Assembly (NCBI RefSeq): GCF_014784055.1
Contig: NZ_CP061813.1
Location: 3,172,001-3,236,000, forward strand
Length of the DNA stretch: 64,000 bases
Direction of reading: 5' to 3'
Source of the DNA: Polaribacter haliotis
GTDB lineage: Bacteria; Bacteroidota; Bacteroidia; Flavobacteriales; Flavobacteriaceae
Shown here: in pieces, positions 1 to 64,000 of the stretch
How the letters are laid out: the number at the start of each line of letters is the position of its first letter
Position numbering within the stretch: the stretch's first letter is position 1
Program-made: the position numbers and the translations under genes
Notes under the pieces: generated by a model
Told to the model about the DNA's origin: nothing
Database searches by the model: none
What the model saw: the letters and a program-made list of their open reading frames with translations, nothing else

Positions 1-610
1 CCTGATGTCTTTTTTTACCAACCTTTAAATTACTAATGGTAGAAATAAAAGCAATGTTTTTGCTTCCCGTTTTTGCTAAATATTTAACGGTTTTTGCAGC
101 TCCATCAAAATCGTCTGTAATAACTTTATCACATTTTATAGATTCTGCAACTCTATCGAACATTACAATTGGAGTACCATTATCTATTAAATCCTCTAAA
201 TGTTTAAAATTGTTTTTTAAAACTGTTTCCTCTGCAAGGGATAAAATAAAACCATCGATACTTCCATTGGAAAGCATTTCTATAGTTTCCACTTCTTTTT
301 TAAAAGATTCATTGGAAATACAAGAAATAATTTTATAGCCTTTTTCATTGGCTACTTTTTCCATTCCATTAAAAACTTGTGCGAAAAAATAGTTTAACAT
401 GTTTGGAATTAAAATTCCAATTGTTTTCGTTTGCCTATTTTTTAAGCTTAACGCGTTAAAATTAGGTTTGTAGTTGTTCTCTTTAGCGTATTTCTGTATT
501 TTCTCTTTCGTACTTACACTAATTTCATAACTATCATTCAACGCTTTAGATACAGTTGAAATGGAAACATCAAATTCTTTAGCAATGTCTTTTATGGTAA
601 GTCTTTTCAT
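1..610 (-). CDS. LacI-family transcriptional regulator (partial, C-terminus outside window)
   Basis: The reverse strand from the ATG at 610 is open to the window edge, giving about 203 residues of a protein that continues outside. It begins MKRLTIKDIAKEFDVS and goes on through STVSKALN, the DNA-reading helix-turn-helix of LacI/GalR regulators. The hinge and the start of the periplasmic-binding-like ligand domain follow (TIGILIPNMLNYFFAQ, then GFILSLAEET and FDRVAESI). LacI regulators usually run to about 340 residues, so roughly 40 percent is missing. It lies on the same strand as, and 66 bp downstream of, the GT-C glycosyltransferase gene, so it may be co-transcribed with the glycosyltransferase set. 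A sugar effector is likely from the family but cannot be named. The family call is firm; the target is unknown. Confidence 0.92.
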   Translation of the reverse strand, partial: MKRLTIKDIAKEFDVSISTVSKALNDSYEISVSTKEKIQKYAKENNYKPNFNALSLKNRQTKTIGILIPNMLNYFFAQVFNGMEKVANEKGYKIISCISNESFKKEVETIEMLSNGSIDGFILSLAEETVLKNNFKHLEDLIDNGTPIVMFDRVAESIKCDKVITDDFDGAAKTVKYLAKTGSKNIAFISTISNLKVGKKRHQ

Positions 611-676
611 ATATGATAAAATATAAGCTACTAAAATACAAAAATCTCATCAGAAATAGAGAATACTATAAAGATT

Positions 677-2068
677 TTACAATTTCTTTATTTTATAATT
701 TCGCTGAAGCTCATATATTAGGTAGGAAAAAACAACTAAATATTCTAAAGCCACAAACCATAAATTTTCTTTCCATGGATTATTTCCATACGCTTGGTAG
801 GTTAAAACGATTACAAAGGTCCAAACTATTGGAAATTTATATTTTGTAAAAACTGATAAAATTAAAGGGGTAGCTAAATACCAAGGATGAACAGTTGTAG
901 CTGTAAAATAGTAAAAACACAAACCAAATAACATGGCAGTTATCAATTGTTTTAGATGGCTGTTTTTTCTGAAAAATGTGATGAAAATTAGAAATAAAAT
1001 CGTTAAAATCGGAGTGATTTTGCCAATAATTGCAATTTCATTATAACCTCGAAATAAGTACCCAATTTCTCTAAAAATATAGTAGAAACTTGCATTAAAT
1101 TCAAAATTTCGAAACCACAAACCAACCGAATTGGAATAATTTGCGATTAATTCTGAAGAATAAAAAGGTAGAAATAGTAGGAGCGTGGTTGCTAAAATTA
1201 TGGTGTAAAAAGCAATTAGCTTTAGTAAATGTTTCGTTCTCGACTGTTCTTGAATTAAAGTTGAATTTTTCTCTTTTTTCAAGTTGAAAAGCGGAACAAA
1301 CCATTGAAAAAATAAGGGCAAAAATAACAGTGGAATCAATTTAATGGAAACAGAACAAGCGATTAAAACTGCTGCCCAAATCCATTTTTTTTGATGTAAT
1401 TTATACAAACCCCAAACCAAGAAAAACAACATTACAGATTCGAAATGTAAATTACCAGTCATTTCTATGATTATGAAGGGATTCAAAACATACCAAAAGA
1501 TATTTTTAATAGGTAAGTTGAATCTTTCCAACAGTTTTTTTCCGAAGTATAAAATACCAATATCAGCTAAAATAATAATACTTCGAAGCACAATTACAGA
1601 ACCAAAAATGCTTTTACTCACAAAAATTGCTGCAATTAAAAAACACAACTGATTTAATGGTGGGTAATTCGTATAATGGCTTCCATTTAATTCGCCCATT
1701 CCACGATACAATTCCACAGCATCTGTAACTGGTATTAGGTTTTGTTGCATAAAGGTTTCTGGCAATGATAAATATGGGTTAAAACCATTAAAAATCATGC
1801 GACCATCCCAAATAAAACGATAAAAATCTTGTGATAAATTCGGAATAGAAAACAGGAAAACAATCCTGAAAAGCACCATTATTCCTGCGTAAGTGGAAAA
1901 AGGAATGCTTTTATTTTTCAATAAAAAATAGAAACAACCGAATAAAGAAAACCAAAGAAATAAAAGCGGATAAAAAGCAGTTCTTTCTAAAAAATAAGCA
2001 AAGAAAAAATACAGAATTACACTAATGCTAATTAAAAAAATGGCTTTATTTTTTTCTGACAAAGGCAT
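677..2068 (-). CDS. GT-C type polytopic glycosyltransferase (MptB/DUF2029-like mannosyltransferase)
   Basis: This 463-residue protein is hydrophobic along most of its length, with about ten or more predicted membrane segments. Near residue 80 it has SQDFYRFIWDGRMIFNGFNP, which resembles the acidic first-loop motif of GT-C transferases that use polyprenyl-phosphate sugars (MptB-type mannosyltransferases, DUF2029). A second conserved-looking patch is SHYTNYPPLNQ. GT-C enzymes move a sugar from a lipid-phosphate donor to an acceptor on the outer face of the cytoplasmic membrane. The start ATG overlaps the stop of the upstream cellulose-synthase-like gene (shared base 2068), which indicates translational coupling. 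Together with the DPM1-like gene upstream it suggests a glycolipid or polysaccharide pathway. Mannose as substrate is inference from the family. Confidence 0.75.
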   Translation of the reverse strand: MPLSEKNKAIFLISISVILYFFFAYFLERTAFYPLLFLWFSLFGCFYFLLKNKSIPFSTYAGIMVLFRIVFLFSIPNLSQDFYRFIWDGRMIFNGFNPYLSLPETFMQQNLIPVTDAVELYRGMGELNGSHYTNYPPLNQLCFLIAAIFVSKSIFGSVIVLRSIIILADIGILYFGKKLLERFNLPIKNIFWYVLNPFIIIEMTGNLHFESVMLFFLVWGLYKLHQKKWIWAAVLIACSVSIKLIPLLFLPLFFQWFVPLFNLKKEKNSTLIQEQSRTKHLLKLIAFYTIILATTLLLFLPFYSSELIANYSNSVGLWFRNFEFNASFYYIFREIGYLFRGYNEIAIIGKITPILTILFLIFITFFRKNSHLKQLITAMLFGLCFYYFTATTVHPWYLATPLILSVFTKYKFPIVWTFVIVLTYQAYGNNPWKENLWFVALEYLVVFSYLIYELQRNYKIKKL

Positions 2069-3567
2069 TATGCTTTAGAAAAAATAGATTTGAAAAAGAC
2101 GTAACTAAAACCAATAAAAAGCATTAAATGGAAAGGAAAAAGACCGAAATCGCCACCTTCATTTCCAACAATAAATGCGCTGTACATTCCATATGCAAAA
2201 TAAATGGCTAAAATACCCTCGATAATTACATGTCCAGAAGGTTTTTGCTTGATGTATTTATTGGTTTTCCAAGCATCTTTTATGTTTTTTATGTTGAATT
2301 TTGGGGTTCTTACAAATTCACTTTTCTTACCAAAATGACCTTCCAAAACTGCAATTGTGTTGTGTAAAGAAAAGCCCATTGCAATTGAGAAAAATGTAAA
2401 AAATGCACCAATATATTTTATGAAATTTAAGAATCCACCTCCATAAATGTTTTTGTACATGTGCCAATAGCAGATAAAAAATATAAAAGAACTAATTATG
2501 AAAAAGCTCATCACATAAAAATAAATTTTTAAATGTTCGAACTCATTTTTAATGTATAACATTGGAATACTTAAAACTGCAACTAAAAATATACAGGTAA
2601 ACATAGAGCTATTTAGCAAGTGTAAAACACTGTGTATTTTTGTTTTAAAAGAAATGTTTTTGCTACGAATTACGCGACGCATCATTTTTTGAAAATTCTC
2701 TGCACCACCTTTGTTCCAGCGAAATTGTTGCGATCTTGCAGCGCTAATAACAATTGGTAATTCTGCAGGCGTTTCTACATTTTCTAAATACTTAAATTCC
2801 CACTTTTTTAATTGCGCTCTGTAACTTAAATCTAAATCTTCTGTAAGTGTGTCTCCTTCCCAATTTCCTGCGTCGTAAATACATTCTTTACGCCAAACAC
2901 CAGCAGTTCCATTAAAATTTATAAAATGTCCTTGGCTATTTCTACCCACTTGTTCTAAAGTAAAATGTGCGTCTAAAGCAAAAGCCTGAATTTTAGTTAA
3001 CGTAGAATAATTTCTATTGATATGTCCCCAACGTGTTTGAACAACACCAATTTTTTCATTTTTAAAATAAGGAACAGTTTCGTACAACCACGTTTTTTGT
3101 GGTAAAAAATCGGCATCGAAAATGGCAATAAATTCTCCTTTTGCAATTTTTAAACCTTCTTTTAATGCCCCAGCTTTAAAACCTTGTCTGTTACTTCTTC
3201 TAATATGCTGAATATCGATTCCTTTTTCTTGAATTTTTTTGATATGTTTTGCAGTCGTTTCAATAGATTCGTCTGTAGAATCGTCTAAAACCTGAATCTC
3301 CAATTTATCTAAAGGATATTCTAATTTTGCGATATTTTTTAGCAAACGTTTCATTACATACAATTCATTATAAACAGGTAATTGTATGGTTACAAAAGGA
3401 ATTTCGTTAGGATTTGAAAAATCGTATTTTTCTGAGGTATCTATTTTTTTTCTTGCTTTTAAATAATTAAAAAGCAAGTTTAATTGTGCCAAAGCATACA
3501 TGAAAATAAGCAATAGCGAGATTGAATAAATTACAATTATTATTACGATGATAATATCTAATATCAT
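2068..3567 (-). CDS. Cellulose-synthase-like family 2 glycosyltransferase
   Basis: A 499-residue processive-type GT2 enzyme. An N-terminal membrane helix (about residues 3-30) is followed by a GT-A domain with VTIQLPVYNE, a DDS motif in the nucleotide-sugar site, the metal-binding DAD of AIFDADFLP, the acceptor-site TED of DTLTEDLDLS, and the polymerase signature QQFRW. C-terminal membrane helices then form the channel (about 310-420 and 460-495). This D,D,D,QxxRW set is that of CesA/CslA polymerases, which build beta-linked glucan or mannan while pushing the chain through the membrane. No PilZ domain is visible, so cyclic-di-GMP control as in BcsA is not indicated. It overlaps its neighbours by one base on each side and is clearly in an operon with them. 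The polymer made is not determined. Confidence 0.85.
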   Translation of the reverse strand: MILDIIIVIIIVIYSISLLLIFMYALAQLNLLFNYLKARKKIDTSEKYDFSNPNEIPFVTIQLPVYNELYVMKRLLKNIAKLEYPLDKLEIQVLDDSTDESIETTAKHIKKIQEKGIDIQHIRRSNRQGFKAGALKEGLKIAKGEFIAIFDADFLPQKTWLYETVPYFKNEKIGVVQTRWGHINRNYSTLTKIQAFALDAHFTLEQVGRNSQGHFINFNGTAGVWRKECIYDAGNWEGDTLTEDLDLSYRAQLKKWEFKYLENVETPAELPIVISAARSQQFRWNKGGAENFQKMMRRVIRSKNISFKTKIHSVLHLLNSSMFTCIFLVAVLSIPMLYIKNEFEHLKIYFYVMSFFIISSFIFFICYWHMYKNIYGGGFLNFIKYIGAFFTFFSIAMGFSLHNTIAVLEGHFGKKSEFVRTPKFNIKNIKDAWKTNKYIKQKPSGHVIIEGILAIYFAYGMYSAFIVGNEGGDFGLFPFHLMLFIGFSYVFFKSIFSKA

Positions 3568-4259
3568 TATTTGAAACTATATTTAAAAATCCAACCTAAA
3601 ATTTTAACACCAGCCATAATACTTCCTTTTACGGTTCCAGATACTTTAGAAACACCAATTCTGTTTCTGTATTTTACAGGAATTTCTTCGTAAGACATTT
3701 TCTGTTTTAATACTTTTAGTTGCATTTCTACAGTCCAACCATAGGTTTTGTCTTCCATTTTTAAAGCCAATAACTTATCGTATTTAATGGCTCTAAAAGG
3801 CCCTAAGTCTGTAAATTTTGCTCCAAAAAATAACTTCATTAAAAATGTTGCTAACCAATTTCCAAAAACTTGTTGTGGCGTCATAGAACCATTTTCACGT
3901 AGTCGTTTTACACGAGCGCCTATTACAAAATCGATATTTTTATTAATAATTGGATAAATAATTTCAGTCAATTGTTCTGGATAATCGGAATAATCGCCAT
4001 CTAAAAAAACAACAATATCTGGTTTTATTTCTTGGTCTGCAATGTATTCCATTCCTTTTAAACAAGCATAACCATACCCTTTTCTCGTTTCAGATAAAAC
4101 AGTTGCACCAGCTTTGTAAGCATTTTCTTCAGTATTATCTGTAGAATTATTGCTAATAACAATAACTTCTTGTACATTTTTAGGAATGTCTTTAATAACA
4201 TTTCCAATGGAATCTTGCTCATTATAGGCAGGAATAATAACTTTTATAATTGGTGTCAT
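3567..4259 (-). CDS. Family 2 glycosyltransferase, dolichyl/polyprenyl-phosphate sugar synthase-like
   Basis: A 230-residue single-domain GT2 protein starting IKVIIPAYNEQDSIG, with the nucleotide-binding SNNSTDNT segment and the metal-binding DGD of VVFLDGDYSDYP. FVIGARV and GPFRAIKYDKL follow. The layout resembles DPM1-type polyprenyl-phosphate mannose or glucose synthases, which load a sugar onto a lipid carrier on the cytoplasmic face. No C-terminal membrane helices are seen beyond a weak hydrophobic end. The partner GT-C protein in the operon uses such lipid-linked donors, so the pair fits together. Its start overlaps the stop of the upstream YwqK-repeat gene by 4 bp (4256-4259). The sugar is unknown. 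Confidence 0.8.
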   Translation of the reverse strand: MTPIIKVIIPAYNEQDSIGNVIKDIPKNVQEVIVISNNSTDNTEENAYKAGATVLSETRKGYGYACLKGMEYIADQEIKPDIVVFLDGDYSDYPEQLTEIIYPIINKNIDFVIGARVKRLRENGSMTPQQVFGNWLATFLMKLFFGAKFTDLGPFRAIKYDKLLALKMEDKTYGWTVEMQLKVLKQKMSYEEIPVKYRNRIGVSKVSGTVKGSIMAGVKILGWIFKYSFK

Positions 4260-4798
4260 TGTCTTAAATCATTTAGATTGTTTTCATCTTTAAAGGATGA
4301 AAAATCTGTCCATTCTTTTAATTTGTTTCCGTTTTTGAACTTGCTCGCTTTTATTAACTTTTTCTTGTTATACATTAAGCAATATCCATTCTTTTTGTTA
4401 TTTTTAAGCTGACATTTATGGTCTACATTTCCTTCTTTGTCATAAAATAACCACCAGTTATTTTTTTTACCTTCTTTAAAATGACCTTCTTGTTTTATAC
4501 TAGAATTTTGGCGGTAAAAATACCAATATTTTATTTCAAAATTGTTTTTGAAACTGCCTTCTTTTTGTAAACTACCGTTTTTGTAATAATATTTCCAATA
4601 ATCTACTTTTATATCATTTAAAAGCCAACCTTCTTGTTTTAATTGTCCGTTTTTGTAATATTCTTTATAATATTTCTTTTGAGCAAAAACGTTTGTAGAC
4701 CATAAAATTATTAATAAAAGAACTATGCATATTCGCAAAGATGCAAAGTTTTTTTTCTTTGAATAAGAATTACAAATAGATGTATTGTTTTTAATCAT
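4256..4798 (-). CDS. MORN/YwqK-type repeat protein with signal peptide
   Basis: A 180-residue protein with at least four repeats of about 22-23 residues of the form YYKNGxLKQEGxxKNN (for example KEYYKNGQLKQEG, KYYYKNGSLQKEG, FYRQNSSIKQEG). This is the MORN-like pattern that databases often label 'YwqK family antitoxin', although there is no evidence of a toxin here. A hydrophobic signal peptide (IVLLLIILWSTNVFA, cleaved before QKK) predicts export. The first 20 residues before it are unusual for a signal peptide, so translation may begin at an internal TTG codon nearer the hydrophobic core. The 4-bp overlap with the glycosyltransferase gene downstream suggests coupling. The function in the glycan operon is unknown. 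Confidence 0.7.
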   Translation of the reverse strand: MIKNNTSICNSYSKKKNFASLRICIVLLLIILWSTNVFAQKKYYKEYYKNGQLKQEGWLLNDIKVDYWKYYYKNGSLQKEGSFKNNFEIKYWYFYRQNSSIKQEGHFKEGKKNNWWLFYDKEGNVDHKCQLKNNKKNGYCLMYNKKKLIKASKFKNGNKLKEWTDFSSFKDENNLNDLRQ

Positions 4799-4823
4799 TC
4801 TATGTTAATTTCCATCGTAAGCA

Positions 4824-4877
4824 AACTAACTGAAAATTGCAACTGTCACTTAATACTGAGACTGCTACTGAAAACTC
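4824..4877. repeat. Degenerate ACTG-rich intergenic repeat
   Basis: The spacer between the YwqK-repeat gene and the polyferredoxin gene is made of degenerate units of the type ACTGaaAattGcAACTG and TACTGAGACTGCTACTG. The same ACTGAGACTGC core recurs at 49730-49740 upstream of the galE stop. These look like a low-complexity dispersed repeat. No function is assigned. Confidence 0.5.
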
Positions 4878-4878
4878 T

Positions 4879-6501
4879 TTATTTATCATTTATCAATTCC
4901 ATTAAATCTACATCATTTCCAAGTAAAATTTCAGTCGGATTTATTCTACCATTTTCAGGGCCATTTTCTAATTTTAAAACGCCTCTTGGACAAACTGCAG
5001 AACAAACTCCACAACCCACACAACTAGATCTAACAATGTTTTCTCCTTTTTGTGCGTAAGCTCTTACGTCAATTCCTTGTTCGCAATATGTAGAACAATT
5101 TCCACAAGAAATACATTGGCCACCATTTGTGGTAATTCTAAATCTCGATTTAAAACGTTGTACCAAGCCTAAATAAGCAGCTAAAGGACATCCAAAACGA
5201 CACCAAACTCTGTTTCCGAAAATCGGATAAAACCCAGTTCCTATTACACCAGCAAACCAAGCACCAATTAAGAAACTATAACTGTCTTTAATCCATTGAG
5301 AATTAATTCCTAAGAACGATTGTGCTCCTGTAAAATAACAGTAAAGAGTTACTAAAGTCATCACTAAAGAGAAAACTAAAACAGAGTGAATTAACCATCT
5401 TTCCAACTTCCACGCATTTAAACTTTTGTTAGAATGTTGTCTGTAAGGATCGCCCAAAGTTTCTGCCAAACCACCACAACCACAAACCCAGCTACAGTAC
5501 CAACGTTTTCCAAAGAAATACACCATTACTGGTACAATAACTAAGGTTAAAACGATTCCCCAAACTAAGATGAAAATTCCAATTCCGCCAGTTTCCGCTA
5601 AACTTTTTAAGTTCCATTCAAAGAAAAAATCATAATCTAATGGAAATGCATTTTTAAAATCATATTCTGGCATTTGTAGGCTTGCCATTATTTCTGGAAT
5701 TAAAAAAGCAAACACAATTTGGAAGAATAAAACAGAAATTGTTCTTACAATTTGATATTTATTATGTCTGTATTTTATAAACATTCTAACACCCATGGTT
5801 AGCATTACTGTACAATATAAAAACCCATAAACAAACCATTGGCTTGCAGGTCGTCCACCTAAAGTTTCGCTAATTGGATCTAAAATAAAAGTCCAGTTCA
5901 CTACATAATCTGCAAAGAAATATAACACCAAATAAAAGGAAACTAAAAAGATAAGTACCATCCACGCAATAAAACCTCTATTTGTTGCAGAATCATGATA
6001 AATACCATCGTTTTTAATACCAGGTTTTCCTAATAATATAAGATTCGGAAGAATAAATAATAAGGCACCAATAATTCCTAAACCAAACGTTAAAAACCAA
6101 GCCAAACTAGGGTTTTCAGTTACAAAACCTTTTCCTGCTTTTTTTGCTAAATTAAAACTTAGTGTGTGTGGTTTTCCGTTTATTTTATATTGATATTGTT
6201 CTCCTTTTTTATCCCAATTTTTTTCTGCTTCGTATTTTGCAATCTGTTGATCGTAATAATCATTAGATTTTTGATATGCTTTTCGTACACGACTCGAAAA
6301 CTCGAAGATATTCAAATCTTCATTTGTAACTGCAGCTTCTTGTAGTGCACTTTTAATAAGTGTATTTTTATAGTTTTGTTCCTGTAAAAAAGAATCTAAT
6401 TCAGCTTGCTTTAAGTTGAATGTACCAGAAAAAATAGTTCCTATAAATATAGCCAATCCTACTAAAAAGATAATTAGACCTGAATTTTTTATTATTTTCA
6501 A
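4879..6501 (-). CDS. Membrane-bound 4Fe-4S polyferredoxin (NapH/NosR-like)
   Basis: A 540-residue protein with an N-terminal membrane anchor (about 9-27), a soluble segment, and about five further membrane helices between residues 130 and 430. Between helices lie CSWVCGCGG and RVWCRFGCPLAAYLG, the CxxxCP-like pairs typical of the NapH/NosR/RdxA electron-transfer family. The tail holds two ferredoxin motifs: CISCGNCSTYCEQG, in which Glu replaces the usual Pro after the fourth Cys, and CVGCGVCSAVCPRG. The expected role is electron transfer between the quinone pool and an extracytoplasmic or cytoplasmic partner. It follows the FAD oxidoreductase gene by 56 bp on the same strand, so the two probably act as an electron-transfer pair. 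The physiological acceptor is unknown. Confidence 0.85.
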   Translation of the reverse strand: MKIIKNSGLIIFLVGLAIFIGTIFSGTFNLKQAELDSFLQEQNYKNTLIKSALQEAAVTNEDLNIFEFSSRVRKAYQKSNDYYDQQIAKYEAEKNWDKKGEQYQYKINGKPHTLSFNLAKKAGKGFVTENPSLAWFLTFGLGIIGALLFILPNLILLGKPGIKNDGIYHDSATNRGFIAWMVLIFLVSFYLVLYFFADYVVNWTFILDPISETLGGRPASQWFVYGFLYCTVMLTMGVRMFIKYRHNKYQIVRTISVLFFQIVFAFLIPEIMASLQMPEYDFKNAFPLDYDFFFEWNLKSLAETGGIGIFILVWGIVLTLVIVPVMVYFFGKRWYCSWVCGCGGLAETLGDPYRQHSNKSLNAWKLERWLIHSVLVFSLVMTLVTLYCYFTGAQSFLGINSQWIKDSYSFLIGAWFAGVIGTGFYPIFGNRVWCRFGCPLAAYLGLVQRFKSRFRITTNGGQCISCGNCSTYCEQGIDVRAYAQKGENIVRSSCVGCGVCSAVCPRGVLKLENGPENGRINPTEILLGNDVDLMELINDK

Positions 6502-6557
6502 AATAATTGTTTTTTGTGAAAATTAAGTGTTATTTGAAATAGAATTTCTTAGTGACT

Positions 6558-7901
6558 TTAACTGAAAATTCGTTTCCAACTTTTCTTTTTTAGTTGAATA
6601 TTTGTGTTGTTCTCTATATTGAATTTATTTACAATTTCTTTTTCATGTAAACTGTAAAACTCAGGATCGAAATTAGCATCTGCCAAATATTCTAACACAT
6701 GTTCAATAGATTTGTTTTCGGTTAACCATTGATCGAAAATTTCGTGACGCATCCGAATCCCAAAAGTATTTATCCCTAAAAATTTATTGGAATTTTTATC
6801 AAAAGAAATGGTAATACATTTATGTTGTTTTGGGTGTTTCCATTGAAAATAAGCTTCGTTTTCTTGCTTGTTTTTTTCGCTAAAAACCCAACCATATGTT
6901 TGGTACTCAATATCTAAAAATTTTGCTGAATTAAACCAATGTCCTGGTTTGTATTCAGTTTTATTTCCACAAATAGTTTGTGCGAGTGCTTCTCCCATCA
7001 TTCTTCCTGTGTACCAAACAGCTTCAATATTTCTTCTTTGTCCAATTGCTTCATGTTGTTCTGCACAATCGCCAATTGCATATATGTCTTTAATGTTTGT
7101 TTCTAAAAAACGGTTCACTAAAACACCTTTTTTAGTTTCAATATTAGTATCTTTTAAAAAATCGATATTTGGGGTAACTCCAGCAGTTAAACCAACTACG
7201 TTACAAAATATTTCTTCGCCAGTTTCTTCAATAATTATAGAGCTCACTTTACCTAATTCATCAGATTTAATTTCTTTTAAATTTGTATTTAAACGTAAAT
7301 CTATATGATGTTCTTTTATATGATTGTTAATCATTTTGGACTCTTGTGCTGGTAAAACTCCGTTCCAAAAACTATCTTCACGAACTAAAAAAGTAACAGG
7401 AATATCTCTACTTCTTAACATTTCTGCTAATTCAATTCCAATTAAACCACCACCAACAATTACGGCTCTTTTACAAGTCTTGTTATCTGGTGCGTGTTTT
7501 TCTAGTTTCTCTAAATCTTTTTTGTGATACATTCCCATAACACCTTCTAAATCTTGTCCAGGCCAACCAAATTTATTCGGTTTAGAACCAGTTGCAATAA
7601 TTAGTTTAGAATACGTTAAAGATGTTCCGTTCGAAAATTCTAAATTTTTATTTTCAGTATCTACTTTTGCAACATATCCTTTTTTTAGTTCGATGTTGTT
7701 TTTCTCCCAAAACCAGTTTTCGTAAGGTTGTGTATGCTCAAACTTCATGTGGCCCATATAAACATACATAAGTGCAGTTCTAGAGAAAAAGTATTTGTGT
7801 TCTGCAGAGACAATGGTAATTTTTTTATCAGAATTTTTTCTGATATGTCTTGCTACAGTTACACCAGAAATTCCATTACCAATAATAACGATATGTTCCA
7901 T
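6558..7901 (-). CDS. NAD(P)/FAD-dependent pyridine nucleotide-disulfide-type oxidoreductase
   Basis: A 447-residue flavoprotein. It starts with the FAD-binding Rossmann motif IVIIGNGISGVTVA (GxGxxG), has a second dinucleotide motif AVIVGGGLIGIELAE near residue 150 for NAD(P)H, and the FAD-ribityl motif IYAIGDCAE near residue 275. No redox-active CxxxxC pair is seen at the N-terminus, which makes it closer to ferredoxin/rubredoxin or nitrite reductase-type reductases than to disulfide reductases. The C-terminal 100 residues are a family-specific extension. It probably starts the minus-strand operon, feeding electrons to or from the polyferredoxin encoded directly downstream. Substrate specificity is not evident. 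Confidence 0.85.
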   Translation of the reverse strand: MEHIVIIGNGISGVTVARHIRKNSDKKITIVSAEHKYFFSRTALMYVYMGHMKFEHTQPYENWFWEKNNIELKKGYVAKVDTENKNLEFSNGTSLTYSKLIIATGSKPNKFGWPGQDLEGVMGMYHKKDLEKLEKHAPDNKTCKRAVIVGGGLIGIELAEMLRSRDIPVTFLVREDSFWNGVLPAQESKMINNHIKEHHIDLRLNTNLKEIKSDELGKVSSIIIEETGEEIFCNVVGLTAGVTPNIDFLKDTNIETKKGVLVNRFLETNIKDIYAIGDCAEQHEAIGQRRNIEAVWYTGRMMGEALAQTICGNKTEYKPGHWFNSAKFLDIEYQTYGWVFSEKNKQENEAYFQWKHPKQHKCITISFDKNSNKFLGINTFGIRMRHEIFDQWLTENKSIEHVLEYLADANFDPEFYSLHEKEIVNKFNIENNTNIQLKKKSWKRIFS

Positions 7902-8068
7902 ATTTAATTGATTGTTGCTTTTATGTCGAAGCTAAAGTTAAGAACTTAAAAATTAAATATAGTTTAGAATTGTTTTAAATAACTAATTATTTTTTTTTGT
8001 AAGTTGTTCAAAGAAGTAAAGACTGATGTAGAAATTTTTAATATCCAATTAAAATAAAATCAACCAAA

Positions 8069-8941
8069 ATGAACAAAACAATTTTTAAATTACTGTTTAC
8101 AGCAGTATTAGTAGTAAGTTTTCAATCTTTTGCACAAGAAGATGATAATAATAGTAAAAGCAACATTCAGACCTACACACCTTCAAAATTACTAAATAAA
8201 GGTCAGTGGGATGTTAAGTTTTTTAATAATTTATATACCGAAACAAAAGGTACATTTAATGGAGTAAAGTCAGATAAAGTTAGAGAAAATTATTTTACTT
8301 CAACCGTAGATATTTTTACAGGAGTATCTAATAATAATAGAATTAATGTTGGTTTATTATTAGAATATCGTTCAAATACAAGAAATGGAAAAAGTGCATT
8401 GTCTGTTTTTAATCTTGGAAACGATGTGAATTCAAGGAAAGGATTGTCTTCTTTTGCGCCAGCAATTAAAATTCAACCGATAGAAAATGTAGGTAATTTC
8501 TCTATTCAAAGTGCTTTCCACATTCCGTTATTTAAAGATGAAAAAAATGCAGATGATGTTTTCTTAGATCAAACAGCTTATACATTTCAGAATAGATTTT
8601 TTTACGATTATACATTGCCAAGTGGAGATTGGCAATTATTTACAGAGTTAAACACAGAGTATAATTTCGGAGAAGAAACAAGTTTTTCAAACAATACATT
8701 TGTGTTAGCTCCTGGTGTTTTTATGAGTTATTTTCCTTCAGATAAATCTACTATTTTAGGTTTTGTACAACATTACCAACGTTTTGGAGATTTTACACAA
8801 GATTTTACTGCACTTGGTTTTGGTGGAAAATACCAATTAAACGAAAATTTAAATTTAGAAGTTTTATACAGCAAATTTGTAAGAGGAGAGGATACTGGCC
8901 TAGGACAAAGTTTTAACATTGGTTTAAGAGCATTGTTTTAG
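8069..8941 (+). CDS. Predicted outer-membrane beta-barrel protein
   Basis: This 290-residue protein has a signal peptide (MNKTIFKLLFTAVLVVSFQSFA, cut before QED) and then alternating amphipathic strands rich in Tyr, Phe and Asn. It ends in FNIGLRALF, the terminal aromatic residue expected of outer-membrane barrels. I recognise no named family. It is the first plus-strand gene after the 167-bp divergent gap with the flavoprotein gene and is followed after 27 bp by the GH113-like lipoprotein gene, with which it is probably co-transcribed. A porin or transport role is possible but not shown. Confidence 0.7.
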   Translation: MNKTIFKLLFTAVLVVSFQSFAQEDDNNSKSNIQTYTPSKLLNKGQWDVKFFNNLYTETKGTFNGVKSDKVRENYFTSTVDIFTGVSNNNRINVGLLLEYRSNTRNGKSALSVFNLGNDVNSRKGLSSFAPAIKIQPIENVGNFSIQSAFHIPLFKDEKNADDVFLDQTAYTFQNRFFYDYTLPSGDWQLFTELNTEYNFGEETSFSNNTFVLAPGVFMSYFPSDKSTILGFVQHYQRFGDFTQDFTALGFGGKYQLNENLNLEVLYSKFVRGEDTGLGQSFNIGLRALF

Positions 8942-8968
8942 GAAAAAGAACTATTTTTAGGGAGAAAT

Positions 8969-9970
8969 ATGAAAACAAAAAACTTCCTTTTATTCCTCTT
9001 AATTCCATTATGTTTTTCTTGTGAAAGTCAAACCAAAAAAATTAACGGAGTAAGTTTTGTAGCATCTAGAGATACTATAAAACAAACACATATAGAACCT
9101 GTATTAAAGGCGCATAGTAATTATGTTGCTTTAATGCCTTTTGGTTTTATTAGAGAATTGTCTACACCAAAAATAATCCATAATACCAATAGACAATGGT
9201 TTGGAGAAACTAAGAATGGTTTGTTGCAATATGCAAAGAAATTCCAAAAAGAAGGTGTAAAAATAATGGTAAAACCACACATTTGGGTAAGTCGTGGTGA
9301 ATTTACTGGGAATATAAAAATGACTTCCGAAGAAAATTGGACAATTTTAGAAAACTCTTATTTAGATTTTATTTTAACCTATGCAAAAGCTGCTGAAAAG
9401 TTAAACGCGGACATTTTATGTATTGGAACTGAATTAGAACAATTTGTAATAAATAGACCTGATTATTGGCAGAAAGTAATCAAAGAAATTAGAAAAGTTT
9501 ACAAAGGAAAACTCACTTATGCAGCAAATTGGGACGAATTTAAAAGAGTTCCTTTTTGGGGAGAATTAGATTTTATTGGAGTAGATGCATATTTTCCGTT
9601 AACAGATAAAAAATCGCCAACAGTTGCAGATTTCGAGAAAGGTTGGAAATCGCATAAAGATGAAATCAAAAGAGTACAAAAGCAATTTAATAAACCTGTT
9701 TTATTTACGGAGTTTGGGTATAGAAGTGTCGATTTTTCTGGGAAAGAACCTTGGGATTCCAATAGAGTAGTGGAAAATATAAATATGCAGGCTCAAGTAA
9801 ATGGTTTGCAGGCAATACACAATCAATTTTGGAAAGAAGATTGGTTTGCTGGTGGTTTTGTTTGGAAATGGTTTCATAGTCACGATCGAGTTGGAGGAGA
9901 AAAAAACAATCGTTTTACACCACAAAATAAACCAGCCGAAGAATTGTTAAGAAAATTATATTCCCAATAA
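8969..9970 (+). CDS. GH113-like glycoside hydrolase lipoprotein
   Basis: A 333-residue TIM-barrel hydrolase. The N-terminus LLIPLCFSC is a lipoprotein signal with the lipidated Cys at residue 18. The body has MVKPHIWVSRGEF, then IGTELEQF with the likely acid/base Glu155, the LDFIGVDAYFP strand, and FTEFGYRS with the likely nucleophile Glu248, a pair 93 residues apart as expected for clan GH-A. The overall pattern resembles family GH113, whose described members are beta-mannanases. The C-terminus (GGFVWKWFHSHD) fits the last barrel strands. Its substrate could be related to the glycan made by the cellulose-synthase-like operon nearby, but that is inference. Confidence 0.8.
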   Translation: MKTKNFLLFLLIPLCFSCESQTKKINGVSFVASRDTIKQTHIEPVLKAHSNYVALMPFGFIRELSTPKIIHNTNRQWFGETKNGLLQYAKKFQKEGVKIMVKPHIWVSRGEFTGNIKMTSEENWTILENSYLDFILTYAKAAEKLNADILCIGTELEQFVINRPDYWQKVIKEIRKVYKGKLTYAANWDEFKRVPFWGELDFIGVDAYFPLTDKKSPTVADFEKGWKSHKDEIKRVQKQFNKPVLFTEFGYRSVDFSGKEPWDSNRVVENINMQAQVNGLQAIHNQFWKEDWFAGGFVWKWFHSHDRVGGEKNNRFTPQNKPAEELLRKLYSQ

Positions 9971-10038
9971 AATATGATAATTATCGTTTTCTTACTAAAG
10001 AGTTGATTGTAAATTTGAGAAGTTTAAAAACAATAATT

Positions 10039-10872
10039 ATGAAAAAAATAGTTGTACCAGTAGATTTTTCAAATTACTCAGAAAACGCTTTAAAAACTGC
10101 AGCGCAATTAGCGAAAAAAACAAATGCATCTATAATTGCATTACACATGTTAGATTTGCAGGAGATTAATTTAGCAGAAAGTCCAAATTATCAACAAGAA
10201 AAAGCAGTTTTCCTTTTAAAATTAGCAGAAAAAAGATTTAAAGAATTTTTAAGAAAAGACTATTTAGAAGAGGTAAATGTAGTTCCAATTATAAAACACT
10301 ATAAAGTTTTTAGCGAGATAAGCGTTGTTGCTAAAGAGGTAAATGCCGATTTAATTATTATGGGATCTCATGGTGTTAGTGGATTAAAAGAGTTTTTTAT
10401 GGGCTCAAATTCAGAAAAAGTAGTTCGTTATTCCGAAATTCCTGTTTTGGTTATTAAAAATGAATTATATGATGTAAGCTTTAAAGATATTGTATTTGCG
10501 ACAGATTTTTCAGAAGAATCGATTCCTGCATTCAAAAAAATGCTAAAAACTTTAGATTTATTTAATGCAAAAAAGCATATTTTGTACGTAAATTTACCGA
10601 ACGAAAATTTTAAAACAACACCAGAAATGGATGCTCTAGCTTATCATTTTTTAATGAAAGCAGAAGGGAATGTAGATCGCTTAATAAATGTTAATTTTGT
10701 TTGTGCAAGATCTATAGAAGATGGGATTTTAAATTTTTCGAATGCGATTGGTGCAGATTTAATTACGACTGTAACTCATGGTAGAAAAGGGTTGTCGCAT
10801 ATTTTTTCTGGAAGTATTTCCGAGGATTTAAGCAATCATGCAACCTTACCAATAATGACTTTTAAAATTTAA
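10039..10872 (+). CDS. Universal stress protein with two tandem USP domains
   Basis: A 277-residue cytoplasmic protein. Domain 1 (about 1-145) begins MKKIVVPVDFSNYSENAL and ends with the nucleotide-binding type motif MGSHGVSGLKEFFMGSNSEK, GxxGx9GS. Domain 2 (about 150-277) begins DIVFATDFSEES and ends with THGRKGLSHIFSGSISED. I chose the ATG at 10039 over an upstream in-frame TTG at 10003 because the USP fold begins exactly there. Such proteins are associated with stress and energy limitation in flavobacteria. It lies between the GH113-like gene and the duplicated lipoprotein gene, with only 7 bp to the latter. Confidence 0.9.
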   Translation: MKKIVVPVDFSNYSENALKTAAQLAKKTNASIIALHMLDLQEINLAESPNYQQEKAVFLLKLAEKRFKEFLRKDYLEEVNVVPIIKHYKVFSEISVVAKEVNADLIIMGSHGVSGLKEFFMGSNSEKVVRYSEIPVLVIKNELYDVSFKDIVFATDFSEESIPAFKKMLKTLDLFNAKKHILYVNLPNENFKTTPEMDALAYHFLMKAEGNVDRLINVNFVCARSIEDGILNFSNAIGADLITTVTHGRKGLSHIFSGSISEDLSNHATLPIMTFKI

Positions 10873-10879
10873 ATTTTTA

Positions 10880-12277
10880 ATGAATTGTAAGCGTTTTTTA
10901 TTTTTTATAATTTTTATTACAACTTTTTTTTCGTGTTCGGAAGATAGCGATTTTAGTGTTCCTAGAAATTTACAACAATATATAGATGAGAATTCTAATC
11001 TAGAAATGGACGATTTAATTGCTTTTGCTTCAAACGCAAAGGCAAATACAAGCCTAAATTACATTTTTTATTATCCTGAAGAAGGTGCAACAGATATTCG
11101 TTATTACGAAACGCTTGATATTAATGTAGACGAAAAGGATTTTTCTAATTATAGAAGAGAAACTTTAACACAAGAAGATGTGTTTGGTGGAAAATTAGAA
11201 AAATTTTCTAGATCTGGAGATACAGAAGCATGGTGTTTGGTTACTTATTTAAGAGAAGGAAAATTGCATATTTCAGATCCTATTCTATTAAAGAATGCTT
11301 CGAAAGCTACAGAATATAGTTCGGATGTAGATATCGATTATACAACAACTTTAGAGCCGAGATTTACTTGGGAAGATGGAACTATCGACGAAAACGTAAT
11401 TTATTTTCAAGTAATTTCAGACGAAGAAAACGATTTTATTTCTGGAACCTATACAGAAGAAAAAACCTTTAAATATTACGACACTTCTAACGTGGTTTTA
11501 AATATAAATACTGCAGAACCAGAAGAATTGGTGGAAGACGAGATTTACAATTTTACATTAATGGGTGTAAGTGAAGATAATTGGGTGAATTTAATTATCG
11601 AAAAGCAGTTTATTCCAAGAAATTTGGAAGAATATATTGCAGTAAATAATGATAAGACTACTGAAACTGCAAGAGCTTTTGCTGGAAACGCAAATGGGAA
11701 TAAAGAAACTACTTATATTTATTATTATCCAGTTGCAGATGCATTCGATTTTAGATATTACGAAACTGAAGATACGACTGTAGATAAAACAGATTTTTCT
11801 AATTATAGAAGAAAAAACCTTACATCTACAGCAGCTTTAGGAAACCAGTTTAGGCGATTTTCGAACGATAGTTCAAAGGAAGTTTGGTGTATTGTTACAT
11901 TTATTTCTGGGGATAAATTATATGTTTCAGATCCTATAAAAACAAAAAATCAAACAAGAACTACTGAGTGGAAAAGCGAAGTTACCATCGACGATTCCGA
12001 AACTTTAAAACCACGTTTTACTTGGACAGATGGTGTTTTTGTAGAGAATGATAGATATCTTCAAATTTTTACCAAAGAAGACGATAGTTTTTTATCTGGT
12101 ACCTACACAACAGAGAAAACATTTAAATATTACGATACTTCTAATGTTGTCGAAAATTTGAATATAAGTACACCTCCAGCTTTAGTTTTAGATGACGAAA
12201 ATACTTTTACTTTATTCGGAATTAGTAATGATAATTGGGTAAATTTAGTAATTCAGAAAACTTTTATTGTACAGTAA
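10880..12277 (+). CDS. Surface-type lipoprotein with internal duplication, family unknown
   Basis: A 465-residue lipoprotein. FFSC places the lipidated Cys at residue 19, followed by SEDSD, an acidic stretch like the export signal of surface lipoproteins in Bacteroidetes. The mature part consists of two copies of one module: about residues 28-240 (PRNLQQYID to DNWVNLIIEKQFI) and 242-465 (PRNLEEYIA to DNWVNLVIQKTFI). Both share RYYET, DFSNYRR, EPRFTW/KPRFTW and TEKTFKYYDTSNVV. I do not recognise the module. The stop overlaps the start of the downstream Omp85-like gene (TAATG), so the two are translationally coupled and may work together at the outer membrane. Confidence 0.8.
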   Translation: MNCKRFLFFIIFITTFFSCSEDSDFSVPRNLQQYIDENSNLEMDDLIAFASNAKANTSLNYIFYYPEEGATDIRYYETLDINVDEKDFSNYRRETLTQEDVFGGKLEKFSRSGDTEAWCLVTYLREGKLHISDPILLKNASKATEYSSDVDIDYTTTLEPRFTWEDGTIDENVIYFQVISDEENDFISGTYTEEKTFKYYDTSNVVLNINTAEPEELVEDEIYNFTLMGVSEDNWVNLIIEKQFIPRNLEEYIAVNNDKTTETARAFAGNANGNKETTYIYYYPVADAFDFRYYETEDTTVDKTDFSNYRRKNLTSTAALGNQFRRFSNDSSKEVWCIVTFISGDKLYVSDPIKTKNQTRTTEWKSEVTIDDSETLKPRFTWTDGVFVENDRYLQIFTKEDDSFLSGTYTTEKTFKYYDTSNVVENLNISTPPALVLDDENTFTLFGISNDNWVNLVIQKTFIVQ

Positions 12278-13554
12278 TGAAGTGTAAGAAATACTTTTTT
12301 CTTACATTTTTTCTGCTTTTAGTAAGCTTTATATACTCACAAGAAAACATAATTAAAGTTCTTAATATTGAAGGAAATAATAAATTAAAAACTTCTTATA
12401 TTCAGAGTATTCTTTCGACAAAAAAGAATGAATCTTTAGATTCTTTAAATATTGAAGAAGATATCGTTTTTTTGAAAAGACTACCAGCAATTAGTAATGC
12501 TTCCTATAAAGTCAATAAAATTAAAGGAAATAATTATGAAGTACAATTTAATATTGAAGAAAATTTTACAATAATTCCTGATGTTAATTTTTGGACAACC
12601 ACAAACAAACAATTTGCTTTTAAATTAGGTTTATACGATTACAATTTTTTAGGTAGAAATATTGCATTTGGAGGGTTTTATCAAAATAATGGATATAATT
12701 CTTATGGTATAAATTTTAGAGCTCCAAATCTGTTTTCTAAAAATTGGGGTTTAGCCGTAAATCATCAAAATTGGAAAAGTGAAGAACCTTTATTTTTTAA
12801 TAATTCTTCTGCCAATTATCTATATAATAATGTTTCTTTTGAAGTTTTGGGTTTGCATCAATTCAATTTAAAAAACCGAATAGATTTTGGAGTCAATTTA
12901 TTTAAGGAAGAGTATACTTATTTGTTTGGAGCAACAGACGCCTCAGTTCCGCAAAAATTAAATTTGAATAAAGCATTGTTTAAACTCACCTATATTTTTG
13001 ATGGATTGGATTATTCGTATCAATATGTTAGTGGATTTAAAAATGTTTTAAACACACAATATGTAGTAACAGAAAGCGATTTTCAAAATAAATTTTTAAT
13101 ATTTTGGAACGATTTATTCTATTTTAGAAGAATGTGGGCAAAAGGAAATTTGGCAAACAGACTACGTTTTGGACTTTCTACTAACGAAAATTCACCATTT
13201 GCACCATTTGCTTTAGACAATAATGTAAACATTAGAGGCGTTGGTTTTTTGGTAGATAGAGGTACAGGAGTTGCGACTTTAAATTCGGAATATAGACATA
13301 CGATTTACGACAAAGGTTGGTTGGCAATACAAACAAATGTTTTCGTAGATGCTGGTTCTTGGAGAAATCCAGGTGGAGAATTAAACGACTTTATTAAAGA
13401 CGAAAATTTAAGAATTTACAGTGGTTTAGGACTTCGTTTTATTAGTAAAAAAATTTATAATGCCACCTTTAGAATTGATTACGGTTTTAAAATTTACGAT
13501 GGTAAAAGCAATTCTAAAGGCGGTTTAGTTTTTGGAATAGGACAGTATTTTTAA
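12277..13554 (+). CDS. Short Omp85-superfamily outer-membrane protein, one apparent POTRA domain
   Basis: A 425-residue protein with a signal peptide (FFLLLVSFIYS, cut before QEN), then one POTRA-like region (about 22-100, beginning IIKVLNIEGNNKLKTSYIQ) and a C-terminal barrel. The barrel has NVNIRGVGFLVDRGTGVA, reminiscent of the VRG(F/Y) loop-6 motif of Omp85 proteins, and ends in VFGIGQYF with the terminal Phe. BamA has five POTRAs, TamA three and TpsB two; a single one is unusual. I set the start at the ATG at 12277, which overlaps the previous stop codon and directly precedes the signal peptide. It may insert or translocate a partner, possibly the lipoprotein encoded upstream; this is inference. 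Confidence 0.75.
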   Translation: MKCKKYFFLTFFLLLVSFIYSQENIIKVLNIEGNNKLKTSYIQSILSTKKNESLDSLNIEEDIVFLKRLPAISNASYKVNKIKGNNYEVQFNIEENFTIIPDVNFWTTTNKQFAFKLGLYDYNFLGRNIAFGGFYQNNGYNSYGINFRAPNLFSKNWGLAVNHQNWKSEEPLFFNNSSANYLYNNVSFEVLGLHQFNLKNRIDFGVNLFKEEYTYLFGATDASVPQKLNLNKALFKLTYIFDGLDYSYQYVSGFKNVLNTQYVVTESDFQNKFLIFWNDLFYFRRMWAKGNLANRLRFGLSTNENSPFAPFALDNNVNIRGVGFLVDRGTGVATLNSEYRHTIYDKGWLAIQTNVFVDAGSWRNPGGELNDFIKDENLRIYSGLGLRFISKKIYNATFRIDYGFKIYDGKSNSKGGLVFGIGQYF

Positions 13555-13561
13555 AGTTGAT

Positions 13562-16500
13562 TTATTCAGTAATTAAAATTAAATCTTCAGAATTTACCAT
13601 TACTCCAGCTTTTAAAACAATTTTATTAATAGTTGTGTTTTCTGTTGCTGTAATTGTGGTTTCCATTTTCATCGCTTCAATAATAAACAAAGGTTGATTT
13701 TTCTTGATTTCCTCTCCTTTTTTCACCAAAATTGTTGATAACAAGCCTTGTAAAGGCGCACCAATTTCTTTAGAATTTGTTTTATCTGCTTTTAAATTTT
13801 CTACTTTTTCTACTTTAATAGATTCATCTTTTATTTTTACAGACCTACTTTGTCCATTTACTCTAAAATAAACATTTACAAGACCGTCTTCATTTGTTTT
13901 AGATACCGATTCTAAAGTAATTAAAAGTGTTTTTCCTTTGTCTAATTCTACAATAATTTCTTCACCTCTTTCCATTCCGTAAAAGAAATTTTTGGTAGGC
14001 AAGTTCATTAAATTATCATATTTCGTGTGCTTATTAAAAGCATCTGTAAATACTTTTGGGTATAATTTATAAGATAGGAAATCTGTAAAATCGATGGCTC
14101 TTCCTAAATCATTCTCAAAAATCTTTCTGAATTCTTTGTACTCTTTATCAAAATCTATTGGCTCTAAATGTGCATTTGGTCTGTCTGAATAAGGTTTCTC
14201 ATCTTTTAAAATCAATTTTTGAAGATCTTTTGGGAAACCACCAACAGGTTGTCCTAAATCTCCTCTAAAAAAACTAACCACAGATTGTGGAAAAGAAATG
14301 GTATCTCCTCTTTCTAAAACATCTTGCACCGTTAAATTATTACTTACTAAATATTGTGCCATATCTCCAACAACTTTGGAGCTTGGTGTTACTTTTACGA
14401 TATCTCCAAAAAGTAAATTTACATCTCTGTACATTTTAGTAATTTCATAAAAACGATCTTCCAATCCTAACGCTTGTGCTTGTGGTTTTAAGTTTGAATA
14501 TTGTCCACCAGGAATTTCATGTTTAAACACTTCACCAGAACCAGCTTTTAAACCAGATTCAAACGGATAATAATACTCTCTTACAGTTTCCCAATAGTTA
14601 GAATATTCGTTCAGAGAATCTGTATTCATTGGGTTTTCTCTTTCGTGAAACTTCAACATTTCTACCATCGAATTAAAGTTTGGTTGCGATGTTAAACCAG
14701 ACAAACCACCCAAAGCAACATCTAAAACATCTACACCAGCTTCAATTGCTTTTAAATACGTTGCAGATTGAATTGATGAGGTGTCATGCGTATGTAAATG
14801 AATAGGAATATTAATTTCTTGTTTTAATGCGCTAATTAATTCGAAAGCGGCATAAGGTTTTAACAAACCAGCCATGTCTTTTATTGCCAAAATATGAGCA
14901 CCCGCGTTTTCGATATCTTTAGCTAAAGTTGTATAATATTTTAGGTTGTATTTTGTGTTTTTTGGGTCTAATAAATCGCCTGTATAACAAATAGAACCTT
15001 CTGCCAAACCTTGGGTTTTAGTTCTTACATGTTCTATACAAGGAGCCAAAGATTTCATCCAATTTAAAGAATCGAAAATTCTAAAAATATCCACTCCATT
15101 TTCCCAAGAAGAAACCACAAATTTTTCAATTAAATTATCTGGGTAAGCTGTGTAACCAACGCCATTAGAACCTCTTATTAACATTTGTAACAAAACGTTT
15201 GGCATTGCTTTTCGTAATAATCGCAAACGTTCCCAAGGATTTTCTTGTAAAAAACGCATACATACATCAAAAGTGGCACCACCCCAAACTTCCATACTAA
15301 AAATTTCAGGATTGTTTTTTGTGTAACCTTCTGCAACCTTTAACATATCATAAGTTCGCATTCTTGTTGCTAGTAAACTTTGGTGCGCATCACGCATTGT
15401 TGTATCTGTAAAATGTACTTTTTTCTCACCTTTTAACCATTCAGAAAATTTATCTGGACCTAATTTAGTTAGTAAATCTTTTGTGCCTTCAGGATGTTGA
15501 ATATTGGTAATTATTTTCGGAACTTTTGGTTTAATAAATGTTTTAGTAGCATCAATTTTTTTAACATCGCTATTTCCGTTTACAATAATATCACCCAAAT
15601 AGGTAACCAATTTTGTAGCTCTATTTCTTGGCGCTTTAAAAATGAATAAATCAGGATTATTTTTAATGAAATTAACAGTTACTTCTCCTTTTCTAAAAGT
15701 TTCATGTTTCAGAATATTGTCTAAAAACAACATATTTGTCTTTACACCTCTAATTCTAAACTCTGCTAAAGCTCTTCTAATTTTTCTACAAGCTCCATCT
15801 AAAGTCCTACTATTTGCAGTAACTTTTACCAACATAGAATCGAAAAACGGAGAAATAGTAACACCTTGATACACACTTCCTGCGTCTAAACGAATTCCAA
15901 AACCAGAAGCACTTCTGTAGGTTGTAATGGTACCATAATCTGGTTTAAAATCGTTTTGTGGATCTTCTGTAGTAACTCTACACTGCAAAGCATATCCATT
16001 AATTTTTACACTTTCTTGATTCGCAATTTTTATTTGCTGATCTTCTAATTTATAACCACCTGCAATAAATAATTGTGTTTTTACTAAATCTATATTTGTA
16101 ATAACCTCAGTAACTGTATGTTCTACTTGGATTCTGGGATTTACTTCAATAAAATAAATACTGTCATCATCATCTACCAAAAATTCTACAGTACCAATAT
16201 TATTATAATTTACTGCTTTACAAATTTTAATTGCGTAGTTGTAAAGTGCATTTTTTGTTTCTTGCTTTAATCCAAAAGAAGGTGCAAATTCTATTACTTT
16301 TTGATAACGTCTTTGTACAGAACAATCACGTTCAAATAAATGCACAATATTGCCAAAATTATCTGCAACAATCTGAATTTCTATATGTTTAGGATTTTCT
16401 ACAAACTTTTCTAAAAAAACAGTATCATCACCAAAAGCATTTAACGCTTCTCGTTTACTTTCGTTAAAAGCACTCTGCAATTCTTCTGGTCTTCTAATAA

Positions 16501-17014
16501 CTCTCATTCCTCTTCCACCACCACCTGAAGCCGCTTTTAGCATAATAGGATAGCCAATTATTTCTGCTTCACTTAATGCTGTTTCAATAGAATCTAAAGC
16601 TTTTTTATTACTCTGAATAATAGGAATATTGTTATCTAAAGCAACTTTTTTAGCGGTAATTTTATCTCCTAAAGATTTTAAAACTGATACTTTAGGTCCC
16701 ACAAAAATGATGTTATTCTCATCACATTTTCTGGCAAATTCTGCATTTTCAGAAAGAAAACCATAACCAGGATGAATTGCATCTGCACCACATTCTAAAG
16801 CGACTCTTATAATTTCATCACTATCTAAATAAGGTTTTAAGGGTTCGTTATCTTCTCCAATTTGGTAAGATTCATCTGCTTTATATCTATGTAAAGAATA
16901 TCGGTCTTCAAAGGTGTAAATACCTACAGTTTTTAAACTAATTTCTGTACATGCTCTAAAAATTCTTATGGCAATTTCACCTCTGTTAGCAACAAGTACT
17001 TTTTTAATTTTCAT
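13562..17014 (-). CDS. pyc: Pyruvate carboxylase
   Basis: At 1150 residues this is full length for the single-chain enzyme that carboxylates pyruvate to oxaloacetate using ATP, bicarbonate and biotin. The biotin carboxylase domain (1-450) begins KVLVANRGEIAIRIFRA and has the ATP-grasp loop GGGGRGMRV and EVNPRIQVEH. The carboxyltransferase domain (about 530-800) has FTDTTMRDAHQSLLATR and IRGSNGVGY, followed by the PYC/OADA domain and a biotinyl tail with EAMKMET, the biotinylated residue being Lys1116. Its role is anaplerosis of the TCA cycle. It is convergent with the Omp85-like gene (7 bp gap) and divergent from the phosphoesterase gene. A -7-like TATCTTTA on the minus strand lies about 40 bp upstream of the start. 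Confidence 0.97.
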   Translation of the reverse strand: MKIKKVLVANRGEIAIRIFRACTEISLKTVGIYTFEDRYSLHRYKADESYQIGEDNEPLKPYLDSDEIIRVALECGADAIHPGYGFLSENAEFARKCDENNIIFVGPKVSVLKSLGDKITAKKVALDNNIPIIQSNKKALDSIETALSEAEIIGYPIMLKAASGGGGRGMRVIRRPEELQSAFNESKREALNAFGDDTVFLEKFVENPKHIEIQIVADNFGNIVHLFERDCSVQRRYQKVIEFAPSFGLKQETKNALYNYAIKICKAVNYNNIGTVEFLVDDDDSIYFIEVNPRIQVEHTVTEVITNIDLVKTQLFIAGGYKLEDQQIKIANQESVKINGYALQCRVTTEDPQNDFKPDYGTITTYRSASGFGIRLDAGSVYQGVTISPFFDSMLVKVTANSRTLDGACRKIRRALAEFRIRGVKTNMLFLDNILKHETFRKGEVTVNFIKNNPDLFIFKAPRNRATKLVTYLGDIIVNGNSDVKKIDATKTFIKPKVPKIITNIQHPEGTKDLLTKLGPDKFSEWLKGEKKVHFTDTTMRDAHQSLLATRMRTYDMLKVAEGYTKNNPEIFSMEVWGGATFDVCMRFLQENPWERLRLLRKAMPNVLLQMLIRGSNGVGYTAYPDNLIEKFVVSSWENGVDIFRIFDSLNWMKSLAPCIEHVRTKTQGLAEGSICYTGDLLDPKNTKYNLKYYTTLAKDIENAGAHILAIKDMAGLLKPYAAFELISALKQEINIPIHLHTHDTSSIQSATYLKAIEAGVDVLDVALGGLSGLTSQPNFNSMVEMLKFHERENPMNTDSLNEYSNYWETVREYYYPFESGLKAGSGEVFKHEIPGGQYSNLKPQAQALGLEDRFYEITKMYRDVNLLFGDIVKVTPSSKVVGDMAQYLVSNNLTVQDVLERGDTISFPQSVVSFFRGDLGQPVGGFPKDLQKLILKDEKPYSDRPNAHLEPIDFDKEYKEFRKIFENDLGRAIDFTDFLSYKLYPKVFTDAFNKHTKYDNLMNLPTKNFFYGMERGEEIIVELDKGKTLLITLESVSKTNEDGLVNVYFRVNGQSRSVKIKDESIKVEKVENLKADKTNSKEIGAPLQGLLSTILVKKGEEIKKNQPLFIIEAMKMETTITATENTTINKIVLKAGVMVNSEDLILITE

Positions 17015-17161
17015 CTGTAAAATATTTTGGTTTGAATTAATTTTCTCTAAAGATAAGTTACGAAATCGATATAGTAAAAAGAAATTTGAAAGAATTTAGA
17101 AACTTTTGAATTTTATTCGGGAATTATCAATAAGTTAGATTTTTGATTAAAGAATTTAGAG

Positions 17162-17887
17162 ATGAGAACATTTGCAATAGGAGATATTCATGGAGGTTTA
17201 AAAGCCTTGCTTCAAGTTTTAAATAAAATTGAAGTAACAGAAAAAGACAACTTAATTTTTGTAGGAGATTATGTAGATGGTTGGAGTGAATCTGCACAAG
17301 TCATTGAGTTTTTAATTAATTTATCAGAAAAAATAAACTGTATTTTTATAAAAGGAAACCATGATATTTGGTGTGAGAATTGGTTGAAAAAAGATGAGGT
17401 AAATCCAACTTGGTATATACATGGAGGAAAAGAAACTATGGAAAGTTACGATGGTTTTTCTGCGGAAGATAAAAAGCAACATTTAACTTTTTTCGAAAAT
17501 TTACCATTATATCATTTAGATGATAAAAATCGATTGTTTTTACACGCTGGTTTTACATCTATGCATGGAGTAGAAAAAGAAATTTTTAAAGAGAATTTTT
17601 ATTTTGATAGAACTCTTTGGGAAATGGCTTTAGCTGTAAACCATAAAATGGATAAAGATTCTATTTTTTACCCGAAAAGAATTCAGCATTATAAAGAGAT
17701 TTATATTGGGCACACACCAACAACTAATTTTGGAGAATCTGAACCAATGAATGCTTTAAATATTTGGAATATTGATACTGGAGCCGCTTTTAAAGGAAAG
17801 GTTTCTGCAATGAATATCGATACAAAGGAATTTGTGCAAAGTGATAATTTGCCAGATTTATATCCTGATGAAAAAGGTAGAAATTAA
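17162..17887 (+). CDS. Metallophosphoesterase of the PPP (Ser/Thr phosphatase) type
   Basis: A 241-residue cytoplasmic enzyme with the di-metal phosphoesterase motifs in order: GDIHGG (residues 7-12), GDYVDGW and GNHDIW, and later His residues in LFLHAGFTSMHG and YIGHTPTTNFG. This matches the PPP-type phosphatases (ApaH/PrpA-like), which hydrolyse phosphoproteins or dinucleoside polyphosphates. The exact substrate cannot be told. It stands alone, divergent from pyc across 147 bp, and is followed by a dispersed inverted repeat. Confidence 0.88.
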   Translation: MRTFAIGDIHGGLKALLQVLNKIEVTEKDNLIFVGDYVDGWSESAQVIEFLINLSEKINCIFIKGNHDIWCENWLKKDEVNPTWYIHGGKETMESYDGFSAEDKKQHLTFFENLPLYHLDDKNRLFLHAGFTSMHGVEKEIFKENFYFDRTLWEMALAVNHKMDKDSIFYPKRIQHYKEIYIGHTPTTNFGESEPMNALNIWNIDTGAAFKGKVSAMNIDTKEFVQSDNLPDLYPDEKGRN

Positions 17888-17926
17888 TAACTTCATTGTG
17901 AGTTTAGAAGCAATTTGTTAATTAAA

Positions 17927-18018
17927 TGTCATTTCGACCTTGTGGAGAAACCTTCAGTAAAGGTTTTAAATTATTTAAAAAGATTTCTCAACGTCACTAC
18001 GTTTCACTCGAAATGACA
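17927..18018. repeat. Dispersed intergenic inverted repeat, TGTCATTTCGA family (copy 1)
   Basis: The gap between two convergent genes holds an element with 11-bp perfect ends (TGTCATTTCGA at 17927-17937 and its complement at 18008-18018) and an inner GAGAAA/TTTCTC pair. The left half closely matches the element at 25311-25373. Its position between convergent genes means it could also act as a bidirectional stem-loop. Confidence 0.7.
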
Positions 18019-18021
18019 AGT

Positions 18022-18906
18022 CTATTTCTTACCAAAAGGATACAATTCCTGCTGAATAAAACCCTTTGGAAAATCTTCATCACCAGAAAAACCAATTTCG
18101 ATATCTTTTCCAGAATGAGGAATGTAATTCGTTTTAAATATATAATCCCAAATACTTAAAGTTAGTCCGAAATTTACACCATATTTTCTTTCTTCTGGCA
18201 ACTCTTTAGAATGATGCCAAATATGCATTTTGGGGTTGTTCAAAATATATTTTAACCAACCATAATCCCAATTGATATTTGCGTGATTTAGATGCCCAAT
18301 GGTTATATTAAAAAAGTGGACAAAAGCTACATCTTGTGCAGAAAATCCTCCAATAATTGCCAAAGGAATATATCTTAAAGAATTGTAAACTACAGGTTCC
18401 ATCCAATGATAACGCAAATGTGCAGCAAATCCCATTTCTTTTACAGAGTGATGCACTTTGTGGAAATTCCAAAGAAATTCAGATCTGTGTAATAATCTGT
18501 GTGTCCACCATTGTACAAAATCTACCACAATAAAAAAGATAAAAATTCTTGCGAAAAAAGGTAATTTATTAATCTCTAATAATTGAAAATCAGCAATTGA
18601 TAAACCAATAAAACCTAAAACATCATTAAAAAATACAGCTGCAGAATTAGACAAAGCAACCAACACAATTAAGTTCAATAAAAAGAAATTAAAGAACATG
18701 TAAAAAGTGTCTAACCAAAAGTCTTTTCGGAACAAAGATTGGTTTTTACGCCAAGGGAAAATTGCTTCTAAGCCCCAAACAATTAAAGAAATAATTATTA
18801 AACCATAAAAATAATTCTCCCAATTCAATTCCATTAAAACAGAATTTTTAAGATAATTCCAATAATCGGAATAAGAGTTTTTTATGAGATCAATGTATTT
18901 GTTCAT
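18022..18906 (-). CDS. Sterol desaturase / fatty acid hydroxylase family membrane enzyme
   Basis: A 294-residue membrane di-iron oxygenase. Histidine clusters occur in order: WWTHRLLHRS (HxxxH), NFHKVHHS (HxxHH), and HIWHHSKE (HxxHH), with extra His at LRYHWMEP and GHLNHANINW. Four or so hydrophobic segments lie mostly in the first half. The family includes sterol C-4/C-5 oxidases, carotenoid hydroxylases and alkylglycerol monooxygenases. Its start abuts the stop of the purine nucleoside phosphorylase gene (18906/18907), so it is the last gene of the long arsenosugar-type run. A role in modifying a lipid part of an arsenolipid would be attractive but is speculation. Confidence 0.85.
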   Translation of the reverse strand: MNKYIDLIKNSYSDYWNYLKNSVLMELNWENYFYGLIIISLIVWGLEAIFPWRKNQSLFRKDFWLDTFYMFFNFFLLNLIVLVALSNSAAVFFNDVLGFIGLSIADFQLLEINKLPFFARIFIFFIVVDFVQWWTHRLLHRSEFLWNFHKVHHSVKEMGFAAHLRYHWMEPVVYNSLRYIPLAIIGGFSAQDVAFVHFFNITIGHLNHANINWDYGWLKYILNNPKMHIWHHSKELPEERKYGVNFGLTLSIWDYIFKTNYIPHSGKDIEIGFSGDEDFPKGFIQQELYPFGKK

Positions 18907-19722
18907 TTATAAAACCTTAACCACTTCTTTAAAAAGCGTAATCATTTTTGGTTCTGCTTCACCAGCGATTGCAATAATTTCAGCAATATCTACAGGTTGT
19001 AAATTTTTAGGATCACATTCGTCTGTTAAAACTGAAATTGCAGCACAAGGCAAATTTAATTGTTTGGCAACAATAACTTCAGGAACTGTACTCATTCCAA
19101 CAGCATCTGCCTCTAAAATTTGTAGCATTCTGTATTCTGCTCTGGTTTCCAATTGAGGGCCTAAAACACTTGCATAAACACCTTCATGCAATTGAATTTT
19201 TTGTTCTGTAGCAATTAATTTTAATTTTATATTGATTTCTTTAGAATATGGCTCTAGTAGATCTGCGAAAATATTTCCAAAATCGTTGGCGCCTTTAAAG
19301 GCCAAAGGAGAAGTTCCTTGCAAATTAATATGGTCTTCAATGAGCATTAAATCGCCTTTTTTATAATTTAGATTTATTGCACCTGCCGCATTTGAAATTA
19401 AAAGATTTTTAATACCTAAACCATGCATTGTTCTTATTCCATAAGTAACTTCCCAAGCATTATATCCTTCATATAAATGAAAACGACCAGACATTACCAG
19501 TACCTTTTTGCCTGATAATTCTCCATAAATCAACTTTCCAGAATGAAACTCTACTGTAGCTTGTGGAAAATGTGGAATATCTGCATAGGTAATTTCTAAT
19601 TCAATGGAAATTTCATTAACTAATTTACCCAAACCTGTTCCTAAAACAATACCTGTTTCGGGCTTTGTAATTCCGTTTGATTTTAAAAAATCGATTGTTT
19701 CTTGTAGTTGTTGTTTTTTCAT
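18907..19722 (-). CDS. Purine nucleoside phosphorylase (PNP family I)
   Basis: A 271-residue cytoplasmic trimeric-type PNP. It has the phosphate-binding GIVLGTGLGKL near residue 20, SGRFHLYEG around residue 80, LLISNAAGAIN around 113, VGMSTVPEVIVA around 212, and ISVLTDECDP near the base-binding site. The enzyme splits purine nucleosides with phosphate to base and ribose 1-phosphate. In an ArsS locus it could remove adenine from the 5'-deoxyadenosyl-arsenical product, a step known to be needed to reach arsenosugars; that assignment is inference from context. A stem-loop (19723-19757) ends exactly at its start codon. Confidence 0.92.
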   Translation of the reverse strand: MKKQQLQETIDFLKSNGITKPETGIVLGTGLGKLVNEISIELEITYADIPHFPQATVEFHSGKLIYGELSGKKVLVMSGRFHLYEGYNAWEVTYGIRTMHGLGIKNLLISNAAGAINLNYKKGDLMLIEDHINLQGTSPLAFKGANDFGNIFADLLEPYSKEINIKLKLIATEQKIQLHEGVYASVLGPQLETRAEYRMLQILEADAVGMSTVPEVIVAKQLNLPCAAISVLTDECDPKNLQPVDIAEIIAIAGEAEPKMITLFKEVVKVL

Positions 19723-19757
19723 TAATACTGAATTTATGTTATGATAATTCAGTATTA
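19723..19757 (-). promoter_or_regulatory. Stem-loop abutting the PNP start codon
   Basis: An 11-bp perfect stem (19723-19733 TAATACTGAAT paired with 19747-19757) with a 13-nt loop fills most of the 42-bp gap between the DM13-protein stop and the PNP start. No T-run follows on the minus strand, since the ATG comes straight after the stem. It therefore looks more like a translational or mRNA-stability element than a terminator. Confidence 0.5.
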
Positions 19758-19764
19758 AAATGAA

Positions 19765-20466
19765 TTACTGAATCACTAATTTTTGAGTTTTAGATGCATT
19801 TTCAACAGAAATTTTAACCATGTAAACTCCTGGTTGTAAGTAAGAAACATCCAATGCTTTTCCTGTATTTTTTTGCTGATAAAATACTTTTTTCCCTAAA
19901 ACATTAAAAATACGAATTTCTGCAGTATTTGCCTTCATATTTCCAATTCGAATTTCGTTTTTTGCGGGATTTGGATAAACTTTTATTTTCTGAATATCAA
20001 AATTATTTACAGACAAAATACTACAACTTGAAGAAGTAAAATTATTGAATGTTCCTAAATCCCAAAAATGATTGTATTGTAAGCAGTAAAAGAAAATTTT
20101 ATCGAATTTTGTAATGTCTTTTCCATCTGGAATCGCAATAGTATAGGTTTGTGCACCATTTGGTTGTGTTAAGCCAATTTCAAAATGATTCAAATCAGCA
20201 ATTAAGGTTTGTGCCAAAACTGCGTCCGATTTTCCACCAGATTCTACTAAAAAAGCTCGAACATCTGGTCCTGAGGCTGTACTAAAATTACTTGCTAAAT
20301 TTAAAGTAATAGTATTATTTGTGTTTAAAGTTAGCGAAACATCACCAGTAACATTGTAGGAGTTGTCATCAGGGTTGTTACCAAAACCACTAACAATTTC
20401 TGAACATTGCCCATAACTTTGCGAGAAAATAAGTGCAAAAAATAGCGAAAGTAACGTTGTTTTCAT
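19765..20466 (-). CDS. Secreted DM13-domain protein with T9SS type A sorting domain
   Basis: A 233-residue protein with a signal peptide (LLSLFFALIFSQSYG, cut before QCSE). The middle (about 20-145) resembles a DM13 domain: VTGDVSLT, GPDVRAFLVESGG and the conserved YCLQYNHFWDLGTFN near its end; DM13 is a predicted redox or electron-transfer domain with conserved Cys. The tail (about 155-233) is a T9SS type A sorting domain: KVYPNPAKNEIRI, FNVLGKKVF, LQPGVYMVKI. The protein is thus expected outside the outer membrane. It lies 6 bp downstream of the TIGR04282-like transferase gene within the arsenosugar-type run. Its partner is unknown. Confidence 0.82.
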   Translation of the reverse strand: MKTTLLSLFFALIFSQSYGQCSEIVSGFGNNPDDNSYNVTGDVSLTLNTNNTITLNLASNFSTASGPDVRAFLVESGGKSDAVLAQTLIADLNHFEIGLTQPNGAQTYTIAIPDGKDITKFDKIFFYCLQYNHFWDLGTFNNFTSSSCSILSVNNFDIQKIKVYPNPAKNEIRIGNMKANTAEIRIFNVLGKKVFYQQKNTGKALDVSYLQPGVYMVKISVENASKTQKLVIQ

Positions 20467-20472
20467 ATAAAA

Positions 20473-21087
20473 TTATTTAGAGTTGATAAACATATTCATG
20501 ATTTCTGGGATATTTTCAATATCCTCATATACATCTATGTCGTTTTTAAACTCCAATAATTTCACTTTTTTATCAATTAAATCTGTTAAAGTATCTTTTC
20601 TAACAGTTTCTGTTCCCCATTCTTTATTTTTGAAGACATTTTCTTCCAAAGAATTCATCCCTAATAAATAATAACCACCATCTTCAGCAGGACCAATAAC
20701 CACATCATTAGTATCTAATTCATTAAATGCCTTTTCTATGTTTTTTGATGACAAATCATATAAATCACTTCCAATAATTAGCACTTTTTTATAACCTGCA
20801 TCAAATCCGTTTTTGAAAGCATTTTTCATTCGAATGCCTAAATCTTCGCCAAATTGCTGGTGTTTTTGATAAATATCTGGATTCCAAATATCGTTTTCTC
20901 GAATTTTCACGGAATAATAAACAGCTTTATCCGCAGTTTTTACTTCCGAAGAAATATCTCTGGTTCTTTCTAATAAAAATTTATAGATTTCTAGTGCAGT
21001 TTCGTCTCCAACACTTTTTGCTAAACGTGTTTTTGCTTTCCCTAATTCCGGGTTTCTTGTGAAGATTAATAATAGGTTTTTATTCAT
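20473..21087 (-). CDS. TIGR04282-family (DUF2064) arsenosugar-associated glycosyltransferase
   Basis: A 204-residue GT-A-like transferase. It begins LLLIFTRNPELGKAKTRLAK, the signature of 'rSAM/selenodomain-associated transferase 1' (TIGR04282). It continues with GEDLGIRMKNAF, KKVLIIGSDLYDLS at the metal site, and VIGPAEDGGYYLLGM. The family co-occurs with ArsS genes and is thought to transfer a sugar-derived group in arsenosugar assembly. It overlaps the rhodanese gene upstream by 8 bp. A second, more divergent DUF2064 gene lies at 28647-29324. Confidence 0.88.
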   Translation of the reverse strand: MNKNLLLIFTRNPELGKAKTRLAKSVGDETALEIYKFLLERTRDISSEVKTADKAVYYSVKIRENDIWNPDIYQKHQQFGEDLGIRMKNAFKNGFDAGYKKVLIIGSDLYDLSSKNIEKAFNELDTNDVVIGPAEDGGYYLLGMNSLEENVFKNKEWGTETVRKDTLTDLIDKKVKLLEFKNDIDVYEDIENIPEIMNMFINSK

Positions 21088-21574
21088 AAACTTTCTCTCC
21101 TTTTTTTAGCCATTTACTCCAACCCTTACTAAAAGTATGTACTTTTTCAGTTTTGTTTCCTAAAGTGTCCACTACTTGAAAGTCTGCATTTTTCCATTCG
21201 AAAATACCTCCATATAAATTGTAAACATTTGTGTAACCTTCTTCAATTAATTTATGAGCAACAGTTTCCGAGCGAATTCCTAAAGAACAATACACAACTA
21301 TTTTGGCGTTCTTGTCTTCTGGTAATTTTGATAAGGTTTCTTTTAGTTTAAAATGATCATATCCAACACGAATTGCATCTTTTAAGTGACTGACTTTAAA
21401 CTCTTTTTCTTCTCTTGCATCTAACAAAATCGCTTTTGTTTTTGGTAAAGCCAAAGTTTCTACAGACATGTAAGGAACATTTCTTTTGTTCCATTTATTC
21501 AATAATTTATCTAATTTCTTTTGTGCAGAAACAGTTGAGGTAACTACTAATAAAAGGATGAGTATTTTTTTCAT
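21080..21574 (-). CDS. Exported rhodanese-like domain protein
   Basis: A 164-residue protein with a signal peptide (ILILLLVVTSTVSA, cut before QKK) and one rhodanese domain. The domain has LLDAREEKEFKVSHLKDAI, the active-site loop VVYCSLGIRSE with Cys96 and Arg101 (CxxxxR), and NLYGGIFEWKNAD. I placed the start at the ATG at 21574, directly before the signal peptide, instead of an in-frame ATG nine codons upstream. Rhodaneses transfer sulfane sulfur, and some related folds reduce arsenate. Its position in an ArsS locus makes an arsenic- or sulfur-related periplasmic role plausible but unproven. It overlaps the next gene by 8 bp. Confidence 0.87.
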   Translation of the reverse strand: MKKILILLLVVTSTVSAQKKLDKLLNKWNKRNVPYMSVETLALPKTKAILLDAREEKEFKVSHLKDAIRVGYDHFKLKETLSKLPEDKNAKIVVYCSLGIRSETVAHKLIEEGYTNVYNLYGGIFEWKNADFQVVDTLGNKTEKVHTFSKGWSKWLKKGEKVYE

Positions 21575-21584
21575 TTTATCTATA

Positions 21585-22412
21585 TTAAAGTTGAATACCA
21601 AAACCTTGCAAACCAGTTTCTATTGCTGGTAAAATTTCTGTATTATCCCAAATTCCTGTAACAATTGTTCTTGAATATTCTTCAGGAAGCAAACCATTTT
21701 GCATTAGTTTACTGGTTAATTTGTAATTATAATCTAATGTTTTATGTGTAAAGTTAAAACTATTATCGGAATCGTCTAAAATTGCATACCAAACAGTTGG
21801 GTTTCCATCATTTGCTGGCATTCCAATAACTCCAGGATTTAACCAAAGTTTCTTTTTTTCTTGATGATGAAAAGGCAAACCACAATGTCCACCGATAATT
21901 ACATCTGCATTTGTGGCTTTAAAATTCGGTTCTTTTATTGCCCAATCTGTAGATTTAAAAATAAATTCTGATACATTAAAATAAGAACCATGCACAACAG
22001 TTACGTTCTTTTTTGCATATTCAAATGAAATATGATTAGGAATCGTTTTTAAAAATTCTAACGAATTTTCAGACAATTTACTTTGTGCATAAGGATACCA
22101 AAGTTGAGAAAACCCATCACATCTAGAACCTTCTCTAAAATCGCAACCACAATCTTCCGCATTTTCTCCTAATTGAATTTCTACATTTCCAGCAATACTA
22201 TTTACTCCCCATAATTTTAATAATTGGACAGTTTCTTCAGGTTGCGCACAATAACCTACAATATCGCCAGTACAAATACAATTTTCTGGTGGAATATTTT
22301 CTTTTTCAGCAATTTGTTTTAAAGCTTCTAACGCTTGTAAATTGCTGTAAACTCCTCCGAAAACAAGTGTTTTACCAGATATTTTACCTAAATGCTTTAT
22401 TTCTTGATCCAT
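21585..22412 (-). CDS. YfcE/MJ0936-type metallophosphoesterase
   Basis: A 275-residue calcineurin-like phosphoesterase. TLVFGGVYSNLQALEALK has the position of the usual GDxH/SNxxAL block but with GGVYSN in place of GDIHSN, so one metal-binding Asp/His pair is altered. CTGDIVGYCAQP, SIAGNVEIQL (GNxE in place of GNHD), VVHGSYF and IIGGHCGLPFHH follow. The motif changes suggest altered metal binding or substrate. I set the start at the ATG at 22412; an earlier in-frame ATG at 22466 lies far inside the symporter gene. The chosen start overlaps that gene's stop by 16 bp. Its role in the locus is unknown. Confidence 0.8.
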   Translation of the reverse strand: MDQEIKHLGKISGKTLVFGGVYSNLQALEALKQIAEKENIPPENCICTGDIVGYCAQPEETVQLLKLWGVNSIAGNVEIQLGENAEDCGCDFREGSRCDGFSQLWYPYAQSKLSENSLEFLKTIPNHISFEYAKKNVTVVHGSYFNVSEFIFKSTDWAIKEPNFKATNADVIIGGHCGLPFHHQEKKKLWLNPGVIGMPANDGNPTVWYAILDDSDNSFNFTHKTLDYNYKLTSKLMQNGLLPEEYSRTIVTGIWDNTEILPAIETGLQGFGIQL

Positions 22413-23785
22413 TTTGGAATAAAATATAAAATGATACAACTTAAAATTCCCCAAAGATTTATCCAAAGTAAATCTGCATATTTTCCTTCTGTAAAAATAA
22501 GTGATTCAGGGAATAATTTAAACACTAACAATAGTCCAAAAATCAAACCACAAATTACACTCAAATAAAAGCTGATTCTTGGCACTTTTATATTCCAAAA
22601 TATAAAAACGGGAGTTAATCCAATAACCATTGTTCCAGAAATGGTAGTTGCAGATAAAATTTCTGCGCCAAAAAATACGGGTAACGTTCCTAAAACAGCA
22701 ACAATTATCATAGAAATTCTTCCGAAAGAAACTGTTTTACCTAAACCTAAATCCACAGATAATAATTTTGAAAACGAAGAAAAAGTAGAATCTAAAGTAG
22801 ATGCTGCAGAGGTTATCATAATAAAATTAATAACTAATAAAATTACGACACCTAAAGCTTTACCAACTTCTACAGCTGCTTGTCCTTTCATTCCTTGTGA
22901 TTGTGCATACACACCAATTACACTAAATAAAATAATACAAATGGCACCTAAAATACTTGCCCATAAAAAACTTCTACGCGTTACTTTTGGCGAACTTATA
23001 AAACCTCTGTCTGTTAAAACAGGATCGTGAAATGGATAACTAAAAGATTGAATAAGAGCCGCAAAAAAGAGATTTAAACCGAGTTCAAAACTCCATGTTC
23101 CTGAGGTAATTATTTCTTTCGTCGTAAATTCATCCGCAGAAAAAATAGTTGCTAAAATAATAATTAACAAAACAGAAAATAAAACCATTTGAATTACATC
23201 TGTAAAAATAGAACTACTTAAACCACCTTTTAAAGCGTAGCCTAAAGTTAAGATTGTAAACACCAAAATAGACCAATAATAGGAAGCACTATCTTGTTCT
23301 CCAAAATAACTTCCAATAACCATAGTGTTACTCCAAACCTCATTAAAAAGCCTAAAAGCAATCAAAATTGAGAAAACTGCCATCGCTTTTTTTCCAAATC
23401 TGGATGTTAAAAATTGATGAATACTTGTAAAACCACCTTTAACTCTTAATTGATAAATAACAATACCAGCAACCGCAAATGAAAGATAATAACCTGCATA
23501 AGCAACTCCACCAACAATTCCAAAAGACAAACCTAAATTTGCAGCATTTGTAATGCTTTTTGCAAAAATCCAAGAAATGATTAAACTCCCAGTTAACACC
23601 AAAGTATTAGGCGCTTTTTTCTTGTTCACAGCTTTAAAAAACTGATCTGTTGTTTTTGCAAGCGGAGATAAAAAGAACATAGCCAAACTGGATACTATTA
23701 TTAGAGCCCACTGAACCCAAGAAGCCCACCCTAACCCTCCCAAAGGGAGGGAGCTCTCACTCATATAAATAAAGGATGTTAGCAT
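22397..23785 (-). CDS. Sodium:solute symporter (SSS family)
   Basis: A 462-residue membrane transporter with about 13 hydrophobic segments. It carries typical SSS elements such as AGIVIYQLRVKGGFTSIHQF near residue 110, RFGKKAMA, and TSAASTLDSTFSSFSKL near residue 330, part of the sodium-site helix. The substrate cannot be read from sequence. Two starts are possible, the ATG at 23785 or the one at 23764. The first codons (SSLPLGGLGWASW) are encoded by a dispersed palindromic repeat, so the N-terminus appears to have been supplied by a repeat element. It sits between the SusD-like gene and the phosphoesterase gene in the arsenosugar-type run. Confidence 0.85.
   Translation of the reverse strand: MLTSFIYMSESSLPLGGLGWASWVQWALIIVSSLAMFFLSPLAKTTDQFFKAVNKKKAPNTLVLTGSLIISWIFAKSITNAANLGLSFGIVGGVAYAGYYLSFAVAGIVIYQLRVKGGFTSIHQFLTSRFGKKAMAVFSILIAFRLFNEVWSNTMVIGSYFGEQDSASYYWSILVFTILTLGYALKGGLSSSIFTDVIQMVLFSVLLIIILATIFSADEFTTKEIITSGTWSFELGLNLFFAALIQSFSYPFHDPVLTDRGFISSPKVTRRSFLWASILGAICIILFSVIGVYAQSQGMKGQAAVEVGKALGVVILLVINFIMITSAASTLDSTFSSFSKLLSVDLGLGKTVSFGRISMIIVAVLGTLPVFFGAEILSATTISGTMVIGLTPVFIFWNIKVPRISFYLSVICGLIFGLLLVFKLFPESLIFTEGKYADLLWINLWGILSCIILYFIPKWIKK
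23723..23752 (-). repeat. Palindromic dispersed repeat, CCCTCCC type (copy 1, inside the symporter N-terminus)
   Basis: The plus strand reads AGCCCACCCTAACC followed by CCTCCCAAAGGGAGG, a perfect 7-bp stem with an AAA loop. The same unit in the opposite orientation is at 23831-23859. GC content is far above the surroundings. This copy lies in the coding sequence of the symporter, encoding part of SSLPLGGLGW. Confidence 0.75.
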
Positions 23786-23830
23786 GATATTTTTAAATTT
23801 TTATTTCACAACAATTTCCATAACAGTTTT

Positions 23831-23859
23831 TCCCTCCTTTGGAGGGATTAAGGGAGGCT
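23831..23859 (+). repeat. Palindromic dispersed repeat, CCCTCCC type (copy 2, at the susD-like stop)
   Basis: The plus strand reads CCCTCCTTTGGAGGG followed by ATTAAGGGAGGCT. It matches the reverse complement of copy 1 (23723-23752) with a few differences. It overlaps two bases of the TAG stop (23858-23860) of the SusD-like gene. The two copies form an inverted pair around a 78-bp centre. Confidence 0.75.
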
Positions 23860-25297
23860 ATTCGTTCCACCAAACTTTTACGTCCAAACTATTTCCATTT
23901 GTTGCAGCTTCTGCTACTTTATAATTTTCTGCATTTAATGCACCTGCATCTGCAGGATAAGGCATTCTTACAGGAATTAAATTGTTATTTAAACTAGCAG
24001 CAACATTTTTTAAAGCAGGAAATCCTGTTCTTCTAAACTCAATCCAACTTTCGTAACCATTAATTGTATTTGCAATCCATTTTTGCGTAATAATTTGTTC
24101 TAAAGGCGTTTTTCCTGCTGCGTTTAAATTGGCATTTCCAGCCAAATAAGTGGCAGGTAAATTTGTGTTCCAATATTCAAAAGCCAAAGTAACTCCATTG
24201 TTATATAAAGTTTCCATATTTGTGGTAATCAATCCTTTTTGAGCAGCTTCTGCTAATAGAAAACTCGTTTCCCAAGCTGTCATAAAATTAGCATCTAAAG
24301 AAGACGTGTCTTCTCTAAAAATTGTACCAACTAAAGAATAATCATCTGGAGATGGAGTAGTGGTAGAGGCATTAATTCCGTTAATTAAACCATTAAATTC
24401 ATTTGAAGTTGAATTTGCAAATGGCTGATAAAAATTACCAACTCTATTATCATTTAAATCAGCAAAAATCTCTTCAGCAGTTTCCGACATTATAAAGTTT
24501 GTAAAATCTCCATTTCTTAATTGTGCAAATCTAAAACTATTTGGAGCCGTATTTGTAAAATCGAAAGTGGCGTTTTCGCTATTATTTTTGATGTAATTTC
24601 CACTCGTAAAAATAGTTTGTAATTGATTCGAAACATCAACTTTATTGGAAATACGAACTAAATATTTAATTTTTAAAGAATTTGCAAAACGTACCCAAGC
24701 ATCTAAATCTCCGTTAAATAAAATATCTCCTTCCAGAGAAATTGCTGCGGAATAAGCATTTATAGCAGCGATTCCTTTGTCTAAATTATCTAAAATTCCT
24801 TTTTCATTTTGATAAATGTCTTCTTGTAAATCGTATTTCGGAGTTACAGTTCCATCCACACCATTAAAAGCTTCAAAATAAGGGACATCACCAAAAATAT
24901 CTGTCAATGCTGCAGCCATATATGCTTTTAAAATTAATGCAGGCCCTTCATAAACAGCGAAAGATGGCGTTTCACGAGATTGTTTTAGCAGAATTTCATT
25001 ATCACGTAAATTCGTAAAAAATATCGGCCAAGGATTTCCACCCAATTGCGGACTTTTTAAATCGTGTCTGTCAAATAAATTGAAATCTAAAAGCGCATAA
25101 TGCTGTGATAATAAATTTCCCGCAGCAAAACCCTCATAACTCATTTGTTCCCCATAATCGTAAATAACTTGTCTTAAAAGAAGACTTGGTTGTACAGAAA
25201 CTGGTGAATTTTGGTTTGTATTAATTTCTTCAAAATCTTTGGTGCAACTTGCAAATGTAATTGCAAAAATTGCGATGGTATATATAATTTTTTTCAT
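23858..25297 (-). CDS. SusD/RagB-family outer-membrane lipoprotein
   Basis: A 479-residue lipoprotein. ITFASC gives the lipidated Cys at residue 18, followed by TKDFEEINTNQNSP, the usual SusD N-terminus. Further typical parts are LKAYMAAALTDIFGDVPYFEAF (TPR-like helices), NSLKIKYLVRIS, TAWETSFLLAEAA and IITQKWIANTINGYESWIEFRRTGFPAL. Such proteins sit as a lid over a SusC transporter and bind the ligand at the cell surface. The closest family feel is the SusD-like type found with peptide- or small-ligand systems (PF12771). It lies 89 bp downstream of the SusC gene. The ligand is unknown; no polysaccharide-degrading enzyme lies next to it. Confidence 0.92.
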   Translation of the reverse strand: MKKIIYTIAIFAITFASCTKDFEEINTNQNSPVSVQPSLLLRQVIYDYGEQMSYEGFAAGNLLSQHYALLDFNLFDRHDLKSPQLGGNPWPIFFTNLRDNEILLKQSRETPSFAVYEGPALILKAYMAAALTDIFGDVPYFEAFNGVDGTVTPKYDLQEDIYQNEKGILDNLDKGIAAINAYSAAISLEGDILFNGDLDAWVRFANSLKIKYLVRISNKVDVSNQLQTIFTSGNYIKNNSENATFDFTNTAPNSFRFAQLRNGDFTNFIMSETAEEIFADLNDNRVGNFYQPFANSTSNEFNGLINGINASTTTPSPDDYSLVGTIFREDTSSLDANFMTAWETSFLLAEAAQKGLITTNMETLYNNGVTLAFEYWNTNLPATYLAGNANLNAAGKTPLEQIITQKWIANTINGYESWIEFRRTGFPALKNVAASLNNNLIPVRMPYPADAGALNAENYKVAEAATNGNSLDVKVWWNE

Positions 25298-25310
25298 TTT
25301 TTATGTTTTC

Positions 25311-25373
25311 TGTCATTTCGACTTTATGGAGAAATCTAATCGTATATAAAAGATTTCTCCATAAAGTCGAAAT
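25311..25373. repeat. Dispersed intergenic inverted repeat, TGTCATTTCGA family (copy 2)
   Basis: A perfect 23-bp inverted repeat (25315-25337 and 25351-25373) with a 13-nt loop sits between the SusC stop and the SusD-like start. The left arm begins ATTTCGACTTTATGGAGAAA, closely matching copy 1 at 17927. As RNA it would form a strong hairpin between the two genes and could lower expression of the downstream gene. Confidence 0.8.
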
Positions 25374-25386
25374 AATAAATTTGTTT

Positions 25387-28300
25387 TTAGAAATTAAACC
25401 CTAATTTAAATCCTAAACTTCTACTGGTAGCGTAACTCATATCTTCTACACCACTTACAAAACCATTTCCTTGAACTGCTAATTGTTCTGGATCGAAATG
25501 AGGATTTTCTGTAATTACAAATAAATTATTTCCTATGAAAGAAAGGTTTAAAGTAGAGGTGTCTTTCAATCCTAAAAAGCCTTCTTTTAAGTCTAATTTA
25601 TAACCTATTGAAAATTGACGTAATTTTAAAAAAGAAGCATCATACACATTGTTTTCTTCGTGATTTCTGTCGTAAAATTGTCTGTAATAACTTTCTGCAC
25701 CAACTGCAACTGTATTTGGTTGGCCAGAATTTACATTTATTCCTTGTGCAACAATTCCTGCATCTGGTCTAAAAGCAGTCTCTGCTAATTGGCCACCAAC
25801 ATTTCCTAAAGCACTTGTTCTTGAAACAATTTCTCCACCTTGTCTCCAGTCAAATAAGAAACTTGCATTCCAATTTTTATAGCTGAAACTATTGTTCCAT
25901 CCTAAAGTAAAATCAGGATTATAATTTCCAATTTTCTTCAATGTATTATCTGCAATATAAGTTCCATCATCATTAATTAAAAATTCTCCATTTTCGTTTT
26001 TTCGATAACCAGTTCCATACATGTCACCAACGCTACCACCTTCTTCTACTTGAAAATATACTGTCTGATTTGCACTGTCGTAAATTCTACTGTAAGCCAA
26101 TGTTAAACGTCCATCTTCTTGTGGTAAATCTTTAATTATAGATTTGTTTGTTGCGAAATTGAAAGTAGTATTCCATCTAAAGTTTTCATTTCTAATTGGA
26201 GTTCCTCCTAAAATAACTTCCACACCTTGCGTATTTACACGACCACCATTTACAACTTGCTGATTATATCCTGATGAAATTGCAATTGGCAAAGAAATAA
26301 TTTGATCTTTTGTTGTTGAATTGTAATACGTGAAATCTACATTCAAACGATCTTTAAAGAAACGTAAATCTGCTCCAAATTCATAAGAAGTGGTTACTTC
26401 TGGTTTTAAATTTGCATTCGGAATAAAATCTTGATTGCTAAAAGTTGGTTGTCCATTAAAGGCAGTTTGTGAAACAAAAGCACCAGAAGTTTGATACGGA
26501 TTTGTATCATTACCAACCTGTGCAATACTTGCTCTTAACTTCGCAAAAGAAATACTTTCAGGCAATTCTGTAGCATTTGACAAAATAAAACTTGTAGAAA
26601 CTGATGGGTAAAAGAAAGAAACACCATCCACAGAAAAAGGAGTTGCCAATGCACTTGACCAATCATTTCTTCCAGTAATATCTACATATAAATAATCTTT
26701 GTAACCAAATTTTGCAATTCCGTATAAAGAGTTAATTCGTTTTTTAGAATTAAATTGAAAAAATTCAACAGGCGAAGCAGCATTATTTAAACTAAAAATT
26801 CCTGGTTGCGCTAAATTAGTTGTTTGTGCTTGTTTTGTAGATGAAGTTTGGTCTAATCTATTTCCTCCAAAAGAAGCATCGAAAGAAAAATCACCAAAAT
26901 TATCTGTATAATTTATTAAGAAATCTGTATTTATTTCTCTGTAAAAAACATCGTGTTCTGCATAGGCTCCATTTGCGAATCGGTTTGAACTAAAATTACG
27001 ATTAAATTGTCTTTTTTCTGAAGAATAATCCATTCCAGATCGAAAAGAAACACTTAATTTATCGGTAAATTTATGATTTATAGCAATGTTTCCAAAAACA
27101 CGATCTCTATTAAAAGAGTTGGTGTTTTCATTTAAAATGAAAAAAGGATTGTCGAAATACCTATAATTAAAATTGTATTGTTGTACGCCTTCCAAACCAG
27201 GTTGCCAATAATCTCTTAAACTATCGATGTTTAAAGATCTTGGTCCCCAAGCCACTAAAGAATAATTTACATTTTCACTTCCATAACCGTTTGAAGGCCT
27301 ATTATCGCTACTTGAATTTACATAATTAATAGTAGAAGTAATTCGTGTTCTTTCTGTAGGATTAAAATTCGTTTTTAAAGCCACAGTTTTACGTTCTAAA
27401 TTTACCCCAGGAATAATAGATTCACTATCTAAATTAGTAAAAGACAATCTGTAAGAACCTCTTTCAAAACTATCATTTATAGAAATATTATTGATGGTTG
27501 TAACTCCAGTTTGATAAAAGTCTTTTAAATTATTTGGGTTCGATTTGAATAATGTTGGTGTAATTGCATTGCCACTATATAAAGAAGTATCTCCACCACG
27601 AACTACAGTTCCATCTGCTAAAGTTACAGGAGAATCGAATTGAGGAATTAAATTTCCAGCATCTAACCTTGGTCCCCAAGAATAAGAAATTACATCATTA
27701 ACTCCACCTCCAAGTCCATTTCCATAAGCAAAGTTACCACCATTTCCTTGACCATATTCATTTTGAAATTCTGGCAAACGAAAAGCACTATCAAAAGTTA
27801 CAGAAGAATTAATGCTAATTCCCAAACCTTTTTTCTTGCTTCCGTCTTTTGTATTAATTACAATAACTCCATTAGAAGCTCTTGTTCCATACAAAGCAGC
27901 AGCACTGGGTCCTTTTAAAACAGTTACAGATTCTATATCATCTGGATTTACTTCCATGGCTCCATTTCCAAAATCAATTTCTTGAAAACCGGTTGCAGAT
28001 TCATCTGTAAAGTTGAAAACTGTATTGTTGTTTATTGGTGTTCCATCTACAATAAAAAGTGGATTGTTATTAGAGAAAGAAGCTTCACCACGAATGGTTA
28101 TTTTTGATGAAGAACCAACACCAGTTGCACCTTGTGAAATTGTTACACCTGCTAATTTTCCTGATAAATTATCTAAAAAATTGGCGGTTTTAACTTCTGT
28201 TAATTCTGCAGATTTTAATTCTTGTACAACATAACCTAATTCTTTGGTTTTTCTATTTAAACCCAAAGCTGTCACTACAATTTCATTCAAACTTGTTTCA

Positions 28301-28581
28301 TCTTCTTCTAAAGAAATGTTGATGTTAATCCGATTGCCAACCGTAATTTTTTGAGTTTTATAACCTAAATAAGAAAAGGTTAAAATATCTGAAGTTGAAG
28401 CTACATTTATAGAATAATTTCCATTTTCATCTGTAGTTGTTCCATTTCCTTGTTCATTGGAAACACTAACGACTGGTAATTTTTCTCCAGAATTTTTATC
28501 GGTAACTGTTCCTGTAATTTTAGTTTGTGCAAAATTTATGCTCACGAATAGCATAAAAATCCACATAAAAATATGTTTCAT
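25387..28581 (-). CDS. SusC/RagA-family TonB-linked outer-membrane transporter
   Basis: A 1064-residue TonB-dependent transporter. It has a signal peptide (MKHIFMWIFMLFVSINFA), then a carboxypeptidase-D-like domain (about 20-95, KITGTVTDKNSGEKLPVVSV) and a TonB-box region (DETSLNEIVVTALG). The plug (about 115-240) has SGKLAGVTISQGATG, PLFIVDGTPI and LKGPSAAALYGTRASNGVIVI, and a 22-strand barrel ends in LGFKLGFNF. It imports a bulky ligand across the outer membrane with its SusD-like partner. It is placed in the middle of the arsenosugar-type run. A 7-2-7 palindrome lies 35 bp upstream (28616-28631). Confidence 0.95.
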   Translation of the reverse strand: MKHIFMWIFMLFVSINFAQTKITGTVTDKNSGEKLPVVSVSNEQGNGTTTDENGNYSINVASTSDILTFSYLGYKTQKITVGNRININISLEEDETSLNEIVVTALGLNRKTKELGYVVQELKSAELTEVKTANFLDNLSGKLAGVTISQGATGVGSSSKITIRGEASFSNNNPLFIVDGTPINNNTVFNFTDESATGFQEIDFGNGAMEVNPDDIESVTVLKGPSAAALYGTRASNGVIVINTKDGSKKKGLGISINSSVTFDSAFRLPEFQNEYGQGNGGNFAYGNGLGGGVNDVISYSWGPRLDAGNLIPQFDSPVTLADGTVVRGGDTSLYSGNAITPTLFKSNPNNLKDFYQTGVTTINNISINDSFERGSYRLSFTNLDSESIIPGVNLERKTVALKTNFNPTERTRITSTINYVNSSSDNRPSNGYGSENVNYSLVAWGPRSLNIDSLRDYWQPGLEGVQQYNFNYRYFDNPFFILNENTNSFNRDRVFGNIAINHKFTDKLSVSFRSGMDYSSEKRQFNRNFSSNRFANGAYAEHDVFYREINTDFLINYTDNFGDFSFDASFGGNRLDQTSSTKQAQTTNLAQPGIFSLNNAASPVEFFQFNSKKRINSLYGIAKFGYKDYLYVDITGRNDWSSALATPFSVDGVSFFYPSVSTSFILSNATELPESISFAKLRASIAQVGNDTNPYQTSGAFVSQTAFNGQPTFSNQDFIPNANLKPEVTTSYEFGADLRFFKDRLNVDFTYYNSTTKDQIISLPIAISSGYNQQVVNGGRVNTQGVEVILGGTPIRNENFRWNTTFNFATNKSIIKDLPQEDGRLTLAYSRIYDSANQTVYFQVEEGGSVGDMYGTGYRKNENGEFLINDDGTYIADNTLKKIGNYNPDFTLGWNNSFSYKNWNASFLFDWRQGGEIVSRTSALGNVGGQLAETAFRPDAGIVAQGINVNSGQPNTVAVGAESYYRQFYDRNHEENNVYDASFLKLRQFSIGYKLDLKEGFLGLKDTSTLNLSFIGNNLFVITENPHFDPEQLAVQGNGFVSGVEDMSYATSRSLGFKLGFNF

Positions 28582-28615
28582 TTAGTAATTTTTGTGTAAA
28601 ATAATTTGTTGATTT

Positions 28616-28631
28616 TTAGTATTGATACTAA
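28616..28631. promoter_or_regulatory. Palindrome upstream of susC (candidate operator)
   Basis: TTAGTATTGATACTAA has perfect 7-bp arms around a TG centre. It lies in the 65-bp gap between the DUF2064 gene and the SusC gene, about 35 bp before the SusC start. It could be a regulator binding site or part of a short terminator; no regulator gene lies next to it. Confidence 0.4.
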
Positions 28632-28646
28632 CAATACAATAGATAA

Positions 28647-29324
28647 TTACGCAAAAATAATAGGTGAACCTTTATTGAAGTTTGGAGAATAAAATACTTT
28701 TTTTATGTTGAAAAAAGTAGAAAAAACAAACGTCTTTTTAGAGATGATATATCTTTTTAAAAGATTTAAAATTGACGTTGAAATCCTTTTAAAACTATCA
28801 AGTATAAACTGAATATCTTCTAATTTATCAATATCATTTAAGATTTCTAAAAAGGAAATTTCTAAATTTTTAGATTTTGAAATTGATGTAATACATTTTT
28901 GTAAACGATTGGTTTGCCAAGGTAATTTTAAGAACGTTTTTTTATTAAAATGTTCTTTTCTAATTCCCATTAAATAAAAACCACCATCTTTAGATGGTCC
29001 TAAAACCAAATCGTTAGAAGATAAATTGGTTTCGGTTTCTAATAAATGACGCACTTTTAAATGTGGTGTATCATTCCCAATAGTAATTACATTGTCGAAA
29101 CCTTTGTTAAAAAGTGTTTCTACTGCATTAGAAAAACGCTCTCCAAAATTGTTTCCAACTTGCTCTTTTTCAGAAAAAAGAAAGTGTTTAATTCCAGATT
29201 TTTCTACCGTTTTTAAAGTTTGATTATTTAATGCAGAAAAAATTTCAGTAGAAAGAAATGATTTTCTTTCCGTTTCTTTTTCAGCAGAATTTGCAAAAAT
29301 TAATATGGCAGTTTTGTTATTCAA
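28647..29324 (-). CDS. Divergent DUF2064 (TIGR04282-like) transferase
   Basis: A 225-residue protein related to the transferase at 20473-21087: AILIFANSAEKETERK at the N-terminus, GNNFGERFSNAVETLF, NVITIGNDTPHLK at the metal-site position, and VLGPSKDGGFYLMGI. The first motif has lost the usual RxPxxGxxKTRL form, so activity may be changed. The last 45 residues (from about 180, rich in Phe, Lys and Ser) extend beyond the domain and are not recognised. It starts 10 bp after the ArsS stop and is thus coupled to arsS. The two paralogues may act in successive transfer steps, or this one may be degenerate. Confidence 0.8.
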   Translation of the reverse strand: MNNKTAILIFANSAEKETERKSFLSTEIFSALNNQTLKTVEKSGIKHFLFSEKEQVGNNFGERFSNAVETLFNKGFDNVITIGNDTPHLKVRHLLETETNLSSNDLVLGPSKDGGFYLMGIRKEHFNKKTFLKLPWQTNRLQKCITSISKSKNLEISFLEILNDIDKLEDIQFILDSFKRISTSILNLLKRYIISKKTFVFSTFFNIKKVFYSPNFNKGSPIIFA

Positions 29325-29334
29325 ATACTTGTTT

Positions 29335-30390
29335 TTATGCTACAACACCTTGACAGCTACTTCCTGCACCAGCAGTACAACCATAACAATGTTGATTGAT
29401 AATAATATTTCTGTCTTGTAATAATTCTTCGTTGTAATCTTTAATGTGTTTTACTTTACTTGCTACTTTTAAATTTAGCATTTGATTAAAATCGCAATCA
29501 AACAACCAACCATCCCAACTTATAGAAAGTGTATTTGTACACATTACGTTTTCCACAGCTGAAGGATTGTATGCGTCTAACAAAGAATGCATATAATCTT
29601 CATAATTATCTGAAGCGATTAAATAATCTAAAAAACGACTAATTGGTAAATTTGTAATTGCAAAAAGACTATGGAAATCGATATCAAAATCTTCTTTCAA
29701 CGCTTTTTTGAAATCATTTTGTAGTGCCATTTGATCTCCAGGTAAAAATGCTCCTGAAGGGTTATACACCAAATCTAATTTTAAATCAGATCCAGGCATT
29801 CCATAACCCACTGCATTTAATTCTTGCAATGCTTTTATAGATAAATCGAAAACGCCTTCTCCACGCTGTTTGTCTGTTTTTCCACGAGTCCAATGTGGCA
29901 TTGACGAAACTACGTGTACATTATGTTTTTTGAAGAATTCTGGTAAGTCGTAATATTTTTTATTTGCTCTAATAATTGTTAAGTTAGAACGTACAATAAA
30001 ATCTTTAATTCCTGCTTTTGATGCTTCTTCTACAAACCATCTAAAATTAGGATTCATTTCTGGAGCTCCACCAGTTAAATCTAACGTGTGTGCTTCCGTT
30101 TTTTGAATGACTTCTAAACACTGTTTCATCGTGTCTACAGTCATAATTTCTTTTCTATCTGGACCAGCATCTACATGACAATGTTCACAAACCTGGTTAC
30201 ACATATATCCCAAATTTATTTGTAGAATTTCTAGTTTTTTAGGACGCAAAGGAAAGTGACCAGTTTCTTTAATTTTTGCCGCAAATGTTGGTAATTCTCC
30301 GTTTGCGAAAATTCCGTTTGAAAGAATTTCCATTTGACGTGAGGTATTTGCAATATCGTTATTTCTTGCTTTAAGTGATTTTGTAGCCAT
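29335..30390 (-). CDS. arsS: Arsenosugar biosynthesis radical SAM protein ArsS
   Basis: A 351-residue radical SAM enzyme. GYMCNQVCEHCHVD holds the CxxxCxxC 4Fe-4S cluster ligands Cys64, Cys68 and Cys71; LDLTGGAPEMNP is the SAM-contact GGxPE-like segment. The C-terminal Cys-rich tail reads CYGCTAGAGSSCQG, the hallmark of the TIGR04167 family, in which selenocysteine can occur in other organisms. ArsS transfers a 5'-deoxyadenosyl group to dimethylarsinous acid, the committed step to arsenosugars. Neighbouring genes for the peroxidase-like protein and DUF2064 transferases are the standard companions. No arsenite methyltransferase (arsM) is seen in this window. Confidence 0.95.
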   Translation of the reverse strand: MATKSLKARNNDIANTSRQMEILSNGIFANGELPTFAAKIKETGHFPLRPKKLEILQINLGYMCNQVCEHCHVDAGPDRKEIMTVDTMKQCLEVIQKTEAHTLDLTGGAPEMNPNFRWFVEEASKAGIKDFIVRSNLTIIRANKKYYDLPEFFKKHNVHVVSSMPHWTRGKTDKQRGEGVFDLSIKALQELNAVGYGMPGSDLKLDLVYNPSGAFLPGDQMALQNDFKKALKEDFDIDFHSLFAITNLPISRFLDYLIASDNYEDYMHSLLDAYNPSAVENVMCTNTLSISWDGWLFDCDFNQMLNLKVASKVKHIKDYNEELLQDRNIIINQHCYGCTAGAGSSCQGVVA

Positions 30391-30492
30391 ATATGCTGAA
30401 CTTGTTTCAGTATCTTTTTAAAGATGGTTTATAGTATTTACGAAGAAAATTGTGTTTTGGTTTTTAGTAGGAATGAATATAGTTGGCTTTAG

Positions 30493-30560
30493 ATTTCTGC
30501 CTGCGCAGAAATAAGCGACCTCTAAAATTTTTGCGAAGAGCAAAAATTAGAGTCTGCTTA
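30493..30560 (-). repeat. Double hairpin between the peroxidase-like gene and arsS
   Basis: Two adjacent inverted repeats fill most of the space downstream of the peroxidase-like gene: a perfect 8-bp stem (ATTTCTGC, 30493-30500, with 30505-30512) and a longer imperfect stem (30512-30534 with 30540-30560, TAAGC...GCTTA ends). The right end carries the TAA stop codon of the gene. It may act as a terminator or attenuator before arsS, or be a dispersed repeat. Confidence 0.6.
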
Positions 30561-30893
30561 CATTTCTAGCTTATTTACTTTATTCATCATTTGAACTCCA
30601 TGCACTAAAGTTGCACCACTTTTAATTGCGGCACCCACATGAATTGCTTCCATCATTTCTTCTTTGGTAACGCCTCTTTGTAAAGTGTCTTTTGTGTACG
30701 CATCTATACAATATGGACATTGTTCTGTGTGTGCAACTGCCAAAGCAATTAAAGATTTTTCACGAGCAGTTAAGGCACCTTCTTCAAAAACTTTTCCATA
30801 ATAATCGAAGAATTTGTTTCCAAGTTCTTCGTTCCATTCTGTAATTTTTCCGAATTTTCTTAAATCTGCGGAATCGTAATATGTTTTAGACAT
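30558..30893 (-). CDS. Arsenosugar biosynthesis-associated peroxidase-like protein (CMD/AhpD family)
   Basis: A 111-residue carboxymuconolactone-decarboxylase/AhpD-fold protein. LTAREKSLIALAVAHTEQC leads into CPYCIDAYT, giving Cys59 and Cys62 (CxxC). The His that normally follows in AhpD (CxxCxxxH) is Tyr66 here, so classical peroxidase chemistry may be altered. The sequence matches the TIGR04169-type companion of ArsS. It lies upstream of arsS on the same strand with 167 bp between, which contain the double hairpin. Its exact role in arsenosugar formation is not established. Confidence 0.92.
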   Translation of the reverse strand: MSKTYYDSADLRKFGKITEWNEELGNKFFDYYGKVFEEGALTAREKSLIALAVAHTEQCPYCIDAYTKDTLQRGVTKEEMMEAIHVGAAIKSGATLVHGVQMMNKVNKLEM

Positions 30894-30932
30894 TTATTTT
30901 TTTTTGAAAATTAAAAAACGAAAGATAATAAT

Positions 30933-31643
30933 TTATTTTCCGTTTAAACTCCAATCGTATTTTAAATAAGATGTTCTTGCGTTATTCTTAATTTCTATAT
31001 TAGAATATTTATTTAAATAATCGATAACAGATCCATTTTTAGTGAAGTCTTCTTTAAACCAATCGAAAATTGAAGAAATTTGAACTTTCTTATTCGATAT
31101 TTTATTTCTTGATGAATCGTTTACAAATTCTTTCATTAATTTTTCTAATGAAGCGTCTACATTTTCTTCTGTAAAAGCCATGTTTAATAATTTAGGACAA
31201 GAACCAGAGGCGCAATTTACACCAACATGAATTCTTGGGTCGAACAAGTTTTTACGTAAAATTTCGTGTTCTATATGGTCTAAAGTATACGTTTTTCCAC
31301 CAACTTTAGCGAAAGGAATTTTCCAAGCGGTTTTTCCTTTTTCTTTGATATCCATAATACTTTTTAATGGATAGTTTTCTAATATTTTTTTGATTGTATA
31401 AGCGTTATAAGCATTAATCCAAAATGCTTTTTGTTTGTTTTCTGACCAAGAATTTTCTGGCGAAGTTTTTTCTAAATAAGAAATGTAAATGTCTAATTTT
31501 GCTTTGTCTTCTTTAAATGATTTGTAATCTACAATTCCGTCTTTGGTAACGTGCTTTTGAAGTAAATCGTTAAAAATAGCTGTTTGAGCATTTGCTTGAC
31601 TAAATGTAAAAAGGGTTATAAGTGCTAAAAGTATTTTTTTCAT
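30933..31643 (-). CDS. DUF547-domain exported protein
   Basis: A 236-residue protein with a signal peptide (LLALITLFTFSQANA, cut before QTA). DUF547 features follow: DGIVDYKSFKEDKAKLDIYI, KQKAFWINAYNAYTIKKIL, YTLDHIEHEILRKN and DPRIHVGVNCASGSCPKL, the last containing conserved Asn and Cys residues reminiscent of a papain-like or thiol site. Family function is unknown; it often occurs near ArsS genes. It appears to be the first gene of the minus-strand run, with a Bacteroidetes-type -7 box (31706-31713) about 60 bp upstream. Confidence 0.88.
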   Translation of the reverse strand: MKKILLALITLFTFSQANAQTAIFNDLLQKHVTKDGIVDYKSFKEDKAKLDIYISYLEKTSPENSWSENKQKAFWINAYNAYTIKKILENYPLKSIMDIKEKGKTAWKIPFAKVGGKTYTLDHIEHEILRKNLFDPRIHVGVNCASGSCPKLLNMAFTEENVDASLEKLMKEFVNDSSRNKISNKKVQISSIFDWFKEDFTKNGSVIDYLNKYSNIEIKNNARTSYLKYDWSLNGK

Positions 31644-31705
31644 TGTATGTTTTGTTTGTTGTTTTTTTAGACGAAGATTTTTTTAATTGATTACAAGTAT
31701 ACCTT

Positions 31706-31713
31706 CAAAGTTA
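31706..31713 (-). promoter_or_regulatory. Candidate -7 promoter box for the DUF547-arsS run
   Basis: The minus strand reads TAACTTTG, an exact match to the Bacteroidetes TAnnTTTG box, 63 bp before the DUF547 start. No convincing -33 TTG lies at the usual distance. It is the only such box I saw upstream of the run. Confidence 0.5.
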
Positions 31714-31763
31714 TTAAATAATGTGTTTAGTTTTAGACTTGCTATTATTTAATTGATTGGTTT

Positions 31764-31849
31764 AGCCCTGATTGAACGGTTTGTTTGAGCTCTTTTTTAT
31801 TCTTTTTTGAATAAAAAAAGCGAGTAGTGAAAGCAGGAAATAGCTTCAA
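31764..31849 (+). ncRNA. Flavo-1-like structured RNA or dispersed element
   Basis: The segment starts TAGCCCTGATTGAACGG and ends GAAAGCAGGAAATAGCTTC. CCTG can pair with CAGG and the outer AGC with GCT, enclosing an inner hairpin of CTCTTTTTTATTC with GAATAAAAAAAGCGAG. The ends and fold resemble a repeated structured motif I remember as abundant in flavobacteria, probably the one named Flavo-1. The name is from memory and unchecked. It lies just upstream of the fabD promoter box. Confidence 0.55.
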
Positions 31850-31860
31850 ATAAAAATGAT

Positions 31861-31868
31861 TATTTTTG
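31861..31868 (+). promoter_or_regulatory. fabD -7 promoter box
   Basis: TATTTTTG matches TAnnTTTG and lies 31 bp before the fabD ATG at 31899, giving a predicted leader of about 20-25 nt. A TTG start codon at 31866 overlaps this box, which argues against that longer reading. Confidence 0.6.
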
Positions 31869-31898
31869 CCGACAACTAAACGAATAAAAATAGTAAAA

Positions 31899-32786
31899 AT
31901 GAAAGCATATATATTTCCTGGTCAAGGAGCACAATTTACAGGAATGGGATTGGATTTGTACGAAAAGTCGCCTTTAGCACAAGAATATTTCGAGAAAGCG
32001 AACGATATTTTAGGGTTCTCTATTACAGATATTATGTTCGAAGGAACTGCAGAACAATTAAAAGAAACGAAAGTTACACAACCTGCAATTTTCTTACATT
32101 CAGTAATTTTGGCGAAGGTTTTAGGAGACGATTTTAAACCAGAAATGGTTGCTGGACATTCTTTAGGAGAATTATCTGCATTGGTTGCAAACGGAGTTTT
32201 GTCTTTTGAAGACGGATTAACATTGGTTTCTAAACGTGCTTTGGCAATGCAAAAAGCGTGTGAAGCTGCACCTTCTACAATGGCTGCAGTTTTAGGTTTG
32301 GACGACCATATTGTTGAAGAAACTTGCGCAGAAATAGATGGAGTAGTAGTGGCTGCAAATTACAATTGTCCTGGACAATTGGTAATTTCTGGAGAAATTG
32401 AAGCGGTTGAAAAAGCGTGTAAAGTATTAACTGAAAAAGGAGCAAAAAGAGCAATTTTATTGCCTGTTGGTGGAGCATTTCACTCACCAATGATGGAACC
32501 TGCAAGAGAGGAATTAGCTGCTGCAATTGAGGCAACTGAATTTAGCGAACCAACTTGTCCAGTTTACCAGAATGTAACTGCAAGTGCTGTTACAAGTGCA
32601 GATGAGATTAAGAAAAATTTAATGATTCAGTTAACTGCGCCTGTAAAATGGACACAATCTATAAAAGCAATGATTGCTGATGGTGGAACCGAATTTATAG
32701 AAGTTGGACCAGGGAAAGTTTTACAAGGTTTAATGCGTAAAATAGATAGAAGTGTTGCTGCGAGTGGAGCTTCTTTGGCAGAATAA
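31899..32786 (+). CDS. fabD: Malonyl CoA-acyl carrier protein transacylase
   Basis: A 295-residue cytoplasmic enzyme that loads malonate from malonyl-CoA onto acyl carrier protein for fatty acid synthesis. AYIFPGQGAQFTGMG opens the fold, AGHSLGELSAL carries the nucleophile Ser88, and GGAFHSPMM the catalytic His. QNVTASAVTSADEIKKNL and WTQSIKAMIADG complete the family pattern; length is normal. I chose the ATG at 31899 over the TTG at 31866 because of homology and the promoter box. The gene stands alone with a terminator at 32814-32844. Confidence 0.97.
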   Translation: MKAYIFPGQGAQFTGMGLDLYEKSPLAQEYFEKANDILGFSITDIMFEGTAEQLKETKVTQPAIFLHSVILAKVLGDDFKPEMVAGHSLGELSALVANGVLSFEDGLTLVSKRALAMQKACEAAPSTMAAVLGLDDHIVEETCAEIDGVVVAANYNCPGQLVISGEIEAVEKACKVLTEKGAKRAILLPVGGAFHSPMMEPAREELAAAIEATEFSEPTCPVYQNVTASAVTSADEIKKNLMIQLTAPVKWTQSIKAMIADGGTEFIEVGPGKVLQGLMRKIDRSVAASGASLAE

Positions 32787-32813
32787 GCAATCGTATTTAA
32801 TATAATGAAATTT

Positions 32814-32844
32814 AAAGATCATAGGAAACTATGGTCTTTTTTTT
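32814..32844 (+). terminator. Rho-independent terminator of fabD
   Basis: AAAGATCATAG (32814-32824) pairs with CTATGGTCTTT (32829-32839) around a GAAA loop, followed by further T residues. It lies 28 bp after the fabD stop. The rest of the gap up to 33045 is AT-rich and shows nothing else clear. Confidence 0.85.
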
Positions 32845-33044
32845 GTTTAGAAATTATCTGTTACCAATTGTCGAATGAAATGAACCTTTAAAGAATTGGT
32901 TATATGATTTTATGTTTTAATAAATGATTTTTGAGTTTAATAAATAAATTTTAGAGAGTTAAAAAACTGTTTAAGTTAGGTGTTTTTCCTTACTGTGAAA
33001 ATTATTTTTCTCTAATATTTGTAACAACTTTTAAAAATTAAATT

Positions 33045-36041
33045 ATGAAAACAAAATTACTATTAATTTTAACATTGTTAAGTTTAACAATCTATTCTCA
33101 AACTTCTGTGCCAGATGATGCTTTTGAAACTTACTTAGAAACACACGACGCTTCTGGTAATGTTGTTACAGTTGGAGATGCTAATAGTTTAGGAGATGGA
33201 ACAGATGGTAATAATTTGGTAACTACTTCAAAAATTGATACTCTTAAAACTTTATCCTTATCTTTTTTAGGAATTGAAAAGTTAGATGGTATCGAAGATT
33301 TTGCAGCTTTAGAAAGTTTTACTTTTGATGGAAATAATGTAGCTTTAACAGATGTAGATTTATCGGAGAATTTAAATTTAAAATCTATAATTATTAGAAG
33401 TTTTCCAAACCTCACAAATTTAAATATTACTGGTTTAACGAGTTTGGAAGATTTGACTTTAAGAGGTTCTACAATAATAACATTTTTAGATTTTACTGCT
33501 TTATTAGGGTTGAAAAAAATACACATTGGAGATTTCTCTTCTTTAACTTCTTTTAATATTTCTAATTTAACAAGTTTAGAAGAGTTTATATTCCAAAAAT
33601 CAAATGCGATGAATTCTTTAGATTTATCGACATTAACTGGGCTAAAAAGAGTTTATATTTCTAATAATACTTTATTATCATCTGTAACATTAAAAACAGG
33701 AACTACAGCAAATATAGATATTGTACAGCTTTTGGGAAATACAATGTTAACTTGTGTAGAGGTAGATGCTGGTATTCCAATTAATGGATTAACAACTTGG
33801 TATCAACAACATGGACCAATATTTAATGAAGATTGTGCAAATCCAGCAACTTATATACCAGATGATAATTTTGAAGCATATTTAGAGGCCAATAGTATGG
33901 GTAATGGAATTGCTAATGATGATTTGGTAACAACATCTAATATAAATACAATTACTGCATTAGATGTTTCTAATCAATCCATATCCGATTTAACAGGGAT
34001 TGAAGATTTTATAGCATTAACAGAATTAAAAGCAAATACAAATACAATCTCGACAGTAAACCTTACTGAGAATATAAGCTTAGAAAAAATTTACTTAAAT
34101 AATAATACTCTAACTGAAATAAATGTATCAAAAAATATCGGTTTAAAGCAATTATGGGTTAGAAGTAATACTATAAAAAACTTAGATGTAAGTAGTAATG
34201 TCGCTTTAGAATGGTTGGTTTGTAGTAGAAATAATATAGAAAATTTAGATTTAAGTGTAAATACAGCTGCTGGTTTTTTGGAATTGCACACCAATAATTT
34301 AAAAACATTGAATTTAAAGAATATTTCGAATACAACTATTTCTTATTTTGATGCTAAATTGAACCCAAATTTATCATGTATCCAGGTAGATGATTCAGCT
34401 TATTGGACAACAAATTTTGCTACTCAAATTGATGCAACTTCTTCTTTTAGTGTAAACTGCAATTACCCAACCACAAATGTGCTAGATGCCGCTTTTGAAA
34501 ATTATTTAGAAACCCATGATAGAAATGGAAATGTAGTTGCCTTGGGTCATATAAATAGTATGGGGAATGCAATTGCAAACGATGGGAAAGTTTTTACCCA
34601 CAGAATAGAAACTGTAATAAAATTAGATATTCAAAGTCCAAATACAATCGCAGATTTTACAGGTTTAAAAGATTTTAGAGATTTAGAAATTTTTGGCTAC
34701 TTGTTTGGGAATGTTTTTTCTACAATAGATTTTTCTTCAAACCTAAAAATGAAAAGAATTACACTAGGCTTAAATGCAGCTTTAACCAATGTAACTTTTG
34801 GTAATTTACCAGATGTAGAATACATACAATTGGGTAGTGATTTAGTTGCAAATGTAGATTTAAGTGGTTTACCTAAATTAGAAGAATTTAAAAGTTTAAA
34901 TGGCAAACTTACTTCTTTAAATACTGCTGCTAACTCAAATTTAAAGAGACTTACTTTAGCGAATAACTTAATAACTTCTTTAGATTTATCTACTAATATT
35001 TTATTAGAAAGACTTAATGCTACAAACAATAAATTAACGAGTTTAAATTTAAAAAACAATGCAAATAATTTAATTCAAACAGGTTTTTTTAATATTAGAA
35101 ATAACCCTGGTTTAACTTGTATTGAAGTAAGTGATGTAGCATATGCAAATGCTAATTGGACAGCTAAAGATACACAACACAGTTTTAATACAGATTGTTC
35201 TGCAGTTTGGTCTGTTATGACATCTTCTGCAACCACAACTGTATTATTAACAATTACAGGTTTAGATGCAAATAATGATGGAGCTATTACTGTTGCAGAA
35301 GCAGCAGCTTTTACTGGAGATGCAAATGGAGAGTTAAATTTAAGTGGAACAGGAATTACAGATGTAGAAGGCTTACAAGCATTTACTAGTATTTTACAAT
35401 TAGACGTTTCTGGAAATGGAATTACAGATTTAAGTCCACTTACCAATTCTACTTTTGGATTAATCGCAAAATCTACAGGAAAAACAAAAACAATACGAAA
35501 AACAACAGCAATGGCTTTGGAAACGATTGTTTTAAATGATAATAGTTTCGAAGTTTTAGATTTTAATACCTTAACAAACTTAAAAAATGTAGATATTAGT
35601 AACAACCCTAATTTGGTAACTGTAAGTTTTCAAAATGGAAACAATGCAAATATCATTTCTTTCAATTCTAAAAACACACCAAAACTTACTTGTATTTTAG
35701 TTGATGATGTAAATGCTAGTAATTTATCTACTTGGCAAAAAGATGCTAAAAATACATTTGTTGCAAGTGAAGCAGAGTGTAGAGCAAAAGTGCTTTCTAC
35801 AAATACTTACGATTTAAATTCTTCCATAGAAATGTTTCCAAATCCAGTAACAGATATGTTAACTTTAAAATTGAATAATTCAAATTCAATTAAAAAAGTA
35901 AAAACTTATACAGTGTTAGGTAAATTAGTGTCAGAAACCACTTCTAAAAATATTAATTTCTCAGAATTTTCTGACGGAATATATATTGTTAAAGTAATTA
36001 CAGAAAAAGGAATAATTACAAGAAAGGTTATTAAAAAATAA
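33045..36041 (+). CDS. Secreted leucine-rich-repeat protein with T9SS sorting domain
   Basis: A 998-residue protein with a signal peptide (LLLILTLLSLTIYS, cut before QTS). The body is built of cassettes. Each starts with a cap such as VPDDAFETYLETHDASGN, runs through LRRs of about 21-22 residues (LxxLxxLxLxxN type, SDS22/internalin-like) and closes with LTCIxVDD...W...F...C. Three cassettes begin near residues 22, 274 and 487. A fourth C-terminal module (about 720-920) carries an EF-hand-like loop DANNDGAITVAE and is nearly identical in DNA to the end of the large LRR gene at 40181-46153. The last 75 residues are a T9SS sorting domain (MFPNPVTDMLTLKL, FSDGIYIVKV). It probably acts at or beyond the cell surface. 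A -7-like TAATATTTG lies at 33013-33021. Confidence 0.88.
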   Translation: MKTKLLLILTLLSLTIYSQTSVPDDAFETYLETHDASGNVVTVGDANSLGDGTDGNNLVTTSKIDTLKTLSLSFLGIEKLDGIEDFAALESFTFDGNNVALTDVDLSENLNLKSIIIRSFPNLTNLNITGLTSLEDLTLRGSTIITFLDFTALLGLKKIHIGDFSSLTSFNISNLTSLEEFIFQKSNAMNSLDLSTLTGLKRVYISNNTLLSSVTLKTGTTANIDIVQLLGNTMLTCVEVDAGIPINGLTTWYQQHGPIFNEDCANPATYIPDDNFEAYLEANSMGNGIANDDLVTTSNINTITALDVSNQSISDLTGIEDFIALTELKANTNTISTVNLTENISLEKIYLNNNTLTEINVSKNIGLKQLWVRSNTIKNLDVSSNVALEWLVCSRNNIENLDLSVNTAAGFLELHTNNLKTLNLKNISNTTISYFDAKLNPNLSCIQVDDSAYWTTNFATQIDATSSFSVNCNYPTTNVLDAAFENYLETHDRNGNVVALGHINSMGNAIANDGKVFTHRIETVIKLDIQSPNTIADFTGLKDFRDLEIFGYLFGNVFSTIDFSSNLKMKRITLGLNAALTNVTFGNLPDVEYIQLGSDLVANVDLSGLPKLEEFKSLNGKLTSLNTAANSNLKRLTLANNLITSLDLSTNILLERLNATNNKLTSLNLKNNANNLIQTGFFNIRNNPGLTCIEVSDVAYANANWTAKDTQHSFNTDCSAVWSVMTSSATTTVLLTITGLDANNDGAITVAEAAAFTGDANGELNLSGTGITDVEGLQAFTSILQLDVSGNGITDLSPLTNSTFGLIAKSTGKTKTIRKTTAMALETIVLNDNSFEVLDFNTLTNLKNVDISNNPNLVTVSFQNGNNANIISFNSKNTPKLTCILVDDVNASNLSTWQKDAKNTFVASEAECRAKVLSTNTYDLNSSIEMFPNPVTDMLTLKLNNSNSIKKVKTYTVLGKLVSETTSKNINFSEFSDGIYIVKVITEKGIITRKVIKK
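35191..35790 (+). repeat. 600-bp direct repeat between the two LRR genes (copy 1)
   Basis: This block matches 45303-45902 in the same orientation, 10,112 bp apart, with only about eight differences counted by eye. It encodes the EF-hand and LRR module before the sorting domain. The flanking DNA on both sides is much less similar, so the borders are sharp. Confidence 0.9.
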
Positions 36042-36227
36042 AATTTTAAACTTTATTTGATTGTAAAAGTTATTTTTTACTCAAGCACTTTTACTATAAT
36101 TAGAATACTTCTTTATAGTATCAAAGAAGCACTTTATAGAATAGCCATAGTAAATCTTTTAACAAGAAATTATATTTACAGAACTATAGAAAAAGAAAAA
36201 GAGGGAAACACAGTTTCATTATTTGAA

Positions 36228-36257
36228 AAAAGCCACGAGATTATTTTCGTGGCTTTT
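36228..36257. terminator. Stem-loop terminator between the first LRR gene and the kinase gene
   Basis: AAAAGCCACG (36228-36237) pairs perfectly with CGTGGCTTTT (36248-36257). Runs of A and T on the outside suit either strand. It lies about 190 bp after the LRR stop and 20 bp before the kinase start, separating the two transcripts. The remaining 36042-36227 shows nothing clear. Confidence 0.7.
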
Positions 36258-36278
36258 CTATAAAAACTATCTTTAAAC

Positions 36279-39146
36279 GTGTTAAAAAAAATATCCATAC
36301 TATTTTTCTTTTGCTCTTGTCTAAATTTATTTGCACAAGAACCTCTTCATTTAACCGTAAAAGATGGTTTACCAAGCAATCATATTTACGATGTTTTAGA
36401 AGATAAAGATGGCTTTATGTGGTTTGCTACAAATAGAGGTCTTGCAAAATACGATGGAGCATCTTTTAAAACTTTTACCATAAAAGACGGTCTGCCAAAT
36501 AACGATATTTGGTTATTAGATAGAGATTATAAAGATCGTTTGTGGTATTTTTCTAAAAGTAAATACCAAGGTTTTATTAAAAGCGATAGTGTTTATAAAT
36601 TTAAGACTAATAACAATACTGTTATTTCTCCAATTGTATATTTTGGTAACAATAATATTTATTTAGCTGAAGATGATTTTTATGAGTTTGACGAACAACA
36701 AATAATAGCATTAAATATAAAAAGTGATTGGGTGAATTTACAGCACAAATTAGATGAAAAATCTAAAGAAAGTCGAGCTTTTTATAATCCTGTAAATAAA
36801 ATTTTTATAGGATTGCTAAAAGATAAAATTATTTTTTTTGATAGCAATTTTAAAAAAATTAAACAAGTAAATATTAACTTTTCTACTAGAGAATTACGTT
36901 ACAAGGATTTTCGAAGAAGTATTCTTACATCTAACAATTTATTACTATTTTATTTTAAAGATTTTTATTTGTGTATCGATTCTAAAAAGCTTTCAATTAA
37001 AGTTATTAGATATAGAGATTTAGAGCTTGGTAACACTTCTTCAATTTCTCTTTTAAAAGCAACTAAAAAAACGATTCAAAGCACTTTAGATAATAATTTA
37101 TTAATTTTTGATAAAGAGTTTAATTTCATTCAAAAGTATAAGTTTTCTGAAGATTTAAACTTTAAACGTGCGTTTTTAGATAGCAAAGGTTCAGTTTGGT
37201 TAGTTGGTAAAAATGGAGTTTATTATTATTCAAAACAACAATTAATAAGTAACTATTATCTTGAAAAAAAAGCTACAAAAAAAATAGGCGTATTTAATAA
37301 AAAATTAATTGCGGGTGTAGAAAAAGAAGGCTTCTATGATGTTAAAAACGAATACATAAGAAAAGATTTATCAACTAAAGGAACTTCAATTTATCAAATT
37401 AAAGATAATTTAGTAGTTTCTGGGTTTGAAAGTTATTTTTGTAATAAAAATAAACTTGAACTTTTAACTTTTAAAAGTTTGTCTGAAACATATTATAGTG
37501 GATTTAAAGATTTTATAAAAAAGGATGATGTTTTTTTATCATTGACTTCAATGGATATTTCAAAATTTTCTAACATAACAAAACTTGGTAAATCTTTACA
37601 AAGAAAATCTGGATTAGTAGAAATAGAACTTTTTAAAAATGAAGTTTATGCAGGTGGAAGTGATGGTTTATGGTTGCTAAAAAATGATTCTTTGGTAAAA
37701 CCAAACAACACAAATCCAATTGTAAATGCAAGTATTAATCATATTGAAAAAACGAATGATTTTTTAGTTATTTCTACGGATGGTTTGGGTGTTTATTTGC
37801 ATAATAAAGAGCAAACAATTTTATTAAAAAACACAGAAGATTTAATCATACAAAAAACTCAAAAAGTTGGTAATAAATTATGGTTAGCAACTCAAAAAGG
37901 AGTTGTGGAAGTTACTTTAAACCAACAAGATTTGGCAAACTCTAAAATAACCAATAATTTTTATGATGCAGATGGATTATTGCAGAATAACACAAACGAT
38001 ATTTATGTAGAAAAGGATACTTTGTATGTAGCTTCAGATATAGGAATCGCAAAAATAAACACAAAAAATCCTATTTATTATCAAAAACCAAAATTATATT
38101 TTAAAACTAAAAAAGATACTTTAAGTTTTAGTAAAAAGGCAAGAGATAATATTTCTATAACGTTTGGTTTGCAAGATTATACAAATCAAGAGTATGTGAA
38201 GTATGAATATAGATTGTTACCTTCTCAAGAAAAATGGACAACTACACAAACCAAAATTTTAAATTTTTCTAATCTTTCTCCAAATAATTATCAATTAGAA
38301 GTAAAAGCAACAGACCAACATTTTAATGAAGTTATAAAAGCGCAACACATAAATGTTTTACCAAATTGGTGGCAAACAATTATTGCAAAAATTGGTTTTG
38401 GTTTATTCGGTGTTTTATGTTTTATTGCTTTTGTACAATTCACGAAAAAACAAATTAGAAAAAAGGAACGTTCTAAAGCGCAGTTAGATAAAAAAATAGC
38501 TGGTTTAGAACTTCAGGCTTTACGTAGCCAGATGAATCCTCATTTTGTGCATAATTCTTTAAATGCAATTCAATATTTTATTCAACGAAATGAAGTGGAA
38601 TTATCAGAAAATTATTTAGTGAAATTTTCGAAGTTAATTCGTATGTTTTTTGAGTATTCCAGAAAGCAAAACATTTCTATAAAAGAAGAAATAAACTTGT
38701 TAGATAATTATCTTCAAATAGAAAAATTACGTTTCGAAGAAAAATTAAATTACGCTATAAATGTTGATAAAAATATAGATATTGATGAGCAAATGATACC
38801 TTCCATGATGTTACAGCCCATTGTAGAAAATGCTGTAAACCATGGTTTGTTTCACAAAAAAGAAAATGGTTTCGTGAAAATTTTAATCAATAAAATTAAA
38901 GAAAATTCATTTCAAGTAATTGTAGAAGATGATGGGATTGGAATTTTAAAATCGAAATTAATGCACAACAATTCCTCAAAAAATTACGAATCTAAATCTA
39001 CTATGGTTTTAGAGGAGCGACTAGAATTATTAAAACAAAGTAACGATTGGGAAATTGTGTATAAGATTCAAGATGTATCAGAAATAGAAAACGCTACAGG
39101 AACAAGAGTTACTTTAACATTCAACCAACCAAAACTATGGAAATAA
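36279..39146 (+). CDS. Sensor histidine kinase with beta-propeller sensor (LytS/His_kinase type)
   Basis: A 955-residue kinase starting at GTG. A signal peptide (ISILFFFCSCLNLFA) leads into two-component-regulator-propeller repeats (GLPSNHIYDVLEDKDGFMWF, GLPNNDIWLL, and later WLATQKGVVEV), a Y_Y_Y domain (about 625-700, YEYRLLPSQEKW) and one membrane helix (about 708-728). The cytoplasmic part is a PF06580-type kinase: LRSQMNPHFVHNSLNAIQ with phospho-His755, then the HATPase with MLQPIVENAVNHGLF and VEDDGIGI. It overlaps the response-regulator gene by 10 bp and so forms a coupled system. The periplasmic propeller probably senses an extracellular or envelope signal; the ligand is unknown. Confidence 0.93.
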   Translation: MLKKISILFFFCSCLNLFAQEPLHLTVKDGLPSNHIYDVLEDKDGFMWFATNRGLAKYDGASFKTFTIKDGLPNNDIWLLDRDYKDRLWYFSKSKYQGFIKSDSVYKFKTNNNTVISPIVYFGNNNIYLAEDDFYEFDEQQIIALNIKSDWVNLQHKLDEKSKESRAFYNPVNKIFIGLLKDKIIFFDSNFKKIKQVNINFSTRELRYKDFRRSILTSNNLLLFYFKDFYLCIDSKKLSIKVIRYRDLELGNTSSISLLKATKKTIQSTLDNNLLIFDKEFNFIQKYKFSEDLNFKRAFLDSKGSVWLVGKNGVYYYSKQQLISNYYLEKKATKKIGVFNKKLIAGVEKEGFYDVKNEYIRKDLSTKGTSIYQIKDNLVVSGFESYFCNKNKLELLTFKSLSETYYSGFKDFIKKDDVFLSLTSMDISKFSNITKLGKSLQRKSGLVEIELFKNEVYAGGSDGLWLLKNDSLVKPNNTNPIVNASINHIEKTNDFLVISTDGLGVYLHNKEQTILLKNTEDLIIQKTQKVGNKLWLATQKGVVEVTLNQQDLANSKITNNFYDADGLLQNNTNDIYVEKDTLYVASDIGIAKINTKNPIYYQKPKLYFKTKKDTLSFSKKARDNISITFGLQDYTNQEYVKYEYRLLPSQEKWTTTQTKILNFSNLSPNNYQLEVKATDQHFNEVIKAQHINVLPNWWQTIIAKIGFGLFGVLCFIAFVQFTKKQIRKKERSKAQLDKKIAGLELQALRSQMNPHFVHNSLNAIQYFIQRNEVELSENYLVKFSKLIRMFFEYSRKQNISIKEEINLLDNYLQIEKLRFEEKLNYAINVDKNIDIDEQMIPSMMLQPIVENAVNHGLFHKKENGFVKILINKIKENSFQVIVEDDGIGILKSKLMHNNSSKNYESKSTMVLEERLELLKQSNDWEIVYKIQDVSEIENATGTRVTLTFNQPKLWK

Positions 39147-39880
39147 CTGCTATTTTAATTGATGATGAGCGAAAAGCACTAGCGATTCTAAAAAATAAGT
39201 TAGAGCGATTGTGCCCAAATGTTACTATAATTGGCGAAACTCAAGATCCAGAAGAAGGTTTAGAACTTATAAATACATTACAACCACAATTGGTTTTTTT
39301 AGATGTTGCAATGCCAATAATGAGTGGTTTCGATATTCTATCTAAAATTGCTTCACCAAAATTCGAGATTATTTTCGCAACTGCTTTCGACGATTATGCA
39401 ATTGAAGCTATTAAACATTGTGCAATTGGGTATCTAGTAAAACCAATAGATAACGAAGATTTGGTAATAACTGTAAACAAAGCAATTAAAAATATTGAAG
39501 AAAAAACTGCCTTAGAAAAAAATAAATTACTAATAGAAAATTTAGGGATTCACACTTTTCAAAAGAAGAAAATTGTAATTCCTTCTCAACAAGGATTGGA
39601 GTTTGTAGAAATTAATAAGATTATTTTTTGTGAAGGTACAGATGGTTATACGAAAATTCATTTTATAGATGACAAACCAATATTAAGCTCTTACAGTATT
39701 GGACATTTTTTTAAGTTATTAGAAAATCAAGATTTTTATTTAATTCATAAATCGTATTTAATAAATGTAGATTGTATCGAAAAATATTTGAATGAAGGAT
39801 ATGTTGTATTAAACCAAAACCATAAACTTCCAGTATCAAGAAATCGAAGATCTGACTTTTTAAGCAGTTTAAAAAAGTAG
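39137..39880 (+). CDS. LytTR-family response regulator
   Basis: A 247-residue regulator. The receiver domain (1-120) has the acidic IDDERKA pair, phospho-Asp56 in LVFLDVAMP, and Lys in LVKPIDN. The LytTR DNA-binding domain (about 145-247) includes IVIPSQQGLEFVEINKIIFC, GYTKIHF and FYLIHKSYLINVDCI, ending LPVSRNRRSDF. It is the partner of the overlapping kinase. LytTR proteins bind direct repeats and often control surface or secreted proteins. The two flanking LRR genes are natural candidate targets, by context only. Confidence 0.95.
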   Translation: MEITAILIDDERKALAILKNKLERLCPNVTIIGETQDPEEGLELINTLQPQLVFLDVAMPIMSGFDILSKIASPKFEIIFATAFDDYAIEAIKHCAIGYLVKPIDNEDLVITVNKAIKNIEEKTALEKNKLLIENLGIHTFQKKKIVIPSQQGLEFVEINKIIFCEGTDGYTKIHFIDDKPILSSYSIGHFFKLLENQDFYLIHKSYLINVDCIEKYLNEGYVVLNQNHKLPVSRNRRSDFLSSLKK

Positions 39881-39915
39881 AAAATGTAAGTAAACTAGGA
39901 TTTTAAGTAATTTAT

Positions 39916-39955
39916 AAAAAAATGAGCTCAATATTTTAATTGAGCTCATTTTTTT
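39916..39955. terminator. Bidirectional-type terminator after the response regulator
   Basis: A perfect 17-bp stem (39916-39932 with 39939-39955, core TGAGCTCAAT) with a 6-nt loop, an A-run on the left and a T-run on the right. It lies 35 bp after the regulator stop and separates it from the large LRR gene. The 225 bp that follow hold a candidate motif at 39988-40006 and nothing else certain. Confidence 0.9.
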
Positions 39956-40180
39956 ATATAATAATCAGGGTAAAAACACAAGATAAAGGGTTTTTTACCT
40001 TGCTTTTTCTCGCAAAAAATAATTCAATTTTGTAGCATATAAACAGCATCAATTTGGTTTTGTAAAAGAATAATTGATTTATTATTAAAAATACCTTTCA
40101 TAGAATGAATTAAACTGATAAAAGATTCAGACTATGAAATTTCTTATACAAACCTCATTTTTGTGAAAAATTCTATCAAA

Positions 40181-43100
40181 ATGAAAACAAAATTACTTTT
40201 ATTATCGATTCTTACTTCTTTATTTTTTACTTCAAAATTAATGAGTGAAAACCTAAAACCAAACATTTACAATTCATTTATTATCAATAATATAGTAAAC
40301 AATCCACCAGTTGCAGTAGATGATCTAAATAATACAACATTAGAAGATACTTCAATTACGATTTCAACTATTTCCGCAAACGATACAGATGATGTTTCTA
40401 TAGATCCCACAGCAATACTTTTAATAGATCCAAGTAATTCTAGTAATACAGGTAATTCTACAACTCCATTAATAATTTCTGGTATTGGAAATTATACTGT
40501 AGATAATTTGGGGAATGTTACTTTTAATCCAGAAACTAATTTCCATGGAACAGCAAATGTTAAGTATTCGATAAAAGACAATCAAGGTTTGCTATCTAAT
40601 ATTGCAACAGTATTTATTGCTGTATCACCAGTAAATGATGCTCCAGTAGCTGTACCAGATACAAATGTAACATCAGAAGATACTATTTTAACAGTTACAG
40701 GAGCAAATGGATTGTTAAATAATGATTCAGATATAGATGGAGATAATATTGTTGTAACACTTTTTACAGTAAGTGGAACAAGTTATGTTGTTGGTACTAC
40801 TGCTAATTTACAAGAAGGAGATATTATAATAAATGCAGATGGAAGCTACACTTTTACTCCAACTGCCAATTTTAACGGAACTTTTCCACAAATAACCTAT
40901 ACAGTTTCAGATGGTACAAGTTCTGTAACAAGTACTTTAGATCTTACAGTTACACCAGTTAACGATGTTCCTATTGCTGTGCCAGATACAAATACAACTA
41001 CAGAAAATACATCTTTAACAGTAACTACAGCAAATGGATTGTTATCTAATGATACAGATATAGATGGAGATTTTTTATCTGTTTTAGATATTATAATTAA
41101 TGGAACTTCTTATACAGTTGGAGCTCCAATAGTATTACAAGAAGGAACCATAACTATTAGTACAGATGGTAGTTACGTTTTTGCACCAGCGAATAATTTT
41201 AGTGGAGCATTTCCTCAAATATTATATACAATTTCAGATGGTTTTAGTAATGCATCAAGTACTTTAAATATAACTGTAATACCTAGTGGTAATACTAATG
41301 TTGTGCAACAAATTACCGGAAATATAAATTTAGATTTAGGAAACAATAATTGTGTTTCTGGCTCAAGTCCCATGCCAAATATTCAGTTAAAAACTACGGG
41401 TGTAAATGGAACTTATTTTGCAACAACAAATGCAAATGGAGATTATACATTTTCAATTAACGAAAGTGGAGCAGTAACTACAGAAGTAATCGCAAACGGA
41501 TTTACTGCAAATCCAATAAATTATTCAAACACATTTGTAAGTGGAACTTCACAAACAGTTTCAAATCAAGACTTTTGTATGGCTTCCTCTATAATAGGAG
41601 ATGATGTTAGTGTTTTAATAATTCCTATTACAGATGCAAGGCCCGGTTTTATAAGTACATACAGAGTTCAGTACTCAAATTCAGGAAACACTACAGTAAG
41701 TGGAAATGTTGTTTTAAATTTCGAAGACAATAAGACGTTTTTTGTTTCTGCGAATCAACTAACAAGTAGTGTAACATCAAATTCGTTAACTTGGAATTAT
41801 AGTAATTTATTACCCTTTGAAACAAGAGATATAGATGTAACGTTTACAAATAATACACCAACACAAGCCATAAATCCTTTAAATAGCGGAGATTTATTGA
41901 ATTTTCTGGCGTCAATCACTCCATTAACTTCAGATATAAGCCAAAATGATAATAATTTCACCTTGGTACAACCTGTTGTAAATGCTTACGACCCAAATGA
42001 TGCTACAATTTTAGAAGGGCCACACATAACAGCATTGCAAGCCACACAAGATTTAAATTTTAGAATCCGTTTTCAAAATACAGGAAGTGCATCTGCAATT
42101 AATGTAAACGTAAAAACTCTTTTAGATGTAGATTTAGATTGGGCGACTTTTATACCTATTAGTGCTTCACATTCTTACAGTACAACTTTAAACCCAACAA
42201 CAGGAGAAGTTAATTTTAATTTTTCGAATATTAATTTACCAGATAATACTACAGATCCTGCTGGAAGTAATGGTTGGATACTTTTTAAAGCAAAACCAAA
42301 GAGTACTTTTGCAATTGGAGATATTGTAGATTGTGGAGCAGATATTGTTTTCGATTTTAATTCACCAATAATTACCAATGTTGCACAAACTCAAATTCCA
42401 ATACCAAACGCTACTTACGTGCCAGATGATGCTTTTGAGCAAGCTTTAATTGATTTAGGTTATGATTCGGGTGTTTTAGATAATTATGTATTAACTGCAA
42501 ATATTAATACAATTACAAGTTTAAATATTTCAGACCCTACAAATAACCCAAATTTACCAAATGTAAATGCTAAAATTTCTGATTTAACTGGTATTGAAGA
42601 TTTTGTAAGTTTAAAAACATTAAATGCTTCTGATAATCAAATTGTAAATTTAAACATTAGCAAAAATATCTTATTAGAAGATATAAGGCTAACACGAAAT
42701 TTGTTAACTAATTTAGATGTGTCAAAAAACACAAAACTTAAAGTTTTATATACTGATGAAAATAATTTAACAACATTAAACGTAAATTTTAATTTAGATT
42801 TAGAATTACTTTATTGTGGTAAAAATCAAATATTAAGCTTAGATGTTTCAAAAAATTTAAAATTACATTCTTTAGCAGCAGATAATAATAATTTAACTCA
42901 TATAGATGTTTGTAATAACAAAGCATTAGTAACTTTAGTATTAGATTACAATAATTTAAAAGCAATAGATGTTCGTAGAAATAATTTACTTACTTCTTTA
43001 AGTGCCATCAATAATAATTTATCTAGCTTAAATATTGCAAATGGAAATAATATAAATATATACACACTTTTTATTATTAACAATCCAAATTTAACCTGTA

Positions 43101-46100
43101 TTACTGCAGATATAGCAACACCTGCAATAGGTCTAGCTGCATGGACATTAGATGCTCAAAATAATTTTTCTGCAACATTATGTGCAAATAGTTTAACATA
43201 CGTACCAGATGATAATTTAGAAAATTATTTGGAAACACACGATGCAAATGGTAACATGGTAGCTAAAGCAGCTACAACAAGTATGGGTAATGCATTAACA
43301 GCTTCAGATCCTTTAGATAATTACGTATTTACCAGCAGAATACAAAATGTTACAAAATTAGCAGTGCCAAATTTATCTATTGCAAGCATGACTGGGATTC
43401 AAGATTTTGCAAGTTTAAAATATTTAGATTGTAGTACAAATTTATTAACATCCATAAATATTTCTAAAAATTTAGATCTAGAAGATTTTAGATGTGATGA
43501 TAATAAACTATCAGCTTTAGATGTTACTAATAATGTGAAATTATTTAATATTGCTGCATCTAAAAATTTAATAAATACTTTAGATGTAAGTTCTAATATA
43601 GATTTAAAAACATTAGAATTATATGATAATAAATTATCTACATTAGATGTTTCTAAGAATTTAAAATTAGAACAATTAGGTTATGGAGACAATTTATTTA
43701 CAACAAGTGTAAATACAGACCTTAACCTTTCTTTGGAGTTTTTAAGATGCGACTTAAATGCAATTTCTAATCTTAATGTTACTAAAAATACTAAGTTAAT
43801 AAGCCTAATTGCAGGAGATAGCAATATTGCTACAATAGATTTTAGTAAAAATACCAAGCTAAGAACAGTATCTTTTTTAAGAAGTCCATTAACAAGTTTA
43901 GACTTTAGTAACAACCCAATTTTAAAGGAATTATTTTTAGATACAACCCAGCTAACAGGTTTAGATGTTTCTGCAAATCCTATATTAGAAATCGTATTTG
44001 TTAAAAATAATCCATTATTAGCAAATTTGAATATCGCCAATGGAAACAATGCTAATTTTTTAAGTTTAGATATTAAAAATAATCCGAATTTAACTTGTAT
44101 TACAGCAGATGCAGCAACACCAAATGTTGGTTTAACAGGTTGGCTTAAAGATGCTGCTCATAATTTTAACGCAACTTGTGCATCACAACAGATTACCTTA
44201 ATACCAGATGCAAATTTTGAGCAAAGATTAATCGCTTTAAATATTGATACTGATGGGGTTATAAATGGGCAGGTTTTTACTGCTGATATTAATACGATTA
44301 CAACACTAAATGTTAATTCTTCTAATATCTCAGATTTAAAGGGAATTGAAGATTTTGTAGATTTAAATACACTGTTTATTTCAAACAACCAATTGAGTAA
44401 TTTAGATTTTTCAAATAATATGTCTTTATCAGTTCTTTATTGTAATGGTAATAACTTAACAAATTTAAATGTCTCCCAGAATACTGCTTTAACTCAATTA
44501 TACACCAATGGTAATAATCTAACAAATTTAAATCTTACACAGAATACAGCACTTATTTATCTACAATGTAATGATAATCAATTAACAAGTTTAGATGTAT
44601 CCAAAAACACAAGTTTAATAAGGCTTAAATGTCAAGATAATCAAATAGCAGGCGTTTTTGATGTATCCCAAAACATAGCTTTAAACATCTTTGAATGTAA
44701 AAATAACTTAATATCAGATTTGGATATATCTAATAATACAGGTTTATCCACTTTAAGATGTCAGAATAATAAATTAACAACCTTGATTTTAAATGCTAAT
44801 TTGAAAACTTTAGAGGCTCAAGATAACTTATTATCAAATGTGAACTTTACTGTAAGCCCATTATTAGAGTTTCTAACCATAAATAATAATTTATTACAAT
44901 CGTTAGATTTTAGCCAAAACCAAAATCTTAAAGGAATTACAGCTTCAAATAATTTGATAAATGAATTAGATTTGAGTAATAATCTATTGTTAACAAACGT
45001 ATATGCTGATAATAATTTAATTGATAAAGTAATGGGATTAGACAAAATAAGTGGTTTAATACAATTTCATGTGACAAATAATAAAATAACAAAATTAGAT
45101 TTCTCTAATAATCCTTCTTTAAGTACACTTCAATGTTCAGGTAATAAATTAACCTCATTAAACCTTAAGAATAGTAGAGTCAACTCTTTTTCTGCTAAAA
45201 ATAATCTAACTTTAACTTGTATAGAGGTTGATTTTTATCAATATAGTAATTGGAGTTATTATACCAATGCTGGCTTGGTAGATTCTCAATCTATTTTTAA
45301 CACAGATTGTTCTGCAGTTTGGTCTGTTATGACATCTTCTGCAACCACAACTGTATTATTAACAATTCCAAATTTAGATGCAGATAATGATGGAGCTATT
45401 ACTGTTGCAGAAGCAGCAGCTTTTACTGGAGATGCAAATGGAGAATTAAACTTAAGTGGAACAGGAATTACAGATGTAGAAGGCTTACAAGCATTTACTA
45501 GTATTTTACAATTAGACGTTTCTGGAAATGGAATTACAGATTTAAGTCCACTTACCAATTCTACTTTTGGATTAATCGCAAAATCTACAGGAAAAACAAA
45601 AACAATCCGAAAAACAACAGCAATGGCTTTGGAAACGATTGTTTTAAATGATAATAGTTTCGAAGTTTTAGATTTTAATACCTTAACAAACTTAAAAAAT
45701 GTAGATATTAGTAACAACCCTAATTTGGTAACTGTAAGTTTTCAAAATGGAAACAATGCAAATATCATTTCTTTCAATTCTAAAAACACACCAAAACTTA
45801 CTTGTATTTTAGTTGATGATGTAAATGCTAGTAATTTATCTACTTGGCAAAAAGATGCTAAAAATACATTTGTTGCAAGTGAAGCAGAGTGTAGATCAAA
45901 AGTATTGTCTGTAGATAATATAAATATTTCTGAAGATATTTATATGTTTCCAAACCCTGTAGAGAATAGATTAACCATAGAATTAGAAAATAATCTTACT
46001 CTAAAAATGGTTGAGGTATTTACAATAACAGGAAAAATTGTTACAAAAACTACAAATAAAAATATAAATTTCTCCAAATTCTCAAACGGAATTTATTTGG

Positions 46101-46153
46101 TAAGAATTATAACAGATAAAGGAATAAGTACAAAAAGAGTACTAAAAAAGTAA
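40181..46153 (+). CDS. Giant secreted cadherin-like/LRR protein with T9SS sorting domain
   Basis: About 1990 residues. I chose the ATG at 40181, just before the signal peptide (LLLLSILTSLFF), over the GTG at 40163. Three cadherin/Ig-like repeats come first (about 40-370, e.g. VNDAPVAVPDTN, DSDIDGD, ADGSYTFTP). A carboxypeptidase-like or CNA-B-like insert, then a conserved-repeat region like DUF7619 (about 610-750, ILEGPHITALQATQDLNFRI), follow. Three LRR cassettes open with PDDAFEQALID, PDDNLENYLE and PDANFEQRLI and close with LTCI...C. The terminal module with EF-hand loop DADNDGAITVAE is nearly identical to the other LRR gene. A T9SS tail (MFPNPVENRLTIEL, FSNGIYLVRI) ends it. A large surface or adhesive protein is likely. 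Confidence 0.88.
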   Translation: MKTKLLLLSILTSLFFTSKLMSENLKPNIYNSFIINNIVNNPPVAVDDLNNTTLEDTSITISTISANDTDDVSIDPTAILLIDPSNSSNTGNSTTPLIISGIGNYTVDNLGNVTFNPETNFHGTANVKYSIKDNQGLLSNIATVFIAVSPVNDAPVAVPDTNVTSEDTILTVTGANGLLNNDSDIDGDNIVVTLFTVSGTSYVVGTTANLQEGDIIINADGSYTFTPTANFNGTFPQITYTVSDGTSSVTSTLDLTVTPVNDVPIAVPDTNTTTENTSLTVTTANGLLSNDTDIDGDFLSVLDIIINGTSYTVGAPIVLQEGTITISTDGSYVFAPANNFSGAFPQILYTISDGFSNASSTLNITVIPSGNTNVVQQITGNINLDLGNNNCVSGSSPMPNIQLKTTGVNGTYFATTNANGDYTFSINESGAVTTEVIANGFTANPINYSNTFVSGTSQTVSNQDFCMASSIIGDDVSVLIIPITDARPGFISTYRVQYSNSGNTTVSGNVVLNFEDNKTFFVSANQLTSSVTSNSLTWNYSNLLPFETRDIDVTFTNNTPTQAINPLNSGDLLNFLASITPLTSDISQNDNNFTLVQPVVNAYDPNDATILEGPHITALQATQDLNFRIRFQNTGSASAINVNVKTLLDVDLDWATFIPISASHSYSTTLNPTTGEVNFNFSNINLPDNTTDPAGSNGWILFKAKPKSTFAIGDIVDCGADIVFDFNSPIITNVAQTQIPIPNATYVPDDAFEQALIDLGYDSGVLDNYVLTANINTITSLNISDPTNNPNLPNVNAKISDLTGIEDFVSLKTLNASDNQIVNLNISKNILLEDIRLTRNLLTNLDVSKNTKLKVLYTDENNLTTLNVNFNLDLELLYCGKNQILSLDVSKNLKLHSLAADNNNLTHIDVCNNKALVTLVLDYNNLKAIDVRRNNLLTSLSAINNNLSSLNIANGNNINIYTLFIINNPNLTCITADIATPAIGLAAWTLDAQNNFSATLCANSLTYVPDDNLENYLETHDANGNMVAKAATTSMGNALTASDPLDNYVFTSRIQNVTKLAVPNLSIASMTGIQDFASLKYLDCSTNLLTSINISKNLDLEDFRCDDNKLSALDVTNNVKLFNIAASKNLINTLDVSSNIDLKTLELYDNKLSTLDVSKNLKLEQLGYGDNLFTTSVNTDLNLSLEFLRCDLNAISNLNVTKNTKLISLIAGDSNIATIDFSKNTKLRTVSFLRSPLTSLDFSNNPILKELFLDTTQLTGLDVSANPILEIVFVKNNPLLANLNIANGNNANFLSLDIKNNPNLTCITADAATPNVGLTGWLKDAAHNFNATCASQQITLIPDANFEQRLIALNIDTDGVINGQVFTADINTITTLNVNSSNISDLKGIEDFVDLNTLFISNNQLSNLDFSNNMSLSVLYCNGNNLTNLNVSQNTALTQLYTNGNNLTNLNLTQNTALIYLQCNDNQLTSLDVSKNTSLIRLKCQDNQIAGVFDVSQNIALNIFECKNNLISDLDISNNTGLSTLRCQNNKLTTLILNANLKTLEAQDNLLSNVNFTVSPLLEFLTINNNLLQSLDFSQNQNLKGITASNNLINELDLSNNLLLTNVYADNNLIDKVMGLDKISGLIQFHVTNNKITKLDFSNNPSLSTLQCSGNKLTSLNLKNSRVNSFSAKNNLTLTCIEVDFYQYSNWSYYTNAGLVDSQSIFNTDCSAVWSVMTSSATTTVLLTIPNLDADNDGAITVAEAAAFTGDANGELNLSGTGITDVEGLQAFTSILQLDVSGNGITDLSPLTNSTFGLIAKSTGKTKTIRKTTAMALETIVLNDNSFEVLDFNTLTNLKNVDISNNPNLVTVSFQNGNNANIISFNSKNTPKLTCILVDDVNASNLSTWQKDAKNTFVASEAECRSKVLSVDNINISEDIYMFPNPVENRLTIELENNLTLKMVEVFTITGKIVTKTTNKNINFSKFSNGIYLVRIITDKGISTKRVLKK
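45303..45902 (+). repeat. 600-bp direct repeat between the two LRR genes (copy 2)
   Basis: Partner of 35191-35790. Differences are few, for instance two codons before the EF-hand-like loop (ACAGGT versus CCAAAT), and include silent changes. The downstream sorting domains are clearly more divergent, so the identity is confined to this module. Confidence 0.9.
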
Positions 46154-46179
46154 TTGTAATTTGTTTTTGATTTGAATTT

Positions 46180-46215
46180 AAAAGTCCCAATCTTTAATAA
46201 GAAATTGGGACTTTT
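46180..46215. terminator. Bidirectional terminator between convergent LRR and M16 protease genes
   Basis: AAAAGTCCCAAT (46180-46191) pairs perfectly with ATTGGGACTTTT (46204-46215), with a 12-nt loop and T or A runs outside. It lies 27 bp after the LRR stop and 18 bp beyond the protease stop. Confidence 0.9.
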
Positions 46216-46233
46216 TTATGAGATTTATTTCTC

Positions 46234-49077
46234 TTAATTCTTAATCGGTTTCTGTGTTTTATTCAATAAAATTGGTTCTCCATAACCTAATTGTTTCATT
46301 CTTTTTAATTGTGTCTCTGCATCACCAACAACCAACCAAATCATTTTATCTGGGTTTATGTATTTGTTTGCTAATTCTTTAATTTGCTCTTTGGTCATGT
46401 TGTTTACAACAGCTTCTCTGTCTTTTACATAATCTGCTTTTAAACCATAGTCGCTTATGTTAGATAACATTCTTAATTTTGCGCCAGCAGTTTCAAAAGC
46501 TCTTGCGTTACTTTTAATTAAGAAGCTTTTTGTGGTTTCTAAATCTTTATCTGAAAATGTATTTGGATACTCTTCTAAAATTTTCTTCACTAATTGAGCA
46601 GATTCTAAAGTAACATTAGTTCTTACACCACTTGAAATCGTAAAAGCACCTTTTGCTTTTGAACCAGAAAATCCAGAACGAATTCCATAAGTATATCCCT
46701 TTCCTTCACGTAATTCTTGCGTTAAACGAGAAGCAAAACCTCCACCACCAAGAATATAATTCATTACAGAAGCAGCATAAAAATCTTTATCTGTTGCAGC
46801 CAAAGCTGGTGTACCAAATTGTAAAACAGATTGTTTTGCATTTGGAATATCATAAAAATAAACAGCAGGTTTTGTTGGAGCATCTGGAGTTTTATATTCA
46901 GGAATGGTTACTTCTTTTGAAGCCCATTTCGTGTTTAAATTATCTAAAGATGCAATTATTTCTTTTTCTGAAATATCTCCAACAACTAATATTTTAGCAA
47001 CAGATGGCGAAATATAATTGTTGTAAAAAGCTTTTACATCATCTAAATTAATAGCTTCTACAGAAGAAACGGTTCCTAAAGTGTTCTTAGAACGAATGTT
47101 GTCTTTTCCGTAAATTAATTCATTATAAGCATTTCTTGCTACAGAATTTGGGTTTGCTTCTTGTTGATTTAAACTTGCAATTGTAGCTTTTTTCAATAAC
47201 TCAAATTCTTCAGCATCAAACCTTGGTTCTAATAACATTTCTTCAACTAAGGCTAATGTTTTGTCGTAGTTTTTAGACAATGTTGTTCCACTTATTGTTA
47301 TTTCTTCTTTTCCAGAATATACATAAATGGAAGCTCCCAATTCTTGAATAGCTTCTTCTAATTCTTTAACAGTCTTATTTTTTGTTCCTTTATTTAATAA
47401 ATCCGCAGTTAAATTTGCAACACCTAATTTGTCCATCGATTCTAACAATTGTCCTCCATCAATAGAAATATTGAATCTTACCAAAGGAACTTCGTTACTT
47501 TCTATTCCGTAAATTTTTAAACCATTATCTAAACTATTTTCATACACTCTAGGAACCGCTAAAGAAGGTGTTTTTCCATAAGGTGGTTCTATACTTCTAT
47601 CGAAAGAAGAAGGTGTTTTCTCATAAGTTGCAGTAATTTTTGGATCGAATTTTTCTTCTGCACCTTGTACAATTTTCTCTTCTACAACTTCAGCTAATTC
47701 AGAACCTGTTAAAGCTAATTCTGCAGAATTTCTTGGTACAAAACTAGTGGCAACATAATTTTTACCCTTAATGTATTTATTATAGACACGCATTACATCT
47801 TCTGCTGTAACTGCTAAAGTTCTTTTAATATCTTCTGTTACAAAACCGGGATTTCCTGTGTAGGTATTGTAAGAAGCTAGGTTTGTGCCTTTTCCTAATA
47901 CGCTTGACAAACTTCTATAAAAATCTGTTTCTTGTCCTGCTTTTATTCTATTTAAATCTTTTTCTGATATACCTTCTTCTTCAAATTTTGCAAAACCTTT
48001 TTTAATTCCTGCTTTTACTTCATCTAAACTTTTATCATTAAAGGCTCTTACCGAAAGTTGTGTTTGTCCTGCTAATTCAGAAATATAATTAAACATAGAT
48101 GTATAAGAAGTCAATTTTAAATCGTCTATTAAAACTTGATTTAAAGGAGCCGATTTTCCGTCAGTTAAATATTGGGTCAATACTTCTAAAGCATAAGAGT
48201 CTGGATGATAAGATTCTACAGTTGGCCAAACCATAGTTAATTGTGGTACTCTAGCGAAGTTATCTTCATAGTATAAAAACTTTGTTTCTGCTACATTTCC
48301 TGGTCTTTTGTCTAAAGCAGGAATTTCTTCACCTTTAGGAATCTCATCGAAATATTTATGAACCCATTCTTTTGCCTGAGCAACATCTATATCTCCAGAT
48401 AAAACCAAAGTAGCATTATTAGGTACATACCATTTTTTAAAAAATGTTTTTACATCATCTAAAGTAGCATTTTGTAAATCTTCTAAAGAACCTATTACTT
48501 GCCAATTATAAGGATGGTCTTTTGGATACAAGTTTTTACCAATTACATATTGGTTGTGTCCATAAGGTCTATTATCTACACTTTGTCTTTTTTCATTTTT
48601 AACTACTTGCTTTTCTTTTGCTAAAACAGGATCTGTAACAGTATTTATAAACCAGCCTAATTTGTCTGCTTCAGCCCAAATCATTTTTTCCAAAGCATCT
48701 TTTGGCACAGTTTGTAAATAATTTGTTCTGTCTCTAGAAGTAGAACCATTTGCTCCAGAACCACCTATTCTTGCACTCATTTTATCTAAACCTCCTTTTC
48801 CTAAATTCTCCGATTCTAAGAAAAGTAAATGTTCAAATAAATGTGCAAAACCAGTTCTACCTTCAATTTCTCTGGCAGAACCTACATGAACCATTAATTC
48901 TACAGCTACAACTGGGTCAGATTTGTCGACATGAAAAATAACATCAAGTCCATTATCTAACTCGATTTTTTCATAGTTGATACTTAGTTCTTTTTCTTCG
49001 GAAGCAATTTCTTTGGTTGAATTGTCACAAGCAATAAATAATAAAATGCTGGCAAATAGGAAGGTTATTTTTTTCAT
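46234..49077 (-). CDS. M16-family (insulinase-like) metalloprotease lipoprotein
   Basis: A 947-residue tandem M16 protein. ILLFIAC gives a lipidated Cys17. The first M16 unit has the inverted zinc motif HLFEH (His79, Glu82, His83) in RTGFAHLFEHLLFLES and a downstream Glu for zinc in the ENEKRQ-like block (KNEKRQSVDNRP). The second unit (about 500-947) begins SLDNGLKIYGIE and lacks HxxEH, with the GYTYGIRSGF motif of the inactive partner half. This one-chain active/inactive layout is common in Bacteroidetes; the enzyme is expected to degrade peptides in the periplasm. It is a single gene, convergent with the giant LRR gene. Confidence 0.93.
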   Translation of the reverse strand: MKKITFLFASILLFIACDNSTKEIASEEKELSINYEKIELDNGLDVIFHVDKSDPVVAVELMVHVGSAREIEGRTGFAHLFEHLLFLESENLGKGGLDKMSARIGGSGANGSTSRDRTNYLQTVPKDALEKMIWAEADKLGWFINTVTDPVLAKEKQVVKNEKRQSVDNRPYGHNQYVIGKNLYPKDHPYNWQVIGSLEDLQNATLDDVKTFFKKWYVPNNATLVLSGDIDVAQAKEWVHKYFDEIPKGEEIPALDKRPGNVAETKFLYYEDNFARVPQLTMVWPTVESYHPDSYALEVLTQYLTDGKSAPLNQVLIDDLKLTSYTSMFNYISELAGQTQLSVRAFNDKSLDEVKAGIKKGFAKFEEEGISEKDLNRIKAGQETDFYRSLSSVLGKGTNLASYNTYTGNPGFVTEDIKRTLAVTAEDVMRVYNKYIKGKNYVATSFVPRNSAELALTGSELAEVVEEKIVQGAEEKFDPKITATYEKTPSSFDRSIEPPYGKTPSLAVPRVYENSLDNGLKIYGIESNEVPLVRFNISIDGGQLLESMDKLGVANLTADLLNKGTKNKTVKELEEAIQELGASIYVYSGKEEITISGTTLSKNYDKTLALVEEMLLEPRFDAEEFELLKKATIASLNQQEANPNSVARNAYNELIYGKDNIRSKNTLGTVSSVEAINLDDVKAFYNNYISPSVAKILVVGDISEKEIIASLDNLNTKWASKEVTIPEYKTPDAPTKPAVYFYDIPNAKQSVLQFGTPALAATDKDFYAASVMNYILGGGGFASRLTQELREGKGYTYGIRSGFSGSKAKGAFTISSGVRTNVTLESAQLVKKILEEYPNTFSDKDLETTKSFLIKSNARAFETAGAKLRMLSNISDYGLKADYVKDREAVVNNMTKEQIKELANKYINPDKMIWLVVGDAETQLKRMKQLGYGEPILLNKTQKPIKN

Positions 49078-49149
49078 TTTTAGATTGATTTTAAAGAAAT
49101 AAATTTACTAAAATGATATGGATAATAGATTGATATATTGTTAAATAAA

Positions 49150-49185
49150 GCCAAAAAAAAATCCTGAACTTTTAAATTCAGGATT
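49150..49185 (-). terminator. Rho-independent terminator of the 64-residue protein gene
   Basis: The stem AATCCTGAA (49160-49168) pairs with TTCAGGATT (49177-49185). On the minus strand it is followed by a run of nine T residues (49151-49159 complement). It lies 10 bp beyond the stop of the small gene. Confidence 0.88.
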
Positions 49186-49194
49186 TTCTTTAAA

Positions 49195-49389
49195 CTATTT
49201 TGCTAAAACGCATTCTTCGCAATCTTTTATTTCTCCATAATACGTTTCTCTGTATTTGTACAAAGTTGCTACAGGAATTAAGTTGAAGAGCATTTTTTTA
49301 ATGTAAGTTACATTGGTTGTTAGAACGCCCATTTCTCTTGTATGACGTTGTTCTAATTGTGTTTTTCTTTTAATGTTAATCAGTTTCAT
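49195..49389 (-). CDS. Small hypothetical protein, 64 residues
   Basis: A short, basic protein beginning MKLINIKRKTQLEQRHTREM, with a middle VTYIKKMLFNLIPVATLYKYRETYYGE and a C-terminal KDCEECVLAK containing a CxxC-like pair (CEEC). I do not recognise a family. It is judged real because it has its own promoter of full Bacteroidetes form (49422-49452), a leader of sensible length, and its own strong terminator. The CxxC may bind a metal or act in redox, but nothing proves this. Confidence 0.72.
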   Translation of the reverse strand: MKLINIKRKTQLEQRHTREMGVLTTNVTYIKKMLFNLIPVATLYKYRETYYGEIKDCEECVLAK

Positions 49390-49421
49390 TGGTTATCTTT
49401 TATCATTAATAATATCAGCTA

Positions 49422-49452
49422 CAAAGTTAAGGTTGATATCTGTTGTTGTCAA
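49422..49452 (-). promoter_or_regulatory. Promoter of the 64-residue protein gene
   Basis: On the minus strand TTG (49452-49450) is followed after 20 bp by TAACTTTG (49429-49422), matching the Bacteroidetes -33/-7 arrangement. The predicted start of transcription is about 25 nt before the ATG. Confidence 0.7.
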
Positions 49453-49599
49453 TTTAGAACTGTTAAAACCTTAGGAATGAGTTGAGAAATGTAAGACCGA
49501 AAAATATATTGATGAATGTTTGTTGATATGACAATTGAAAGCAGTTATGATTGTCATTCTAAAAATGAAAAAATGTTGTTTTTTGATTAAAAATGACAA

Positions 49600-49644
49600 A
49601 AATCACTCAATTTTAACTAAAAATTAGCTAAAATTGAGTGATTT
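49600..49644. terminator. Long stem-loop in the gap downstream of galE
   Basis: A 21-bp stem with one mismatch (49600-49620 with 49624-49644, core AATCACTCAATTTTA) and a 3-nt loop. It lies about 125 nt beyond the galE stop and is probably the end of the DegT-galE transcript. The gap 49390-49769 also holds a smaller ATGACAAT inverted repeat (49528-49535 with 49550-49557) and the ACTG repeat. Confidence 0.65.
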
Positions 49645-49723
49645 CTGCGTAAAAATTGTAAAAACGACTTATGGTTTAATATGACATAAGACAAAAGTTG
49701 AATTATGATTAAATGTATTTCGG

Positions 49724-49787
49724 CTAAAAACTGAGACTGCCATGAGAATACTAAACACTGCCAACTAAATTACTGTTGCAACTGCCA
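49724..49787. repeat. Degenerate ACTG-rich repeat running into the galE 3' end
   Basis: Units such as AAAACTGAGACTGCCATG, ACACTGCCAACT and TACTGTTGCAACTGCCA repeat with decay. The right part covers the galE stop and encodes its last residues, WQLQQ. The ACTGAGACTGC core is shared with 4854-4864. Confidence 0.5.
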
Positions 49788-50777
49788 TTTCCAAGCAGAG
49801 GCTAAAGCTTCATCTAAATTTTTTTCTGTTTTCCAGTTTAATTCTTTATTCGCAATTGTTGTATCTGCATAAGCAGCAGTAATGTCGCCTTCACGTCTTC
49901 CAACGATTTTATAATTTAATGGTTTTCCTGACGCCTTTTCAAAAGCTTTTATAACTTCTAAAACAGAACTTCCTGTTCCTGTACCAACATTAAAAAACTC
50001 AAAATTTTGTTTATTATTTTTATTGATTAATCTTTTTAACGCAGCAATATGTGCTTTTGCTAAATCTACAACATGAATGTAATCTCTTACTGCAGTTCCA
50101 TCTGAAGTAGGATAATCATCACCAAAAACCGATAATTCTTTTCTGATTCCTGCTGCAGTTTGTGTAACAAAAGGAATTAAGTTTTGAGGAACTCCTAAAG
50201 GTAATTCTCCAATTTTTATACTTTCATGAGCACCAATTGGGTTAAAATAACGCAATGCAATTGCATTTAAATTGTGTGCTTTACAGCTTTCAAAAATAAT
50301 TTCTTCTCCAATTTGTTTAGAATTTCCATATGGAGATTCCGCTTTTTTAACTGGTGCGTTTTCTGTAATTGGCAATTCATCTGCTTGTCCGTAAACAGTA
50401 CAAGAAGAAGAAAAAATAAAATTATCTAATTTTCTATTTCTCATTTCTTGTAAGATGTAAACTAAACTTCCAATATTATTTTCATAATAATCTAAAGGAT
50501 TTGCGACACTTTCTCCAACTGCTTTAAAAGCAGCAAAATGTATAATTCCATCTACATTATTATTGTGAAAGAAATTTACAACATCTTTTTTTACTCTTAA
50601 ATCGATGTTATGATATGCTGGTTTTTTACCTGTAATTTCTGTAATTTTATCTAAAACACTAATAGTTGTGTTCGATAAATCATCAATAATTACTACTTCA
50701 AACCCTTCGTTTTGTAGCTCTACAACTGTGTGAGAGCCAATAAAACCTAAACCTCCTGTGACTAATATTTTTTTCAT
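49770..50777 (-). CDS. galE: UDP-glucose 4-epimerase
   Basis: A 335-residue extended SDR enzyme. It has the NAD motif VTGGLGFIGSHT at the N-terminus, the active-site strand FIFSSSCTVYG, and the catalytic pair in SPYGNSKQIGEE (YxxxK). ALRYFNPIGAHESIKIGE and GTAVRDYIHVVDLA are typical GalE blocks. It interconverts UDP-glucose and UDP-galactose (possibly also the N-acetyl forms) for envelope polysaccharide. The gene follows the aminotransferase gene by 1 bp. The last codons come from a repeat sequence. Confidence 0.94.
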   Translation of the reverse strand: MKKILVTGGLGFIGSHTVVELQNEGFEVVIIDDLSNTTISVLDKITEITGKKPAYHNIDLRVKKDVVNFFHNNNVDGIIHFAAFKAVGESVANPLDYYENNIGSLVYILQEMRNRKLDNFIFSSSCTVYGQADELPITENAPVKKAESPYGNSKQIGEEIIFESCKAHNLNAIALRYFNPIGAHESIKIGELPLGVPQNLIPFVTQTAAGIRKELSVFGDDYPTSDGTAVRDYIHVVDLAKAHIAALKRLINKNNKQNFEFFNVGTGTGSSVLEVIKAFEKASGKPLNYKIVGRREGDITAAYADTTIANKELNWKTEKNLDEALASAWKWQLQQ

Positions 50778-50778
50778 G

Positions 50779-51942
50779 CTACTTTATAAATTGGTTGATT
50801 GTTTCTGTAATAAACTCTAATTGCTCTTTTTCTAATTCTGTATGCATTGGAAGAGAAATTACAGTTTTAATCAATTCATTAGTTACTGGGAAATCACTTT
50901 CTTTATAACGAGAGTCTTGATATGCTTTTTGAGCATGTAAAGCAACTGGGTAGTAAATCGCATTCGGAATTCCTTTGTCTAACAAATGTTTGTGTAATTC
51001 GTCTCTTTTTCCATTGGTTATTTGTAATGTATATTGATGAAAAACATGACAATCGCAAACATCACAAATTTCGCCACAACTATTTGTTGCATTCGATTTT
51101 GTAGTTGGTGTAATTATATTAGGATTGTTTGAAAAAGCATTATTGTAAAAACGAGCTGCATTTCTTCGAGCATTACAATAAGAATCTAAAAGTGGTAATT
51201 TTGCTTTTAAAACTCCTGCTTGTATAGAATCTAAACGTGAATTTACTCCTACAACATCATGGTAATAACGTGTGTACATTCCATGATTTACAATTCCTCT
51301 TAAAGTATGAGCCAATTCATCATCATTTGTAAAAATTGCACCTCCATCTCCATAACAACCTAAGTTTTTCGAAGGAAAAAAAGATGTTGTTCCTACATTT
51401 CCAATTGTTCCAGCTTTTTGTTTTTTACCATTTTTAAAAGTGTAATTTGCGCCAATTGCTTGTGCATTGTCTTCAATTACAAATAAATTATATTGTTTTG
51501 CAATTCCCATAACAGCATCCATATTTGCTACTTGTCCAAATAAATGAACAGGCACAATTGCTTTTGTTTTTGGTGTAATTGCTTTTTTTAGTGCTTCAAT
51601 ATCTATATTAAAAGTATTTTTATCAACATCTACTAAAACAGGTGTTAATTTTAAAAGAGCAATTACTTCTACAGTTGCAGCGAATGTAAAATCTGCAGTA
51701 ATTACTTCATCACCTTGTTCTAAACCCAAACCCATCATTGCAATTTGCAAAGCATCTGTTCCATTTGCACAAGGAATTACGTGTTTTACGTCTAAATATT
51801 TCTCTAAATCTGCTTGAAATTCGTGAACTAAAGGTCCATTTATGTAGGAAGAAGTATTTAAAACTTCTTGAATTGAAGTGTTTACGGTTTCTTTTATTTG
51901 TTCATATTGACCTTGCAAGTCAACCATTTGAATTTTTTTCAT
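50779..51942 (-). CDS. DegT/DnrJ/EryC1/StrS sugar aminotransferase
   Basis: A 387-residue PLP enzyme that forms amino sugars on nucleotide-linked keto-sugars. MVDLQGQYEQIK, VIPCANGTDALQIAM, ADFTFAATVEVI, VIEDNAQAIGA, and the PLP Lys192 in FFPSKNLGCYGDGG are the family blocks. Unusual is a Cys-rich segment at 289-302, CGEICDVCDCHVFH (four Cys, two His), just before HQYTL, looking like a metal site. I chose the start at 51942 because a promoter box lies upstream at 51961-51968, inside the longer reading that would start at 51975. It forms an operon with galE; the sugar product is unknown. Confidence 0.9.
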   Translation of the reverse strand: MKKIQMVDLQGQYEQIKETVNTSIQEVLNTSSYINGPLVHEFQADLEKYLDVKHVIPCANGTDALQIAMMGLGLEQGDEVITADFTFAATVEVIALLKLTPVLVDVDKNTFNIDIEALKKAITPKTKAIVPVHLFGQVANMDAVMGIAKQYNLFVIEDNAQAIGANYTFKNGKKQKAGTIGNVGTTSFFPSKNLGCYGDGGAIFTNDDELAHTLRGIVNHGMYTRYYHDVVGVNSRLDSIQAGVLKAKLPLLDSYCNARRNAARFYNNAFSNNPNIITPTTKSNATNSCGEICDVCDCHVFHQYTLQITNGKRDELHKHLLDKGIPNAIYYPVALHAQKAYQDSRYKESDFPVTNELIKTVISLPMHTELEKEQLEFITETINQFIK

Positions 51943-51960
51943 AAAAAGAATTTTGAACCT

Positions 51961-51968
51961 CAAAAATA
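51961..51968 (-). promoter_or_regulatory. -7 promoter box of the DegT-galE operon
   Basis: The minus strand reads TATTTTTG (TAnnTTTG), 19 bp before the chosen ATG at 51942. The in-frame ATG at 51975 would lie upstream of this box and so be outside the transcript. Confidence 0.55.
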
Positions 51969-52017
51969 CGAACAAACTTTCATTGTTTCTATATGAATAA
52001 GGAAATAATAAATGGTT

Positions 52018-52025
52018 TATCTTTG
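52018..52025 (+). promoter_or_regulatory. -7 promoter box of the penicillin-acylase-family gene
   Basis: TATCTTTG matches TAnnTTTG, 17 bp before the ATG at 52042. It is part of a compact divergent promoter region with the aminotransferase gene. Confidence 0.55.
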
Positions 52026-52041
52026 ATAAAAATCAATATTT

Positions 52042-54429
52042 ATGAAGATTTTAAGAAATTCACTAAAAATACTTGTAGTTCTAATTATTCTTTTTGCAGC
52101 TTTTGGATGGTATTATAAAATAACTTTAGAGCCAAAATATGCTGGAGAATTAGTAATTGAAAATTTAAAAGAAGAAGTAACTATTTATTTTGATGATATT
52201 GGAGTACCTCACATAAATGCGAACAATCAACAAGATGCCTATGTGGCTTTAGGTTACGTGCATGCACAAGATAGATTGTGGCAAATGGAATTGATTCGTA
52301 GAATTGCTGCAGGAAGATTATCGGAAATATTTGGTAAAGATTTGCAGAGAGTAGATCAATTTTTTGGAGGTTTGGGAATCGAAGAAGCTGCTAATAAAAC
52401 AATTGCTAATTTAGATAAAACATCTCCATCTTATATTTTATCTCAATCTTATTTAAATGGAATAAACCAATATATAGAAAATGGAAAAACACCTTTAGAA
52501 TTTAATTTGTTAGGGATAGAAAAGGAAAAATATACACTAAAAGATATGTATAATGTATTTGGTTATATGTCTTTTAGTTTTGCAGTTGCTCATAAAACGG
52601 ATCCACTGTTAACAGAGGTTAAAGAGAAGTTAGGTGCTTCGTATTTAGAAGAATTATTAAGTGTAGAAAGTAAATACCTAACAATTAATAAAAAAAGTGT
52701 TCCTAAAGAAATAAATGCAACAATTTCTAATGCAGTAAATGCAATTATGAACGATTTACCAGTTTCTCCTTTTATAGGAAGCAATTCTTGGGTTATTGCA
52801 CCAGAAAAAACAAAAAATGGAAAAGTAATCTTTGCAAACGATCCACATATTGGATTTTCTCAACCTTCTGTTTGGTATCAAAACCATATAAAAACTCCAG
52901 ATTTCGAAATCTACGGTTTTAATATTGCGTTAATGCCTTTTCCTTTATTGGGTCATAATAAAGAATATGCATATGGATTAACGATGTTAGCAAACGACGA
53001 TTTAAATTTTTATATCGAAGAAAATAATCCAGATAATTCTTTAGAGTACAAAACAGTAAATGGTTTTCAAAAATATAAGTTCAGAGAGAAAACAATTCAT
53101 ATTAAAAATGAACCAGACACCACTTTTCAAATAAAGGTGAGTAAACATGGGCCAATTATGAATGGTTTAATTGAACATGTTGTAGATGAAAGACCAATAG
53201 CTATGCATTGGATTTATACACAGTTGCCAAACGAAATGTTAGAGGTTTCTTACGGAATCTCTCACTCGAAATCTTTGAGTGATTTTAAAAAAGCTGTTTC
53301 CAAAATTCACGCTCCTGGTTTAAATGTAATGTATGGAGATGCTAAAGATAATATTGCTTGGTTTTCTTCTGCGAAATTATATCAATTAAGAGATAGTTTG
53401 TCTTCTAAAACCTATTTAAATGGTGCTTCTGGAGAAGACGAGATATTAGGATTTTTACCTTTTAGCGAAAATCCACAGGCAATAAATCCTGATAAGAATT
53501 ATGTGTATTCTGCCAATAATCAAATAGATACTGTTAGAGGGAAATTGTATGCAGGATACTATCAACCACAAGATAGGGCTAAAAGAATTGTTGAAATGTT
53601 AGAGCAAAAAAATAATTTTACGAAGAAAGATGTAGAGGAAATGATTTACGATGTAAAATCTTCTACAGTTTCAGAAATTAGTAATAATTTACTGAAGTAT
53701 GTAGATAAATCTAAGTTAAGTCCGTCAGAAAAAATGGCGTTTTCTATTCTCGAAAAATGGGAAGGAACCTATTTAAAAAGTGCTGTTGCACCAACAATTT
53801 ACAACCGATTTTTATATGAATTTTTAGCTGCAACTTATAAAGATGAATTAGGGGAAAGCTTCGATTTATATATAAATTCTCAATTGCAAGACCAAGCTTT
53901 ACCTATTCAAATTGATAGGGAGAAATCTGTTTGGTGGGATAATGTTTCTACAAAAGATAAAATTGAAAAAAAAGAGGAAATCATTCATGAATCTTATGTA
54001 AATGCCATTTTATTTTTACAAAATCAATTAGGAGAAAATGTAGAAGGTTGGACCTGGAATAAAGTTATTTCTGTAGAGTATGAGCATGCAATTGGTAAAG
54101 CAGGTGGTGTTTTAAGAGCTTTATTTAATGTAGGGCCATTTGAAACCATTGGTGGAAATGAAGTGATTAATAATCAAATTTTTAAATTAGATAGTTCAGG
54201 AATTTACAAAGTAAATGCAGGACCTTCCACAAGAAGAATTATCGATTTTTCTGATGTAGATAATAGTTTAGCAATTGTTCCAACAGGACAATCAGGACGT
54301 GTTTTTAGCAAGCATTATAAAGATCAAGCCGAAAAATATTTGAATGGAGAATTTGTAAAAATGAGCATCAATGATGCTGATGTTAAAAAAGGTAAGAATG
54401 TGTTGATTTTGAAGCCTAAGAAAGAATAG
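52042..54429 (+). CDS. Penicillin acylase family protein (Ntn hydrolase)
   Basis: A 795-residue precursor with an N-terminal membrane anchor or signal (about 8-23, LKILVVLIILFAAFGW). The alpha-chain region contains DDIGVPHINANNQQDAYVALGYVHAQDRLWQME. The autocleavage site is before Ser247 in FIGSNSWVIAPEKT, which becomes the N-terminal nucleophile of the beta chain. NDPHIGFSQPSVWY and VNAGPSTRRIIDFSD are further family blocks. Members hydrolyse amides such as N-acyl homoserine lactones, acylated amino acids or beta-lactams in the periplasm; the substrate here is unknown. Its 3' end overlaps the convergent small gene by 14 bp. Confidence 0.93.
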   Translation: MKILRNSLKILVVLIILFAAFGWYYKITLEPKYAGELVIENLKEEVTIYFDDIGVPHINANNQQDAYVALGYVHAQDRLWQMELIRRIAAGRLSEIFGKDLQRVDQFFGGLGIEEAANKTIANLDKTSPSYILSQSYLNGINQYIENGKTPLEFNLLGIEKEKYTLKDMYNVFGYMSFSFAVAHKTDPLLTEVKEKLGASYLEELLSVESKYLTINKKSVPKEINATISNAVNAIMNDLPVSPFIGSNSWVIAPEKTKNGKVIFANDPHIGFSQPSVWYQNHIKTPDFEIYGFNIALMPFPLLGHNKEYAYGLTMLANDDLNFYIEENNPDNSLEYKTVNGFQKYKFREKTIHIKNEPDTTFQIKVSKHGPIMNGLIEHVVDERPIAMHWIYTQLPNEMLEVSYGISHSKSLSDFKKAVSKIHAPGLNVMYGDAKDNIAWFSSAKLYQLRDSLSSKTYLNGASGEDEILGFLPFSENPQAINPDKNYVYSANNQIDTVRGKLYAGYYQPQDRAKRIVEMLEQKNNFTKKDVEEMIYDVKSSTVSEISNNLLKYVDKSKLSPSEKMAFSILEKWEGTYLKSAVAPTIYNRFLYEFLAATYKDELGESFDLYINSQLQDQALPIQIDREKSVWWDNVSTKDKIEKKEEIIHESYVNAILFLQNQLGENVEGWTWNKVISVEYEHAIGKAGGVLRALFNVGPFETIGGNEVINNQIFKLDSSGIYKVNAGPSTRRIIDFSDVDNSLAIVPTGQSGRVFSKHYKDQAEKYLNGEFVKMSINDADVKKGKNVLILKPKKE

Positions 54430-54655
54430 TTATAATTATTGCTACAAATACAATAGTAATAATTAAATTATTGAATTGATGTCCATGGATATCAAAGTGG
54501 TTTTTGGAATTCTCAATTCCAAAAACGTACTCTTTGTATTTGTATTTTGGTTTTTTGAAAATGGTTCTCCAAATGGATCCGTAAATGTGTCTTATTGTAC
54601 CTCCAATAAAGTTACAAACTAACCATAAAACACCTAATCCAAAGAATTCTTCCAC
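54416..54655 (-). CDS. Small membrane protein of unknown function
   Basis: A 79-residue protein with hydrophobic segments at both ends (about 5-20 and 62-79, LIITIVFVAIIITILS) and a basic middle (KKPKYKYKEYVFG). I recognise no family. It starts 2 bp after the nitroreductase stop on the same strand, so it is probably the last gene of that operon. The 3' end overlaps the penicillin acylase gene by 14 bp, tail to tail. Confidence 0.6.
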   Translation of the reverse strand: MEEFFGLGVLWLVCNFIGGTIRHIYGSIWRTIFKKPKYKYKEYVFGIENSKNHFDIHGHQFNNLIITIVFVAIIITILS

Positions 54656-54657
54656 TT

Positions 54658-55395
54658 TTAAATTTCTCTATAAACTTCCTCAAAAGGAATTCTAAAACGT
54701 TCTCCATAAATACCTTTTTCGGTTCTTATTCCGCAAGAAACTATCATATTTATTTCAGATCCATAAGGTAAATTCAGTAATTTTTTAACTCGTAAAGTAT
54801 CAGAGCCTTCCATTGGACAAGTATCATAACCTTCTGCAGCCATGGAAATCATAAAGTTTTGCGCAGCCAAACCACAGGTTTTATGAGCGACAATTCTCAT
54901 GTCACTTTTTCTAACTTGTCTGTAGATTGGTTTAAAAATTCCAATAACAGCAACCAATAAATATTTTAGAAAACCAAGAATTCCTAGAAAATCTGCATAC
55001 GCAAAAGGAATAATTTTTCCATAGTAATTTCTTGCTGCTTTTTCTCTGCTACTTTGCTCTTCTTTTGAATTGTTTTCACCAAATACACTATCCATAAATT
55101 TTAAATTCGCTTTTGCTCGTTTTTTCCATAAATCTTTACGAGTTACAAAAACAACCAATTGTTGTGCTGTTTTTGCTGCATTCTGATTAAAACAAAAAGG
55201 CGCAATTTTATCGATGGTTTCTTTAGAAGTAATATGATAAAACTCCCATAATTGCATATTACTACTATTTGGAGCCAAAGCAGATCGTTCTAAACACTTC
55301 TTTACGATGTTTTTATCAATTGATTTTTCAGCATCATAAATTCTAACAGAACGTCTATATGTAATAGCTTCTGAAACCGTTTTTTCTGTTGGCAT
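54658..55395 (-). CDS. Nitroreductase-family flavoprotein
   Basis: A 245-residue FMN enzyme. EAITYRRSVRIYDAEKSIDK carries the RRSxR-type FMN-phosphate motif, and LERSALAPNSSNMQLWEFY the PSxxNxQPW-like block. AQNFMISMAAEGYDTCPMEG and GSEINMIVSCGIR end the fold. Members reduce nitro compounds, quinones or enones with NAD(P)H. Residues 90-150 form a longer insertion than in minimal family members, with a hydrophobic stretch LGILGFLKYLLVAVIG that might touch the membrane. It lies 7 bp after the AlkB gene, with which it is co-transcribed. Confidence 0.88.
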   Translation of the reverse strand: MPTEKTVSEAITYRRSVRIYDAEKSIDKNIVKKCLERSALAPNSSNMQLWEFYHITSKETIDKIAPFCFNQNAAKTAQQLVVFVTRKDLWKKRAKANLKFMDSVFGENNSKEEQSSREKAARNYYGKIIPFAYADFLGILGFLKYLLVAVIGIFKPIYRQVRKSDMRIVAHKTCGLAAQNFMISMAAEGYDTCPMEGSDTLRVKKLLNLPYGSEINMIVSCGIRTEKGIYGERFRIPFEEVYREI

Positions 55396-55402
55396 AAACT
55401 AA

Positions 55403-56437
55403 TTATGATATTTCTTTTATTTTTTTATTCATCACTAAAAACCATAATGGAGGAAATAGTGCAAGTAGCATCATTCCTGGGTAACCAGTTGGCATTTGTG
55501 GACTTTCTGGCAGTGTTTTTAATAATTGATAATGTTTAGAGCCATTGTAATGATGGTCTGAATGTCGAGATAAATTAAACATTAAAACTTGCCCAATTTG
55601 GTGGTCTGAATTCCAAGAATGATTTCTTTTCACCTTTTCATATCGTCCATTTTCGTTTTGTTTTCTCAGCAATCCATAATGTTCTATGTAGTTTACGGTT
55701 TCAAGTAAAATAATGCCAGCAATAGCAGCTAAAATAAATGCAACTGTTACAAATATTCCGAAGAAAAAATAAATACCACTTATTAAAAGAATATTACAAA
55801 GTGTGTATATAATCATTCTATTTTGATGATGAAGCCAACTTCTACCACTGTTTTTTAAACGATTATTTTCAACGACCCAAGCTTGGTAATAACTTGTAAA
55901 ATGCGAACGAATCCAAAAAGTAAAAATAATTTCATTTTTTCTAGCAGTTGCAGCATCTTTTGGTGTTGCAACATTTAAATGATGTCCACCATTATGATAA
56001 GGCAAAAAGTGAGTGTCTAAAGAAGTTAGTAATAATATTTCACCAATAAGTTCATCAAACCTGTTATTTCTGTGTCCTAATTCGTGGCCAACGTTTATAC
56101 CAATTACGCCACACATAATTCCCATTCCAAATATTCTTCCAGCAATTTCATAATATGTTAAACCAATTTCTTGAATTACAATAAAAAAGAAGCCTAAAAA
56201 AAATAATTGAATTGGTAAAGTTGCATATAAGATATAGGTGTAAATTTTATTTTCCTTCTCAATCTTTTCTTCCTCTTTGGTAAAATTTTCTTTGTTAGGT
56301 TTTATAAAAAACTCTAATAAAGGAACGAAACCAAAAAATACAATTGCAGGTAAATGAGCGAGCCATCCTCTGTTTGTAAAAGAAATGTAAACAACTATTG
56401 GTAATATTACAACTAAAAAGTATTTAATGGCTTTCAT
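55403..56437 (-). CDS. alkB: Alkane 1-monooxygenase
   Basis: A 344-residue membrane di-iron hydroxylase with about six hydrophobic segments. The AlkB signature histidines are present: HELGHR (118-123), HNGGHH (148-153), the diagnostic NYIEHYGLLR, and NLSRHSDHHYNGSKHYQ. The enzyme hydroxylates the terminal carbon of medium-chain alkanes, fitting use of hydrocarbons in sea water. A rubredoxin partner is not seen nearby. Downstream are a nitroreductase-family gene and a small membrane protein gene in tight spacing. A -7-like TATCTTTA lies about 20 bp before the start on the minus strand. Confidence 0.93.
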   Translation of the reverse strand: MKAIKYFLVVILPIVVYISFTNRGWLAHLPAIVFFGFVPLLEFFIKPNKENFTKEEEKIEKENKIYTYILYATLPIQLFFLGFFFIVIQEIGLTYYEIAGRIFGMGIMCGVIGINVGHELGHRNNRFDELIGEILLLTSLDTHFLPYHNGGHHLNVATPKDAATARKNEIIFTFWIRSHFTSYYQAWVVENNRLKNSGRSWLHHQNRMIIYTLCNILLISGIYFFFGIFVTVAFILAAIAGIILLETVNYIEHYGLLRKQNENGRYEKVKRNHSWNSDHQIGQVLMFNLSRHSDHHYNGSKHYQLLKTLPESPQMPTGYPGMMLLALFPPLWFLVMNKKIKEIS

Positions 56438-56468
56438 TAGAAATTGGTATAATTTCTAAAGATAATGA

Positions 56469-57155
56469 TTAGTTGCAAGCGTTCCAAATAGCATCAATTG
56501 GAGTAGGTGCAGAAACGTTAATTTCTTCTTTTGTAACTGGATGAATAAAGTTAATTTTTCTAGCATGTAAAGAAATACTACCATCTTTATTGCTTCTATC
56601 AAAACCATATTTTAAATCTCCTTTTATTGGACTTCCAATATGAGATAGCTGTGTTCTAATTTGGTGATGTCTCCCAGTTTCTAAGTCAATCTCTAACAAA
56701 GAATAATTGTCTAACTTTTTAAGAATTTTATAATGCAGTATTGCTTTTTTACAGCCTTCAGATTCTTTTTTATGAACAAAAGATTTATTATTTTTAGGAT
56801 TCTTTTTTAAAAAGTTGATAAGTGTATCAGATTCTTTTTTAGGCATATTTTTTACAATTGCCCAATATGTTTTTTTTATAGTTTTCTCGCGCAACATTTT
56901 GTTTAAACGCTCGAGAGCTTTCGAGGTTCTTGCAAAAATTATAATTCCAGAAGTAGGTCTGTCTAATCTGTGTACAGTTCCTAAAAAAACATTTCCAGGT
57001 TTGTTAAACTTGTCTTTTACGTATTCTTTAACAACATCACTTAAAGGTTTATCGCCAGTTTTATCTCCTTGCGTAATATCTCCAGCTTTCTTATTTATAA
57101 TTATAAGATGATTGTCTTCAAATAAAACCTGTAAATTCTCTTTCGTAGAATGCAT
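56469..57155 (-). CDS. RluA-family RNA pseudouridine synthase
   Basis: A 228-residue enzyme lacking an S4 domain. VLFEDNHLIIINKKAGDITQ opens the domain, VHRLDRPTSGIIIFART holds the catalytic Asp of the HRLD motif, and LLEIDLETGRHHQIRTQLSHIG is the RNA-binding block; SLHARKINFIHP ends it. It modifies uridines in rRNA or tRNA; the exact site cannot be told from sequence. It follows engB by 5 bp. Confidence 0.93.
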   Translation of the reverse strand: MHSTKENLQVLFEDNHLIIINKKAGDITQGDKTGDKPLSDVVKEYVKDKFNKPGNVFLGTVHRLDRPTSGIIIFARTSKALERLNKMLREKTIKKTYWAIVKNMPKKESDTLINFLKKNPKNNKSFVHKKESEGCKKAILHYKILKKLDNYSLLEIDLETGRHHQIRTQLSHIGSPIKGDLKYGFDRSNKDGSISLHARKINFIHPVTKEEINVSAPTPIDAIWNACN

Positions 57156-57160
57156 TTCGA

Positions 57161-57772
57161 TTATTTAAAATCTTTGGCAACATCTTCATTTACACCATCA
57201 ATAAATTCTAAAAATTCTTTTCTACCAAGTCCAGTAGAAGAAGAAGTTAAAAATGTTGTTGGCAAAGTCTCCCAAGTATTAAGTAATTTCTTTTTGTAAG
57301 AAGTAATCTGTTTGTTTAATTTAGAGCTCCCTAATTTATCTGCTTTTGTGAAAACAATACAAAACGGAATTTGGTTTTCACCCAAAAATTGCATAAATTC
57401 TAGATCAATTTTTTGAGGATCGTGCCTAGAATCAATTAGTACAAATGTACAAACCAATTGTTCTCTTTCCTTGAAGTAGTTTTCTATAAAGTATTGAAAA
57501 ATAACTCTTTTCTTTTTTGAAACTTGTGCATATCCATAGCCAGGTAAATCTACCAAAAACCATTCATCATTAATTAAAAAATGATTTATAAGTTGCGTTT
57601 TCCCAGGTTTTCCAGAGATTTTTGCCAAATCCTTTCGCTCCATTAACATATTAATAAGAGAAGATTTACCTACATTAGAACGCCCAATAAAAGCGTATTC
57701 TGGTTTTCTGTCTTTTGGCGCTTTCGTAACATTACTGTTACTCATTACAAAGTCTGCAGATCTAATTTTCAT
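57161..57772 (-). CDS. engB: Ribosome biogenesis GTP-binding protein EngB (YsxC/YihA)
   Basis: A 203-residue TRAFAC GTPase needed for large ribosomal subunit assembly. Motifs in order are FIGRSNVGKSSLIN (P-loop), GKTQLINHF (G2), VDLPGYGYAQVS (G3, DLPG), FTKADKLG (G4, TKAD) and LTSSSTGLG (G5). Length is normal. It lies between the alpha/beta hydrolase gene and the pseudouridine synthase gene on the same strand, probably in one operon. Confidence 0.96.
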   Translation of the reverse strand: MKIRSADFVMSNSNVTKAPKDRKPEYAFIGRSNVGKSSLINMLMERKDLAKISGKPGKTQLINHFLINDEWFLVDLPGYGYAQVSKKKRVIFQYFIENYFKEREQLVCTFVLIDSRHDPQKIDLEFMQFLGENQIPFCIVFTKADKLGSSKLNKQITSYKKKLLNTWETLPTTFLTSSSTGLGRKEFLEFIDGVNEDVAKDFK

Positions 57773-57815
57773 CTTACTATGTTCAATTTTTTTTGAAAAT
57801 TTCTCGTTGAGAGAA

Positions 57816-58595
57816 TTATATTTTTCTTGAAGTAAACCAGTCAGAAAGAATCTTATTAAATTCTTCTGGCCTTTCCATCATTGCAGCATGTCCACATTTA
57901 TCAATCCAAAATAGATCTGAATCTGGTAATAATTTATCGAAATCTACAGCAACTTCAGGAGGGGTAACTGTGTCTTGTTTTCCCCAAATAAGGCAAGTTG
58001 GTTGTTTCATATCTGGCAAATCGTTCGCCATATTATGTCTAATTGCACTTTTTGCAATCGATAAAGTTCTAATAACAGCACTTCTATCATTTACAATTTT
58101 AAAAACATCGTCTACCAATTCTTTGGTTGCAATTGCAGGATCGTAAAAAACAGCTTTAGTTTTTTCTTCAATATATTCGTAGTTTCCTCTCTTAGGAAAA
58201 CTATCTCCCATTGCTTTTTCATACAAGCCAGAACTTCCTGTTAATACCAAAGCACCAACTTTTTCTGGGTAATGTTTTGTAAAATATAAGCCAATGTGAC
58301 CACCTAAGGAATTTCCTAGAAGGATAACATTTTTTAAATTTTTATATTCAATAAAGTCATATAGAAATTTGGCCATGTGTTTAACATTGGTCTTTAATAA
58401 AGGTAAAGAATATAATGGTAATTCAGGAATTAGAACGTTATATCCATTGTTAGAAAAATGATCGAAAGTTGCTCCAAAATTACTTAAAGCACCCATTAAC
58501 CCATGTAAAACAATGATTGCAGGTCCCTCTCCAGCCTCTGCATATGTAAATTTCCCTTCGGTTTTTAACTGGTCAGTCATTGATTTTTTTTTCAT
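57816..58595 (-). CDS. Alpha/beta-fold hydrolase
   Basis: About 254-259 residues. IIVLHGLMGALSNFG is the oxyanion strand, LLGNSLGGHIG the nucleophile elbow with the catalytic Ser, and CGHAAMMERPEEF carries the catalytic His; the acid is probably in IWGKQDTVTPP. The start is uncertain: ATG codons at 58595 and 58580 are possible. The one at 58610 is unlikely because the probable promoter box (58608-58615) overlaps it. Substrate is unknown. It is divergent from mraZ and is the first gene of the minus-strand run with engB. Confidence 0.88.
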   Translation of the reverse strand: MKKKSMTDQLKTEGKFTYAEAGEGPAIIVLHGLMGALSNFGATFDHFSNNGYNVLIPELPLYSLPLLKTNVKHMAKFLYDFIEYKNLKNVILLGNSLGGHIGLYFTKHYPEKVGALVLTGSSGLYEKAMGDSFPKRGNYEYIEEKTKAVFYDPAIATKELVDDVFKIVNDRSAVIRTLSIAKSAIRHNMANDLPDMKQPTCLIWGKQDTVTPPEVAVDFDKLLPDSDLFWIDKCGHAAMMERPEEFNKILSDWFTSRKI

Positions 58596-58607
58596 TTCAC
58601 TTAAACG

Positions 58608-58615
58608 CAAATGTA
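58608..58615 (-). promoter_or_regulatory. -7 promoter box of the alpha/beta hydrolase gene
   Basis: The minus strand reads TACATTTG (TAnnTTTG), 13 bp before the ATG at 58595 and 28 bp before that at 58580. It indicates that translation starts at one of those two codons. Confidence 0.55.
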
Positions 58616-58720
58616 ATTCTTTTTTATTACATAGTTAACGTTTTCGTAAATCGCTGACATTCATTTTTTAAGCTGTTAAATATGTCAATTTAATCAAAAA
58701 TAGAAATATTTATTAACAAT

Positions 58721-58763
58721 GTGGTAAAAAGTGGTAAAAAGTGGTAAATTTTATATATTTTTG
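58721..58763 (+). promoter_or_regulatory. mraZ promoter with three MraZ-box-like direct repeats
   Basis: Three direct repeats GTGGTAAAAA, GTGGTAAAAA, GTGGTAAATT follow one another with an exact 10-bp period (58721-58750). MraZ is known to bind TGGG-type repeats of 10-bp spacing upstream of its own gene; here the core is GTGGT. A -7 box TATTTTTG (58756-58763) follows at once, so the repeats cover the -33 region. This fits autoregulation by MraZ. Confidence 0.8.
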
Positions 58764-58789
58764 ATTCTTATTAAAACCTAAGTTTTTAC

Positions 58790-59257
58790 GTGATTAATTT
58801 AATTGGTACATACGAATGTAAGGCAGATGCTAAAGGTAGAGTGATGTTCTCATCAGCTCTAAAGAAGCAGTTGCAACCAGTTTTAAATGAGGGTTTTGTA
58901 ATTAAGAGAGCTGTTTTTCAGCCATGTTTAGAGTTGTATTCCATGAAAGAGTGGAATTTGATGATGGAGAAAATAAATAAGCTAAACCGTTTCGTAAAAA
59001 AGAACAACGATTTTATTAGAAGGTTTACAGCTGGTGTAAAAATGGTGGAATTCGATGCAACTGGAAGAATTTTAATTCCGAAAGATTTGTGTGAGTTTGC
59101 GTCAATTAAAAAACAAGTGGTATTGTCTTCTGCAGTAAATATTATTGAGATTTGGGATAAAGACAAGTACGAAAAAGCGATTGACGATGCTGCAGTAGAT
59201 TTTGCAGATTTAGCAGAAGAAGTAATGGGAAATACAGATTTCGATGAATTATCATAA
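58790..59257 (+). CDS. mraZ: Transcriptional regulator MraZ
   Basis: A 155-residue protein with two AbrB/MazE-like half-domains, each marked by a DxxGR turn: CKADAKGRVMFS near residue 15 and EFDATGRILIPKDL near residue 88. It is the usual first gene of the division and cell-wall cluster and represses it. The start codon is GTG (58790); the sequence INLIGTYECKADAKGR right after it agrees with family members. Its 3' end overlaps rsmH by 14 bp. Three MraZ-box-like repeats lie upstream. Confidence 0.95.
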   Translation: MINLIGTYECKADAKGRVMFSSALKKQLQPVLNEGFVIKRAVFQPCLELYSMKEWNLMMEKINKLNRFVKKNNDFIRRFTAGVKMVEFDATGRILIPKDLCEFASIKKQVVLSSAVNIIEIWDKDKYEKAIDDAAVDFADLAEEVMGNTDFDELS

Positions 59258-60149
59258 TCCAGTTTTATTGCAAGAAAGCGTAGATGCATTGGCTATCAAA
59301 GAAGATGGTGTGTATGTAGATGTCACTTTTGGTGGTGGAGGTCATTCAAGAGAAATTTTGAAAAGATTAGGAGAGAAAGGAAGATTGTTTGGTTTCGATC
59401 AGGATCCAGATGCTTTAGGTAATGTAATTGATGATGAGCGTTTTACTTTGATTCCAGAAAATTTTAGATTCATATCTAGATTTTTAAGGTTTCATAGAAT
59501 AAAAAAAGTTGATGGAATTTTAGCGGATTTAGGAGTTTCTTCTCATCAATTTGATGAAGCAGAAAGAGGGTTTTCGACTCGTTTTGATGGTGATTTGGAT
59601 ATGAGAATGAATCAGAAGTCGAAAGTTTCTGCACAAGAAATAATAAATACTTATTCAGAAGAAAAACTTGCGGAGATATTGTTTATGTATGGAGAATTGA
59701 GAAATTCCAGAAACCTAGCAAAAACAATAGTAGAGGAAAGAGAGAAAGAGAAAATTGAAACTAGTTTTCAGTTAAAGACAGTTTTAAAACGCTATTTACC
59801 AAATGCAAAAGAGCATAAAATATTGGCTCAGATTTTTCAAGCAATAAGAATTGAAGTAAATGAAGAGTTAGATGTTTTAAAAGAATTTTTAGAGCAAACA
59901 CCAAATTTGTTAAAAGAAGAAGGGAGATTGAGTGTTATCTCTTACCATTCTTTGGAAGATAGATTGGTAAAAAGATTTATAAGAACAGGAATGTTTAGTG
60001 GCGAGCCTGAAAAAGATTTTTTTGGAAACACAAGTGAACCGTTACAGAAAGTTGGAAAGTTAATAGTGCCTACCCCACAGGAAGTTAACACAAACAACAG
60101 GGCTCGCAGCGCTAAATTAAGAATTGCAACTTTAAGAGTAAAAAAGTAA
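59244..60149 (+). CDS. rsmH: 16S rRNA (cytosine-1402-N4)-methyltransferase
   Basis: A 301-residue SAM-dependent methyltransferase (MraW). MNYHNPVLLQESVDAL opens it, VDVTFGGGGHSREIL is the SAM-binding loop, LADLGVSSHQFDEAERGFS and GDLDMRM are specific family blocks, and SYHSLEDRLVKRF and NNRARSAKLR mark the C-terminus. It modifies C1402 in the ribosomal decoding site. It overlaps mraZ by 14 bp, as in the usual dcw order. Confidence 0.97.
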   Translation: MNYHNPVLLQESVDALAIKEDGVYVDVTFGGGGHSREILKRLGEKGRLFGFDQDPDALGNVIDDERFTLIPENFRFISRFLRFHRIKKVDGILADLGVSSHQFDEAERGFSTRFDGDLDMRMNQKSKVSAQEIINTYSEEKLAEILFMYGELRNSRNLAKTIVEEREKEKIETSFQLKTVLKRYLPNAKEHKILAQIFQAIRIEVNEELDVLKEFLEQTPNLLKEEGRLSVISYHSLEDRLVKRFIRTGMFSGEPEKDFFGNTSEPLQKVGKLIVPTPQEVNTNNRARSAKLRIATLRVKK

Positions 60150-60160
60150 TTTAATAGAAA

Positions 60161-60487
60161 ATGTCTAAAGTTAGAAAAGGTATTTACAGTTTTTTGCGAG
60201 GCAGTTTTCTTACAGATGAATCTGCTTTTAAAAATTGGCGAATTATCATTTTCGTTGTTGCACTTCTGTTAATTATGATTTCAATGGGGCACAGTGCAGA
60301 AAAAAAAGTATATAAAATTTCCGAACTGAATAAGTTGAAAAGAGAGTTAAGAGCAGAGCATGTAGATATAGGAACCATTTTAATGAGAATGAAAATGGAA
60401 TCTAATATCAGAGAAAAAGCAAAAGCTAGAGGGTTGAAACCTTCGGAAACCCCACCAAAAAAAATAAAAGTAACCTATAAAAAATAA
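60161..60487 (+). CDS. ftsL: FtsL-like cell division protein
   Basis: A 108-residue bitopic membrane protein. A short basic N-terminus is followed by one membrane helix (about 27-46, IIIFVVALLLIMISMGH) and a periplasmic coiled-coil-like part with SELNKLKRELRAEHVDIGTIL. Sequence is too divergent for certainty, but length, topology and position between rsmH and the penicillin-binding protein gene are those of FtsL, which links FtsB/FtsQ to FtsI/FtsW in the divisome. Confidence 0.82.
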   Translation: MSKVRKGIYSFLRGSFLTDESAFKNWRIIIFVVALLLIMISMGHSAEKKVYKISELNKLKRELRAEHVDIGTILMRMKMESNIREKAKARGLKPSETPPKKIKVTYKK

Positions 60488-60492
60488 GCAAA

Positions 60493-62508
60493 TTGGCAAC
60501 TCATAAAAAAAGCATACTTACAAAATTCTACTTGGTAGCTGCTTTTATGACGCTTTTATTGTTGGCTGTTATATTTCGTGTTTTTAATCTGCAATATGCT
60601 CATGGAGATAAATACAGAAAGTTAGCAACTGAGCTTACGAGTAGAGCAGATACTATTTACGCAAATAAGGGAAATGTTTACGCTTCAGACGGAAACCTGT
60701 TGGCAACTTCGATGTCTAAATTTAATATTTATATGGATTTGGTAACTGTGGATAGTAAAGTTTTTGAGGAAAATATAGCTGGTTTGTCTAAGGAGCTTTC
60801 GAAAATGATGGGGAATTCTGTAAAATATCATCAATCGAGATTACGAAATGCTAAAAACAGAAAAAGACGCTATTTTTTAATAGCAAGAGATATTGGTTAC
60901 ACAGATTATTTAAAGATGAAGAAATTTCCAATTTTTAAATTGGGAGTTTACAAAGGTGGCTTTATAGCAAAACATAGAACAGAGCGTGCGCATCCAATTG
61001 GTAAAATTGCAGAGAGAACAATTGGTTACGACGATTTTAGAGGAGAGGCTGGTATTGAAGGAGCTTTTGCGGATTATATGCAAGGAGAAAATGGACTAAG
61101 ATGGGTTCAGAAGATTGCAAAAAACCAATGGAAACCAATTAGCGATTACAACGAAAAAGAGCCAATTGATGGTCATGACATTATTACTACAATAGATGTT
61201 AATGTTCAAGATATTACACACCATGCTTTGTTGGCTCAGTTAGAGTATTACGAAGCAGATCATGGTTGTGCAGTAGTTATGGAAACTAAAACTGGCGAAA
61301 TAAAAGCAATTTCTAACTTAGGAAGAACCTCGAAAGGGAAGTATTTCGAAAAAAGAAATTATGCGGTTTGGGAAAGTCACGAACCAGGTTCTACATTTAA
61401 GTTAGCGAGTTTAATGGCTGCTTTGGATGATAAAAAAATAGATACTTCCACAGTTGTAGATACTGAAAAAGGAAGAATTTTTATTCATGGTTCTAAAGTA
61501 GAAGATTCTCATAGAGGAGGTTATGGTAAAATTTCTGCAGCGAGAGTTTTTGAAGTTTCTTCGAATGTTGGTATTGTTAAATTAATTCAGAAACATTATG
61601 ATCATCAGCCAGAAAAATTTATCGAAAAAGTAGCTTCTTACGGTTTTACAAAACCAATTGGTTTTCAAATTAAAGGGGAAGGGATGCCTGTTGTGCCAAA
61701 ACCATCAGATAAAAGATGGAATAAAATTTCCCTAGAATGGATGTCTTGGGGTTATGGAATTTCAGTAACGCCAATGCAAACTTTAATGTTTTACAATGCA
61801 GTCGCCAATAATGGAGTAATGGTAAAGCCACGTTTTATAAAAGAATTAAGAAGGCAAGAAAAAACGGAGAAAGTTTTTGAAACAGAAATTGTAAATCCTC
61901 AAATCGCTTCAGAAGAAACGTTGAAGAAAATTCGAAAAGTAATGGAAAATGTGGTTATTAAGGGAACTGCAGATAATATTTATTCCCCAAATTTTTCAAT
62001 GGCTGGAAAAACTGGAACTGCTAAAAAATATTTGCCAAAACATATAGATGAAAATGGTAAAACTGTTAATGCAGGGTATTCTAACAAACATTATGTGGCT
62101 TCATTTGCGGGCTTTTTTCCTGCGGATAAACCTAAGTATTCTTGTATTGTGGTAATCCATGATCCGAAAAAGGAAAAGGGATATTATGGAGCAACAGTTG
62201 CTGGACCTGTTTTTAAAGAAATTGCTCAGAAAATTTATACAACAACTCCAATTGACAATCAGTCTGTGGACGATAAAGTTCAGTTTGCAGAGATAGAAAA
62301 GGAGTTTACAGCATACAATACTAAGTTAAATAAAAATTATACAGAAGTTCCAAATGTAAAAGGAATGTCTGGAATGGATGCAGTTTCACTTTTAGAAAAT
62401 ATGGGATTAAAAGTGAAAATCTCTGGAGTTGGAAAAGTACAATCTCAATCTTTAAACAAAGGAGAGAAATTAGAAAAAGGAAAAACAATTACTTTAAAAT
62501 TATCATAG
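60493..62508 (+). CDS. ftsI: Penicillin-binding protein (FtsI-type transpeptidase) with PASTA domain
   Basis: A 671-residue class B PBP. It has one N-terminal membrane helix (about 12-32), a dimerisation domain (about 55-210) and the transpeptidase domain with the nucleophile Ser300 in GSTFKL (SxxK), SSNVG (SxN) and AGKTGTAKKY (KTG). A PASTA domain (about 610-671, VPNVKGMSGMDAVSLLENMG) ends it. It cross-links septal peptidoglycan. The start appears to be TTG at 60493, 5 bp after the ftsL stop; the next in-frame ATG would remove part of the membrane anchor. Confidence 0.94.
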   Translation: MATHKKSILTKFYLVAAFMTLLLLAVIFRVFNLQYAHGDKYRKLATELTSRADTIYANKGNVYASDGNLLATSMSKFNIYMDLVTVDSKVFEENIAGLSKELSKMMGNSVKYHQSRLRNAKNRKRRYFLIARDIGYTDYLKMKKFPIFKLGVYKGGFIAKHRTERAHPIGKIAERTIGYDDFRGEAGIEGAFADYMQGENGLRWVQKIAKNQWKPISDYNEKEPIDGHDIITTIDVNVQDITHHALLAQLEYYEADHGCAVVMETKTGEIKAISNLGRTSKGKYFEKRNYAVWESHEPGSTFKLASLMAALDDKKIDTSTVVDTEKGRIFIHGSKVEDSHRGGYGKISAARVFEVSSNVGIVKLIQKHYDHQPEKFIEKVASYGFTKPIGFQIKGEGMPVVPKPSDKRWNKISLEWMSWGYGISVTPMQTLMFYNAVANNGVMVKPRFIKELRRQEKTEKVFETEIVNPQIASEETLKKIRKVMENVVIKGTADNIYSPNFSMAGKTGTAKKYLPKHIDENGKTVNAGYSNKHYVASFAGFFPADKPKYSCIVVIHDPKKEKGYYGATVAGPVFKEIAQKIYTTTPIDNQSVDDKVQFAEIEKEFTAYNTKLNKNYTEVPNVKGMSGMDAVSLLENMGLKVKISGVGKVQSQSLNKGEKLEKGKTITLKLS

Positions 62509-62509
62509 T

Positions 62510-63976
62510 CTGAAGAATTTAAAAGACATATTATATAAGGTTTCTATAAATCAAGTATTTGGTGATACAAATATTGCGATAAAAAGTCTTGTTTTCGATT
62601 CAAGAAAAGTTGAAGAAAATGATGTTTTTATTGCTCAAAAAGGAGTTTCTGTAGATGGGCATTTATTCATCGACAAAGCAATTTCTTTAGGTGCAATTGT
62701 AATTATTTGTGAAGATTTTCCTGCTGATAAAAAAGAGAGAATTACTTACATTCAAGTTGCAGATGCAAATGAAGCTTTGGCAATTATGTCTTCTAATTTT
62801 TATGATAATCCTTCAGCAAATATCCAATTAGTTGGAGTTACAGGCACAAATGGAAAAACAACAGTAGCATCACTTTTATATCAATTATTTAAAAAAGCGG
62901 GTTACAAAGTTGGTTTGCTTTCTACAGTAAAAGTTTTAGTAGATGAAGTTGAATTTAAGGCAACACATACTACTCCAGATTCTGTTACGATAAATAGTTA
63001 TCTAGATCAAATGATTGATGCTGGTGTAGAATTCTGTTTTATGGAAGTAAGTTCTCATGGAATTCATCAAAAAAGAACAGCTGGCTTAACTTTTTCAGGA
63101 GGAATTTTTACAAATCTTTCACACGATCATTTAGATTATCACGAAACTTTTGTGGAATACAGAGATGTAAAAAAATTATTTTTTGATGCTTTACCAAAAT
63201 CAGCTTTTGCATTAACAAATATCGATGATAAAAATGGTGATTTTATGTTGCAAAACACCAAAGCAAAAAAAGTAACCTATGCTTTAAAAACTTTGGCAGA
63301 TTTTAAATCGAAAGTTTTAGAAAAGCAACTTTCCGGAACTTTAATATCTGTAGATAATACAGAAGTTTGGACAAAGTTAATAGGTGTTTTTAACATCTAC
63401 AACCTAACTGCAATTATTGCAACTGCAGAATTATTAGGCTTAGAGAAATTAGAAGTATTAACGATAATTAGTGAGCTAGAAAGCGTAAGTGGACGTTTTC
63501 AATACATTATTTCTGAAGATGGAATTACTGCAATTGTAGATTATGCACATACTCCAGATGCATTAAAAAATGTATTAGAAACCATTAACGATATTAGAAC
63601 TGGAAACGAAAAATTATATACAGTTGTAGGTTGTGGAGGAGATAGAGATAAAACGAAGAGACCAAAAATGGCACACATTGCTTCGCAATTAAGCAATCAG
63701 GCAATTTTTACTTCGGATAATCCAAGAACAGAAAACCCACAAACGATTTTAGATGAGATGGAAGCTGGGGTTTCGCCAGAAAACTATAAAAAAACAATTA
63801 CGGTTTTAGATAGAAAACAAGCCATAAAAACAGCTTGTAAGTTTTCTGAAACTGGAGATATTATTTTGATTGCAGGAAAAGGACATGAAAATTATCAAGA
63901 AATAGATGGTATTCGAACTCATTTTGATGATTTAGAGGAAATAGAAAAATGTTTCAATCAACTAAAAAAGAAATAG
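62510..63976 (+). CDS. murE: UDP-N-acetylmuramoyl-L-alanyl-D-glutamate ligase (diaminopimelate-adding), apparent CTG start
   Basis: The frame is open from 62510 and gives 488 residues, normal for MurE. It reads (L/M)KNLKDILYKVS at the N-terminus, which matches the usual start of flavobacterial MurE; the first codon is CTG. No in-frame ATG, GTG or TTG occurs before the TTG at 62777, which would delete the whole N-terminal substrate-binding domain. The ATP loop is GVTGTNGKTTVASLL, followed by HTTPDSVT; TSDNPRTENPQ has the DNPR motif specific for meso-diaminopimelate. The start is 1 bp after the PBP stop, so translational coupling may permit CTG initiation. It adds the third residue of the peptidoglycan stem peptide. 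Confidence 0.95.
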   Translation: MKNLKDILYKVSINQVFGDTNIAIKSLVFDSRKVEENDVFIAQKGVSVDGHLFIDKAISLGAIVIICEDFPADKKERITYIQVADANEALAIMSSNFYDNPSANIQLVGVTGTNGKTTVASLLYQLFKKAGYKVGLLSTVKVLVDEVEFKATHTTPDSVTINSYLDQMIDAGVEFCFMEVSSHGIHQKRTAGLTFSGGIFTNLSHDHLDYHETFVEYRDVKKLFFDALPKSAFALTNIDDKNGDFMLQNTKAKKVTYALKTLADFKSKVLEKQLSGTLISVDNTEVWTKLIGVFNIYNLTAIIATAELLGLEKLEVLTIISELESVSGRFQYIISEDGITAIVDYAHTPDALKNVLETINDIRTGNEKLYTVVGCGGDRDKTKRPKMAHIASQLSNQAIFTSDNPRTENPQTILDEMEAGVSPENYKKTITVLDRKQAIKTACKFSETGDIILIAGKGHENYQEIDGIRTHFDDLEEIEKCFNQLKKK

Positions 63977-63977
63977 A

Positions 63978-64000
63978 ATGCTGTATAATTTATTCGAATA
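63978..64000 (+). CDS. mraY: Phospho-N-acetylmuramoyl-pentapeptide-transferase (partial, first codons)
   Basis: Only seven codons are in the window: MLYNLFE. This matches the start of MraY (typically MLYYLFEYL in Bacteroidetes), and mraY is the expected gene after murE in the dcw cluster. The ATG lies 1 bp after the murE stop. Confidence 0.75.

What the first reader, a model, noticed from the sequence alone, without database searches (positions are those of the whole stretch)
18022..31643. Thirteen-gene extended arsenosugar-type locus on one strand
ArsS, the peroxidase-like partner and two DUF2064 transferases are established companions. Here they are tied by short gaps or overlaps to a SusC/SusD pair, a sodium symporter, an exported rhodanese, an altered phosphoesterase, a T9SS-secreted DM13 protein, a purine nucleoside phosphorylase and a sterol-desaturase-like hydroxylase. 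A PNP could remove adenine from the 5'-deoxyadenosyl-arsenical made by ArsS, the hydroxylase could act on a lipid part, and the SusCD/symporter genes could import or recover an arsenical. This would be a full uptake-to-arsenolipid module; the joint function is inference.
Basis: partly seen in the sequence, partly recalled or inferred. Interest (0 to 1): 0.75.

Follow-up and report, generated by a model that had tools for sequence, protein, structure and literature searches.

The report
Arsenosugar locus with an import cassette
A marine-type bacterium carries genes of the arsenic-sugar pathway joined to a set of uptake genes, and relatives that have this uptake set have often lost the enzyme that methylates arsenic, as if they import ready-methylated arsenic instead of making it.

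Summary
In detail: 13 genes on the minus strand at 18022-31643, gaps -16 to 167 bp. Comparison splits the locus into three layers. (1) ArsS and its AhpD-like partner: the arsenosugar core. (2) Rhodanese-TIGR04282-PNP: often beside ArsS (PNP in 73 of 100 loci) but also found without it, so not arsenic-specific. (3) A cassette: DUF2064-SusC-SusD-symporter-altered phosphoesterase. The phosphoesterase is in 33 of 249 family genomes, all with ArsS, and in 0 of 65 without; ArsS lies in the same ~20 kb in 32 of 33; in five it is fused to the AhpD partner. It lost three metal ligands and gained invariant cysteines. Within the genus ArsM is missing in 17 of 27 cassette genomes versus 4 of 77 other ArsS genomes (p = 2e-9; provisional tree-based p = 7e-4). 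Best reading: the cassette imports a ready-methylated arsenical and delivers it to ArsS, making ArsM dispensable. Direction, substrate and chemistry are inferred. The proposed PNP and lipid-hydroxylase roles remain unproven.

The parts
31706..31713 (-). TAACTTTG, matches the Bacteroidetes -7 promoter element TAnnTTTG (consensus recalled), 62 bases upstream of the first gene; no clear -33 element
   Evidence: Sequence and pattern match; weak evidence
30933..31643 (-). DUF547 protein with signal-peptide-like start
   Evidence: PF04784 98 bits; same-strand DUF547 in 67 of 100 ArsS loci
30558..30893 (-). AhpD-like protein, CxxC at residue 59
   Evidence: TIGR04169 194.2 bits, cut-off 120; in 94 of 100 ArsS loci; CPYC
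29335..30390 (-). ArsS, radical SAM enzyme, CxxxCxxC at residue 64
   Evidence: TIGR04167 433.5 bits, cut-off 300; CNQVCEHC
28647..29324 (-). DUF2064 protein of the cassette (TTG start)
   Evidence: PF09837 75.2 bits; TIGR04282 only 106.3 bits, below cut-off 134
25387..28581 (-). SusC-like TonB-dependent transporter
   Evidence: Pfam TonB receptor barrel, plug and CarbopepD_reg_2
23858..25297 (-). SusD-like outer-membrane lipoprotein
   Evidence: PF12771 282.9 bits
22397..23785 (-). Divergent sodium:solute symporter
   Evidence: PF00474 26.1 bits, cut-off 22.8; nearest solved sequence SLC5A7 at E 2.5e-5
21585..22412 (-). Altered metallophosphoesterase, cysteine-rich; overlaps the symporter gene by 16 bases
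   Evidence: PF12850 44.5 bits; residues; fold; AhpD fusions
21080..21574 (-). Rhodanese with signal-peptide-like start and active-site loop CSLGIR
   Evidence: NF045521 209.4 bits, cut-off 145
20473..21087 (-). TIGR04282 DUF2064 glycosyltransferase-like protein
   Evidence: 209.3 bits, cut-off 134; in 73 of 100 ArsS loci
19765..20466 (-). DM13 protein with type IX sorting tail
   Evidence: PF10517 38.7 and PF18962 62.6 bits; on the ArsS strand in 8 of 100 ArsS loci
18907..19722 (-). Purine nucleoside phosphorylase, the genome's only match to NF006054
   Evidence: 324.8 bits, cut-off 218
18022..18906 (-). Fatty-acid-hydroxylase/sterol-desaturase family protein with three histidine boxes
   Evidence: PF04116 100.4 bits; HRLLH 136, HKVHH 149, HIWHH 228

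Best explanation
The locus is an arsenosugar-type ArsS operon with a built-in uptake cassette (DUF2064-SusC-SusD-symporter-altered phosphoesterase). SusC/SusD take an organoarsenical across the outer membrane and the symporter takes it across the inner one. The cysteine-rich altered phosphoesterase, working with the AhpD-like thiol protein to which it is sometimes fused, holds or reduces the arsenical and hands a dimethylated trivalent arsenical to ArsS, which adds the 5'-deoxyadenosyl group. Because the arsenical arrives already methylated, ArsM becomes dispensable; this genome lacks it. Shown by comparison: the gene set, the ArsS dependence of the phosphoesterase in the sample, the fusions, the changed residues, the absence of a detectable ArsM here, and the association of that absence with the cassette. 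Inferred: one transcript, import as the direction, the substrate, and the chemistry of the phosphoesterase.
For: Phosphoesterase in 33 of 249 family genomes (E <= 5.5e-107; next best 5.5e-25), all 33 with ArsS, 0 of 65 without. ArsS in the same fetched stretch in 32 of 33; symporter beside it in 33 of 33; SusD 30 of 33. Fused to AhpD in 5 genomes. 80 named loci keep the set. Lost D/H/H ligands and gained Cys, on an intact phosphoesterase fold. No ArsM found in the closed genome. ArsM missing in 17 of 27 versus 4 of 77 ArsS genomes of the genus, and 16 of 33 versus 22 of 151 of the family; 16 of 25 versus 1 of 51 in high-quality genus genomes; likelihood test p = 7e-4 and 2e-4. ArsM and ArsS act together in Synechocystis (PMC8552651, passage).
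Against: 17 of 33 family and 10 of 27 genus cassette genomes keep ArsM, and 22 family ArsS genomes lack both. Independent-pairs tests had 3-4 supported pairs and cannot reach significance. The trees are built from locus proteins, not core genes. ArsM absence rests on one query at 1e-40 outside the own genome, so unrelated methyltransferases could be missed. In G087 the cassette is apart from ArsS, and in three genus genomes a 60-63% relative lies by ArsM instead. Dimethylarsinate is small and would hardly need SusC/SusD. No substrate evidence exists.
Confidence: 0.45

Rival explanations
1. The cassette imports a co-substrate rather than arsenic: a sugar, nucleoside or glycan piece that the DUF2064 proteins join to the deoxyadenosyl-arsenical. 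ArsM loss would be incidental.
For: SusC/SusD and sodium symporters commonly move sugars (general knowledge). A DUF2064 gene travels with the cassette even where it stands apart from ArsS (L175).
Against: Does not predict that ArsM absence goes with the cassette or the AhpD fusion.
Confidence: 0.2
2. The locus works in the breakdown direction: algal arsenosugars are imported and taken apart for carbon, phosphate or detoxification, with ArsS re-adenosylating released dimethylarsenite for disposal.
For: Seaweeds contain large amounts of arsenosugars (PMC6656958, abstract). PNP, rhodanese and a phosphoesterase fold fit salvage chemistry.
Against: ArsS builds rather than breaks a C-As bond (PMC12159101, passage). 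The phosphoesterase has lost three metal ligands. No glycoside hydrolase is among the 13 genes.
Confidence: 0.15
3. The 13 genes are not one functional unit: housekeeping genes (PNP, rhodanese, TIGR04282, DUF547, hydroxylase) merely lie beside an arsenic locus.
For: Rhodanese and TIGR04282 stand by PNP in 8 of 15 PNP loci of ArsS-less genomes; TIGR04282 relatives in 16 of 65; hydroxylase relatives in 16 of 65.
Against: May hold for that group, but not for the cassette phosphoesterase: 33 of 33 with ArsS, 0 of 65 without.
Confidence: 0.15

Closest known systems
ArsM/ArsS arsenosugar pathway (Synechocystis sp. PCC 6803; Xue 2019 as cited in PMC8552651; ArsS adenosylation, Cheng 2021 as cited in PMC12159101; passages seen only)
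   Same: ArsS of family TIGR04167 over the cut-off, with the AhpD-like TIGR04169 and a TIGR04282 protein that NCBI names as arsenosugar companions.
   Different: No ArsM found; adds SusC, SusD, symporter and altered phosphoesterase.
Common flavobacterial ArsS locus (AhpD-ArsS-rhodanese-TIGR04282-PNP-ArsM-hydroxylase-DUF547-TIGR04283)
   Same: Shares AhpD, ArsS, rhodanese, TIGR04282, PNP, hydroxylase and DUF547.
   Different: Lacks ArsM (present in 65 of 100 loci) and shows no TIGR04283 gene; has the cassette between ArsS and rhodanese.
Metallophosphoesterases 3rqz and Ap4A hydrolase SapH (3qfm)
   Same: Predicted fold, Foldseek E 1.6e-16 and 4.9e-15.
   Different: Three ligands of one metal site replaced by Gly, Tyr, Gly in 33 of 33, and new invariant cysteines.
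SusC/SusD polysaccharide utilization loci
   Same: Adjacent SusC-SusD pair.
   Different: No carbohydrate-active enzyme among the 13 genes; bound to ArsS instead.

Membership tests
Arsenosugar biosynthesis locus (ArsM/ArsS type) | ArsS over the TIGR04167 cut-off | tested here: met
   433.5 bits, cut-off 300
Arsenosugar biosynthesis locus (ArsM/ArsS type) | ArsM to supply the dimethylated arsenical | tested here: not met
   NF008823 none over cut-off; NF038099-type query no hit at 1e-40; weak hits are other methyltransferases
Arsenosugar biosynthesis locus (ArsM/ArsS type) | Arsenosugar made by the cell | not testable with these tools
   needs HPLC-ICP-MS
TIGR04282 | Score over the family cut-off of 134 bits | tested here: inconclusive
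   20473-21087 met (209.3); 28647-29324 not met (106.3)
Active two-metal metallophosphoesterase | Full set of metal ligands | tested here: not met
   D, H, H replaced by G20, Y22, G178 in 33 of 33; D50, N76, H141, H176 kept; 11 of 11 ordinary relatives keep D, H, H
Polysaccharide utilization locus | SusC/SusD with carbohydrate-active enzymes | tested here: not met
   SusC/SusD present; no such enzyme family among the 13 genes by Pfam; SusC and SusD were not run on NCBIfam
Ornithine-lipid hydroxylase OlsE | NF052566 cut-off of 475 bits | tested here: not met
   103.6 bits
Fatty-acid-hydroxylase/sterol-desaturase superfamily | PF04116 domain and histidine boxes | tested here: met
   100.4 bits, cut-off 31; three boxes
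Trimeric purine nucleoside phosphorylase | NF006054 cut-off of 218 bits | tested here: met
   324.8 bits; 267.8 on TIGR01700, below that family's 293.35

The most novel reading that the evidence does not exclude
Flavobacteriaceae have evolved an organoarsenic salvage system: outer- and inner-membrane importers plus a cysteine-rich pseudo-phosphoesterase that carries the arsenical and partners with (or is fused to) an AhpD-like thiol protein to feed ArsS. Having it makes ArsM redundant, so ArsM has been lost repeatedly. It would be a dedicated importer of a methylated arsenical or arsenosugar, and would mean that some bacterial arsenosugar is rebuilt from other organisms' methylated arsenic rather than made from arsenite.
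Probability: 0.35. Interest if true: 0.85.

Novelty: new variant of a known kind. Interest (0 to 1): 0.62.

Why it matters
Why marine organisms make arsenosugars and how methylated arsenic moves between them are long-open questions (general knowledge). A cassette found only with ArsS that goes with absence of ArsM makes this directly testable: related genomes of one genus differ in these two traits, on neighbouring branches of a locus-protein tree (for example G270 and G317, support 89; G300 and G254, support 100). It also gives a candidate organoarsenic importer and a candidate arsenical-handling protein on a phosphoesterase fold.

Tried and rejected
PNP specificity: the Thr-Asp pair at the base site looked like a 6-aminopurine signature (comparison with human PNP and MTAP recalled), but 13 of 13 PNPs from ArsS-less genomes have it too, as do 84 of 84 from ArsS loci (2 of 15 ArsS-less PNP loci were not extracted by my filter). 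Rejected as evidence.

TIGR04282, rhodanese and PNP as strict arsenic companions: rejected.

Hydroxylase as arsenic-specific: in the four ArsS control genomes the relative is 71-75% identical; in ArsS-less genomes the best is 58%, but 49-58% relatives are in 16 of 65 of them, and the same-genus genome G131 has one at 54% far from its ArsS locus. Left open.

A FabD-based species tree: full-length FabD lay in only 12 of the 62 stretches, so its columns were dropped and the genus tree rests on ArsS, DUF547 and AhpD. Independent-pairs tests were under-powered. The likelihood test is my own script on one tree each, with several rates at their bounds; its p-values are approximate.

Promoter-like sites were no more frequent than in shuffles (62 versus 66.1), terminator-like sites slightly more (9 versus 5.9); nothing decisive about co-transcription.

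Substrate from sequence: the symporter's nearest solved relatives are a choline transporter (E 2.5e-5) and SGLT1, SusD's nearest are SusD/RagB homologues of several glycan systems; too weak to name a substrate.

Literature: ten searches of the open-licence library. I saw no listed title or abstract that ties SusC/SusD or a symporter to ArsS; several lists were capped and most subscription journals are not held, so this is not proof of absence. Papers were seen as listings, passages (PMC8552651, PMC12159101) or abstract (PMC6656958) only. Xue 2019 itself was not held.
Full report
WHAT IS THERE. Thirteen genes run on the minus strand from 31643 down to 18022 with gaps of -16 to 167 bp: DUF547, AhpD-like TIGR04169, ArsS TIGR04167, a DUF2064 protein, SusC, SusD, a divergent sodium symporter, an altered metallophosphoesterase, a rhodanese, a TIGR04282 protein, a DM13/type IX protein, a purine nucleoside phosphorylase and a fatty-acid-hydroxylase family protein. 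The genes next to both ends are on the plus strand (17162-17887 and 31866-32786). The genome is one 3.80 Mb contig, 100% complete. The nearest named relatives of its phosphoesterase (up to 93% identity) are Polaribacter, so it is probably a Polaribacter (inference).

CONSERVATION. ArsS over the cut-off is in 184 of 249 genomes sampled from the family. One ArsS neighbourhood from each of 100 of these 184 genomes, all taken from the listed best-scoring matches with short contigs skipped, was fetched and searched with the window's proteins. On the ArsS strand: AhpD 94, PNP 73, TIGR04282 73, DUF547 67, rhodanese 62, hydroxylase 36, cassette-type DUF2064 25, symporter 17, phosphoesterase 17, SusD 14, SusC 11, DM13 8 of 100. 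An ArsM gene, which our locus lacks, is in 65 of 100; a member of it is NCBIfam's 'arsenosugar biosynthesis arsenite methyltransferase' NF038099 (580.8 bits, cut-off 400).

THREE LAYERS. (1) ArsS-AhpD is the core. (2) Rhodanese-TIGR04282-PNP is common beside ArsS but not bound to it: of 18 ArsS-less genomes searched, 15 have a PNP; 8 of those 15 PNP loci also hold rhodanese and TIGR04282, and 5 hold DUF547. A TIGR04282 relative is in 16 of 65 ArsS-less genomes, so the label 'arsenosugar glycosyltransferase' proves little by itself. (3) The cassette. The phosphoesterase is found at E <= 5.5e-107 in 33 of 249 genomes, with a clean gap to the next best at 5.5e-25. All 33 have ArsS; none of the 65 ArsS-less genomes has it (Fisher p = 2.7e-5). 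ArsS lies in the same fetched stretch in 32 of 33; in G087 the cassette stands apart and ArsS is elsewhere. The symporter is beside it in 33 of 33. SusD was found in 30 of 33, absent from L083, L116 and L122; SusC in 26 of 33, with the same three absences and four cut off by the edge of the fetched stretch. In five genomes phosphoesterase and AhpD partner are one protein of 409-419 residues. A scan of the genome-contig collection gave 230 stretches that encode a relative; in the best 80 kept, all from Flavobacteriaceae-type names in the titles, the same-strand set is symporter 80, TIGR04282 80, PNP 78, ArsS 77, AhpD 77, SusD 74, SusC 73, rhodanese 72, cassette DUF2064 68, DUF547 67, hydroxylase 53, ArsM 37, DM13 18.

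THE ALTERED PHOSPHOESTERASE. In 33 sequences three ligands of one metal site are replaced in all (G20, Y22, G178), while D50, N76, H141 and H176 stay in all. Cys45, 55, 88, 90 and 98 are invariant, Cys177 is in 31 of 33 and Cys47 in 29 of 33. In 11 ordinary relatives at 26-33% identity the three ligands are D, H and H in 11 of 11; positions 45, 55 and 177 are never Cys, position 98 is not Cys in the 10 rows shown, but 88 and 90 are Cys in 5 of 11 and 47 in 9 of 11, so not every cysteine is new. Assignment of residues to metal sites 1 and 2 is recalled from the family. AlphaFold2 on 29 sequences gave pLDDT 90.7; Foldseek places the model with metallophosphoesterases, nearest 3rqz and the Ap4A hydrolase SapH. 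A one-site, cysteine-rich protein fused to a CxxC protein looks more like a binder or redox partner for a thiol-seeking ligand such as a trivalent arsenical than like an ordinary phosphodiesterase; that step is inference.

ARSM IS MISSING. In the own genome NF008823 has no match over its cut-off and the flavobacterial ArsM has none at 1e-40; its weak hits lie in a UbiE-like (recognised by eye) and another generic methyltransferase. All 146 family genomes with ArsM also have ArsS. Among ArsS genomes of the family ArsM is missing in 16 of 33 with the phosphoesterase and 22 of 151 without (p = 5.9e-5). In the genus (116 genomes: ArsS 104, ArsM 84, phosphoesterase 27; one ArsM genome, G307, 70% complete, has no ArsS) it is missing in 17 of 27 and 4 of 77 (p = 2.3e-9); three of those 4 are 57-81% complete. 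In genomes at least 90% complete and at most 5% contaminated the figures, derived from the tallies, are 16 of 25 and 1 of 51 (p = 2.8e-9). In 23 of the 27 the phosphoesterase lies within 10 kb of ArsS; in three (60-63% identity) it lies within about 3 kb of ArsM instead; in one the two are on different contigs.

RELATEDNESS. These counts are not independent. On a 62-row tree of locus proteins (26 of the 27 cassette genomes and 36 others) the cassette needs at least 8 changes and ArsM absence 10; among 4 independent pairs on supported branches ArsM absence goes the same way in 2.7 on average and the other way in 0.0, which cannot reach significance. The 115-row family tree gave 4 pairs, 2.0 the same way and 0.1 the other. 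A dependent-versus-independent evolution model, my own script, gave p = 7e-4 (genus) and 2e-4 (family), with several rates at their bounds. The association is strong; its phylogenetic test is provisional.

HOW IT MOST LIKELY WORKS. ArsS works with ArsM in the first steps of arsenosugar synthesis in Synechocystis (PMC8552651, passage) and adenosylates arsenic (PMC12159101, passage); that ArsS takes the dimethylated trivalent arsenical is recalled. Many cassette genomes do without a detectable ArsM; the cassette holds outer- and inner-membrane importers and a cysteine-rich protein tied to the AhpD partner. The simplest reading is import of ready-methylated arsenic. An arsenosugar or larger arsenical suits SusC/SusD better than dimethylarsinate; seaweeds contain large amounts (PMC6656958, abstract). 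Cassette genomes that keep ArsM (17 of 33, 10 of 27) would use both routes; ArsS genomes with neither (22 of 184 in the family) are unexplained.

PNP: the genome's only match to its family, without a distinctive base-site residue; it may serve purine salvage and the arsenical alike. Hydroxylase: intact histidine boxes, not OlsE by its cut-off, with 49-58% relatives in 16 of 65 ArsS-less genomes. A lipid end product is not supported by anything found here.

VERDICT. A real, conserved, extended ArsS locus. The core is known; the new part is an ArsS-dependent uptake cassette that appears to stand in for ArsM.

Noticed in passing
L106, L110, L119, L126, L177: The altered phosphoesterase and the AhpD-like TIGR04169 protein are one fused protein of 409-419 residues.
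   Followed up: partly
L188, L189, L191, L193, L194, L195, L197, L198: Rhodanese-TIGR04282-PNP cluster in genomes without ArsS; TIGR04282 may have an arsenic-independent role.
   Followed up: partly
genomes G250, G291, G356: A 60-63% relative of the phosphoesterase lies within about 3 kb of ArsM while ArsS is elsewhere.
   Followed up: no
L175 (genome G087): The DUF2064-SusC-SusD-symporter-phosphoesterase cassette stands apart from ArsS, showing that these five genes move as a unit.
   Followed up: partly
22 family genomes listed: ArsS genomes with neither a detectable ArsM nor the cassette; another methyltransferase or another source of methylated arsenic may exist there.
   Followed up: no
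L034, L044, L054, L092: Downstream of the ArsS locus in many relatives lie an NAD(P)H-type oxidoreductase (43 of 100 loci), a NapH-like iron-sulphur membrane protein (37 of 100) and a TIGR04283 glycosyltransferase, not seen in the window's locus.
   Followed up: no
L055, L059, L065, L067, L072, L086: A second architecture, DUF2064-AhpD-ArsS alone, in loci that in about a quarter of cases (24 of 100) also hold a TetR-like regulator (recognised by eye) just after ArsS.
   Followed up: no
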